Source of the DNA: a virus
Virus record (IMG/VR): IMGVR_UViG_3300037504_000445
Span: 1 to 40,330 of that record
Direction: 5' to 3' (one strand)
DNA: 40,330 nucleotides
Position 1 is the first letter of the stretch; every line of letters starts with the position of its first letter. Shown here piece after piece: positions 1 to 40,330 of the stretch. The position numbers and the translations under genes are program-made. The notes under the pieces are model-generated. The model was not told the origin of the DNA. It did no database searches and saw only the letters and a program-made list of their open reading frames with translations.

Positions 1-117
1 ATTTGCGATGGCCGGTACGACCCACCCAGGATCACGGTGATCTGCAAGCACTGCGGGAGGGAGATGGTCAGCACTACGGCCCCCGGCGGCACGAAGAAAG
101 GCGGCAACGATGAGTGA
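1..117 (+). CDS. Partial zinc-knuckle-like small protein (5' end outside window)
   Basis: An open frame runs from the first base of the window to a TGA at 115-117, so the N-terminus is missing. The visible 38 residues include a CKHCGREM stretch, a CxxC knuckle of the kind found in small zinc-binding proteins, and an upstream cysteine (ICDGRY) that could complete a metal site. The last codons overlap the ATG of the next gene at 110, which suggests translational coupling and supports this being real coding sequence. No function can be assigned. It could be the tail of a larger protein. Confidence 0.5.
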   Translation: MCDGRYDPPRITVICKHCGREMVSTTAPGGTKKGGNDE

Positions 118-319
118 GCGCGAGGACGAGATCGTGTATTTGTGCGCGTGCGACGTGTGGGACGAGCGGGCAGAGGGGGGTTACCACATCCCAGGATGCG
201 GCCAGAAAATCCTGGCCCTCAACGTCAGCCGTCTACGGAGGGATCAGGAGCGACATATGCCCGCCGATATGCGCGCGCATAACTGTGACGGAGAACCAAA
301 GGAGGCCGACGATGAGTGA
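110..319 (+). CDS. Small cysteine-containing protein of unknown function
   Basis: This frame encodes 69 residues starting MSERED. It contains YLCACDVW and HIPGCGQK, with four cysteines and several histidines, so a small metal-binding fold is possible but not shown. It starts inside the end of the preceding partial gene and its own stop overlaps the ATG at 312, giving a tightly packed run of three small genes ahead of the terminase. The start context (ACGATGAGTGAG) is repeated at the next gene. I do not recognise the family. Confidence 0.55.
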   Translation: MSEREDEIVYLCACDVWDERAEGGYHIPGCGQKILALNVSRLRRDQERHMPADMRAHNCDGEPKEADDE

Positions 320-731
320 GAAAAGCAGAGAGGAATTCCTGTCGCAGACGAAGTCGTATTTCGTGGAGAAGACGAACCGGGCGGCAATCCACAGCATACA
401 GAACAAGATAGCGCAGCTTGAGGTCACGATGAGGATTCTCGGCGACCAGATCGAGTGCCTCGAAGACAAGCTCGAAAAGGACGCGCCGCAACTGCCGCCG
501 CCCTACGAGGAGTTGTCTTGGCGTGAAAGCCGGGACTTCTGGATGCGCCAGGCCAAGGATCTCCAGGAGGAGTGCGACAAGCGGGCCGCACGAGAGAGGA
601 AGATCCTCGATGCCGGCTGGAAGATGTTCTACGACATCCAGAGCCTGTCGCTCATCAAAGACCCGGGGGTCAGGGCCGACGCGCTCAGGCAGATCCACGA
701 TCAGTACCGGAAGGACTTGTCTGAGAGATAG
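312..731 (+). CDS. Coiled-coil protein of unknown function, 139 aa
   Basis: The ATG at 312 overlaps the stop of the previous gene and is preceded by a purine-rich AAAGGAGG stretch at about 299-305, so this start is preferred over a longer upstream reading. The protein is charged and largely helical, with heptad-like stretches (residues about 25-60, LEVTMRILGDQIECLEDKLE) and a second helical half containing W/Y residues and many basic residues. Nothing in it points to a catalytic function. Its place just before the terminase could suit a packaging or head accessory protein, but that is only position. I do not recognise the family. Confidence 0.7.
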   Translation: MSEKSREEFLSQTKSYFVEKTNRAAIHSIQNKIAQLEVTMRILGDQIECLEDKLEKDAPQLPPPYEELSWRESRDFWMRQAKDLQEECDKRAARERKILDAGWKMFYDIQSLSLIKDPGVRADALRQIHDQYRKDLSER

Positions 732-767
732 CCCGGCATCGTATCTGCGGTTGGGCGGTTGCCGGGC
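731..767. terminator. Inverted repeat after the small-gene cluster
   Basis: GCCCGGCA (731-738) is the exact reverse complement of TGCCGGGC (760-767), with a 21-base loop. It begins at the last base of the preceding stop codon. There is no T-run afterwards, so this is at best a weak or factor-assisted terminator. Confidence 0.3.
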
Positions 768-773
768 GGGGCC

Positions 774-803
774 TTGACAATTCGGTCAGGGCCCCAAATT
801 CAT
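774..803 (+). promoter_or_regulatory. Possible promoter ahead of the terminase region
   Basis: A perfect TTGACA lies at 774-779, followed 18 bases later by ATTCAT (798-803), a poor match to TATAAT (three of six). It lies in the only sizeable gap before the packaging genes. The -35 is convincing and the -10 is not, so this is a candidate only. Confidence 0.25.
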
Positions 804-819
804 TCAAGGGGGTGCGACT

Positions 820-1125
820 GTGTTCTATGCTATTGCCGCCATTTCGTTCTTCGCCGTCTGCTGTGCCGTGGTCGCGCTGTTCGCCGTGATCGCGGCCGGA
901 AGGTCCGACCAGAGCCTGGACGAGTTGACGCGCCAGGGTCGCAGCGGTACATTCCGGCGCAGTTGCAGCGAACGAGGCGGAGAACATGCAGAACCAGACG
1001 GTCCGGAAGAACGTGGTGTGGGCGCCGCAGCCAGGGCCCCAGACCCTGTTCTGCCAGTGCCCAATCGACGAAGCCCTGTTCGGCGGAATGGCCGGCGGAG
1101 GGAAGACCGACGCTCTATGCGGTGA
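820..1125 (+). CDS. Possible small membrane protein overlapping the terminase start
   Basis: A GTG at 820 preceded by AAGGGGGTG opens a frame whose first 27 residues are a strong hydrophobic segment (FYAIAAISFFAVCCAVVALF) followed by charged residues, as in a single-pass membrane protein. The tail from about residue 56 lies out of frame inside the terminase gene and is rich in R, P and G, as expected from an overprinted frame. The hydrophobic start and the ribosome site argue for a real gene. The 140-base overlap argues for caution. A role in lysis or membrane association is possible but not shown. Confidence 0.4.
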   Translation: MFYAIAAISFFAVCCAVVALFAVIAAGRSDQSLDELTRQGRSGTFRRSCSERGGEHAEPDGPEERGVGAAARAPDPVLPVPNRRSPVRRNGRRREDRRSMR

Positions 1126-2413
1126 CGCCGTCAGCGGGATCGAAACCTACGGCAGCGCCTGGAGCGCGGTGATCTTCCGCCGCACGTACAAGCAGCTTGA
1201 GGAAATCGAGCGACGGATGATGGAGATGCTGGCCCCGGTCTACGGGGCCAGTTGCTATAAGAGGGGCAGGCACGTCTGGGAGATCCCGACGCGCAAGGGC
1301 GAGGCCGTCATCGCGCTTCGCTCGATGGAGCATCCGGAGGACGTGTACGACCACCAGGGCCATGAGTACACGTACTGCGCGTTCGACGAGTTGACGCAGT
1401 GGCCGACCCCCCACTGGATCGAGTACCTCTGGACCCGACTTCGTTCCGCGAAGGGCGTTCCGGTGTTCATGCGTGCAACCGCGAACCCCGGCGGCGTGGG
1501 CCACCATTGGGTGAAGGAGCGGTTCCGCATCGGCGAGAACCCCCCGCTCCAGCCCTTCAAGGTCAAAGTCGGCGGAGAGACGAAGCACCGGGTCTTCATT
1601 CCGTCCAGGCTCGAAGACAACAAGAAGCTCATGGAGAACGACCCCGGGTACGCCGCGCGCCTGGAGTCCATCGCCGACCCCGTTCTGCGTCGCGCCCTTC
1701 GTTACGGCGACTGGAACATCGTGGCCGGCGCCGCGTTCCCCGAGTTCAATCCCCACTACCATGTCGTTCCAACCAGAGAGGTGCCCCGGGGTGTCCCGAT
1801 CTGGCGCTCCATGGATTGGGGCTACACCAAGCCCTACTGTTGTCTCTGGGCCTACTCCGATCACGATGGCCGCATCGTGGTCTGCGGAGAGCTATACGGC
1901 CGCGGCCCGAGGGTCGGCCAGGGCTCCCGCGAGAGCGAGGAGGAGGTCGCCGAGAAGATCCTGCGCTACGAGCGCGACCGCGGGTGGCAGGTGGTCGAGG
2001 CTTTCCTGGACCCGCAGTGCTGGGCGGAGATCGGGGGCGGGCTGACCACCGCCGACAAGCTCGGCGGGCAGCGAATGGGGTGGCAGCCGTGGCCGAAGGG
2101 CCAGGATTCCCGCATCGCCCAGAAGCGGGAGGTTCACAGCCTTCTGCGAGTGGTCAACGGCCGCGCTACCATGGTGTTCATGGATTGTTGCGGGAATCTC
2201 ATCCGCACGCTGTCGGCGCTTCCGGCCGACGAAACGAACCCCGAGGACGTGGACACGAACGCCGAGGATCACGCCTACGACGCCCTCCGGGGACTTGCAG
2301 CCCGAAATACTACGGCCGAGAAGTACCTTGACGAATTGAATAATTCCGATCCACTCTTGTGGACACCGGGGCGCCTGGACGGCGGCGACGGTCCGTACTA
2401 CGGAGGCTGGTAA
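986..2413 (+). CDS. terL: Terminase large subunit (packaging ATPase-nuclease)
   Basis: This 475-residue protein is the motor that pumps DNA into the prohead and cuts the concatemer. The ATPase half has a Walker A motif GMAGGGKT (residues 34-41), a Walker B YTYCAFDE (128-135) and a coupling motif ATANPGG. The nuclease half begins near the SMDWGYTKPY segment with Asp277, continues with EAFLDPQCW, and ends with the acidic DHAYDAL motif (Asp428/Asp432), the usual layout of an RNase H-fold terminase nuclease. Length is normal. The ATG at 986 retains the adenine-binding-like N-terminus (WAPQPGPQTLF). Its stop overlaps the portal ATG (TAATG). Confidence 0.95.
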   Translation: MQNQTVRKNVVWAPQPGPQTLFCQCPIDEALFGGMAGGGKTDALCGDAVSGIETYGSAWSAVIFRRTYKQLEEIERRMMEMLAPVYGASCYKRGRHVWEIPTRKGEAVIALRSMEHPEDVYDHQGHEYTYCAFDELTQWPTPHWIEYLWTRLRSAKGVPVFMRATANPGGVGHHWVKERFRIGENPPLQPFKVKVGGETKHRVFIPSRLEDNKKLMENDPGYAARLESIADPVLRRALRYGDWNIVAGAAFPEFNPHYHVVPTREVPRGVPIWRSMDWGYTKPYCCLWAYSDHDGRIVVCGELYGRGPRVGQGSRESEEEVAEKILRYERDRGWQVVEAFLDPQCWAEIGGGLTTADKLGGQRMGWQPWPKGQDSRIAQKREVHSLLRVVNGRATMVFMDCCGNLIRTLSALPADETNPEDVDTNAEDHAYDALRGLAARNTTAEKYLDELNNSDPLLWTPGRLDGGDGPYYGGW

Positions 2414-4470
2414 TGATAATTCCGGGTATCGTCGAGAACGAAGTCGTCAGTTACGTGGTAGACCGCTACCAGGAACTGAAGGACGCGCGCGCCAGCAAGG
2501 AAGAAGTCTGGCTCCAGTGCCTCCAGGCGTACCTCTGCGACTTCCCGGAGGCGTGGAAGATCGCGGTTCGCGAACAGAATCGTTCTGGGCGGTTCTACGC
2601 CATCGCCTACGACGCCGTGAACACCGTTCACAGCCAGCTTGCGTCGATGATCTTCCCCCGCGCGCGGTGGCTGTACCCGCGGCCGGCCGTTCCGGGCCGG
2701 ATGCCGCACGATGACGAGGCGTCCGAGGAGGTGGGCCGCCTCATCGACATCCAGAAGCGACACGCGCGGTTCGAGAACACCCTGATGCGCGGCGTGCTCC
2801 AGCTTCTGATTCTGGGGAACTGCCCCTGGCAGGTCGGGTGGCGAATCGAGCACATGGTGAACTACCCGGCGTACTCCGAGGCCATGCGCAAGTGGGACGA
2901 GGAGAACACTGAGCGGTTCAACCGGTACCTTCAGCAGCGAGCGGAGTACGATGCTCTCGTGCGGGAGGCGGCTCGCCGAGGAGTCGAACCGCCTCCGCCT
3001 CCGCAGTTCGACATCCCCGAGCCGCCCCCGCGTCAAACCACGGTCGCTTCCGAGGGCCCGACGTTCGAGATTTGCGACACCTTCGACACCGTGCTCGACG
3101 CCGAGAGCCCCGACCCGCGACGCGCGCTTCGCATCCGCAAGTACATGGTCAGCCGCGAGACGCTTCGGCAGCTTGCCGAGCCCAAGGCGAACGGGTATCG
3201 GCTCTACGAGAACGTGGACGCCATCGAGGAAGTTGACAAGATCACCGAGACGGGTGAATCGCACTACGAACTGCGCCAGCGGGCGTTCAATCTCCAGCCG
3301 GTGTCCCGCCAAGGAGTCATGCTCAAGGAAGCACAGGGGACCATGGAGATTGAGAACGCCCTTGGCGACGGGCGGAACGTGTTCGTCAGCTACATCGCCA
3401 CGGTGGCGAACGACAAGACGCTCATTCGGTTCGAGCCCACCTACTTCTGGTCCGGCGAGCTTCCGCTTCAGTGGAGCACCTACATCGACCTGCCCGGTCA
3501 TGTCTACGGCTTGGGACTCATCGAGCCGTTCCTGGGTCTTCAGGACCTCATCAACGCCCGCGCCAACCAGATGATCGACGCGACGGCGTTCGCCATCAGC
3601 CCGGAGTACAAGTTCGTTCCGGACGGCTTGATCCAGAAGCACCTCAAGAGCGCCCCCGGCAAGGGGCACCCGATGCGCAGCATCGAGAACATGCAGGTGC
3701 TCGACAAGGACTTCCGCGGCATCCAGATCGCGATGAACGAGATCCAGCAGCTTGTTCAGGAATTCCGCGGAATGACGCGGTCGCTGAGCCCGCTTTCGTC
3801 TGGGGATGAGTCGGCCACGAAGACTGCGCTGGACGCGAACATCGTCGGAACGGACCTCGGCCAGCGTGCCTCGCATATCGAGGAGGACATGGTCGGCCGG
3901 GCCTTGAACCTCTGGATGCAGTTGAACGCGCAGTACCTCGACGAGGACCGAATGGCGCGAATGATCGAGGACGGCGACCTGGCGCTCTCGAAGCTGAGCC
4001 CGGAAAAGATCAGGCAGGGGTGGGTGATCGAGGCGACCGGATCGCGGCAGTTCGCCGACCGGGCCGAGCAGTACCAGAACCTCATGATGTGGGGGCAGAT
4101 GTTCCTGGGCAACCAGATCACGGCCCCGGCAGTGAAGATTTCCAACTTCATGCGCAAGGCGTATGAGCTTCTTGGTTTCGACGACACCGACGACATCATC
4201 CGAGGCGGCGAGGAGGCGATGCAGATCCTTGACAGGATGATGCAGTCCGGTTTAATCGGCGGAGGAATGGATGCAGGCCAACGACCTGAAGGAACTTCTG
4301 GCGCACCGGCGCAGACGCCGTCTCGAAGCGATGACGGAGCGCGATCCGGAGCTAGAGAAAATGGCTCTGAACTCGGTCGCGACAACCGAGGGCTTTCGCC
4401 TTCTGGTGGAGTGGTTGATCGAGGCCGTCGAGATGAATCCGGCGATCAGCAGACCGCCGGCGACGAATGA
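2413..4470 (+). CDS. Portal protein (head-tail connector)
   Basis: This 685-residue protein follows the terminase and precedes the scaffold and capsid genes, the standard place for the portal ring through which DNA enters and leaves the head. The ATG at 2413 overlaps the terminase stop and gives a start MIIPGIVENEV; a longer frame from 2359 lies inside the terminase and is rejected. Portal-like features include an N-terminal helical region with a tyrosine/arginine-rich start, an IEPFLGLQDLINARANQM helix and the segment SATKTALDANIVG near the clip and stem. It is longer than T7 gp8 (536 aa). Its last 66 residues are G/S/R/D-rich and overprinted by the next gene. Confidence 0.88.
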   Translation: MIIPGIVENEVVSYVVDRYQELKDARASKEEVWLQCLQAYLCDFPEAWKIAVREQNRSGRFYAIAYDAVNTVHSQLASMIFPRARWLYPRPAVPGRMPHDDEASEEVGRLIDIQKRHARFENTLMRGVLQLLILGNCPWQVGWRIEHMVNYPAYSEAMRKWDEENTERFNRYLQQRAEYDALVREAARRGVEPPPPPQFDIPEPPPRQTTVASEGPTFEICDTFDTVLDAESPDPRRALRIRKYMVSRETLRQLAEPKANGYRLYENVDAIEEVDKITETGESHYELRQRAFNLQPVSRQGVMLKEAQGTMEIENALGDGRNVFVSYIATVANDKTLIRFEPTYFWSGELPLQWSTYIDLPGHVYGLGLIEPFLGLQDLINARANQMIDATAFAISPEYKFVPDGLIQKHLKSAPGKGHPMRSIENMQVLDKDFRGIQIAMNEIQQLVQEFRGMTRSLSPLSSGDESATKTALDANIVGTDLGQRASHIEEDMVGRALNLWMQLNAQYLDEDRMARMIEDGDLALSKLSPEKIRQGWVIEATGSRQFADRAEQYQNLMMWGQMFLGNQITAPAVKISNFMRKAYELLGFDDTDDIIRGGEEAMQILDRMMQSGLIGGGMDAGQRPEGTSGAPAQTPSRSDDGARSGARENGSELGRDNRGLSPSGGVVDRGRRDESGDQQTAGDE

Positions 4471-4621
4471 CCCGAACTTCGCGCTGAAGTGCGCGTATCG
4501 CGAGGGCGCCAAGGATCTCCTTGAAAGCGTTCTCTCCTGGTTGGAAGAAAGGCTCCTGGACGAGCCGGAAGACAATTCGGTTGCCCGCCGGGGCGAAACG
4601 GAGGACCTGAGTCATGGGTAA
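4271..4621 (+). CDS. Bbp19-like small phage protein
   Basis: This 116-residue frame begins MQANDLKELLAH and carries a TEGFRLLVEWLIEAV segment followed by FALKCAYREGAKDLLESVL. The pattern (TEG, a hydrophobic helix, then xREGxxxLxxxLL) matches what I recall of the Bbp19-like family found between portal and capsid genes in podoviruses such as Bordetella phage BPP-1; that match is from memory. Its first 200 bases overlap the portal C-terminus in another frame, and its end overlaps the scaffold ATG by eight bases. The well-formed helical sequence suggests that here this frame is under stronger selection than the portal tail. Function is unknown. Confidence 0.72.
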   Translation: MQANDLKELLAHRRRRRLEAMTERDPELEKMALNSVATTEGFRLLVEWLIEAVEMNPAISRPPATNDPNFALKCAYREGAKDLLESVLSWLEERLLDEPEDNSVARRGETEDLSHG

Positions 4622-5390
4622 GAACGTTTTCGACGAGTTGGAAGCCATGTCCGGAATGGACAGCGGTGAAGCTCCCGAGGAGTCCGCCGAGCAGCAGGCC
4701 GGCCAGGCGCTGGCCCCCGAGGCCGAGCAGGGTCAGGGCGAGCAGCATCAAGGCGACGACACGCAGCGGCAGTTGCAGGAGGAGCGAGCCCGGCGACTGG
4801 AAGCAGAGAAGGCCCGCGATGACCTCATCCGCCAGGCCCTTGCCGGCATGAGCGGACAGCAGGGTCAGCAGGGGCAGCAGCAGGAAGCCGGTGGTTCCGA
4901 CAAGATGGCCGAGGTTCTGGAGAACCTCGACGAAGACGTGGCGCAGGCCGTGACTCAACTGGTTCAGTCCGAGAACAAGAAGTTCGTCGAACAGTTCATG
5001 CAGCAGTACGGCCCCGTTCTGGAGGGCGTGACGCGCGACCAAAGCATCAAGGAGATCGACCAGCGCGTCGAAGGGTTCTCCAACGAACTCATGGATGAGG
5101 TCGAGAAGGAGTACCAGGGGCTGTCGGACGCAGAGAAGCAGGAGTACGGGGCGTCCCGTGCCGGCATCGAGGCGCTCGCGCTTCGCGTGAAGCTCCGCAA
5201 GATGCAGGAGCAAGGGGCCCAGAAGCCCGGCGCTTCCGGTTCGCTTCCGAGCATGGCGCAGACGACACCGGGTTCTCGGCAGTTTTCGCAAGCTCGGGGT
5301 GGCGAGGATAGGGGCTTCGACCCCTGGAGCCAGTCCGACGAAGACTTCCAAGTGCTACTGGAGAAGATCCAGAACGGAGAAGTCCGGTAG
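4614..5390 (+). CDS. Capsid scaffolding protein
   Basis: This 258-residue protein lies directly before the major capsid gene and has the composition of a scaffold: very rich in E, Q, D and A, a glutamine-rich stretch (GQQGQQGQQQEAGG, about residues 81-94), long predicted helices and coiled coil in the middle, and a short C-terminal block (SQSDEDFQVLLEKIQNGEVR) that would suit the capsid-binding tail of such proteins. It would direct prohead assembly and then leave the head. The ATG at 4614 overlaps the end of the previous gene. No protease motif is visible. Confidence 0.85.
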   Translation: MGKNVFDELEAMSGMDSGEAPEESAEQQAGQALAPEAEQGQGEQHQGDDTQRQLQEERARRLEAEKARDDLIRQALAGMSGQQGQQGQQQEAGGSDKMAEVLENLDEDVAQAVTQLVQSENKKFVEQFMQQYGPVLEGVTRDQSIKEIDQRVEGFSNELMDEVEKEYQGLSDAEKQEYGASRAGIEALALRVKLRKMQEQGAQKPGASGSLPSMAQTTPGSRQFSQARGGEDRGFDPWSQSDEDFQVLLEKIQNGEVR

Positions 5391-5411
5391 CCTGACACCT
5401 GGAGGGCGACC

Positions 5412-6515
5412 ATGAGCACCCTGATGACCACCGGCTACTTGCAGACCACCGGTTCTGCGGTCAGCGGTGAGACGAACCTGCCCCGCGTAGCGCAGGGCGT
5501 CTACAACCGGAACCTCCTGGACCGGGCGACGCCGAAGCTGCACCACGCCCGGTTCGGGCAGATGAAGGACATGAAGCAGCGGAGCGGCGATCAGCTCGTG
5601 TTCCGCCGCTACGAGAAGCTGGCCCAGGCGACCACTCCGCTGGTCGAGGGCCAGACCCCTGTCGGCGCCACCCTGTCGAAGACCGACTACGTGGCGACGC
5701 TCAAGCAGTACGGCAACTTCGTTCCGATCTCCGATTGGGTGGACATGACCCACGTCGATCCCATTCTCACCGAGGCCAGTGGGATGCTCGGCGAGAACAT
5801 GGGCGAGACGATGGACTCGGTCTACCGAGAGATCCTCGTCGCCGGCACGACCTACTACGTCGTCACGGCGGACAACTCGGAGGCCACTCCGGCGCTGGGG
5901 ACCACTCGCGCCAACGCCGCCGGCGTCCTGTCCAAGGTCGCCATCGACGCGGTCCTGCGCGACCTTCGGGCCGCGGACGCCAAGCCGTTCACCCCGATGA
6001 TCCCCGGGTCGCAGCGCATCGGGACCTACCCGGTGGGCGAGGCGTACTGGTGCCTGATCCACACGGACCAGGAGCACGACCTGTTCTCGTCCCGAAGCGG
6101 GCTGGCCGGCACCGATGCGGGGACCAACACGGCGCTGCTGTTCACTCCCGTGGAGAAGTACGCCCAGGTCACCGGCATCCTGCCGGGGGAGATCGGGAAG
6201 TACCGGAACATCCGGTTCGTCACCAGCACGAACGCGAAGGTCTTCGCCGACGCCGCGACCGGCGGTGCCTCGGCCGCGACCTTCAAGAGCACCGGCGGCA
6301 GCCATCCCGACGTGTACGTATCGCTGTTCTTCGGTCGCGACGCCTACGGTGTCGTGAAGCTCGCTCGCGGTAGCGCGGGCGTGTTCGTCGAGGGCCCCGG
6401 TGGGCCGAGCGATCCACTGCGCCAGCGCCGGACCGTCGGATGGAAGTCGGCTGGCTGTGCGGTCATCCTGAACGATGACTGGATGGCCCGCGTCGAGTGC
6501 CTGTCCCTGGCCTAG
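5412..6515 (+). CDS. Major capsid protein, N4-gp56 type (HK97 fold)
   Basis: The 367-residue product shows the hallmarks of the N4-gp56 family: YNRNLLDRATPKLHHARFGQ near residue 31, a QLVFRRYEKL strand, TTPLVEGQTP, then LKQYGNFVPISDWVDM and DPILTEASGMLGE. These correspond to the N-arm, E-loop and spine helix region of an HK97-fold shell protein. The C-terminal part (DVYVSLFFGRDAYGVVKL) is also typical. It forms the icosahedral shell. A strong GGAGG (5402-5406) precedes the ATG. Its position after the scaffold gene fits. There is no sign of an N-terminal prodomain. Confidence 0.95.
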   Translation: MSTLMTTGYLQTTGSAVSGETNLPRVAQGVYNRNLLDRATPKLHHARFGQMKDMKQRSGDQLVFRRYEKLAQATTPLVEGQTPVGATLSKTDYVATLKQYGNFVPISDWVDMTHVDPILTEASGMLGENMGETMDSVYREILVAGTTYYVVTADNSEATPALGTTRANAAGVLSKVAIDAVLRDLRAADAKPFTPMIPGSQRIGTYPVGEAYWCLIHTDQEHDLFSSRSGLAGTDAGTNTALLFTPVEKYAQVTGILPGEIGKYRNIRFVTSTNAKVFADAATGGASAATFKSTGGSHPDVYVSLFFGRDAYGVVKLARGSAGVFVEGPGGPSDPLRQRRTVGWKSAGCAVILNDDWMARVECLSLA

Positions 6516-6575
6516 TGGCCGAGTCAGCCTCTTGAGCCCCATGGAGGGGGCCGGTGAGGCGGAAGGAGAAGAACA

Positions 6576-6950
6576 ATGTCGTACACCATCAAGCAGTACG
6601 GCCCGACCGGCCACGAGGCTGCTTTCGTTCTCGGGCAGATCGAGCCTGGGTTCTCCGGCGACCTGACCGTCGAGTTGGGCTTCGTGCCCTCGAAGGTCGT
6701 CATTTACTCTCAGGACGACGACACCAGCCAGGTTGTCGTGATGACCTGGCTGAACTACAGCGATTTCGCTGGGATGCGCTGCATGGGTACCGACGACGGG
6801 ACCAGTGACGCCGGCTTCACCTGGACCCCCGGCGGCACGGCGTTCATCACTGCCTTCGAGGGCGACCCCGACACCGGGGCCGGCTTCATTGTCGATTCCG
6901 GGGCCGGATTCGCCAGCGACGATCACATCTACTTCGAGGCTTGGCGCTAG
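6576..6950 (+). CDS. Putative head decoration or minor capsid protein
   Basis: This 124-residue protein is predicted to be almost entirely beta-strand, with alternating hydrophobic residues (DLTVELGFVPSKVVIYS; DDHIYFEAWR) and many Gly, Thr and Asp residues. It follows the capsid gene with its own strong AAGGAG site. A strong hairpin lies directly after its stop. Genes in this slot often encode capsid decoration proteins, which bind the outside of the shell. That assignment is from position and fold type only, since I do not recognise the sequence. Confidence 0.7.
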   Translation: MSYTIKQYGPTGHEAAFVLGQIEPGFSGDLTVELGFVPSKVVIYSQDDDTSQVVVMTWLNYSDFAGMRCMGTDDGTSDAGFTWTPGGTAFITAFEGDPDTGAGFIVDSGAGFASDDHIYFEAWR

Positions 6951-6959
6951 CGTCAAGGT

Positions 6960-6981
6960 GGGGCGGCCTTCGGGCCGCCCC
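6960..6981 (+). terminator. GC hairpin with TTCG loop after the head genes
   Basis: GGGGCGGCC (6960-6968) and GGCCGCCCC (6973-6981) form a perfect 9-bp stem closed by a TTCG tetraloop, an exceptionally stable RNA hairpin. It lies 9 bases after the stop of the preceding gene. There is no T-run after it, so it may act as a partial terminator, an RNA-processing or 3'-end stabilising element rather than a full intrinsic terminator. Confidence 0.6.
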
Positions 6982-7018
6982 GAACATCAACCGATGCGGC
7001 CCACGAGAGGCGAGACGA

Positions 7019-7495
7019 ATGTCTGACGAGAAGATGAAGATCGAGAAGCGCCCGAACGAGGCGGACCTGATCCGCGAGGCGGAGAAGGAAAAGATGGCGG
7101 AGAAGGAAGTCCCGGCGCCGGTTCATGGGAAGCCGCTGCCTGAGGGCTTCGTGAACCCCCCGGGGGGTCACCCCGGCCATCGGTGCGTCGAGCCCGGGAC
7201 GGGGCGCTACAACAAGACCTGGTTCTGCCTGAAGCTGCACGGCGGCGAGAACATGGCGCAGCGCCAGTCCTTCAACTGCGCCGGGCGGAAGTTCTCCGTT
7301 CGGGTCGGGCAGTGGGTGGACGTGCCGCCGGAGGTCATCGAGGTCCTGGCGACCTGCACGATCCAGACCCTGCGGGCCGAGGCGCAGAACCTGCCGGACC
7401 TCGTCGGAACGTCTGGCTCCGACCCGCTCGCCGCTGCTGTCGATGTCGTGGATGAGCGGCCGAGGTTCAGCTACACGGCGGTTCCTTCCGCCTGA
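7019..7495 (+). CDS. Structural-region protein of unknown function, 158 aa
   Basis: I chose the ATG at 7019 (MSDEKMKIEK) because a GAGAGG sequence precedes it and because an upstream in-frame extension would run through the hairpin at 6960-6981. The N-terminal 40 residues are highly charged (EAEKEKMAEKE), followed by a Gly/Pro/His section (NPPGGHPGHRC) and a more globular half with KTWFCLKLHG and FSVRVGQWVDVPPEVIEVL. The stretch from VGQWVDVP suggests a small beta domain. It lies between capsid and tail-adaptor genes and is probably a minor virion or head-completion protein. The family is not recognised. Confidence 0.7.
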   Translation: MSDEKMKIEKRPNEADLIREAEKEKMAEKEVPAPVHGKPLPEGFVNPPGGHPGHRCVEPGTGRYNKTWFCLKLHGGENMAQRQSFNCAGRKFSVRVGQWVDVPPEVIEVLATCTIQTLRAEAQNLPDLVGTSGSDPLAAAVDVVDERPRFSYTAVPSA

Positions 7496-7504
7496 TTGGG
7501 GGCG

Positions 7505-8341
7505 ATGATGGCCTTTCTGGATGCAGCTTCCGGCGCGGAGCCGAACCCGACTCAGCCCGGCGCGAGGACGTTCTTGGATGCCGTAGCTCGCGTTGTGCGG
7601 GCCACGGGCCAGATACCGCCCGCGAGCCTCAGCGCGGAATCTCCGGAGCATGTGCAGCGCGCCATGGCTGCGGTGCAGGATGCATACGAGCGCGTCTATC
7701 ACGCTGCGTTCTGGCAGTTCCGCAGGGTCCACGGATGGCTCACTCTGGAGGACGAGGTTGCGGCCTATGTTCTTCCGACCGACTTCGCCGCTCGCGGCGG
7801 GAACCTGATCCAGATTAGCGACAGCGACTTGAACAACGACGGGACGAACGTGAAGCACCAGGTCACCGGCCCGGTGCGCTACGTGGACTATGAGAGGCTG
7901 CTTCAGATCCAACCGGAATATCGGTTCGCCGAGCGAAGGAATCCGGGCGAGTTGACGGAGCGGCTGCGCGACGCGCGGTGGATTCGGGAGAACAGCGGGC
8001 CGCCGGAGTTGTTCACCATCTACGGAACGTCGCTCATGGTCTACCCGATCCCATCATCTACATCGCTTCCGGATGACTGGTTCCTGACCGTGGCGCTCTC
8101 GTTCCCGTACTATCGGAAGGCCGAGATGCTGCTTGAAGACTCCGACATGATCAACATCCCGTACAACCTCCAGGCCGCGCACCACTTCCTGTCGCTGGCC
8201 TACTACAAGCAATCGCAGGAATACTCCGACTTCCAGGCTGATGAGGCGCGCGGCGAGCGGCAGCTTGCCGAGCAGATCACGGCGATGAACGCGGTCGCCG
8301 GCGACTTGGAGACGGCTTTCGCCGAAGGCTTGATTGGATGA
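7505..8341 (+). CDS. Head-to-tail adaptor (tail tubular protein A-like)
   Basis: This 278-residue protein has an N-terminal helical section (FLDAVARVVRATGQIP, then an ALA/Val-rich helix with AYERVYHAAFWQFRR) and a middle with DEVAAYVLPTDFAA and several Trp/Tyr-rich strands. This layout, helices that join a portal followed by small strands, resembles T7 gp11-type adaptors, and its place just before the tail hub gene matches the T7 order. The C-terminal YNLQAAHHFLSLAYYKQ helix also fits. I chose the ATG at 7505 (another at 7508) since GGGGGCG precedes it; a TTG at 7496 is possible. The assignment is a structural analogy, not a sequence match. Confidence 0.62.
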   Translation: MMAFLDAASGAEPNPTQPGARTFLDAVARVVRATGQIPPASLSAESPEHVQRAMAAVQDAYERVYHAAFWQFRRVHGWLTLEDEVAAYVLPTDFAARGGNLIQISDSDLNNDGTNVKHQVTGPVRYVDYERLLQIQPEYRFAERRNPGELTERLRDARWIRENSGPPELFTIYGTSLMVYPIPSSTSLPDDWFLTVALSFPYYRKAEMLLEDSDMINIPYNLQAAHHFLSLAYYKQSQEYSDFQADEARGERQLAEQITAMNAVAGDLETAFAEGLIG

Positions 8342-8344
8342 CCC

Positions 8345-10420
8345 ATGGCCGGATACCAGGAAATGGCCGATATGCAGCCCATCCGCCTGGGTGGCCTGTA
8401 CACGAACGTAACCCCGATTGCGGGCCTGACTGACAAGGGCAGGCTCGTTCGGAACGTTGACCTTCGGCCCCGCGGCGGCGGCAGGAAGCGCGCGGGGCTT
8501 CTTTGCATCGAGTCCTCCCCTGGGTCCAGGACTTCGCCGCCGCCGGTTGGAGATCCATCTGCGGTGGAGTTCGCCGGCGCCTTGATTCGCCAGAGTGAGG
8601 GCACGCAGTACGCGGTATTCTCCAAGGGCGGGAGGCTCTCTCGCTGGGAGGTGGACGGCGGTTCTGTCTGCCGGGGGGTGTACGCCGGCTTTCAGTCTGG
8701 GCACATCATCAACTCCGTGATGGCGCCGTTCAGCGAGAACGATCCCACCGACATCAACTTCCTCGGTGAATGCCTGTACGCGGTGAACGGTCAGGACGAG
8801 CCGCTGATTTTCACGGGGCTTGGAGCGAGCCAGTTCTCGGATTCTGTGCTTGGCAGCGGCATTTCCGGCGGGACAACCGGGGACCCGATTCAGGTTACGC
8901 TGTCCTCGGCCTCAGATGAGGTCGTGGATGGGAATTGGGTGTGGATCCCTGGGGTCACGGACGACTTCCTTCTTATCTCCAGCCAGCCCTGGAGGGTCGA
9001 GAGGATCAGCGGCACCGAGTTCTACCTGCTGAACTACGACGGGACCAGGGCTTCTTGGCCGGGCACGCAGGCTCCCATCTCTTTGAGTTCTAACGTGTAC
9101 CTCAGCCCGCGCGCTGCCCTGCGGTGGCCGCTCGGGAAGTACGCCACCGACACAACCCGACAGCGCGGCTACCCTGAGCGATGGATCGACCCAGAGGAGG
9201 AGGGTCTTTCTGGCTGGCCCACCGGCACGCCCGACTGGCCGTCCGGAATCGAGTACGTCGGGGAGGGCCTTCAGGCGCGCATGTTCGCGTGGGGCTTCGA
9301 CACCGACCCGGACCGGATCGACTATTCCGAGCTTGGCGTCCCGTACAACTTTCTCAAGAGCGACGTTGATGCCACCGACGAGGCGAGCGCGACCTCGTCT
9401 CCAGGCGTGGATGGTGGGTTCTTCTACTGCCGCCGCGGCGATGGCGACCGCGTGGTTGCTGTCCGGGAGTTTCGCGGCCTCATAGTCGTCTTCAAGACAG
9501 GGAAGACGTACATCTACAGCGGGACGCCGGGGTCTGACGATTGGGGCATCACGCGGACGCTCGACGTGGGCGCGGTGGCCGACCGAAGCGTTGTTCAGGT
9601 CGGGAACATGCTCATGTTCTGGTCCCACGATGGCCCGCGCTCTATCCAGCCGTCGGACGTGTACGGCGACCTTCTCGCGGGGACCCTTGGTTACGAGATC
9701 CTTGATGAGGTGGACCGCGTCACCGGTTCAGCGCGCGGGAACATTCACGCCGTTCACGACAAAGAGAACGAGCGCGTTCTGTGGTTCGTTCCGGCTGACG
9801 GCGCGTCTGATCCCAATTTCGTCTTTGCCTACTACTACCCGGCCACGCCAGAGGCTCGCGGCGAGTGGGCGACTTTCGATGGCCGTTATGCCGAGATGGA
9901 TAGCGTCGCGGTGTTCGACCGAGAGATCGTCTCGACCACGAAGATGGTCGGCGGAAACCAGAACGGCTTCGCCTATCAGATGAACATCGGGTCGGTGGAC
10001 GACTACGATTACAACTCGGAGTCCCAGGAATACGACATCGCGGTCCCAATCGAGATGGCCTATGAGACGTTCTGGCTGAGCCCTGGAGGGGCGAGGATCG
10101 CGGCTCGCGGCCTGAAGGTGACGTTCGTCTACGGAGACAGCGGGGTTGGCAACCTCAGGCTGAAGTATGCCTGGGACTTCGATAGCGAGTGGTCGGACGC
10201 GAGTGACATTCTTCAGCTTCGCCAGAGCGCGGAGGGCGCCTATTGGGACCGAATGATCTGGGACAGCTTCACATGGGATGAAACCGGGCGCGGCATGGCG
10301 AGCCACGCACTGCATGATGTCGGAAGGATTCTCTCGTTGAGAATCGAGGATTCTGGTATCTATGGCCTGGAGATTCTCGCTGTCGTTCTGGACTTGCGCA
10401 TGAAGGGTGATCGAGCGTGA
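8345..10420 (+). CDS. Tail hub / tail tubular protein B-like beta-propeller protein
   Basis: The 691-residue product resembles phage tail hub or nozzle proteins of the gp12/P22 gp10 type. It starts with a short segment typical of them (NVDLRPRGGGRKRAGL, near residue 38) and its middle has VVAVREFRGLIVVFKTGKTY and GAVADRSVVQVGNMLMFWS, both typical repeat strands of the propeller (a constant call to a check of a start-up value, then a display line). The last third continues in beta-rich repeats. It would form the tube below the adaptor. Overlap with the next gene is GTGA. Confidence 0.72.
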   Translation: MAGYQEMADMQPIRLGGLYTNVTPIAGLTDKGRLVRNVDLRPRGGGRKRAGLLCIESSPGSRTSPPPVGDPSAVEFAGALIRQSEGTQYAVFSKGGRLSRWEVDGGSVCRGVYAGFQSGHIINSVMAPFSENDPTDINFLGECLYAVNGQDEPLIFTGLGASQFSDSVLGSGISGGTTGDPIQVTLSSASDEVVDGNWVWIPGVTDDFLLISSQPWRVERISGTEFYLLNYDGTRASWPGTQAPISLSSNVYLSPRAALRWPLGKYATDTTRQRGYPERWIDPEEEGLSGWPTGTPDWPSGIEYVGEGLQARMFAWGFDTDPDRIDYSELGVPYNFLKSDVDATDEASATSSPGVDGGFFYCRRGDGDRVVAVREFRGLIVVFKTGKTYIYSGTPGSDDWGITRTLDVGAVADRSVVQVGNMLMFWSHDGPRSIQPSDVYGDLLAGTLGYEILDEVDRVTGSARGNIHAVHDKENERVLWFVPADGASDPNFVFAYYYPATPEARGEWATFDGRYAEMDSVAVFDREIVSTTKMVGGNQNGFAYQMNIGSVDDYDYNSESQEYDIAVPIEMAYETFWLSPGGARIAARGLKVTFVYGDSGVGNLRLKYAWDFDSEWSDASDILQLRQSAEGAYWDRMIWDSFTWDETGRGMASHALHDVGRILSLRIEDSGIYGLEILAVVLDLRMKGDRA

Positions 10421-10941
10421 AGCGGCCGACCTACGAGTGGAAGTACAGCGAGGTGGAGATCCAGCCGGAGGACGCCATGGCGTTCCTGAAGCATCACCGG
10501 CTCATGCCAGACGCGATCTCCGAGGCCGTGTCTGCGTGCGCCCACCTGGCGCGCTGCAAGGTCGTCGAGTTCACGGCCAACGACCACCTGGCCGGCAGGA
10601 TGTTCGTCGGGTCGGATGACGGCGTCGGCGTGGCCTCCCTGGACTTGATCCCCGTTCCAGAGTATTATCGCAGTGTGCCGGAGTTCGAGGAAGCTATTCG
10701 CAGCGCCGTGGCGGAGTTCCTCGCGCCGCTGTTCGAGAACGGAACGAGGCGCGTAACTGCAATCGTTCCAATCAGTAGGAACAGAACGAAGAAGGCACTG
10801 CGGGTTGCGGGTTTCGAGCACGAGGGGCGGATGAAGGACGCGGTCCTTCTGCATCACAAGCCCGACGAGCCGGAGGATGCCTGGGTCATGGGAATGACCC
10901 GGTCGAGGTTCAGCGAGGAGTACGGAAATGGGGCTGTTTGA
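10417..10941 (+). CDS. GNAT-like acetyltransferase-type virion-region protein
   Basis: The GTG at 10417 overlaps the stop of the tail hub gene. The 174-residue product has the C-terminal pattern of a GNAT domain: VTAIVPISRN, then KKALRVAGFEHEGRMKD and a final strand with WVMGMTRSRF. GNAT proteins transfer an acyl group from acyl-CoA to an amine. The classic acetyl-CoA pyrophosphate-binding R/Q-x-x-G-x-G/A loop is not clearly visible, so catalysis is unproven. Proteins of this type occur in the tail or ejection gene block of several podoviruses. It may modify a virion or host protein, which is inference from position. Confidence 0.65.
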   Translation: MKRPTYEWKYSEVEIQPEDAMAFLKHHRLMPDAISEAVSACAHLARCKVVEFTANDHLAGRMFVGSDDGVGVASLDLIPVPEYYRSVPEFEEAIRSAVAEFLAPLFENGTRRVTAIVPISRNRTKKALRVAGFEHEGRMKDAVLLHHKPDEPEDAWVMGMTRSRFSEEYGNGAV

Positions 10942-11596
10942 CGCACTTGTGGGCGCCGGGAGCGGGTTGCTCGCCTCCGGCGGCAATCCCATCGGAGCCG
11001 CGGTCGGTGGCCTCGCGGGGGCCCTTGGCGGTGGCGACCAGACACAGCGGACCACGCGACAGTTGCGCCCGTTCAGCCGGAACGAGCGCCGCGTCGTCGA
11101 GAAGATCCTGGCACAGTATCCTGGCGTGATCGAGGGGATGAGCCGCGGGGAGCGCGACGCCCTGGCCCAGGAGTTCGCGGCCATGATCGAGGAGGAGGGG
11201 CTGGAGCAGGTGGAGCGCACGTTCGACCAGGCGCGAACGGGGATTCGCCAGACGATGGCGCGCACCGGCGGCGGTCCGTCGAGCATCATGTCCTACCAAA
11301 TGGGTGAGCTTGGCCGGCAGGAGGCCACCGCCCGCGCCGGGGTCGGCCGCCAGGCGCGCCTTGCTGGTGAGCAGATCGCCGGTCAGCGCGTCGCCGAGAA
11401 CATGAACCGCTCCCAGACGCTGGCTCAGGCGCTGTCCAACATGCACCAGATTCGCGCCGTCGGCGCCGGGAGCACGACCACGATCCCGAACACGAACCCC
11501 CTGGGCCCGGCGTTCGGCATGATGGGGTACGCCATCGGCGACCCGGAGAGCGCGTTCAACCAGAGTAGCCTCGGGGACATCAACCTTTTCGAGTAG
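10928..11596 (+). CDS. Putative internal virion (ejection) protein A
   Basis: This 222-residue protein begins with an Ala/Gly-rich hydrophobic segment, residues 2-36 (GLFDALVGAGSGLLASGGNP), followed by a long helical part rich in E, Q and R. The N-terminus resembles ejection proteins such as T7 gp14, which enter the host envelope and line a channel for DNA. Its order, directly after the tail tube genes and before two large internal proteins, matches the gp14-gp15-gp16 order. It overlaps the GNAT-like gene by 14 bases. Function is inferred from order and composition. Confidence 0.6.
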   Translation: MGLFDALVGAGSGLLASGGNPIGAAVGGLAGALGGGDQTQRTTRQLRPFSRNERRVVEKILAQYPGVIEGMSRGERDALAQEFAAMIEEEGLEQVERTFDQARTGIRQTMARTGGGPSSIMSYQMGELGRQEATARAGVGRQARLAGEQIAGQRVAENMNRSQTLAQALSNMHQIRAVGAGSTTTIPNTNPLGPAFGMMGYAIGDPESAFNQSSLGDINLFE

Positions 11597-11611
11597 CAAG
11601 GCGGTGCCGCC

Positions 11612-13294
11612 ATGGCCATGTTCGATTCCGCCATGAACAGCCTGTGGGCCGGGATGCAGGCCGGGCTGAAAAACAGGCCGACCCCGCGGGCACCCAGCGC
11701 CGAGCCGCGGCTGACCCTTGAGGCCCAGATGGAGTGGTCGCAATCCCTCCGCGACCGAGTCAGGGAGGTGTCGAGCCCGCAGGACCTGGCCTCCATTCTT
11801 TCGGACATCAACACGTTCGCCCCGCGGCTGTTTCCTGGCGGCGTGGATGATCTTCCGCGTGACCTGCGCCCTGGCCATCTCCAGGCTTCGTTCGGGATCA
11901 ATCCGAACACCGGAACGATGATCCCGGCGCAGGCCCAGCCTGGGGCTGGTGGCACTGAGCCAGCGGCCGCAGCGACCGCATCCGGCGGCCAGCCGGCTGG
12001 CACTGAGCGCACTCAGTTCGGGCCGTTGCAGGGGCCCCCGAGCGAGGGCATCGCCGAACGAGATGCATTCTTCGGCATGACCGATCAGCAGGTCGCCGCT
12101 GCGCGGCGCGCGCCGGACTGGCGCAGGCTGGGCTACGGCAGCAAGAAGGCATACCGCGAAGACCTGAAGGACGCCAAGAGCATCATGAACAACGAGGCGG
12201 CCACCCTGGTCGGGCCGCAGACCGCCGATATGTTCATGAACACGCTCGGGGAACTCTCCGGGGACGCGCCTCCCACGGCTGTGCTGCGGGACCAGGATTT
12301 GTTCCCGCTGGCTATCGCGACGCACCAGACAGCCTTGCAGCAGGCCGGCTTCAGCCAGGACGCAATCGACAGCCGGATCGAGCGCTGGTGGAAGGTTCAC
12401 GACAAGATGGTGGACGGCATGGAGGCGCGCGACGCCATGCAGTCTGCCGAGGCGGAGCGACAGGAGGAGTTGTTCCAGGACATCGCGCTGCTCACCTCCA
12501 GGGTGCTTGGGGTGACCGGTCCGGAGGTGGAGAATTTCGACGACCTGAAGATGGGCAACATGAGCGCCATTCTTGGGTCGGGGCACGGTGACCTTTCGCG
12601 CGTTCTGGTTCACGCCGCAGACCTCGTCAAGAAGGACGGTATGACCCTGCCGCAGGCGTACCAGGCCCTGGCGGAGAAGTTCGCTGGGAAGCTGGATTCT
12701 TGGCCGATTGAGGAGGTGACCGCTGCGGAAAGAAGGGCCGCGCCGAAGCCTTGGCCCAAGAAGTGGCGGGAGGCTTACGATGGCGGTGTGCTGCCGAAGA
12801 AGGGGTACAAGTACGCCATGCGCGACGGCGAGATCATTCAGTATGTGGTCAGGAAGGACGAGGCCGGCAATGCAGAGATCATAGAGCCGCTGACCCGATA
12901 CCTCAACGACCATGATCTCGAAGTCTATCGAACGGCGGATAGCAAGAACGTCAGCCTGGAGAGGGCCGAGGAGATCGTCGCGATGAGGCGCATGGAGGAT
13001 GCGGATCGCGGCGGCCGGCGCGGCCGCCGGCAGCGGCAGGCCGGGCTCGGGGGGCCAGACACGGGCTCGCCGGAGCTTCAGCGCGCAGGCGCGGCGTTCG
13101 ACCGCGCACTCCAGGGGCGCTTCGGGATCGTTCCCGAGGGAGAGTCGCCGCAGCTACAGACCATGGTCGGAGACACCCGGCTCCGTTCGGTGGGCGACCT
13201 GTTGTTCGGCGGGATGTATGACGCCACGCCCCGTGGGCCTCGCGGGGTGGCGCCGAGCGGGGCGGGGCCGCTTGTCGTGCCGCGCCGCAGGTAA
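11612..13294 (+). CDS. Putative internal virion protein B
   Basis: The 560-residue product is mostly helical with several low-complexity Ala/Gly/Pro/Gln stretches (about residues 105-140) and an Arg/Gly-rich run near residue 470 (RGGRRGRRQRQ). No catalytic motif or membrane segment stands out. Its place between the gp14-like protein and the giant gp16-like protein is that of T7 gp15, a tube-forming ejection protein, and the length (T7 gp15 is 747 aa) is compatible. The family is not recognised from sequence. An ATG at 11618 is an alternative start. Confidence 0.58.
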   Translation: MAMFDSAMNSLWAGMQAGLKNRPTPRAPSAEPRLTLEAQMEWSQSLRDRVREVSSPQDLASILSDINTFAPRLFPGGVDDLPRDLRPGHLQASFGINPNTGTMIPAQAQPGAGGTEPAAAATASGGQPAGTERTQFGPLQGPPSEGIAERDAFFGMTDQQVAAARRAPDWRRLGYGSKKAYREDLKDAKSIMNNEAATLVGPQTADMFMNTLGELSGDAPPTAVLRDQDLFPLAIATHQTALQQAGFSQDAIDSRIERWWKVHDKMVDGMEARDAMQSAEAERQEELFQDIALLTSRVLGVTGPEVENFDDLKMGNMSAILGSGHGDLSRVLVHAADLVKKDGMTLPQAYQALAEKFAGKLDSWPIEEVTAAERRAAPKPWPKKWREAYDGGVLPKKGYKYAMRDGEIIQYVVRKDEAGNAEIIEPLTRYLNDHDLEVYRTADSKNVSLERAEEIVAMRRMEDADRGGRRGRRQRQAGLGGPDTGSPELQRAGAAFDRALQGRFGIVPEGESPQLQTMVGDTRLRSVGDLLFGGMYDATPRGPRGVAPSGAGPLVVPRRR

Positions 13295-13308
13295 CGCTAG
13301 GAGACGCC

Positions 13309-16300
13309 ATGGGCGAGAAGCTCGATCCCGCAACCATCGCAGAACTCCAGGCCATGGAGTCCGCCGGCGCTTCGTCTGTCCGGCCCAAGCTGGGCTCCGC
13401 GCGCAAGCCGCGCGCGAACGCGGTTCCGCCGAGCATCATCGCCGAGTTGGAGCGAGTCGAGGCCGCCGGGATGTCCGCCGTGGACACCAGCGCGCCGGCG
13501 TACAAGGCCAAGGTCGCCCTCGCCAACGCGCAGAAGGCGCATGAGCGCGGGTTCACCGACCACCTCGCCAACGCCGGCAAGTCGTTCGTCGGCGCGCTTG
13601 CTTCCATCGCCCCGGACGTGCTTCAGTTCGCCGGGTCCGCCTCTGCGTATCTCGGCGCGCAGAACGTCGGCGAGGCGATCCAGCAGTCGGGCGCGTATTT
13701 GGCTCGCGAGATCGACGAAGCGTTCGGAGTTGAGGACCCGACTCTCGTGGACAAGTTCGCCAGCGCCGGCGGGTTCATGCTCGGTTTGCTCCTTCCTGGC
13801 TCGAAGGTGGCCCGGGCCGGGCAGTTGCTGTCCCGCGGCGCCCCGCGAGCGGTTCAGGGCCTTGCCACGGCGATTCTCGGCGGCGCCGGAGCGGGCGCCC
13901 TTGAGGCGGCCGCGGAGGCCGGCGACCAGGTCGAGCGCAAGGTCCGCGAAGGAATGGACCCGGACCAGGCATTCGAGGATGCGTGGAGGGCGTTCGGGCC
14001 GAACGTCGCTGGCTCCACCATCACGAACCTCCCCCTATTCTCCGGCCTGGGCCGAATCGCCAAGGCGTCCGTTGAGGCGCTGACCGAGGGCGGCCAGGAG
14101 ATGTACCAGGGCTGGCTCGACCAGTGGGTCATGGATGGAGCCGAGGGGGGCTTCGCGCGCGGGTTCGGGAAGACGGTCCAGGAGAATTGGGACACGCAGT
14201 GGGAGGCCGGCGGAATCGGCGGAACGGTCGGCTTCGTCGCCGGGCTGATTCTTGGCCGGAAGACCGGCCGGTCCTTCGACGAGTCGCTGGCCGAGAAGGG
14301 CGGAGACGAGGCGGGGCGGCGCGTCGCCAAGCTGCGCGACGATGCGGCCGAGATGTCGAACGAGGACTTGATCCAGGCGATCAGTCAGATCCAGGCGGAG
14401 GCCCTGGGTGGTGCGGCGGCCCCGCAGGCCATCGAGCACTACGGCGTGCTCATGGAGGAGGCTTCATACCGTCTGGGCGACCAGGCGATCCGCGCGCAGT
14501 CCACGTCCAAGCTCAAGGACATGGCGCGCCACTTCGACGAGAACGCACCGAACCTGAACCCTTCGCAGCAGGGCGTCTACGCCTTCACGGTCACCGAACT
14601 CTATGCTCGCGGAGAGATTTCCAAGGCCGAGGCCGCCATTCACCTCCAGAAGATCGGGATTCCGGAGGGCCGCGTCGATCTCGACAAGATCGAAACCCGC
14701 GAGACGCAGCAGGTGGCCACCCGGGTGAAGCCGCTTCGCGGCCGCTGGGTCGTCGAGAACATCGACACTGGAGAGGCCCTGGCGTCCTTCGACAACCATG
14801 CGGACGCGGTCATGCACATGGAGGGGTTGCAGCGCGGGAGCGTCTCTCACGGCGGCGCAGAGGCCGCCAGGCGGTCCCCGCAGCCGCGGGACCCGGCTGC
14901 ACCCGAGGCCCAGGGCGGGCCGGTCGCGGGGCCCGGCGGCGCGACTGTCGCTTCCCCGAGCAGCAGCGGGGCGCTCGCCGGCGATCTCCGCGACCTGGCG
15001 AAGCTGGGCGACCTGATCCACAACTTCCCGAACCCGCGCGTCGGCCACCTCATCTGGCGGAACCCGGACGGAACGTGGTCCGTCGTCAACGCCACCGAGG
15101 GCGGCTCGGTCGCCGGCGTGTTCGACACGCAGCAGGAGGCCATCGACGCGGTCGAGAACGAGCCCTACTTCATCCCGAACGAGCGGTGGATGGAGTACTA
15201 CAACAACCTCTGGAAGACGCCCGTTGAAGGGGGGCAGGGGCAGGTCGCGCAGGAGGAGCGCACGGAGGTCGGGGAGGGCGCGCAGGCGCCCCAGGACACC
15301 GAAGGAGCCGGGCAGGCCACGCGCGAAGTGCAGGCCCCGCCGGCCCGCCGTCAGCTTCCGGCGCCGCAGCCTGGACAGCAGACCGCCGAAGCCGAGGAGG
15401 CCATCGAGGGCCAGCCGCCGGCCGGGGAGGCTGCGCCGCAAAGCTGGGCGGAGTTCAAGGAGACTCAGCGCGGATCTGGTAAGTCCGGGCTGAAGCCGGT
15501 GAGCTACTTCCAGGATCTCATCCGCAACTTCGACCCCGTTCTGTCGGATCTCGTTCCGTACATTCTCGGGGACCCCATCACGCTTCCCGATGAGCCGGGC
15601 ACCCAGCCCACGGGCGGAATCGCTTCTCCTGAGGACATGGTGTCGTACCAGGAGGCCGTGGACAAGATCATCGAGTGGGTTGAGAGCAAGCCGAGCACGA
15701 TTCCCACCGGTCTGGCTGAGGTTGCCGAATTCACTCAGATGTTGGCGTTCGCGCGCCCCCTGGGGGAGAGGTCGGGCCCACTGACCGAAGCGGAGCAGGC
15801 CCTCTACATCAGAGTCTTCCAGGAGAAGGTCCCTGGCGCGGGCCCAGGGTGGCCGCAGACTATCATTGAGACGGCACACTCTGATAGGCTTTCTGAGGCG
15901 CCGCTCAGGATCTGGCGCCTCACGAAGCAGGTGGAGGGCTACTTCAAGGCCGACGCCAAGGGCAAGTACGATCAGATGCGGCAGCAGGGCATGGTCCCGA
16001 AGCGCGAGGGTGTTCCCGCGACCGCAGAGGACTTTAGCCCGCTGCCCCCGCCCGAGGGCGGGAAGTGGACCGAGAAGGAGAAGGCCGCCGCGCGGCAGGT
16101 CGCCGAACTGGCCCGAAGGTTCGGCGAAGCCTTGGGCATCGACATTCAGTTCTACTACAGCCGCAAGTCGGACAAAGCCGGCTTTGCTATCAGAGAATAC
16201 AACAGCATCTGGATCAATCTCCAAGCGCAGGAAACGCGACAGAGTCCGCAATATGTGATCGCGCACGAAATCTTCCACGCCCTGCATTACCAGTACCCGG

Positions 16301-19300
16301 CCGAGTTCCAGCAGGTTCTGGAGGACATTAAGGGCAGGGTGCCGGAGAGGATGCGCAGGAGCCTTGGGCGCTTAGGATACACGGCCGATGGCATGGACAC
16401 GGAGGTTGCCGCGAGGCTATTGGATCACCGGGCCCAGGGGGCGGAGTTCTGGTCTGCTGTCGTGGACCGCCTTGGGCCGCGGAAGACGCGGTCGTTCCTA
16501 CAGAAGATCCAGAAGGCGCTCGGTGATGCGTTGCGCGCGGTTCGAACGAGGTACTTGTCCCGCGCTTCCCTGCAAGGCGCCCAGGGCATGGAGGAGGTGG
16601 AGACAGAGGTCATCGACAAGGTCCAGGAGCGAATCCTGGACATGATCGAGAAGCAGCTTGAGCTTACCGGCGAGGCGCAGCAGGCGCGCGAATCCGCGGC
16701 TGGCCTGGCCGAAAGTCTGATCGGAAGGGAGTCCAAGCAGGCGGAGTCCATCCAGGAGAGCGCCCGCGAGGATCTGGATAGTTGGATTTCCCGCGGCCAG
16801 GAGGCCGTCCAGAGCCGGGAGACGAAGTCCGGACTGGTCCGCAAGGGCGGCCGGCGAGCGAAGGCGCTCGCCATGGGTCCGTACATGGACGCGAGCATGA
16901 TTGCCACCTCCGGCATCACGAACATGCGGCAGCTTCGCAGTCTTCGCCAGCGGCTGGAGAAGCTCGCCTTCCAGGCGGACTATACGGGCAACGCGCACCT
17001 GGTTGCCCAGCAGATCAAGGAGTTCCTGGAGTCGCGCGGGGAGGCCATTCACCAGCAGACGGCTAACCGCGAGGCGCGGGCGCAGCGCGCCCAAGATGTT
17101 GTTGACGGAACGCTAAGGATGAGGGAAGGCAAGCCTCTGTCCAAGAAGCACGCCAAGGCTATCCTGAAGGATACCCGCGGCGAACTCCCGTCGCGTTTCG
17201 TGGACTATATCGTGGATGAACTCTATCAGCAGGCGATTCGCTTCGGTGGTCGCGGCCGCACCAACAGGCCCAAGATCAACCCCCATTCGGTCAAGCTGAT
17301 CGCCGTGCATAACGACTATAGCCACATGACGGCACTGAGGACGCAGAACGACACGGCCGTCAAGATGGATCAGAAATGGGAGGATGTCCCGCTCGACGAA
17401 CTGCGGAGGATCAACGAGCAGGCCGCAGAGAGCATCGAGGAGAACGTCCGGGCTCAGGGCGGCAAGGCGGCCGACAGATTCTTCCTCGGGCAGGGGAACA
17501 TTCTTCCGTCGTCCGTTTCGCCGGAGCTATACGCCGCCTACGAGATGTCGCTGGCCGAGTTGTCTCACCGGAACGCCGATCCCTACGGATGGGAGGGCCG
17601 GGGCGCCGAGGCGCAGGGCGGCCAGGGCGGGCCCGTGTTCGGCGAGGATGTCGATGTCTCGAAGGACGTTCCGTTCTACATCCGGGACCCCCGCCCAGAG
17701 CCCACCGAGGCGATGGACGGCCGCGACGTGACGCTCGGCACGATGTTCGGCGGTAGTCAGGACATTCTGGCCAACGCGGCCAGGCGGGCCGGCGACGCAT
17801 CGAAGAAGGCTGTGCTGAAGGCCGAGAAGGCGTTCGCCGGGAGGGATGTCGTAAGGCGGCCGGATGACGGGCCCGCCATGACCGAGTCGCTCGACCTTCT
17901 CGTTCAGGCGCGCAAGAACGCTGCGCGACGCGCTGCGGTGTCCGAGAAGTGGCAGCTTGGCTATTGGGACAAGCTGTACAAGACGCACGTCGATGACCTG
18001 CACGGCCTGAAGGTGGTTCTGGATAAGGGCTTCCGCGAGGTCGGGCTACCGACTATCGACGAGATGCCGATGCTGGAGTCCGCGTACCATACCTTGCGCG
18101 GCGTGGTTCGCTCATGGAACGCCTTCGCCGACCGCTTCATTCAGGGCGGCGTTCGGAAGTTCACCAACCCGAACGAGATGCTCAGCGACCGCGGCCTTGG
18201 CGAGATCATGAACGACGAGAAGTACGAGATCGCCAACAACTACGACCAGTTCGGAGAGTACCTGAAGGCGAAGCGTTTCGTCGCCATGGGCAAGGAGCAG
18301 CGCTACGCGAAGCGTCTCGGAACGCCGGAGGCGCGGAAGCGCCTGCGCCTCTCGCAGGCGGTGGTGCAGGAGGCCGAGGCGAAGCACCCGGCGTGGGCCG
18401 AGGCTGCCGGGGAGTTGCACAACTACGCGAACGGGCTCCTGGATTACCTCGTGGACACGGAGATGATGACCGCAGAGGAGGCGGCGAGGATCAAGGAGTC
18501 GGCCGACTTCTACGTTCCGATGAACATCGCCCCGGACCTGCGGAACCCCGGCGCCTTCAGCACGTCGCCGGGCAAGGGCATCCTCCAGCACAAGCCGGTG
18601 AACGAGTTCAAGCGGCTCGTCGAGGGCCACGAGATTTCGCACCCGCTCGAAAGCCTGGCGGCCGCGACGTATCAGATGGTCAACGCGGCCCACATGAACA
18701 TGGGTCGGCGCCGCGTGGCGCAGGCGGTGGCCGAGATCACGTCCATCGACCCCGAGCTTGCCCCGTACATGGGCGAGATCCTCACGGTCGATGACTTCCG
18801 CCAGCCGATGACCAGGACGCGCGGGGAATTGGAGGCCGCCGCCGGAACGAAGCGCCGCCGCAGGTCCGCCGTGCGCCGGAAGCTCAAGGAGTGGGAGGTT
18901 GACGAGGACACGATCCAGGAGGTCCTGGAGGCGTTCGATGATGCTGGCGACGTGATCGGCAACCAGCACAAGAAGCTCTGGTACGTCCAGCTTGAGTTGA
19001 AGAACAACATGGTGGCGTACTTCGACAAGGGCGAGTTCAAGATTCTGAAGATGAACAACCCGGATATGTACGAGGCGTTCCATGCGATGACCGAGAAGCA
19101 GCACAACGCCGTTCTGTCGATGACCGGCAAGCTCACTCGGATGCTCCGCTCCGGCGTGGTTCTGGGCCCGGAGTTCGCCGTCCGGAACCCGATCCGAGAC
19201 ATCTTCTCGGCGTCCGTTCTGGCCGGCAAGGCCATTCGCACCCCCGCGGATGCCGTCAGGTTCCTTGGGCATTGGGGCAAGGGCCTTGCGGCCGCCATGC

Positions 19301-20793
19301 GGCAGAACGAGTTGTACGATCAGTGGGTGATGAGCGGCGGCGCCAACGCCGACCTGGTCGCGCTCGACCGGGAGACGATGGGCCTGCGCGTGCGCCGCCA
19401 GCTTCTGCGAGGGAAGAAGCGCGGATTCGCGAAGTTCCTGGCCCAGCATCCGCTGACGGCGATGCGCGCGTTCTCCGGAATGACGGAGGCCGCGACGCGC
19501 GTGGCGGTGTTCCGGGCGGAGTTGAAGGCGAACCTGGCCGACGGGCTGCCGATGCGCGAGGCGCAGGTGCGGGCCGGCATGGAGAGCCGTGAGGCGAGCG
19601 TGGACTTCTCCCGCCGCGGCGACTTCGGGGCGACCATGAACCAGCTTCAGCCCTTCTACAACGCAGCGCTCCAGGGAACGGACAAGCTGGTGCGCGCGCT
19701 GGTCCGCGGTTCGCCCGCCCAGCGCCGGGCTGCCGCGATTCGGGCGACCGTGCTCGTCACGGTCCCGAGCCTCATCCATTCTGCCCTGTTCGGCGACGAC
19801 GAATGGCACAAGCGCCTGCCCAGGTACCAGAAGAACATGTACTGGAACTTCAACCTGGATGGGAAGAACCCCCACGGGCGGATCCTGCGAATCCCCAAGC
19901 CGTTCGAGCTTGGCATGATCTTCGGTGCCCTGCCAGAGCGGCTCATCGAGTACATTCGGAAGAACGACCCGCACGCCGTCGATGGCTGGCTCGCGCAGTT
20001 CGTGGATGTGACGGCCCCGCTGAAGCTCAGCGAGGTCGTTCCGCCGGTGGTGGCGTTCTACAACGCCAGCAGGAATTGGGACGACTTCCGCAACAGCGAG
20101 ATCGTCAAGGGCCAGCTTCAGAAGCTGCCCGGCAACTTGCAGTACACGCCATCCACTTCGCCCGCCGCGCGGGCGCTGGGAGCGGCGTTGCCCGGCGACA
20201 TCTCTCCGCTGAAGATCGACTTCTACGTTCGCAGCGCGTTCGGCGGGGTGGGGCAGATCGCGGCCGACATCGCCAGCGCCGGCGTGTCTCTGGTCAAGCC
20301 GAGCATGGCGGAGCACAGGATGGGCGGGCAGACCGTGGCGGGGCCGATCACGGACTCCTGGCCGGTCGTTCGGGGGTTCATTGAGGCCGGGCCTCACGCC
20401 TTCGACACGAACAGCCAGGACTTCTACAGCCATCTCGACGAAGCGACGACGGCGTTCACTCTCTACAACCGGGCCCGGAGGGGCCTGATTCCGCCGGACG
20501 CGATGGCTAGGGAGCTTGCGGATCGCCTGCACTGGCTGGCCCTCTACAAGCCGCTGTCGAAGATCAGCCGCGACGTGTCGAAAATGACGGGCGGGATCAA
20601 GACGCTTCAGGCGATGCCGGACGCCACTCTCTCTGACGAGGAGAAGCGCGAGAGCGTCAACTCGCTAATCGAGGCGAGGGCGCAGCTTTACCAGTCCGCC
20701 GCAGAGCAGACCCGGAAAATCCTTTACGACGATGAATTGATGCGGCAACTTGAGGAGGCCGGCCAGAAGATGGTCGAGCAATTGACGGAGTGA
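13309..20793 (+). CDS. Giant multidomain ejection protein with zinc-metallopeptidase motif (polyvalent type)
   Basis: At 2,494 residues this is the largest gene here. It follows the gp14- and gp15-like genes, the position of T7 gp16, so it is probably packed in the capsid and injected. Residues about 148-205 and 258-320 are hydrophobic/Gly-rich and may contact membrane. Around residue 986 is HEIFHALHYQYP, an HExxH zincin motif, with a downstream DTEVAARLLDHRA segment whose Glu could be the third zinc ligand. The C-terminal third has a FAVRNPIRD motif (about 1957) and a helical section with LHSALFGDDEW-like sequence (about 2150-2170), resembling the large polyvalent protein domains described by Iyer, Aravind and colleagues. 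No lysozyme-like transglycosylase motif was seen. Start: AGGAG before ATG. Confidence 0.8.
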   Translation: MGEKLDPATIAELQAMESAGASSVRPKLGSARKPRANAVPPSIIAELERVEAAGMSAVDTSAPAYKAKVALANAQKAHERGFTDHLANAGKSFVGALASIAPDVLQFAGSASAYLGAQNVGEAIQQSGAYLAREIDEAFGVEDPTLVDKFASAGGFMLGLLLPGSKVARAGQLLSRGAPRAVQGLATAILGGAGAGALEAAAEAGDQVERKVREGMDPDQAFEDAWRAFGPNVAGSTITNLPLFSGLGRIAKASVEALTEGGQEMYQGWLDQWVMDGAEGGFARGFGKTVQENWDTQWEAGGIGGTVGFVAGLILGRKTGRSFDESLAEKGGDEAGRRVAKLRDDAAEMSNEDLIQAISQIQAEALGGAAAPQAIEHYGVLMEEASYRLGDQAIRAQSTSKLKDMARHFDENAPNLNPSQQGVYAFTVTELYARGEISKAEAAIHLQKIGIPEGRVDLDKIETRETQQVATRVKPLRGRWVVENIDTGEALASFDNHADAVMHMEGLQRGSVSHGGAEAARRSPQPRDPAAPEAQGGPVAGPGGATVASPSSSGALAGDLRDLAKLGDLIHNFPNPRVGHLIWRNPDGTWSVVNATEGGSVAGVFDTQQEAIDAVENEPYFIPNERWMEYYNNLWKTPVEGGQGQVAQEERTEVGEGAQAPQDTEGAGQATREVQAPPARRQLPAPQPGQQTAEAEEAIEGQPPAGEAAPQSWAEFKETQRGSGKSGLKPVSYFQDLIRNFDPVLSDLVPYILGDPITLPDEPGTQPTGGIASPEDMVSYQEAVDKIIEWVESKPSTIPTGLAEVAEFTQMLAFARPLGERSGPLTEAEQALYIRVFQEKVPGAGPGWPQTIIETAHSDRLSEAPLRIWRLTKQVEGYFKADAKGKYDQMRQQGMVPKREGVPATAEDFSPLPPPEGGKWTEKEKAAARQVAELARRFGEALGIDIQFYYSRKSDKAGFAIREYNSIWINLQAQETRQSPQYVIAHEIFHALHYQYPAEFQQVLEDIKGRVPERMRRSLGRLGYTADGMDTEVAARLLDHRAQGAEFWSAVVDRLGPRKTRSFLQKIQKALGDALRAVRTRYLSRASLQGAQGMEEVETEVIDKVQERILDMIEKQLELTGEAQQARESAAGLAESLIGRESKQAESIQESAREDLDSWISRGQEAVQSRETKSGLVRKGGRRAKALAMGPYMDASMIATSGITNMRQLRSLRQRLEKLAFQADYTGNAHLVAQQIKEFLESRGEAIHQQTANREARAQRAQDVVDGTLRMREGKPLSKKHAKAILKDTRGELPSRFVDYIVDELYQQAIRFGGRGRTNRPKINPHSVKLIAVHNDYSHMTALRTQNDTAVKMDQKWEDVPLDELRRINEQAAESIEENVRAQGGKAADRFFLGQGNILPSSVSPELYAAYEMSLAELSHRNADPYGWEGRGAEAQGGQGGPVFGEDVDVSKDVPFYIRDPRPEPTEAMDGRDVTLGTMFGGSQDILANAARRAGDASKKAVLKAEKAFAGRDVVRRPDDGPAMTESLDLLVQARKNAARRAAVSEKWQLGYWDKLYKTHVDDLHGLKVVLDKGFREVGLPTIDEMPMLESAYHTLRGVVRSWNAFADRFIQGGVRKFTNPNEMLSDRGLGEIMNDEKYEIANNYDQFGEYLKAKRFVAMGKEQRYAKRLGTPEARKRLRLSQAVVQEAEAKHPAWAEAAGELHNYANGLLDYLVDTEMMTAEEAARIKESADFYVPMNIAPDLRNPGAFSTSPGKGILQHKPVNEFKRLVEGHEISHPLESLAAATYQMVNAAHMNMGRRRVAQAVAEITSIDPELAPYMGEILTVDDFRQPMTRTRGELEAAAGTKRRRRSAVRRKLKEWEVDEDTIQEVLEAFDDAGDVIGNQHKKLWYVQLELKNNMVAYFDKGEFKILKMNNPDMYEAFHAMTEKQHNAVLSMTGKLTRMLRSGVVLGPEFAVRNPIRDIFSASVLAGKAIRTPADAVRFLGHWGKGLAAAMRQNELYDQWVMSGGANADLVALDRETMGLRVRRQLLRGKKRGFAKFLAQHPLTAMRAFSGMTEAATRVAVFRAELKANLADGLPMREAQVRAGMESREASVDFSRRGDFGATMNQLQPFYNAALQGTDKLVRALVRGSPAQRRAAAIRATVLVTVPSLIHSALFGDDEWHKRLPRYQKNMYWNFNLDGKNPHGRILRIPKPFELGMIFGALPERLIEYIRKNDPHAVDGWLAQFVDVTAPLKLSEVVPPVVAFYNASRNWDDFRNSEIVKGQLQKLPGNLQYTPSTSPAARALGAALPGDISPLKIDFYVRSAFGGVGQIAADIASAGVSLVKPSMAEHRMGGQTVAGPITDSWPVVRGFIEAGPHAFDTNSQDFYSHLDEATTAFTLYNRARRGLIPPDAMARELADRLHWLALYKPLSKISRDVSKMTGGIKTLQAMPDATLSDEEKRESVNSLIEARAQLYQSAAEQTRKILYDDELMRQLEEAGQKMVEQLTE

Positions 20794-20800
20794 GGTAGCC

Positions 20801-21709
20801 ATGGCCACGATTACACGGGTTCGGGACGACGAGATCCAGGCCGGGAAGGTTGGTCGCGCCGGCGACGTGTCGGCGGAGCTTGACAACATCATCGGCGCCT
20901 TCAATGTGAACGACGGCCGGATCGAGACGAACGAGAATGAGATCGACACCCTCCAGGGCGAACTGTCGTCCACGCAGGGGGACGTATCGACGCTCCAGAC
21001 GGAGATGAACTCTGCGGAGTCTCGGATCACTACGAACGAGGGCGACATTCTCGTTCTACAGGGGGCGTCTTTGACGCCGCAGGATGTCGAGACGGGCTCG
21101 TTCACTCTCCTCCGCTCGTTCGGCGGCCTCGTGGTCATGAACGCATCCGGTTTCCGCCCGACCTGCAACCTGCCAGAGCCGGACAACGCTGGCGGGTTCT
21201 CGCCCGCGAACCGCTGGCTCATCGTGTGCCGGTCCCTCGAAGGCGCCATCGTCCAGAGCAACTATTTCGGTCCGGCGACCGTCGGCAAGGAGATCCTCCT
21301 GCTGGACGGCGACGCCTGCATGGTCACGGTCATGGACGACCCGGTTCTGTCTACACGGCGATGGAACGCCGTTGTTCTGCGGGCGGACGTGCGGCGGTTC
21401 GACTGGTATCAGATGTCTGCTGGCGAGGTCGTGAACGTCAACCCGAATCAGTATCTGAACTTCGTGGCATCGAATGGCGGAACGGTCAACCTTCCGCCCA
21501 TCGACGGACAGGATGAGATGATTGGCCTGGAGGTCACTGTCCACAACCTGTTCAGCAACTTTGTTGATGTCAACGTCAACAACGGCTCCACGGAGGACAT
21601 CATCGGGAACGGTACCTTCGAGGGAAACACCAAGTCTCTCTCTGGGTACAGGTCGATCACGTTTCGCGCTGGACCCAACGGGAACTGGTTCATTCTTGGA
21701 GGTAGCTAG
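20801..21709 (+). CDS. Tail fibre or tail spike-like protein
   Basis: The 302-residue product begins with a short globular head (residues 1-40), then a coiled-coil stretch of repeated T-N-E / L-Q heptads (about 40-85: ETNENEIDTLQGELSSTQGD), then a beta-rich domain ending YRSITFRAGPNGNWFILGGS. A head that joins the tail, a trimeric coiled coil and a beta-rich tip is the usual plan of fibres. It follows the ejection proteins, as the gp17 fibre does in T7. The ending VTVHNLFSN ... ITFRAGPNGNWFIL resembles the C-termini of many phage tail fibre or structural proteins. The receptor is unknown. Confidence 0.75.
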   Translation: MATITRVRDDEIQAGKVGRAGDVSAELDNIIGAFNVNDGRIETNENEIDTLQGELSSTQGDVSTLQTEMNSAESRITTNEGDILVLQGASLTPQDVETGSFTLLRSFGGLVVMNASGFRPTCNLPEPDNAGGFSPANRWLIVCRSLEGAIVQSNYFGPATVGKEILLLDGDACMVTVMDDPVLSTRRWNAVVLRADVRRFDWYQMSAGEVVNVNPNQYLNFVASNGGTVNLPPIDGQDEMIGLEVTVHNLFSNFVDVNVNNGSTEDIIGNGTFEGNTKSLSGYRSITFRAGPNGNWFILGGS

Positions 21710-21711
21710 TC

Positions 21712-22155
21712 ATGATCCGTCGCCTCATTCTCTCTGTCGGTGGCATGTACCTGGCCGCGGCCGTGTGCGTGGTCGCCCTGGCGGCCGCCTCGCTCGCCAT
21801 GGCCCAGACGGGTCCGCGCATCCAGGCCATCGAGGTCGATGTCAACTCGACCGGCGAGGGCTCCGGCACGGGCGTCCTTCTGGGCGAGCCCATGCGCGAC
21901 ATCCGGGCACGAACCGATTCGGACGCCTACATCAAGGTCATGCAGAAGGCGCAGAACGTCGGCGTGTGGAGCGGAAACTGGCTCTCGTTCCCCGCGGACA
22001 ACGATGACCCGACGGGCGCCACTGAGCTGGCCGGCTACCCGGTGTACGCGGCCGATGGCTGGAACTACTTCGGTGGGATGCGGGCAGACAGCCTCTACGT
22101 CTACACGACCAGCGGCACCGCGACCGTGGTCATCCAGGGGGTGAACGGCCGATGA
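21712..22155 (+). CDS. Sec-signal-bearing small beta protein in the fibre region
   Basis: The 147-residue product begins with two arginines and a hydrophobic stretch of about 25 residues that ends in ALAM-type residues, with a likely signal peptidase site after AMA (residue about 31, before QTG). The mature part is beta-rich and Gly/Asp/Thr-rich and closes with SLYVYTTSGTATVVIQGVNG. The overlap of its end with the next ATG (ATGA) shows coupling. Preceded by GGAGG overlapping the fibre gene stop. A Sec signal is unusual for a virion protein made in the cytoplasm. Function is unknown, possibly an exported or envelope-associated protein. Confidence 0.68.
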   Translation: MIRRLILSVGGMYLAAAVCVVALAAASLAMAQTGPRIQAIEVDVNSTGEGSGTGVLLGEPMRDIRARTDSDAYIKVMQKAQNVGVWSGNWLSFPADNDDPTGATELAGYPVYAADGWNYFGGMRADSLYVYTTSGTATVVIQGVNGR

Positions 22156-25100
22156 GGAAGGTGCTAGCTTACGCCGTTCTGGCCATTCTGGTTGGAACGG
22201 CGCTCGCCTCTGGGCCCTGGGGTGATGACCGGGCAGGCTGGCCTGGGTCGTGGGGTGAGATGTGGCCCGCCGGGGCGGGGTCGTCCGGTGGCCCCACATA
22301 CTTCGGGCCGGTCTACACGGGGGGCATCTGGGGGGCCGGCGGTCAGATCCATGCGATGGCAGCCGCGGGCCAGCGCCAAGTCCTCCTGGCCACGGACAAC
22401 ACCTACTCGGTGGTTACGGCGACAAGCGGCGATTCCTGGATCACGACCACGGAAGGGCTTGCGACGCACGAGGCAGCGCCGAACAAGCACGAGAACGGCG
22501 CCACGTATGTGGAGAACAGCGCATTTTCCGGGTACGTCACGGCGGGGCCGCAGGGCTTGATGGCGATGGAGTCGGTTGGCGGGGCGGCCCCCTGGGTCAA
22601 CCTCACGCCGATCAAGGATGGTTACTGGTTCACGGACGACCTGGGGTTTGCTCAGCGCAAGGTCGCGATCTCGTTCGGTGACGTGGATGCCGTCGGGTCG
22701 TGCTTGATCGCCGGCGCGGGTCGCATCCGCGTCAGGTCGGAGAATAACTACGCGAACTCCTGGTACCCGAACGGGCTGGATCAAGCGAGTGGTCCGGGGC
22801 TCGACCCGCCGAAGGGGAATCACACCCTGTGGCGCATGTACTGGAACGACCCGAACGGTGAGGAGGTTCGCCCGTTCCCGGGCCTGGGGGACTTCGGGGC
22901 GGTCTACTCCCTCGACGCCGAGATTGTCGCCGGCGACACGCTGGTGGCCATCGCGAGCACCGACGGCCTGTTCCTCTGGAGCAGCGCGGACCAGGACACG
23001 ACGGACCTCACCGGATACGGAGCGGCGACGCCCGCCGGGAGCGACGCCTTCGCGTTCACTTATGACGCCGGCGGCAGCGCGACGGGGCAGATGTGCTACT
23101 CCATCGAGTTGACCGAGCGCGGGACCGTGTACGCTGGCATCCGGAATTTCGACGGAACCTGGGGATGTGAGTCCGGCGCGTACAGGATGCACGACATAAC
23201 CAACCCTTCGACGTGGCGCTGGGTCGGGAATAACGCTTCCGTCTCTCCGCTGAACGTTTCGATGCTGGACTACGCCGCCGGTGGCGATGCGCACGGCGCG
23301 CACGTCAGCGTCCTTGATGGCGGCGCCGCGGCTCCGGATACGCTGTTCATGGCCTACGACGACGCCTACTACAGCAATTCGCGTCGCCTCGGGCTTGTGC
23401 GGGCGAACGCCCCCTATGACGACGCCACTCACTACGATCAGACCTGGGGGGCGATGTTCTGGGTTTGGGGATTCTGGAACAACCCCACCGACCGGAACCT
23501 CTTTGATTCTCCTGGCGGCCTGGACATGTGGGGCTGGGACACGGGGATGCCCTCGACCACCGCCCCGGCTCTCCCGGTCGAGGGCGGGGTCATTTACTAC
23601 CATCCGCACACCAGTGTCTGGCGAAGCGACGATTACGGCGAAAGCTGGGTTAGCGTCTACACCGACAGTCTGCCGGGCGGCTATTACCGCAGCAAGGGGT
23701 TCCACCAGACTGGAGCGCAGTCCGCCTCCCTGAACGAGCTTCCCGACGGCTCGCTCGTCTATTCGACTGTGGATCAGGGTGCGGTGGAGACGAACCCGGA
23801 GAGAACCGGGACGAAGGCGATCCACCCGCCGACTGAGTCCACTTCGTCGCACACGCTCGGAAGCGCTTGGACCCTGGGGGCGGCCGAGACGCAGGTCGTC
23901 GATGACTGGCAGGGCACCGGGCGACCGGCGACGTTCCATATTCTTGGGCGGGTGAAGGACTTCGCGAACCCGGGCCGCATCGCGCTTTACCACGACGACA
24001 ATGGCAATGGGACGAGGGAGTGGTACTCCGAGCCGTCGCTGGAGTGGGGCGTCGCGAACCCGGCGAATGAGCATGGGCCGACCTGCTTCGAGTGGGATGG
24101 CTATGCCCTGTACTCCGCCGGCCGACTCTACGATGGCGTGGTGAGCGAGTGGGGCACCAGGGACGGGGCGTTCGTCTACTACCAGACGTTCGATGGCTCG
24201 TCCTGGAGCGCGCCCGTCCAGTGGATGGAGGGCGATCTTGCCGGCTACGCGCAGGGCGGAGCCGACATCGCTACGCCCCGCGGGTTGGCCGTTTCCGGCG
24301 GCAGGCTGTGGCTGGCGATGACGGGCGACGCGAACGGGGATGGCGGCGTCTTCTATCGGGCTCCGGACGACGCGGGGTGGACGCAGGTCATTGGAAGCAC
24401 TACGTCCCCCGACGACTACGATGTCGAGGGGATCGAGGTTTATGGCGACGAGGTCTATGCCTTCACTCGCGGCGACCGCGGGCGCGGGCACGCCACGATT
24501 CTGCACTGCGCCGATGCACTGAACGCCCCGGCCACCTGGGCGAAGCTGGGAAACAACAGTTCCGCGGACGTGATGCTGACCATCGGCGAGAACATCACTG
24601 GTGAGGAATACTACGGAACGACGGCGCTGGAGCAGTCCCGGAGGTACTCCGTTTCTACCGTGGCGGTGGATCAGAAGGGGTGGGTCTGGTACGGGGCCGA
24701 TGGCGCAGCGACGAACGTCTACCACAAGGCCGCCGGGCTGTACTACTACGATGGCAGCAACTTCGTGGACATCGACGACGTGGCCGACGCCTCGTTCGTT
24801 GGGTCTGGATACATTTCGCGCGACCTCCTGGTGGACGAATCCGCCGAGGAGCTTTGGTTCGGCCAGGCGTGCGGGCTGAGCCGGATCGACCTTGCCGGGG
24901 TTCCAGGATGGAGCGACGCCCCGACCGTCGGTATTCCTTCGCCCACCGGAACCAGCGGGGCTCCCGGCTGGGGCGGCGGCCCGATGTACGCCTGGGCTCG
25001 CGACAGCGACGGTCAGGTGACGAGCCTTCCGTCGAACACCGATGTGGTCGATGTGGCAACCGCATCGTTCGCTGGCGTGGCGCTGACGAGCGACGGCGAG

Positions 25101-25796
25101 GTACTGTTGTGGGGCGACACGGCCGGCCTGGCTGACAGCAAGAACCTCCCCTCGTCGAACACCGGGTACCTCGACGTTGCGGCCGGAAACACGCACATGT
25201 GCCGGGTCCGGCCGGATGGTGGCATTGAGTGCTGGGGTGACGATGACCAGGGGCAGGCGTCACCGCCGACGGTGAAGACCTACAACAAGATCACCGCGAG
25301 CCTGGACGCCAACCTCGGAATCGCAGATGACGGGACCATCGACTATTGGGGGCTCACGTCTCACGGCCAGCAGAACGTTCCGGCGGGAACGAATTGGGTG
25401 GACATCGCCACCGGCGGCTACCACTGCCTTGCGCTTGATGACGCTGGCAACATCGAGGCGTGGGGCCGCGACGACTATAGCCAGGTGACCAATACTCCGA
25501 CGGGGTCGGGCTACCTTGACATCGGCGCTGGGACCACGTTCTCGGCAGCCATCGCGAGCGACGGGTCCATCGAGGCGTGGGGCCAGGATGATTTTGGCCA
25601 GGTCACGGACGCCCCGGCGGGCACCGGCTACGTTTACCTCGCCGTGAACCGCGACTTCGCCCTCGCGGTGCATGAGGACGGCTCCATCGTTGGCTGGGGC
25701 GACAATCAGTTCAACATCGAAACCGGCGTTCCTGGAACGTCGATCTGGAAGCGTGCAGCGACGGAGGGCCGCTGGGCGGTCGCAATCGAGGAGTAG
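22152..25796 (+). CDS. Large secreted propeller protein: Asp-box region plus seven RCC1-like repeats
   Basis: This 1,214-residue protein starts with a Sec-type signal (RKVLAYAVLAILVGTALA, likely cut before SGP at about residue 20). The long middle is beta-rich with a sialidase-type Asp-box SDDYGESW (residues 492-499). From residue 945 to the end, seven repeats of about 35-45 residues carry a [A/C/L/Y/G]WG or AWA signature (AWARDSDGQV, LWGDTAGLAD, CWGDDDQGQA, YWGLTSHGQQ, AWGRDDYSQV, AWGQDDFGQV, GWGDNQFNIE), as in RCC1-like seven-bladed propellers. Such domains bind protein or sugar. It could be a receptor-binding or secreted protein. I see no catalytic motif and no known homologue comes to mind. 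Confidence 0.78.
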   Translation: MRKVLAYAVLAILVGTALASGPWGDDRAGWPGSWGEMWPAGAGSSGGPTYFGPVYTGGIWGAGGQIHAMAAAGQRQVLLATDNTYSVVTATSGDSWITTTEGLATHEAAPNKHENGATYVENSAFSGYVTAGPQGLMAMESVGGAAPWVNLTPIKDGYWFTDDLGFAQRKVAISFGDVDAVGSCLIAGAGRIRVRSENNYANSWYPNGLDQASGPGLDPPKGNHTLWRMYWNDPNGEEVRPFPGLGDFGAVYSLDAEIVAGDTLVAIASTDGLFLWSSADQDTTDLTGYGAATPAGSDAFAFTYDAGGSATGQMCYSIELTERGTVYAGIRNFDGTWGCESGAYRMHDITNPSTWRWVGNNASVSPLNVSMLDYAAGGDAHGAHVSVLDGGAAAPDTLFMAYDDAYYSNSRRLGLVRANAPYDDATHYDQTWGAMFWVWGFWNNPTDRNLFDSPGGLDMWGWDTGMPSTTAPALPVEGGVIYYHPHTSVWRSDDYGESWVSVYTDSLPGGYYRSKGFHQTGAQSASLNELPDGSLVYSTVDQGAVETNPERTGTKAIHPPTESTSSHTLGSAWTLGAAETQVVDDWQGTGRPATFHILGRVKDFANPGRIALYHDDNGNGTREWYSEPSLEWGVANPANEHGPTCFEWDGYALYSAGRLYDGVVSEWGTRDGAFVYYQTFDGSSWSAPVQWMEGDLAGYAQGGADIATPRGLAVSGGRLWLAMTGDANGDGGVFYRAPDDAGWTQVIGSTTSPDDYDVEGIEVYGDEVYAFTRGDRGRGHATILHCADALNAPATWAKLGNNSSADVMLTIGENITGEEYYGTTALEQSRRYSVSTVAVDQKGWVWYGADGAATNVYHKAAGLYYYDGSNFVDIDDVADASFVGSGYISRDLLVDESAEELWFGQACGLSRIDLAGVPGWSDAPTVGIPSPTGTSGAPGWGGGPMYAWARDSDGQVTSLPSNTDVVDVATASFAGVALTSDGEVLLWGDTAGLADSKNLPSSNTGYLDVAAGNTHMCRVRPDGGIECWGDDDQGQASPPTVKTYNKITASLDANLGIADDGTIDYWGLTSHGQQNVPAGTNWVDIATGGYHCLALDDAGNIEAWGRDDYSQVTNTPTGSGYLDIGAGTTFSAAIASDGSIEAWGQDDFGQVTDAPAGTGYVYLAVNRDFALAVHEDGSIVGWGDNQFNIETGVPGTSIWKRAATEGRWAVAIEE
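24984..25793 (+). repeat. Seven RCC1-like coding repeats
   Basis: The 3' end of the propeller gene contains seven repeated units, each about 35-45 codons, centred on a Trp-Gly motif. The two units near 25455 and 25570 are also close at the DNA level (ATCGAGGCGTGGGGCC shared), which suggests recent duplication. Confidence 0.7.
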
Positions 25797-25799
25797 GGC

Positions 25800-26153
25800 A
25801 TGAAGATCCGGCACATTCCGATGTTCGTGGCGTCGATTCTGATGCTTGGCGCCCTCGCCGTGGGCGCCCAGGACGATGGGTTGACGGCAAGCTGGACGCC
25901 GCCGACCGAGGGAACGCCGGTGGAATACTACGTGTTCAAGATGATGGCTGGCGGCGACACGGTGATGACCGAGACGACGCCCGACACGTTTCTGGTGATC
26001 GACTACCCCATCGAGTACGGCGTGGCCTACACCGCCGTGGTGATGGGCGTGGACGCCAAGGGCCGCCGCGGGCCGTGGTCTGAGGAGTCGGATCCGTACA
26101 TCGACGCCGGTCCTCCGGGGCAGTGTGGCCCCGCGGTCTGGTCGTTCCAGTAG
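25800..26153 (+). CDS. Sec-signal fibronectin type III-like protein
   Basis: The 117-residue product has a signal peptide (residues 1-23, likely cut after VGA before QDD). What remains is one domain of about 90 residues with the pattern of fibronectin type III: LTASWTPPTEGTPVEYYVF (strands A to C with the Trp), an internal YTAVVMGVDAKGRRGPWSE (Tyr/Trp strands E to G, with S-E at the end). Such domains bind carbohydrate or protein. It starts four bases after the propeller gene stop, so the pair is probably cotranscribed and may act together outside the cell. No cell-wall anchor is visible. Confidence 0.7.
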   Translation: MKIRHIPMFVASILMLGALAVGAQDDGLTASWTPPTEGTPVEYYVFKMMAGGDTVMTETTPDTFLVIDYPIEYGVAYTAVVMGVDAKGRRGPWSEESDPYIDAGPPGQCGPAVWSFQ

Positions 26154-26207
26154 CGGTGGCCGGAATGATGCAACTCGCCCAGGATTGGTCAAAGAAGGGC
26201 AACAGTG

Positions 26208-26570
26208 ATGGGCGACAACCCGGCAGGCAACGGAGGGCAGCGATTCGCTGACCTGATGCGCGCAGTGGAGCGCATCGACGGCAAGGTGGACGTTCATGGC
26301 GAGCGCCTCGCGCGGATCGAGGCGCACCTGGATCATCGGCCGTGTGCGGTTCACGACAACCTACTGCGGAAGCTGGAGAGCCGACAGGAGCGCATCGAGG
26401 GAGAGGTCCAGAGCGTCGAGGAACAGACGCAGCGACGGCACGAGGAGAATCTGGGCACCAAAGAATTCCAGGCAAACGTGAGCGTGGCGAAAATCGCGGG
26501 CCTGTCCACCGTAATCTCGGCGGCAGTGTCCGCGATTGGTTTATGGTTCTCGAACAAGGGGGGGCCATGA
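26208..26570 (+). CDS. Coiled-coil protein with C-terminal membrane segment (XhlA-like lysis protein)
   Basis: This 120-residue protein has heptad-rich helices (residues about 12-90, LMRAVERIDGKVDVHGERLA) and a C-terminal hydrophobic helix (about 96-116, IAGLSTVISAAVSAIGLWFS) followed by a positive tail. This plan matches XhlA-type holin-associated proteins. It overlaps the endolysin start (ATGA), which fits a lysis cassette. The ATG at 26208 is used; a GTG at 26205 is closer to the AAGAAGGG ribosome site. Its role as holin or holin helper is inferred. Confidence 0.58.
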   Translation: MGDNPAGNGGQRFADLMRAVERIDGKVDVHGERLARIEAHLDHRPCAVHDNLLRKLESRQERIEGEVQSVEEQTQRRHEENLGTKEFQANVSVAKIAGLSTVISAAVSAIGLWFSNKGGP

Positions 26571-27037
26571 TGATAACTCGCTTCTTCGCCCTTCATGAGT
26601 TCGCGTGCCCGTGCTGCGGGTTGGCCGACCCCCACCCGGCCCTCGTTATGGGTCTGGATGAGATCCGGGGGCTTCTGGGCGTTCCGATCTACGTTCACAG
26701 CGGGTCGCGGTGTGCATCCCACAACGTCGATGTCGGCGGGGCGCGGAATTCCATGCACCTGCGCCAGTCGGAGTTCGAGGACTACACCCTGGCCGCCGAT
26801 GTCTCGTGCGCGCGCTCCCTGTTCGAGTTGTTCGACCTGGCCTCCGCGCACAAGTGGTTCGAGGACGGGGGAATCGGCGTGTACTCGAACCCCCCGTTCC
26901 TGCACCTCGACGTTCGCGGTATCACCGGAACGAAGCCGCCGGCGCGATGGGGCGAGATCGCCGGCCGCCGTGTGAGCCACATCGAGGCCCTTGACGACGC
27001 CATCGCGCGCGAGCGAAGTGGGGGGCGGCGTGGCTGA
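26567..27037 (+). CDS. Endolysin, M15-type zinc peptidase
   Basis: This 156-residue enzyme should cut the peptide stem of peptidoglycan at lysis. It shows the M15 (VanY/D-Ala-D-Ala or L-Ala-D-Glu peptidase) zinc site: SMHLRQ with His64, the Asp of YTLAADVS (Asp78) and LHLDVRG with His113; the SGSRCASHN loop precedes these. Cysteines near the N-terminus (FACPCCG, residues 13-19) are common in this phage subfamily and may bind metal. Start ATG overlaps the stop of the preceding gene (ATGA). Whether it is an endopeptidase or carboxypeptidase cannot be told here. Confidence 0.9.
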   Translation: MMITRFFALHEFACPCCGLADPHPALVMGLDEIRGLLGVPIYVHSGSRCASHNVDVGGARNSMHLRQSEFEDYTLAADVSCARSLFELFDLASAHKWFEDGGIGVYSNPPFLHLDVRGITGTKPPARWGEIAGRRVSHIEALDDAIARERSGGRRG

Positions 27038-28376
27038 CAAGAACAGCATCCAGTGCCCGCACTGTCACGACGAGGATGTCGTCAGGCACGCCTCTGGAAG
27101 CCAGCGGGCCCGGTTCATGTGCAAGTCCTGCGGCAGAACGTTCACCATGTGGCTCCAGAAGGACGGGCGATGGGCCCCCAGCGGCCCGCCCCAGGGGCCC
27201 AAGATGGTGGACATCGACGAGCCCGGGTCAGTGATTGAGGGCAACTACGCGGTGGCTATGTCGGAGCCACAGAAGGGCGGGCCGCCCTCGAAGGAGGAGG
27301 TCGTTCGGAAGTTCGGCTTCGACCTGGACGAGTGGGTCATCGAAAAGGCGCGGCCCGGCTACCACGAGATGGGGTGGAAGGACAATTCCGGCGATGGCCA
27401 GAAGATGCCCTTGTACTCGATGAAGGTCTGGCTCGTTCGCGCCGTTCCGGTCACATGCGAGTGGCCGCACATCGAGGGCGCAAAGGTCAAGCCGTGGAAG
27501 CCTGCTGCGTCGGTGAAGACGCGCCGCCAGGCCGGAATCAAGCGGGCCGTCGTCGTTCCGGACATGCACGTGGGGTTCCGGCGGAACCTCGACACGGGCG
27601 ACCTTTCGCCGATGCACGACGTTCGGGCGTGCGACCTGGTGGCGCAGGTGATTCGGAAGCAGCGCCCAGACCTGGTGGTAATGCTGGGGGACAACCTCGA
27701 CCTGCCGGACTGGAGTGACAAGTACATCACGACCCCTGACTGCCGGTGGACAACACAGGCTTCGGTTGACTGGCTTGCCTCGTGGATCATGTCGTGGCGC
27801 CGTTACGCCGAACGAGTTGTTTACCTCGAAGGGAACCACGAGGAGCGCATCCCCAGAAAGATTTGCGGGAACTTCGAGGCCGGGTACGGGCTGCGGCCGG
27901 CGAACAGCCCTGGCGTACACCCGGCGATGTCCGTTCCGTCGCTTCTGGGGCTCGACGACATGCGCATCGAGTGGGTCGGCGAGTACCCCAAGAACAGGGC
28001 GTGGCTGAACAGCCACCTCCGGGCCTACCACTCCCAGAAGCTGGCACAGAACCCGGGCCACACGGTCGGCAAGGCGCTTCAGCACGCCCGGGCCTCGACC
28101 TTGTTCGGGCACTCCCACGTCGTCGAGATGGCCGCCGTCACGGTTCATGCCATGGACAAGATCAGAACCTACGTGGCGGCGTGCTTCGGCACCCTGGCCA
28201 AGCTGGGCGACGATGGGCCGCCGAGCGCCGGCCGAGAGATGGATTGGCAGCAGTGCGTGGGGATCGTAGACTACCAGGACGAGGGACCAGAGTTGTTCCA
28301 GATCCAGCAGTGCTTGATCTTCGATGGTCGCGCGATCATCGAGGGCGAGCTTTACGAATCGGAGGTTTCAGAATGA
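27030..28376 (+). CDS. Metallophosphoesterase with N-terminal zinc ribbon
   Basis: The 448-residue product has all calcineurin-like metal motifs: PDMHVG (Asp178, His180), GDN (Asp221), GNHEE (Asn269, His270) and GHSH (His361, His363). The class hydrolyses phosphomonoesters or diesters with two metals. N-terminally, CPHC (about residues 9-12) and CKSC (about 31-34) form a zinc ribbon, of the sort used for nucleic acid binding, then a charged linker. A DNA or RNA phosphodiesterase or ligand-handling role is possible. The GTG at 27030 overlaps the endolysin stop. Its place inside a lysis region is odd; substrate cannot be determined. Confidence 0.85.
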   Translation: MADKNSIQCPHCHDEDVVRHASGSQRARFMCKSCGRTFTMWLQKDGRWAPSGPPQGPKMVDIDEPGSVIEGNYAVAMSEPQKGGPPSKEEVVRKFGFDLDEWVIEKARPGYHEMGWKDNSGDGQKMPLYSMKVWLVRAVPVTCEWPHIEGAKVKPWKPAASVKTRRQAGIKRAVVVPDMHVGFRRNLDTGDLSPMHDVRACDLVAQVIRKQRPDLVVMLGDNLDLPDWSDKYITTPDCRWTTQASVDWLASWIMSWRRYAERVVYLEGNHEERIPRKICGNFEAGYGLRPANSPGVHPAMSVPSLLGLDDMRIEWVGEYPKNRAWLNSHLRAYHSQKLAQNPGHTVGKALQHARASTLFGHSHVVEMAAVTVHAMDKIRTYVAACFGTLAKLGDDGPPSAGREMDWQQCVGIVDYQDEGPELFQIQQCLIFDGRAIIEGELYESEVSE

Positions 28377-28624
28377 ACGCTCTCGGGAAGGCCGCACAGG
28401 TGGGGAACCGGAAGCTGGTGGCGTTCTACGCCGTGTTCGCTTTCGTCGTCGTCTTCACGCTGGGTCGGGCCCTGATGCCGCTGTGGGTGCCCGGCGTCGA
28501 GCCGCTGGACGACATCCCGAAGCTCGTGAAGGAGATCGTCGTCTGGTCGGTGGGCCTGTTCTTCTTCCACAACGCCGCGTCGAAGTTTTCCCCGGCCGTT
28601 CGGGACGGAGTGGAAAAGTCTTGA
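28373..28624 (+). CDS. Small membrane protein, holin candidate
   Basis: This 83-residue frame overlaps the stop of the phosphoesterase (ATGA). It has two hydrophobic stretches, residues about 16-40 (LVAFYAVFAFVVVFTLGRAL) and about 53-73 (LVKEIVVWSVGLFFFHN), joined by a short loop with Pro and Glu, as in class II-like holins. It sits directly before the spanin-like pair and after the endolysin, the usual order in a lysis cassette. Holin function would be pore formation in the inner membrane at the time of lysis. No sequence signature proves it. Confidence 0.62.
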   Translation: MNALGKAAQVGNRKLVAFYAVFAFVVVFTLGRALMPLWVPGVEPLDDIPKLVKEIVVWSVGLFFFHNAASKFSPAVRDGVEKS

Positions 28625-28905
28625 GCACCTTGAAGTGGATCCTCGGGGCCGTCGGAGTCGTTCTGGCGGCCCTGTTTGGAATGAGGTCGTATTATGAGAA
28701 GAAGCTGGAGGAGGCGGAGGATCGCCACCGGCGCGCGGCGGACGCTGCCGTGGCTGCTCGCGATTCTGCTGCTGCCCTGGGCCACCTTCGCCGAGCCGCG
28801 GACGCCCGAGCCGAGTACCAGGCGGCCCGGAACCGTCCCATTGGAGAGCGTGTCCGTCGGGCTTTACGAGAAGCCCGCAGACGCCTTCGTGAGGGCCGAG
28901 ATTGA
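28621..28905 (+). CDS. i-spanin-like protein (inner-membrane)
   Basis: A TTG at 28621 overlaps the preceding stop (TTGA). The 94-residue product has an N-terminal membrane helix (residues about 4-21, LKWILGAVGVVLAALFG) followed by a charged coiled coil rich in E, R and A (KKLEEAEDRHRRAADAAV), the plan of Rz-type inner-membrane spanins that link to an outer-membrane partner. The next gene begins inside it in another frame, as in Rz/Rz1. The start codon is weak, but the hydrophobic N-terminus lies immediately after it and GGAG precedes. Confidence 0.6.
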   Translation: MSTLKWILGAVGVVLAALFGMRSYYEKKLEEAEDRHRRAADAAVAARDSAAALGHLRRAADARAEYQAARNRPIGERVRRALREARRRLREGRD

Positions 28906-29185
28906 CAGCCTGGCCCGATGGCCCAAGGATGAGCTTGCGGCCGCCCTGTGGGCGCTTGAGGCCCGCCTGAGCGCCGCCCGCCTGGACTCCGCCCTCGCCG
29001 CCTCCCGAGCCCAAGCCACCATCGACACCCTCAAGACCCGGCTGTGGCGCAAGGATCTGACCATCGAGAGCCTCGAACGGGGGCAAAAAGGCACGATGGA
29101 GGCGATCTTAGATGCCCTGGACTTCACCCTCGGCGCCGTGGTGGCCACCATCGCCATGTTGTTGAGCGGCAAGATGTTCGACTGA
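28694..29185 (+). CDS. o-spanin/u-spanin-like protein with signal peptide, embedded start
   Basis: The ATG lies within the preceding gene in another frame, 212 bases of overlap, the arrangement typical of Rz/Rz1. The 163-residue product has a very basic N-terminus then a hydrophobic core and probable signal peptidase site (WATFA before EPR), a Pro/Thr-rich segment (EPRTPEPSTRRPGTVP), a coiled coil (about residues 70-125) and a C-terminal hydrophobic helix (LDFTLGAVVATIAMLL). There is no cysteine, so no lipobox; this differs from lambda Rz1. An N-terminal signal plus C-terminal membrane helix recalls one-piece spanins such as T1 gp11. The topology is a prediction by eye. Confidence 0.55.
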   Translation: MRRSWRRRRIATGARRTLPWLLAILLLPWATFAEPRTPEPSTRRPGTVPLESVSVGLYEKPADAFVRAEIDSLARWPKDELAAALWALEARLSAARLDSALAASRAQATIDTLKTRLWRKDLTIESLERGQKGTMEAILDALDFTLGAVVATIAMLLSGKMFD

Positions 29186-29197
29186 CGCCGCGCGAGG

Positions 29198-29233
29198 CGG
29201 GCGGTGCGGAGAAGCCGAAAAAAGTGCCGCCCG
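29198..29233 (+). terminator. Stem-loop ending the late region
   Basis: CGGGCGG (29198-29204) pairs perfectly with CCGCCCG (29227-29233) around a 22-base loop, beginning 13 bases after the last lysis gene. The sequence after it is AT-rich (TATTATTATT) but not a T-run. It may end late transcription just ahead of the promoter at 29247. Confidence 0.42.
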
Positions 29234-29246
29234 TGCAGTATTATTA

Positions 29247-29275
29247 TTGACACCTCCCCCGCGTTGGAGTAGATT
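29247..29275 (+). promoter_or_regulatory. Sigma70-type promoter for the DNA-metabolism operon
   Basis: A perfect -35 TTGACA (29247-29252), a 17-base spacer and a -10 TAGATT (29270-29275, four of six) stand 30 bases before an AAGGAGGTG ribosome site and the HTH gene at 29306. It is the best promoter visible in the window and the likely start of early transcription. Confidence 0.75.
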
Positions 29276-29288
29276 GGCTACACGCCAA
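29274..29288. promoter_or_regulatory. Dyad operator candidate over the promoter
   Basis: TTGGC (29274-29278) and GCCAA (29284-29288) form an exact inverted repeat with a 5-base centre, overlapping the -10 edge and the likely transcription start. A dimer of the HTH protein encoded directly downstream could bind here and repress its own promoter. Confidence 0.45.
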
Positions 29289-29305
29289 CCGGAAGGAGGT
29301 GACCC

Positions 29306-29578
29306 ATGGCGAAGCAGAGAGAGCCGGGACAGTTGGAAGAAGAACTCGACACGATCTACGAGCGCTTCATCACGCCGGCGGAGCGCCGGCGGCGCATCGA
29401 GGTCGCGGCGAGAGAAGCCGGGTACAAGAACATGCACCAGCTAGCGGAGGACATCGGCGTGCGCCGAAGCACGCTCATGCAATTCTGCCTGCGCGAGCAG
29501 GTTTCGGTGAAGTCGCTTTACCGGATCGCCTTGAAGCTGGGGGTCAGCATGAACTACCTGACAGAGAGGAGTGGGTGA
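29306..29578 (+). CDS. HTH transcriptional regulator (Cro/CI-like)
   Basis: This 90-residue protein has a typical helix-turn-helix near residues 43-75 (MHQLAEDIGVRRSTLMQF, then SVKSLYRIALKLGVSMNYL), similar to Cro/CI-type five-helix domains. It begins a plus-strand operon behind the strong promoter and AAGGAGGTG site. It may autoregulate through the TTGGC-N5-GCCAA dyad. No oligomerisation or protease-cleavage domain is present, so it is probably Cro-like rather than a LexA/CI-type repressor. No second repressor gene is visible, so lysogeny is not implied. The stop overlaps the next ATG (TGATG). Confidence 0.75.
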   Translation: MAKQREPGQLEEELDTIYERFITPAERRRRIEVAAREAGYKNMHQLAEDIGVRRSTLMQFCLREQVSVKSLYRIALKLGVSMNYLTERSG

Positions 29579-30651
29579 TGGAGACAGTGAGGTCCTCGAA
29601 GTACCCGGACCGAAGGAAGTACCTCGGGGCTTCTTCGGTGGGCTCCGCGCTGGGCCTGGAACAGAACCGGACGCCGCTGGAGGTCTGGCGGTTCCTGACC
29701 GGGCGAGACGGAGAGAAGGATCAGACCGGACCCATGGCTCGCGGCTCCCGGCTGGAGGAGCCGGTGATCGAGCTATACGAAGACAAGCACGGCCAGATCG
29801 TGCGGGACCGGCAGGCGACGCTGGCGGATGAGCGCTACCCCTACCTGCGGGCCCACTGCGACGGGGTCCTGGAGGAGCACCATCCTGTAGACTTCGGGGT
29901 CCGCTACGATGGGCCAGGGATCTTCGAGGTCAAGTGCCCCGGATACCATTCGCTGAACCTCGCTGTCGATCAGGGGCTTCCCAGGTCCTGGATCGTGCAG
30001 ATGCAGGTCATGCTGGAGTTGGCCGGCTGCAATTGGGGCCGCTATGCGGTCTACGACTACGAGGCCCATGACGTGATCGTGTTCGACGTGAAGCACGACC
30101 CTGACGGCGCCGGCGCTGTGTGCCGCAGGGCGAACGACTGGTACGTCAAGCACGTTCTCGGAGACACCCCGCCGGACATCGACGAGGACCCCCCTCCGCA
30201 GCTTCCCCGTGTAGACGGACTGACGCACCACCCCGAAGGGGCGGAGCGCGATCAGTTCTCCGAGCTAATGGAGTTGTACCTGAGCACGAAGCAGGCGGAG
30301 AAGGTCTGCAACCTGCAAGCCAAGGCGGTGCGCGATCAGATCGCGGCGATGTGCGGTGAGCGCAAGAAAGTCGTCGTCGATGACGTGGCATCGGTCACGA
30401 GGTCGAAGGTGCGCGGGAAGCCGAAGGTGGACACCGACCGGCTGATGCGCTGGGCGCAGTCTCTCTACGAGGCGGCGATCTCCGGAAGGGCGGATGACGT
30501 GGTCGCGATGGCCCGCCACGCCAGCCTCGACGAGTTCACGCAGTGGTCCGCTCCTTCGGAGCGAATGACCATTTCTGCGATTGGCGACATGCGCAAGCTC
30601 CTGAAGGCGAACGAGAAGGAAGCCATGAAGAACAAGGAGGCGGGCAAGTGA
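29578..30651 (+). CDS. YqaJ-type exonuclease (viral recombinase)
   Basis: The ATG at 29578 (RBS AGAGGAG) gives 357 residues; a longer upstream frame lies within the HTH gene and is rejected. The N-terminal 220 residues fit the YqaJ-like PD-(D/E)XK nuclease: GASSVGSALGLEQNRTPLEV at residue about 17, MARGSRLEEPVIELYE (Glu motif), LRAHCDGVLEE (Asp), FEVKCP (the E-x-K catalytic pair) and IVQMQVMLELAGCNWG (Gln helix). It would process double-stranded ends to 3' single strands. Its neighbour is a RecT-type annealing protein, the usual partner. The C-terminal 130 residues are helical and charged. Confidence 0.87.
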   Translation: METVRSSKYPDRRKYLGASSVGSALGLEQNRTPLEVWRFLTGRDGEKDQTGPMARGSRLEEPVIELYEDKHGQIVRDRQATLADERYPYLRAHCDGVLEEHHPVDFGVRYDGPGIFEVKCPGYHSLNLAVDQGLPRSWIVQMQVMLELAGCNWGRYAVYDYEAHDVIVFDVKHDPDGAGAVCRRANDWYVKHVLGDTPPDIDEDPPPQLPRVDGLTHHPEGAERDQFSELMELYLSTKQAEKVCNLQAKAVRDQIAAMCGERKKVVVDDVASVTRSKVRGKPKVDTDRLMRWAQSLYEAAISGRADDVVAMARHASLDEFTQWSAPSERMTISAIGDMRKLLKANEKEAMKNKEAGK

Positions 30652-31760
30652 GACTGGAACCAACCGAGTATCAGGTCCTCCAGCTATACGAGGGCGGCGC
30701 ACCGGTAACCGTCGAGGACGTGGCCCGCGAGATGGGTCTGACTCAGTCCCAGGCGGCAGAGGCGTGCTCAGCCCTCGTCGGCCTCGGTTGCCTGAGCGGC
30801 AGCCGGCGGCGCAAGATAACCGACGAGGGGCGCAAGGCCCTGAGCACCGGCGAGGTCGATGACGTTCCGAAGGACGCCGCCATCGAAGTCGCCGATTCAG
30901 GGGAGGGGTCGCAGCGATCCCTGGACGACCCGAAGAAGCCGAAGCTGAGCGACGCCCTGGCCGACCGGCTGATGATCGACAAGTCGCAGCTTCTGGACAT
31001 CGTTCGACGTTCTGTGATCCAGGTCGGCAGGGGCGAGGAGCCTCCCACCAACGCCGAGGTCTACCACGTTCTGTCCACCATGCACAAGTATGAGCTTGAC
31101 CCCTGGATGAGGCAGCTTCATGCGTTCCGGAGCGACGGCAAGCTCCAGGTCATGCTGGGCTACGACGGCTGGGTGGACATGGCGACCAACCCGAAGCGCA
31201 ACGCCCAGCGCAGCAACAAGTATCTCGGCGCCACCTACGACTATGGGCCCATGCAGGACCCGCCAGAGCATGGGGCAAAGCCGTGCCATGCGTGGGTTTC
31301 GTGTACCGTCGAGAGTACGGGGCGTCGCCCGACCACTGTGACCGCGTACCTCGACGAGTGGTACCGGCCCATGCCGCGATCCGGGCGCCCGGGCCCGTGG
31401 CAGAAGTACACCAAGCACCGCCTGCGACAGAAGGCATTCTGCATGGCCGTGCGCGAGCACTTCGGGGTCGCCCTCCTGGATCCCGATGACTACGAGCAGA
31501 TGCAGATGATGCGGTACGAGGAAGCGAAGTACGAGGACATCGGAACCAAGTCCGAGCGCATCGCCGGCCAGACCAGCGCGCGGATGCTGGAGATCATGGA
31601 GCAGGCGAAGGTCGAGAGAGAGATGGAGAAGGCGAGGGCCGAGACAGAGATCGAGCAGAACGAGGACGACGAGCGCGCAGGCGAGCCCGACACGGAACCC
31701 GAGGCTCCGCGGCCCGGCGCCCTGGATCAGCGGCTTTTCGAGACGGAGGGAACGGGATGA
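30648..31760 (+). CDS. RecT/Bet-type annealing protein with N-terminal winged helix
   Basis: The GTG at 30648 overlaps the exonuclease stop (GTGA). The first 65 residues form a winged helix-like domain (VEDVAREMGLTQSQAAEACS, then SRRRKITDEGRKAL), then a charged linker. The rest resembles RecT/Bet: ISVIQVG, LSTMHKYELDPWMRQLHAF, VMLGYDGWVDMATN, and KHRLRQKAFCMAVREHFGV. The C-terminal tail is acidic (EQNEDDERAGE). It anneals single strands coated by the SSB encoded next. The extra winged helix is not part of the usual family; it may bind DNA or regulate the protein. Total 370 aa. Confidence 0.82.
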   Translation: MRLEPTEYQVLQLYEGGAPVTVEDVAREMGLTQSQAAEACSALVGLGCLSGSRRRKITDEGRKALSTGEVDDVPKDAAIEVADSGEGSQRSLDDPKKPKLSDALADRLMIDKSQLLDIVRRSVIQVGRGEEPPTNAEVYHVLSTMHKYELDPWMRQLHAFRSDGKLQVMLGYDGWVDMATNPKRNAQRSNKYLGATYDYGPMQDPPEHGAKPCHAWVSCTVESTGRRPTTVTAYLDEWYRPMPRSGRPGPWQKYTKHRLRQKAFCMAVREHFGVALLDPDDYEQMQMMRYEEAKYEDIGTKSERIAGQTSARMLEIMEQAKVEREMEKARAETEIEQNEDDERAGEPDTEPEAPRPGALDQRLFETEGTG

Positions 31761-32170
31761 ACAGCTTCAACTTCATCGGCGTGATCTGCAAGGGTCGCGA
31801 GGGGTCGGAGGGTATCGAGCTACGGACGAGCGAGAAGGGCACGAAGATCGCCGTGTTCACGCTCGCCGTATATGACACCTTCCAGAAGTCCAACGACTTC
31901 CATCGCATCACGGCGTTCGGAAAGACCGCCGAGATCGTGGCCGAGAGGTGTCAGCCCGGCGACCAGATCGGAGTCCAGGGCCGGGTCAAGGACTACCGGT
32001 ACACCTCCAAGAAGGACGGGAACGAGCGCTTCGAGAAGTCCTTCATCTTGGAGAAGGTCACGCTTCCGAAGAAGGAGTCCGGCGACCCCCGCAGGGCGAA
32101 CCCCGACCGCGGTCGCGAGCCGGACCAGACGTACAGCAGCGGAGGGGATGACGACAACATCCCGTTCTAG
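31757..32170 (+). CDS. ssb: Single-stranded DNA-binding protein
   Basis: The 137-residue product has an OB-fold pattern (NSFNFIGVICKG, TKIAVFTLAVYDTF, FHRITAFGKTAEIVAERC, GDQIGVQGRVKDYRYTS) and ends in the acidic DDDNIPF tip that binds replication and recombination partners in SSB proteins. The linker between them is Gly/Arg/Asp-rich. Its start overlaps the end of the annealing protein gene, so the recombination genes are coupled. It would coat single strands in replication and recombination. Spacing and fold are as in bacterial SSBs; the WAG-type aromatic sites cannot be assigned by eye. Confidence 0.93.
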   Translation: MNSFNFIGVICKGREGSEGIELRTSEKGTKIAVFTLAVYDTFQKSNDFHRITAFGKTAEIVAERCQPGDQIGVQGRVKDYRYTSKKDGNERFEKSFILEKVTLPKKESGDPRRANPDRGREPDQTYSSGGDDDNIPF

Positions 32171-32186
32171 CCAGAAGGAGAGGACC

Positions 32187-32804
32187 ATGTACGCAGCCGT
32201 GTGCAGAAACTGCCGACGCCTGACCTACTTCGTTCACGGGAGGAAGAAGCCGAAGGCCGGCGATTCACTGAAGGACTATCGCCTGACATCCCTGAGTGGC
32301 CGGACCGTCTCGCTGTTCACGCCGGTGGACATTCCGATCTGCCGGCACTGCGAGAAGCTGCTGAGGATCTGCGATGTGGACTACGTGAACCCATCGGAGA
32401 TCGGGATGCGGAACAACGGCTCGGCGACGTACCAGTCGCTGCGGGCGCAGAACGGTCGGCTGCTGGAGGCGGCCGGCCGGCTGCTGACGTTCGTCCAGAA
32501 CGTGCGCGACACCGGGGAAACCAGCCCCCGCCTGGAGGCGCAAGCGAGGTGGATCCTCAACGTCGTCGGCGCCGAGGAGCGGCGACACGAGGAGCAGTTC
32601 GAGGCGTTCCACGAGGACGAGGCGGCAGCGCAGAAGATAGCCTCCGAGCATCGAGAGGAAGGAGACGGCGATGGCGAAGCGGGCCCCGAAGGGGAAGTCG
32701 AAGGGAAGGGATTGGGAGGCGACCCTGTCGGCCCTGATCGAACAGATCCCCCTATCGACCATCGTGAAAACGGATCCTCCAGTTGGTATCATCCGCTGGC
32801 TTAA
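32187..32804 (+). CDS. Zinc-binding CxxC protein of unknown function
   Basis: I chose the ATG at 32187, with AGAAGGAGAGG before it; a longer frame from 31872 is an overlap with the SSB gene. The 205-residue product has two CxxC knuckles (Cys6/9, MYAAVCRNCRR; Cys52/55, IPICRHCEKL) around a small beta domain, probably one zinc site, then a helical domain (about residues 80-150) and a Gly/Glu/Asp-rich tail. Its last 134 bases overlap the RecU-like gene in another frame and are low-complexity. It sits in the recombination operon but function is unknown. Confidence 0.68.
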   Translation: MYAAVCRNCRRLTYFVHGRKKPKAGDSLKDYRLTSLSGRTVSLFTPVDIPICRHCEKLLRICDVDYVNPSEIGMRNNGSATYQSLRAQNGRLLEAAGRLLTFVQNVRDTGETSPRLEAQARWILNVVGAEERRHEEQFEAFHEDEAAAQKIASEHREEGDGDGEAGPEGEVEGKGLGGDPVGPDRTDPPIDHRENGSSSWYHPLA

Positions 32805-33258
32805 CGGTCCGCAGTTCCTGGGCGTGTTCAGGTCCACTGGCCAATGCGACTACGAGGGGTGCTACCGTGGGCTGCACGTCTGCATCGAGGCGAAGGAGGT
32901 GCGAGAGGCTCGGTTTAACTTCCGGTCGAAGCTGAAGCCCGAGCAGTACAAGCGCATGGCGGCGACCTGTGCGGCGGGCGGAGTGGCGGGCGTGTTCGTC
33001 CGCCACGCCCCGCCGAACGTCAAGCCCGTTGCGTACATGCTGCCGTTCCACGGGCTGCGGCTGATGATGAAGTCGGGCGAGAAGTCGGTGAGCATGAACA
33101 ACCCCGTTGTCCGGAAGCCGCCCTACCTTCTGGAGTGGTGGCGCGGCGACGCCGTCGAGCGCATCGAGGAGTGGCTGGACAATCAGGTCCACGAGTCCAT
33201 GATGCGGATGCTGGACGGAGACGAGGGTGAAGACGACGAGGCCATGGAAGGTGACTGA
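32671..33258 (+). CDS. RecU-like Holliday junction resolvase
   Basis: This 195-residue protein resembles RecU-type PD-(D/E)XK resolvases: KGRDWEATLSAL near residue 10, STGQCDYEGCYRG with its Asp, the CIEAKEVREARF segment carrying an E-x-K pair, and KLKPEQYKRMAATCAAGGVAG with a Gln helix. It would cut four-way junctions during replication or before packaging. The overlap with the previous gene's tail is 134 bases; its own ATG has GAAGGAGACGG upstream. The stop overlaps the next ATG. RecU proper is best known in Firmicutes; other restriction-like nucleases cannot be excluded. The C-terminus is acidic. Confidence 0.75.
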   Translation: MAKRAPKGKSKGRDWEATLSALIEQIPLSTIVKTDPPVGIIRWLNGPQFLGVFRSTGQCDYEGCYRGLHVCIEAKEVREARFNFRSKLKPEQYKRMAATCAAGGVAGVFVRHAPPNVKPVAYMLPFHGLRLMMKSGEKSVSMNNPVVRKPPYLLEWWRGDAVERIEEWLDNQVHESMMRMLDGDEGEDDEAMEGD

Positions 33259-34157
33259 TGCAGCGCGACGCCTATCAAGCCGTCTGGACAGACAGGAGGT
33301 TCCGCGGCCTGACTGCAAAGGCGAAGCTGGCGTTCATGATGATCATCACCGGCCCGCACGTTGACCCGAGCCTCACTGGCTTGTACTGGTGGGATCATAC
33401 GGTTCTATCGAAGTCCCTGGGCTACACGAAGGGCGATGCCGACTTGGCGGCGCGCGAGCTTGTGGGCGCCGGCCTGATTCACTACGATCCAGTCTACCGG
33501 TGCCTGTACGTGCCCATGATGCTGGACATCGACCGGCCGAGATCACCGAAGAACGTCAGCGGTTGGGCGCGGTCCCTGCGCATGATGCCAGAGTCGCTGC
33601 TGCGGAACCTATGGATCGAGCAACTAAAGGAGCACTGCAAGAGCCGCGGCGGGAATTTCTGGACTTGGTTCCAGGAGCTTGACTTCGAGGGCCACGCAGT
33701 TCCTGAGGATGTCGAGCTTGAGCCCGTTGCGCCAGCGCCAGGGCTCCCTGATTTAAAGCCAGCGACGAAAGAGGACGAGGAGAAGGAGGCGGCACTGTTC
33801 GAGGTCGAGCCGACGGCGAGGGAGGACAGGGGGAGGTACCCGGAAGCGACGTACCTCGTGGAGAACGTGGTCGTTCCGCACGTCGAGGGCCTGATCCAGA
33901 AGAAGATCGACGAGAAGCGGCGGAAGTCCTGGGCCTTGGAGATCCACAAGATTCGTGAGATCGACGGCCGGCCCTGGGACCTGATCGAGGAGATCGCACG
34001 CTGGGCGGTTGAAGATTCGTTCTGGAGGCAGCAGATTCAGAGCGGCGGGGCGATCCGCAGGCACTTCGACAAGATTCTGGCGAAGAAGCGAAGCCGCGAG
34101 GGCATCGTTGCCAGCGAGGCAGTCGAGGAGTTCATCAAGGGAGGCGGCGATGGATAG
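33258..34157 (+). CDS. Replisome organiser-like replication initiation protein
   Basis: The 299-residue product starts with a winged helix-like domain (AVWTDRRFRGLTAKAKLAFMM, LTGLYWWDHTVLSK, GYTKGDADLAARELVGAGLI) as in phage replication initiators of the DnaD/replisome-organiser type. A charged linker (about residues 155-200) joins a C-terminal helical part with IDGRPWDLIEEIARW and DSFWRQQIQSGGAIRRHFDK, a pattern often seen at the end of phage initiators (the W-D-x-FW and SG-x-R-x-FD motif). It probably binds origin DNA and recruits helicase. The gene overlaps the next by 8 bases. No helicase gene is in this window. Confidence 0.7.
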   Translation: MQRDAYQAVWTDRRFRGLTAKAKLAFMMIITGPHVDPSLTGLYWWDHTVLSKSLGYTKGDADLAARELVGAGLIHYDPVYRCLYVPMMLDIDRPRSPKNVSGWARSLRMMPESLLRNLWIEQLKEHCKSRGGNFWTWFQELDFEGHAVPEDVELEPVAPAPGLPDLKPATKEDEEKEAALFEVEPTAREDRGRYPEATYLVENVVVPHVEGLIQKKIDEKRRKSWALEIHKIREIDGRPWDLIEEIARWAVEDSFWRQQIQSGGAIRRHFDKILAKKRSREGIVASEAVEEFIKGGGDG

Positions 34158-34698
34158 AAAAGAGTTCGGCACGCACATGACCAGGCTGTTTTCGTACTAC
34201 GGGAGGGAGCCGACGGTCACGCTTCTGCAAGAGTGGTACAAGGAGTTCGGGAACCTCCCCGAGAACGCCTTCTACGATGCGGTGACCGACGCCATCACTG
34301 AGCGCAAGTCCCCGCCGACACTGGCGGAAATGAAGGGCCACGTCCGGAAGCACGACCCGAGAACCTCGTGGCAGCCCGGACGGGCGAGAGCGCAGACGAC
34401 ACCGTTCGAGGGCGACGAGAAGGACGTGGAGTTCAGCCGCCGGGTGGCGCCCGAGTTCTTCAAGCTGCTGTCGGTCGCCAGCAAGCGCGGCCGGAACGGA
34501 GAGAACGTCGAGCGCATGTTCCGGCACTTCATTGCGCACGCACGTGGCGTGGCGATGGACCTGGGAATCTTGAACCGCATTGATTGGGCGGAGTTCGACG
34601 GACAGTTCGGGTGCGAGATGCCCGGGGCATGGAAGCGAGAAGAAAGCACGGATGCAGATCACGACCAGGGTTCACCTGGGAACGACGGGAGAGTGTAG
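34150..34698 (+). CDS. Putative helicase loader (G39P-like)
   Basis: The ATG at 34150 overlaps the previous stop. The 182-residue product has an N-terminal helical domain with RLFSYYGREPTVTLLQEWYK, PENAFYDAVTDAITERKSPP and TLAEMKGHVRK. This resembles the N-terminal helical region of SPP1 G39P, which loads the replicative helicase, as I recall it. The rest is helical and basic. Its place right after a replisome organiser-like gene fits a loading step. This assignment is tentative and no ATPase motif is present. It would act in the cytoplasm as a partner of the phage or host helicase. Confidence 0.5.
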   Translation: MDRKEFGTHMTRLFSYYGREPTVTLLQEWYKEFGNLPENAFYDAVTDAITERKSPPTLAEMKGHVRKHDPRTSWQPGRARAQTTPFEGDEKDVEFSRRVAPEFFKLLSVASKRGRNGENVERMFRHFIAHARGVAMDLGILNRIDWAEFDGQFGCEMPGAWKREESTDADHDQGSPGNDGRV

Positions 34699-34700
34699 CG

Positions 34701-35024
34701 ATGGATGAGATCCAGAAGATTCTGAAGACGGGAAGGCGTGGGACGTACACGGTTTCGGTCACGGCGAAGGTCTTGGTCAGCGGCCAGAACATCGGCGAGC
34801 ACCGGAACAGCATCAGCTTCGACGGCGAGCCCGGCGGCCAGTCGTCCAACCTCGGCGACGCTGATCACATCGGGAGCATGATGCCCGCCGGCGAGGCGTG
34901 CGCCAAGACGGTGATGCAGGCTGCGCTGAGCAAGGCGCACGGCCACATCCAGAAGGTGGCGGCCGACCTGTACGAGGAGCAGAACCCCGAGCAGAAGGAC
35001 CCGGAGGCGGGCCGCGAGGAGTAG
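34701..35024 (+). CDS. Small protein of unknown function, 107 aa
   Basis: This 107-residue protein ends the plus-strand DNA operon. I chose the ATG at 34701, preceded by GGGAGAGTG at 34688-34696, which directly follows the previous gene. It has a beta-rich first half (RGTYTVSVTAKVLVSGQNI) and a helical second half (CAKTVMQAALSKAHGHIQKV) with an acidic end (EEQNPEQKDPEAGREE). No motif I recognise. The next gene, 290 bases away, lies on the opposite strand, so this is the end of the operon. Confidence 0.65.
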   Translation: MDEIQKILKTGRRGTYTVSVTAKVLVSGQNIGEHRNSISFDGEPGGQSSNLGDADHIGSMMPAGEACAKTVMQAALSKAHGHIQKVAADLYEEQNPEQKDPEAGREE

Positions 35025-35057
35025 GCGCGCGCCTTGCGTGCCTGAGACTCTCCGGGT

Positions 35058-35093
35058 GGGGCGCCCTGATTTCATGTCGGGGCGCCCTGATTT
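35058..35093. repeat. Two 15-bp direct repeats 21 bp apart
   Basis: GGGGCGCCCTGATTT occurs at 35058-35072 and again at 35079-35093, with start-to-start spacing of 21 bases, two DNA turns. The match continues weakly (CATGTC / ATGTGG). This spacing suits an array for a DNA-binding protein, but only two copies are present. Confidence 0.75.
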
Positions 35094-35217
35094 ATGTGGA
35101 TCCCCGCCCCCGCCTCCCGCCGCCGCCGGGGCGGCGCCGACCGTTCCGCCCCGTTCTGCCCCGCTCGGCCGCTCGGGTCCTGGCCGCCGGCCGCGCGCGC
35201 GGGACCCGCCCCGTCCG

Positions 35218-35234
35218 GTTCGTTCGGTTCGTTC
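35218..35234. repeat. 17-mer GTTCGTTCGGTTCGTTC, first copy
   Basis: The same 17 bases recur exactly at 37050-37066, inside the N-terminal coding region of the cysteine-rich minus-strand gene. It is a short internal tandem of GTTCG, so part of the match may reflect simple sequence. Confidence 0.7.
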
Positions 35235-35268
35235 CGGCCGCCGGGTCCGGGGCTGGCGGGCATGACAA

Positions 35269-35291
35269 CGCCCCGCCGTTCGGGCGGGGCG
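35269..35291 (-). terminator. Terminator hairpin for the minus-strand operon
   Basis: CGCCCCGCC (35269-35277) pairs with GGCGGGGCG (35283-35291) around a 5-base loop. On the minus strand it lies 25 bases after the last stop codon (35316). The following bases read TTGTCA, a poor T-run, so termination may need a factor. Confidence 0.55.
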
Positions 35292-35315
35292 CCGTCGGTG
35301 GCGGTGCTGCGGGTG

Positions 35316-35684
35316 CTAGTCGTCTCGGCCCACGGCGCGCCGGATCGCTCGCTCCTGGTCCCGGGCCGCGGCGTCTCCATGGGATTCCCGGACGGTGGAC
35401 GGCCATAGCTGGTTGGGAACCCAGACGGGCGCGCCGCCAGGCTCCGCGTGCTCTACCAGGAAGCCAAGCCTGCGGCAGGACATGTCAGCGTTGCTGCCGC
35501 GCGTCGCGTAGATACAGACAACGTCAAGGCCAGCCTCATCGGGCTGCGCCAGCCACGGCGGGCCCGGCAGTGCGTGACAGTCAACGCCCACGCGCCAGCC
35601 GCTGCATGTAGTCGTGAGCGCTTTGTGTCCGAGCCTGCTAGCTTCCCCCCTGTTGCCTTGGACTGTCCCTCGGTAGCGTGCCAT
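35316..35684 (-). CDS. Small phage protein (VQGNRGEASRLG type), unknown function
   Basis: The 122-residue product starts MARYRGTVQGNRGEASRLGH and continues with GWRVGVDCHA and VVCIYATRGSN. This combination (an N-terminal VQGxRGExxRLG followed by a GWxVGV strand and YATxGSN) recalls a short family scattered in phages and plasmids, remembered but not searched. The first 75 residues look well formed; the rest is Arg/Ala/Pro-rich and may be variable. It is the last gene in the minus-strand operon, after a hairpin at 35706-35733. No function is known to me. Confidence 0.65.
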   Translation of the reverse strand: MARYRGTVQGNRGEASRLGHKALTTTCSGWRVGVDCHALPGPPWLAQPDEAGLDVVCIYATRGSNADMSCRRLGFLVEHAEPGGAPVWVPNQLWPSTVRESHGDAAARDQERAIRRAVGRDD

Positions 35685-35705
35685 TGCTTTCTCTCTTTCT
35701 GTTGT

Positions 35706-35733
35706 GCGCCCCGGCCGGCAGGGGCCGGGGCGC
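35706..35733 (-). terminator. Strong internal hairpin in the minus-strand operon
   Basis: GCGCCCCGGCC (35706-35716) and GGCCGGGGCGC (35723-35733) form an 11-bp stem with a 6-base loop, in the gap between two minus-strand genes. There is no T-run; it could be an attenuator or an RNA-stabilising element separating the last gene from the rest. Confidence 0.45.
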
Positions 35734-35747
35734 GGTGATGCGGCCGC

Positions 35748-35933
35748 CTACGCTGGCGGCTCGCCGTCGAACGTATAACCGGCCCGGTGGGCCTGTCGGC
35801 GCCGGCGGCGCCGCACTAGCTCAGTCATCGCGGACGCGCCGGCCAGCATGGCCATGGCGCCCAGCGTTGACGCCAGATCGGCCGCCGTCATGCTGCCGAT
35901 CCGCCCGTGGAACCACGCCAGGATGGGGATCAT
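35748..35933 (-). CDS. Small single-pass membrane protein
   Basis: This 61-residue frame starts ATG at 35933, overlapping the previous stop (ATGA), with AAGGGGG ahead. It has a hydrophobic region (about residues 17-40, AADLASTLGAMAMLAGASAM) and then a run of arginines (LVRRRRRRQAHRAG), a clear positive-inside anchor. So the protein probably sits in the host membrane with its C-terminus inside. In the operon of an AAA+ ATPase it could be a membrane anchor or effector. No family is recognised. Confidence 0.6.
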   Translation of the reverse strand: MIPILAWFHGRIGSMTAADLASTLGAMAMLAGASAMTELVRRRRRRQAHRAGYTFDGEPPA

Positions 35934-36685
35934 TCTTCGCCCCCTTCCTCGCCCTCGTCGCGGTCGTCGCGGTCCTCGCGGTCCTCGTCGCCGAACAGGG
36001 CGCGCAGGAACGATTCGACCTCGGCTTGGCGCCGTAGCTCCTGGGTGTCGGCCGTCGTCTCGGTTCCGTCATTCTCGACCCGAACGGTGGTACTCCGGGC
36101 CCAAGGGACCACGGTGTCCGGTGACGCGACGGCGTCCACCGGGTGCACGTCGGATCGGATCAGGTGGGACAAGCGATCCGCGTACAGGCCGCTTGCTGCC
36201 CACGCGGACAACTGCGCGGCCAGCGTGCCGGCCGCCATGTAAACGCGCGCATACCGCTCCGCCGGCGACGGCGTTCGCATGAGCAGCCGCAGGCGGCCGA
36301 CGATCTCCGCCACCGAATCCCGGGCGCCCTCATTCTGCGCCAGCCAGTCGCGAAGCGGGGTGAGTGAATCGGTGCGGATACATTCGGCCAGCGCGGCCGT
36401 AGTGTCGCGCGTGCAGAGTCCGGCGATAACGAGGGACGCCATCCGGGGGCCGACGGTGGTCAGCGCTTCCAATTCCTCTTCGGTTTCCCCGTCCGGCTCT
36501 GATGCCAGCGAGTTCCAGGCCACACCCATTGCGGCGGCGACAATCCGGCCAATCTCGCCCAGGGTCGCCATCCGCACCTCGGCGTCGTCGACGCCCCCGC
36601 CCGGGATCATTACCCGGGCCAGGGCGGCGTGCAGGGTGTCCAAGGTGTCGGCGTCGTGCCGCTGGTAGTCGTCGCGATTACTCAT
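35930..36685 (-). CDS. Acidic-tailed helical protein carrying the shared LRxxLxxNEGAR module
   Basis: The 251-residue product is mostly helical. A GGAGG site lies before the ATG at 36685. Around residues 105-130 is SLTPLRDWLAQNEGARDSV, which resembles short segments of two other proteins of this operon: LPDPSTLASNNEGARRTL in the ATPase N-terminus and YSVPAIRSLINRSDG in the 50-residue protein. The C-terminus is strongly acidic (DEDREDREDRDEGEEGGEE-like). No catalytic motif. It could be an adaptor or substrate partner of the ATPase; that is inference. Overlaps both neighbours. Confidence 0.68.
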   Translation of the reverse strand: MSNRDDYQRHDADTLDTLHAALARVMIPGGGVDDAEVRMATLGEIGRIVAAAMGVAWNSLASEPDGETEEELEALTTVGPRMASLVIAGLCTRDTTAALAECIRTDSLTPLRDWLAQNEGARDSVAEIVGRLRLLMRTPSPAERYARVYMAAGTLAAQLSAWAASGLYADRLSHLIRSDVHPVDAVASPDTVVPWARSTTVRVENDGTETTADTQELRRQAEVESFLRALFGDEDREDRDDRDEGEEGGEE

Positions 36686-37082
36686 CTTCGGAACCTCCGT
36701 TGTTGCGGGTCAGGCGATCCAGCAGGCCGCCCTTGCCGGTGCAGTCGCGGCAAAGCGCCGCCATCATTTCGACGGGCGGCAGCACGCGGCCGCGCCGCCC
36801 CTGGCGATCCCAGCACGCGCCCCAGGCCGGCCGGGTGGTGACGGTGGCCAGACGGCCGGGGTCGCCCTCGCTGCCGCAACAGTCGCACGCGCCGGCCGGG
36901 CGGGCGCCACGCCGGCGGTGCCCGGCGTTGCCCAGGATCGCCGGCCAGATCAGATCCATGCGCGGCCGGCGGTGGCAGAAGGTGTCGGACAGGATGACCA
37001 GCCCCCCGCGCGGCCGCCCCTCAGGGCGGGGCCGGCCGGCGTCGGTGGCGTTCGTTCGGTTCGTTCGGTTCGCGGTCTGCAT
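36678..37082 (-). CDS. Cysteine-rich protein, possible zinc binder
   Basis: The 134-residue product begins MQTANRTNRTNATDAGRPRP, whose NRTNRTN part is encoded by the GTTCG-tandem repeat. It then has HRRRGARPAGACDCCGSEGD, with a CxCC cluster, and a further ALCRDCTGKGG CxxC pair, so four to five cysteines suited to one zinc site (residues about 65-110). It also has Arg/Pro-rich linkers. AGAGGAA precedes the ATG at 37082. The end overlaps the next gene's start by 8 bases. Function is unknown; the family is not recognised. Confidence 0.62.
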   Translation of the reverse strand: MQTANRTNRTNATDAGRPRPEGRPRGGLVILSDTFCHRRPRMDLIWPAILGNAGHRRRGARPAGACDCCGSEGDPGRLATVTTRPAWGACWDRQGRRGRVLPPVEMMAALCRDCTGKGGLLDRLTRNNGGSEDE

Positions 37083-37100
37083 TGCGTTCCTCTCTCTCTG

Positions 37101-38105
37101 CTAGCGGACGGTGACGCCCAGGGTTTCCAGGTGTTCCGGCATCTTCTCGCCGGCGAATCGGGCCGCTTGCTCCGGGTCGGCCCACTCGCTGGGATCGTCT
37201 CCCGGGTGATAGTCGACAATCGGCGGCAATACCAGATCCCAGCCGGCCAGCACGCCCTCCGGCACCTCGCTCGCGCTGGTGGTCAGCCCGTACCCGCCGC
37301 CGAACGTGTCCGACACTCCGAGCGGCGTACACTCGCGGAGAGCGAACACGCCCCGCCGGAACGTGTCGACGCACGCGGCAACGGCCGTCCTCGTGTCAGT
37401 CTCGACAGCGCCGGGCCGGACGACAGATACCGCGGCCCGGGCGAGGCGCGGGAACCAGTCGCCAGAACCGCGGCAGTGGTTGATGTAAAGCGCGTCGAGT
37501 CCCACTTCCAGGCCTAGCGCGCGCAGCGTCTTGCAGACGGCCAGCGACCCGACCACATACGCTTCCAGCGCTTTCGCGTCGACGTGAGCGGGTGCGCCGG
37601 CCATCATCGCGACCCGCACAACGCGCCCGGAACGGGCCCGCGAACGGCGCCGGCGGCGATAGCAGTCAGGCCGGCCGCCCAGCCAGTCCGCCACTACGGG
37701 CCGGCCGCCGCAAACCGAACGGCGGACACGGCGCGCGGTCCCGCCAACGTCGGCGCGGCGCAGATAGCGCCCAAGGTGAGCCGCCGTCTCGCGCACCCTG
37801 GCTGCGCCCTCAGGATATCCGGTACGGGCAATGTCCAGCCAGCCGGACCAATCGTGCGAGTTGAAGACGCCCGGGCCGCCGCTGGTGCTGCTAGGGGCCG
37901 GGTCGGTCTTGTTGCGCCAACGTAGCGTCTCCGCGGCCAGCCGCGCCAGATCGTCGACGGTGCCGGACCAGTAGGCCAGGGGCGTCTCTTGCGGGCCGAC
38001 ACGGCCGATCCGCCACGCGCAGCCCCCTGGGCCGACCCAACGGCGCGCGGCGTCGTCTGGCTCAATGCGCGGGGCAGGGGCGGGGGCCAGATTCTTGGCG
38101 GACAT
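37101..38105 (-). CDS. Phage protein, probable DUF7192-like family
   Basis: The 334-residue product has a middle with HDWSGWLDIARTGYPEGAARV and a later part with VRVAMMAGAPAHVDAKALEA, LRALGLEVGLDALYI and FRRGVFALREC before GGGYGLTTSASE. The D-W-xG, a W/Y-PEGAxRV helix, the RGVFALRE step and GxGYG are features I associate with a phage family annotated as DUF7192 (remembered, unsearched), often beside a MoxR-type ATPase. That is the case here: the ATPase gene ends 3 bases upstream. The start at 38105 has GGGAGGGAG. Function of this family is not known. Confidence 0.55.
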   Translation of the reverse strand: MSAKNLAPAPAPRIEPDDAARRWVGPGGCAWRIGRVGPQETPLAYWSGTVDDLARLAAETLRWRNKTDPAPSSTSGGPGVFNSHDWSGWLDIARTGYPEGAARVRETAAHLGRYLRRADVGGTARRVRRSVCGGRPVVADWLGGRPDCYRRRRRSRARSGRVVRVAMMAGAPAHVDAKALEAYVVGSLAVCKTLRALGLEVGLDALYINHCRGSGDWFPRLARAAVSVVRPGAVETDTRTAVAACVDTFRRGVFALRECTPLGVSDTFGGGYGLTTSASEVPEGVLAGWDLVLPPIVDYHPGDDPSEWADPEQAARFAGEKMPEHLETLGVTVR

Positions 38106-38107
38106 AG

Positions 38108-39457
38108 CTACTCCCTCCCCTTGTGCGCGGTGATCTGTTGCCAGTCGTCGTCGCTGACCCGGTCAGCCAGACAGGCCCGCTCGATCTCTTCGCCGGTCAG
38201 GCCGCCCACGATCAAGGCGCGGGCGCCGTAGATTTCGGCCCGCGGCCCGAACACGGCCGGAATTCCGAGTTCCGCCGCGCGGGCCCGCACGGACCGAACG
38301 CGGCGGGACCAAGCGTCGATCTCCGCGCCGTGCGCGTCGTACCCGTCGAGTGAACGGAGCACCGCATCGGTCAGGGCGTCGTCGTAATCCCACTCCAGTA
38401 CCACGCAGCGGTCTCGCACGGCCGCGTCCTGGCGCTCCGCGGCAGCGTATAGCGCATCCCCACCGTCGCCCCTGGTGTTACCCGCCAGGATGATCCTGGT
38501 GCGCGGGTGCCGCGGCGACGTGCCATCGGGGAACGGGAACACGGCCTGTCCGTCTAGCGCACCGTTGAGGGCGGCGGCCACGCCGGCCGGGGCGCGGTCA
38601 AGCTCATCAATGAGGATGACGGCGCCGCCGGAGTACTCGCCCACGCCCTCCCAGGCGTCCCGGAACGGCGGGCGCGTGATCTGCCCGTCCGGCCGGACGA
38701 ATCCCGCCAGCGACTCCGGCGCGCTGCTATCGGCGTTGCACCCTACGTAGCACACGCGGCCGTCCAGTCCGAGCGCGTCGGCGACCTGCCGCGCGGCGGT
38801 GCTTTTGCCGGAGCCGGCCGGGCCGAACAGGTACACCGGGACATCCAACCCGGCCCAGCGGATCAACTGCGGCAGCATTCGGTGCGACAGTCCGAGATTG
38901 CGCGGTTCGCCGGACGGAGTAGGGACCGAAACCCGGGTGGGCGCCACTACGTCCCGCACGGCATCCTGAACCAGCGCGTTGACCGCTGCCCGGTCGACGC
39001 CCTCGCGGGCTAGGTACTCGCTGACGGTCTGGCGTATCGCATTGGCGAAAAATGCGTCCAGGCCGCCGCCGCCGCCGCCGCCGCTGACGTTCGGCGCGCC
39101 GGTTTCGGGCCGCGGTTCTGCCGGTTCCGGTTCCGGCTGCGGTTCCGGCTCCGGCTCCGGCTCCGGCCGCGGCTCCGAGGCGCTCAGGCAAGCTTCCAGG
39201 GTGCGCCGGGCGCCCTCGTTGTTGCTGGCCAGGGTGCTGGGGTCGGGCAGGTCGACCGTATCGCCGGCGGTGTCAATCTGGATGTCATTCATCCGCCGAA
39301 TGATCTGGTCAATCTGCTGTGCCTTGGAAAGCTCGGTGGGGTCGCCGGTGCAACCCAGGGACCGGTGCAGCGCCCGGACGACAGGCACCGTCGGCAGGCC
39401 ACCGCGGCCCCGGGATCGCTCCAATTGGTCGCGCAGGGCAGGGATTGAGTACATCAT
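38108..39457 (-). CDS. MoxR/CobS-type AAA+ ATPase with proline-glutamate linker
   Basis: The 449-residue product is an AAA+ protein: Walker A GPAGSGKST (residues 212-220), Walker B ILIDELDRAP (Asp284, Glu285), with sensor 1-like ILAGNTRG and a C-terminal lid (FGPRAEIYGARALI). Overall it fits the MoxR/CobS type, chaperone-like ATPases that act with a partner on target proteins. The N-terminal 100 residues are non-AAA and contain the shared module (LASNNEGARRTLEACL, near residue 78-90), then a Pro-Glu repeat linker and a Gly run. Start ATG 39457 overlaps the stop of the 50-residue gene (TGATG); a GTG at 39460 is possible. A VWA partner, usual for MoxR, is not seen. Confidence 0.85.
   Translation of the reverse strand: MMYSIPALRDQLERSRGRGGLPTVPVVRALHRSLGCTGDPTELSKAQQIDQIIRRMNDIQIDTAGDTVDLPDPSTLASNNEGARRTLEACLSASEPRPEPEPEPEPQPEPEPAEPRPETGAPNVSGGGGGGGLDAFFANAIRQTVSEYLAREGVDRAAVNALVQDAVRDVVAPTRVSVPTPSGEPRNLGLSHRMLPQLIRWAGLDVPVYLFGPAGSGKSTAARQVADALGLDGRVCYVGCNADSSAPESLAGFVRPDGQITRPPFRDAWEGVGEYSGGAVILIDELDRAPAGVAAALNGALDGQAVFPFPDGTSPRHPRTRIILAGNTRGDGGDALYAAAERQDAAVRDRCVVLEWDYDDALTDAVLRSLDGYDAHGAEIDAWSRRVRSVRARAAELGIPAVFGPRAEIYGARALIVGGLTGEEIERACLADRVSDDDWQQITAHKGRE
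39062..39176 (-). repeat. Low-complexity coding repeats (Gly run and Pro-Glu run)
   Basis: Within the ATPase gene, GCC/CCG triplets at 39062-39085 encode a run of seven glycines, and hexamer repeats of GGTTCC/GGCTCC type at 39121-39176 encode alternating Pro-Glu. These form the flexible linker before the AAA+ domain. Confidence 0.7.
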
Positions 39458-39609
39458 CACTCATCACCCCCGTTGATCAGGCACGCGGCCAGGGCGCGCC
39501 GGGCGTCCTCGTGGCCGTCGGATCGGTTGATCAGGCTGCGGATCGCGGGGACGGAGTACAAGGTGCCGTCAAGGTCAATGATCGGAGCGCGGGTCGGGCT
39601 TTTCTTCAT
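39457..39609 (-). CDS. 50-residue protein with ATPase N-terminal-like module
   Basis: A short frame from the ATG at 39609 to a TGA that overlaps the ATPase ATG (TGATG) encodes 50 residues: it includes IIDLDGTLYSVPAIRSLI and then ARRALAACLINGG. GAGAGGA lies 9 bases ahead of the start. Its sequence matches parts of the ATPase N-terminus: YSVPAIRSLI against YSIPALRDQL, and ARRALAACL against ARRTLEACL. It is the first gene after the promoter at 39.7 kb. It may be a free-standing copy of the ATPase's N-terminal interaction module, so a regulator or adaptor of it. The start ATG at 39618 is possible but too near the ribosome site. Confidence 0.65.
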   Translation of the reverse strand: MKKSPTRAPIIDLDGTLYSVPAIRSLINRSDGHEDARRALAACLINGGDE

Positions 39610-39680
39610 GGCGGGCATCCTCTCTTTTCAGGTCCTGCCGCCACCGTCCAGGGCTAGTCTGGTGGCGACCGTCAAGACCC

Positions 39681-39709
39681 ATGTTACAGCCATACGGCTG
39701 CCGCGTCAA
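39681..39709 (-). promoter_or_regulatory. Promoter for the minus-strand operon
   Basis: On the minus strand TTGACG (39709-39704), a 17-base spacer and TAACAT (39686-39681) match sigma70 hexamers at five and four of six positions, 72 bases before the first start codon at 39609. No better candidate exists in the gap. Confidence 0.6.
39687..39700. promoter_or_regulatory. Dyad inside the minus-strand promoter spacer
   Basis: CAGCC (39687-39691) and GGCTG (39696-39700) are inverted around 4 bases, exactly between the -10 and -35 elements of the minus-strand promoter, a typical place for a repressor to block polymerase. A 5-bp dyad can arise by chance. Confidence 0.3.
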
Positions 39710-39755
39710 CGCCCGAATTCGGTTTTCCCGAACTTTTTTTACGGCCTTGCAGCGC

Positions 39756-39784
39756 TTGACGTTACGGCGCCGCTGCGGTAGCGT
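39756..39784 (+). promoter_or_regulatory. Candidate rightward promoter for the small terminase-like gene
   Basis: TTGACG (39756-39761), a 17-base spacer and TAGCGT (39779-39784, three of six) lie 33 bases before the GTG at 39817. It forms a divergent pair with the minus-strand promoter in a gap of about 200 bases. The -10 is weak. Confidence 0.4.
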
Positions 39785-39816
39785 CCCGAACGAACGCCGA
39801 ATGAAAGGACGCCGCC

Positions 39817-40330
39817 GTGGCAGCGCCGCGCAAACATGCAGACGCCCCGTGGGATGAAATCACCGCCCTATGGGAGGCCGGCCGTTCGCCAGCCTGGATC
39901 GCCAGCGAATACGCCGTGCCGGAGGGCACGATCCGTAGTCGGATGAGGCGCGCCGGAATCCCGCGCGGCCAACCCTCGGGGACCGAACGTGCCCTATCCC
40001 CTATAGACAGTGGGGGGGATACTACTAGTGACACCGTTCCACTAACTCAGTCAGTAGGCCAGCAAGTCCCTCGAGACTCTCGAGGGCCGAACGGGGGGGA
40101 GAGTGACCAGGGCGGGGGTGTACACTCACTACCGACCGAGGGCGCCTTGTCGGCCGCGGAGCGGGCCAACCGCAGGCTCCTCAAGGCCCACCAGCGCCGC
40201 AGCGACAAGCTCGCCCGGGAGATCGATCGTCTGGTTCGCGCCGGCCCGGATGCCTGGGGCGGACGGTCTGCCGCCGCCGGACTGGCAGCGCTGGCGCAGG
40301 CCCATGCCCGCCTCGTGGACGTTGACCGCA
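39817..40330 (+). CDS. Small terminase-like HTH protein, truncated by the window end
   Basis: A GTG at 39817 with GAAAGGA seven bases before opens a frame that stays open to the window end (171 codons). Residues about 9-50 form a helix-turn-helix (EITALWEAGRSPAWIASEYA, VPEGTIRSRMRRAGIPRG) like that of small terminase subunits, which recognise packaging sites. A linker of about 60 residues, Ser/Thr/Gly-rich, leads to a helical end with RANRRLLKAHQRRSDKLARE and ALAQAHARLVDVDR, which fits small terminase C-terminal helices. A regulatory HTH protein is the main alternative. The large subunit gene lies at the other end of this window. Confidence 0.62.
   Translation, partial: MAAPRKHADAPWDEITALWEAGRSPAWIASEYAVPEGTIRSRMRRAGIPRGQPSGTERALSPIDSGGDTTSDTVPLTQSVGQQVPRDSRGPNGGESDQGGGVHSLPTEGALSAAERANRRLLKAHQRRSDKLAREIDRLVRAGPDAWGGRSAAAGLAALAQAHARLVDVDR
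40068..40086. repeat. Perfect 9-bp inverted repeat in the small terminase-like gene
   Basis: CCCTCGAGA and TCTCGAGGG flank a single C, giving a near-perfect palindrome of 19 bases within the linker-coding part of the gene. The surrounding 60 bases are less GC-rich than the neighbours. It could be a binding site, for example a packaging site, or RNA hairpin. Confidence 0.6.

Follow-up and report, generated by a model that had tools for sequence, protein, structure and literature searches.

The window, that is, the whole 40,330-base virus record analysed here, has a G+C content of 65.5%, and its predicted gene content reads as that of a short-tailed phage. Three genes (genes 1–3) are tightly packed between a tail fibre gene and the lysis genes. 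The features that bear on them are as follows.

986-2413: terminase
2413-4470: portal or head-tail adaptor
5412-6515: major head protein
13309..20793, + strand: internal-virion-type protein of 2494 aa with an LPD38 domain (Pfam LPD38 E=5.9e-36; PHROG 9854 E=3e-62)
20801..21709, + strand: tail fibre of 302 aa with a coiled coil and without a signal peptide (signal peptide score -3.4; weak PHROG tail matches)
21712..22155, + strand: gene 1, small beta-type protein of 147 aa with a predicted Sec signal peptide (score 12.3; ribosome-binding site GGAGG)
21712..21804, + strand: predicted signal peptide of gene 1, MIRRLILSVGGMYLAAAVCVVALAAASLAMA, followed by QTG (sequence; score)
22152..25796, + strand: gene 2, secreted-type propeller protein of 1214 aa with a predicted Sec signal peptide (score 12.0; RCC1_2 E=9.7e-21)
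22152..22208, + strand: predicted signal peptide of gene 2, MRKVLAYAVLAILVGTALA, followed by SGP (sequence; score)
25026..25709, + strand: RCC1/BLIP-II-like propeller region of gene 2, residues 959-1186 (Pfam)
25800..26153, + strand: gene 3, 117 aa, a single fibronectin-III-like domain with a predicted Sec signal peptide (score 11.0; fn3 E=0.0031; ribosome-binding site AGGAG)
25800..25868, + strand: predicted signal peptide of gene 3, MKIRHIPMFVASILMLGALAVGA, followed by QDD (sequence; score)
26208..26570, + strand: protein with a coiled coil and a C-terminal hydrophobic segment, adjoining the lysis cassette (sequence; weak PHROG matches)
26570..27037, + strand: endolysin, M15-type peptidase (Pfam Peptidase_M15_3 E=1.9e-14; PHROG endolysin E=2.8e-21)
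28373..28624, + strand: holin-like small membrane protein (N-terminal hydrophobic segment, score 11.1)
28694..29185, + strand: spanin-like protein with an N-terminal signal or transmembrane segment, a long helix and a C-terminal transmembrane segment (score 11.1; topology from sequence)

Downstream of the endolysin lie a metallophosphoesterase, lysis-type membrane proteins and then recombination genes. The metallophosphoesterase (26991-28376) sits inside the lysis region and carries an N-terminal transposase-type zinc ribbon; a gene for a metallophosphoesterase-like protein stands at the matching position in G005, a capsid relative described below. An AAA ATPase-type protein is encoded at the right end (38108-39460, - strand; PHROG 249, E=1.7e-31), and ARAGORN predicts a tRNA-Ser with anticodon act at 34965-35057 (- strand). 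An antisense reading frame of 1010 aa over gene 2 (22164-25196, - strand) is probably a by-product of the high G+C content.

The initial annotation had claimed that genes 1–3 start with Sec-type signal peptides and overlap or abut, and both points hold. We scored the N-termini of 35 window genes with a home-made signal peptide score built on n-region charge, the h-region and the -3/-1 rule, and, for comparison, scored 14 E. coli-type signal peptides, 194 spurious reading frames and shuffled N-termini in the same way. Genes 1, 2 and 3 scored within the range of the E. coli-type signals (9.5-12.4), whereas the 194 spurious frames peaked at 9.6; of the shuffled N-termini, 0.06% attained a score of 10 and none a score of 11, so that chance N-termini are ruled out. 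The score is bimodal in the window: five genes stand at 11 or above and the next at 5.2, the other two high scorers being the lysis-type membrane proteins at 28373 and 28694. All three N-termini have the charged n-region, hydrophobic h-region and small residues at -3/-1 of Sec signals, with acceptable cleavage sites at AMA-QTG, ALA-SGP and VGA-QDD, although for genes 1 and 3 the scorer would place the cut a little closer to the N-terminus. The hydrophobic stretch of gene 1 is long (about 22-27 residues) and may for that reason remain as an uncleaved anchor. None of the three has a lipobox cysteine at +1, where Gln, Ser and Gln are found, and no transmembrane segment besides the signal passed our filter.

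Gene 1 starts 3 bp past the fibre stop with GGAGG upstream, gene 2 starts in an ATGA overlap with the gene 1 stop and has no clear Shine-Dalgarno sequence at its own ATG, and gene 3 follows gene 2 after a 4-bp gap with AGGAG upstream. Wrongly chosen start codons were considered and rejected: gene 1 has an ATG at codon 30 that lacks a ribosome site, the next start of gene 2 past its signal is codon 37, and the in-frame starts just past the three signals lack ribosome sites except for two in gene 3, where codon 28 is preceded by a weak AGGA and codon 41 by GAGG.

The domain guesses of the initial annotation (beta protein, propeller, fibronectin) fared unevenly. The propeller stood: gene 2 matches RCC1_2 over five stretches with 73.4 bits against a cutoff of 22, and its best match in the PDB is the inhibitor protein BLIP-II (E=2e-17, residues 1026-1195). 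The repeats are confined to the last quarter of the protein, with only a sub-threshold BNR match elsewhere, and they also account for a match to the PHROG 13857 tail protein (E=4.6e-5). The fibronectin assignment of gene 3 is weak, with 18.1 bits below the curated cutoff of 25; the same domain gives a match to PHROG 31 (E=3.7e-5). Gene 1, with a mature part of about 116 aa and no cysteine, falls into no PHROG or Pfam family and matches no fibre or spike family in PHROG. Neither PHROG nor Pfam detected a virion-anchor domain at the mature N-terminus of any of the three. Searched against phage records, gene 2 gave RCC1-repeat matches only and gene 3 gave none, and no sequence relatives of genes 1–3 were found in viral contigs. 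AlphaFold models were unusable (pLDDT 38 for gene 1 alone, 49 for gene 3 with an alignment).

We then compared the locus with its relatives, which were gathered by the major head protein, with the 2494-aa LPD38-type gene as anchor and its C-terminus used to reach further. In G005 (IMGVR_UViG_3300007511_000075; about 50% major-capsid identity to the window) the large gene is followed by an untagged 205-aa protein in the fibre position and then by proteins of 141, 296 and 581 aa with predicted signal peptides (hereafter tagged). In G010 (IMGVR_UViG_3300022664_000063; 47%) it is followed by an untagged 219-aa fibre and then by two tagged proteins, of 129 aa and 604 aa; the longer one has a lower signal score (9.1) and a polysaccharide deacetylase domain (Polysacc_deac_1) just above cutoff. 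The N-terminus of the window fibre is 27% identical to that of the G010 fibre (E=1e-4 in a single comparison), and the window fibre is a candidate virion-borne fibre. The order of large gene, untagged fibre and run of tagged proteins is thus common to all three genomes while the sequences differ, which indicates that the tags are kept and the cargo changes. For the small tagged proteins found in the window, G005, G010 and locus L026, no common ancestry could be demonstrated. A tagged spike-type protein also lies between the head and tail genes in G005 (P0001, 1268 aa) and G010 (397 aa), and L007 holds a fragment of a third, whereas G003, G009 and G001 carry untagged fibres instead. A tree of the head proteins places the tagged genomes within a single supported nine-row set (96/99), in which they nevertheless require three changes; judging from this tree and the three untagged genomes, the signal-peptide trait is gained and lost repeatedly.

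Two further export-type signals were seen among these loci. One capsid relative encodes, next to the terminase (L300:6447-6806, - strand), a protein that begins MNRRKFLSTIGLCTASVALS, a Tat-like signal. In L070 a glycine-rich, fibre-like protein of 302 aa with a signal peptide (1916-2824) directly follows a tagged tail fibre. The 190 sampled loci contain 1718 plus-strand genes for proteins of 90 aa or more, of which 52 bear a tag and no other membrane-like feature. Tagged genes stand next to each other in 10 pairs, against 1.4 expected from a global shuffle (maximum 7 in 2000 shuffles); a stricter within-locus shuffle gives a mean of 3.94 and a maximum of 10, equal to the observed value, so that the tagged genes clearly cluster when loci are compared and less strongly so inside a locus. 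Where the zone was in view, 14 of 59 viral loci and 4 of 25 prophages encode a tagged protein of 110 aa or more within 6 kb after the large gene, and not all of these proteins are fibre-like. Disulfides as a reason for export are suggestive at most: cysteine makes up 0.83% of the tagged mature proteins and 0.45% of the untagged window structural proteins, a difference driven by few proteins.

The tail fibres of dsDNA phages are commonly regarded as proteins of the cytoplasm, and the initial annotation had regarded export as unexpected on this ground. The relatives weaken this premise, because their signal-peptide proteins match tail spike and tail fibre profiles. P0001 is a pectate-lyase-type spike (Pfam E=1.3e-17; PHROG tail spike E=4.8e-28), and tagged proteins in L070 (fibre, PHROG 9017 E=6e-18) and L088 (E=4.3e-8) match tail profiles as well. 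The homologues of P0001 in the cultured phages P12026, ECOO78, WR01 and GJ44 have no signal and start no more than about two residues away from its predicted mature N-terminus. A second case is P0002, an 819-aa protein of L123, in which a 19-residue signal peptide precedes an anchor domain different from that of P0001. This domain is 42-46% identical to the N-terminus of the phiV10 and pelagiphage tail fibres and resembles the tailspike in PDB 8ck1 (E=9e-15). It has matches in 103 phage records, and all of the matches listed begin at query residue 18-20; the phiV10, Greip and ctVRi840 genes start one codon before the alignment. L123 itself has no start codon at the mature N-terminus of P0002. 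Among 80 further loci with the anchor domain, none was tagged (0/80), so that the method does not detect signal peptides everywhere. Three apparent exceptions (L229, L244 and L280) were rejected, as the stretches matching from before query residue 20 are interrupted by stop codons or fall beyond the gene and are no signal peptides. The L123 element (2828-17108), integrated in the MAG of an uncultured delta-proteobacterium, encodes an integrase, a large LPD38-type protein, the tagged tail spike and lysis-like genes. Because it is integrated and no head genes are visible in it, it may be a defective prophage, or else a remnant that the host has domesticated.

It is plain that genes 1–3 encode signal peptides, that they are packed as in an operon and that relatives also have signal-peptide proteins at this position, and the tags look deliberate. 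Export of proteins 1–3, as the initial annotation predicted, is well supported by their signal sequences and, independently, by the unrelated tagged proteins at the same locus in G005 and G010. Sec alone delivers proteins only as far as the periplasm in diderm cells. G010 encodes on its minus strand (L217:7254-7610) a 118-aa protein with a lipobox-like cysteine in its signal, a helical middle and a C-terminal transmembrane segment, which has no family match and reads like a u-spanin; such a protein would imply an outer membrane and hence a diderm host. Release before lysis, which had been proposed together with a single extracellular complex of the three proteins, is therefore unlikely in a diderm host, and the single complex is unsupported.

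We tentatively favour, with a probability of roughly 0.45, a reading of genes 1–3 as an exchangeable set within the fibre (host-recognition) cassette, whose products would be exported by Sec, act on surfaces or polysaccharides, be stored in the periplasm and be set free at lysis. The proteins would be made late, together with the tail genes, and pass through the host SecYEG; their signal peptides would be cleaved off, and the mature proteins would fold and be held in the periplasm. Lysis would then free them as unbound factors beside the virions, where polysaccharides of the envelope or capsule might be bound or altered by them, so as to keep progeny off debris, for instance, or to open a matrix. 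The cargo fits action on glycans or surfaces: a polysaccharide deacetylase in G010, a pectate-lyase-type spike in G005, and a BLIP-II-like propeller and an fn3-like domain in the window. Against this reading, the tagged spikes of the relatives keep the domain with which cultured tail spikes begin, and a free factor should have no use for it.

That anchor domain would be explained if the exported proteins were detachable virion appendages, real fibres or spikes that reach their fold in the periplasm and attach to virions upon cell lysis. The tail profiles matched by P0001, L070 and L088 fit this, as do the L123 signal peptide placed ahead of a phiV10/pelagiphage/8ck1-like domain whose cultured counterparts start at the mature position, and the untagged upstream fibre of the window, G005 and G010 offers a possible dock. 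Yet spikes kept apart from the particles until lysis should dock inefficiently, L123 is a prophage lacking visible head genes, the tag is rare on the P0002 anchor domain, and genes 1–3 have no such domain. We consider docking of proteins 1–3 doubtful, and we prefer free factors on account of the missing anchor domain and the inefficiency of docking after release. The broader proposal, that in a clade of short-tailed phages Sec-routed fibres or spikes join virions at or after lysis, with assembly partly outside the cytoplasm, seems to us unlikely.

Proteins resident in the envelope, which would change the cell surface during infection or lysogeny and so restrict superinfection, would have a precedent in lambda Lom, which has a signal peptide and sits among tail genes (PMC12309495). 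A possible lipobox in one G010 protein (LPAM_1 E=0.07) and the potential anchor of gene 1 point the same way. Genes 1–3, however, lack lipoboxes and further membrane segments, the cargo consists of propeller, fn3-like and lyase-like domains and not of a barrel, and the genes belong to the late stretch from tail to lysis, which makes this reading improbable. That the N-termini are hydrophobic pegs or leftovers of captured host exoproteins, unused for export, would suit the likeness of the domains to bacterial secreted proteins (BLIP-II) but is highly improbable, since signals without need should decay and charge, hydrophobic core and small -3/-1 residues are kept in at least seven unrelated proteins from three genomes.

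A recurrent, exchangeable Sec-tagged set that includes tagged spikes would point either to free surface factors acting at lysis or to appendage assembly outside the cytoplasm, and either outcome, if true, changes the reading of fibre cassettes in uncultured phages. The open-access literature searched did not describe signal peptides on proteins of fibre cassettes, which is weak evidence of absence. The closest cultured counterparts are gp20 of the Marinomonas phage P12026, ECOO78 gp42, the tail spike of the Serratia phage WR01 and the phiV10 tail fibre, all with an N-terminal anchor domain. They occupy the same cassette position as the proteins of G005, G010 and L123, with homologous anchor and beta-helix or fibre domains, and the latter differ by the added Sec signal peptide; window genes 1–3 have no detected anchor domain in common with them. 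The propellers of the BLIP-II/RCC1_2 type resemble the C-terminal propeller of gene 2, which has about 940 further residues, and inhibitory activity is not implied; an RCC1 protein of Marinobacter phage PS6, unlike gene 2, has no signal peptide. Late or lysogenic phage genes are known to use the host Sec route in fOg44-type exported endolysins and lambda Lom (PMC6116005, PMC12309495), but these are lysins or outer-membrane proteins, whereas the window holds a run of fibre-cassette proteins. A tail-spike-like protein bearing an export signal is also found in WceF of Pantoea stewartii, an exported enzyme with a tailspike fold that is encoded in an EPS gene cluster and acts on exopolysaccharide (PMC7949094); WceF is bacterial and carries a Tat signal, whereas the genes described here are phage genes with Sec signals.
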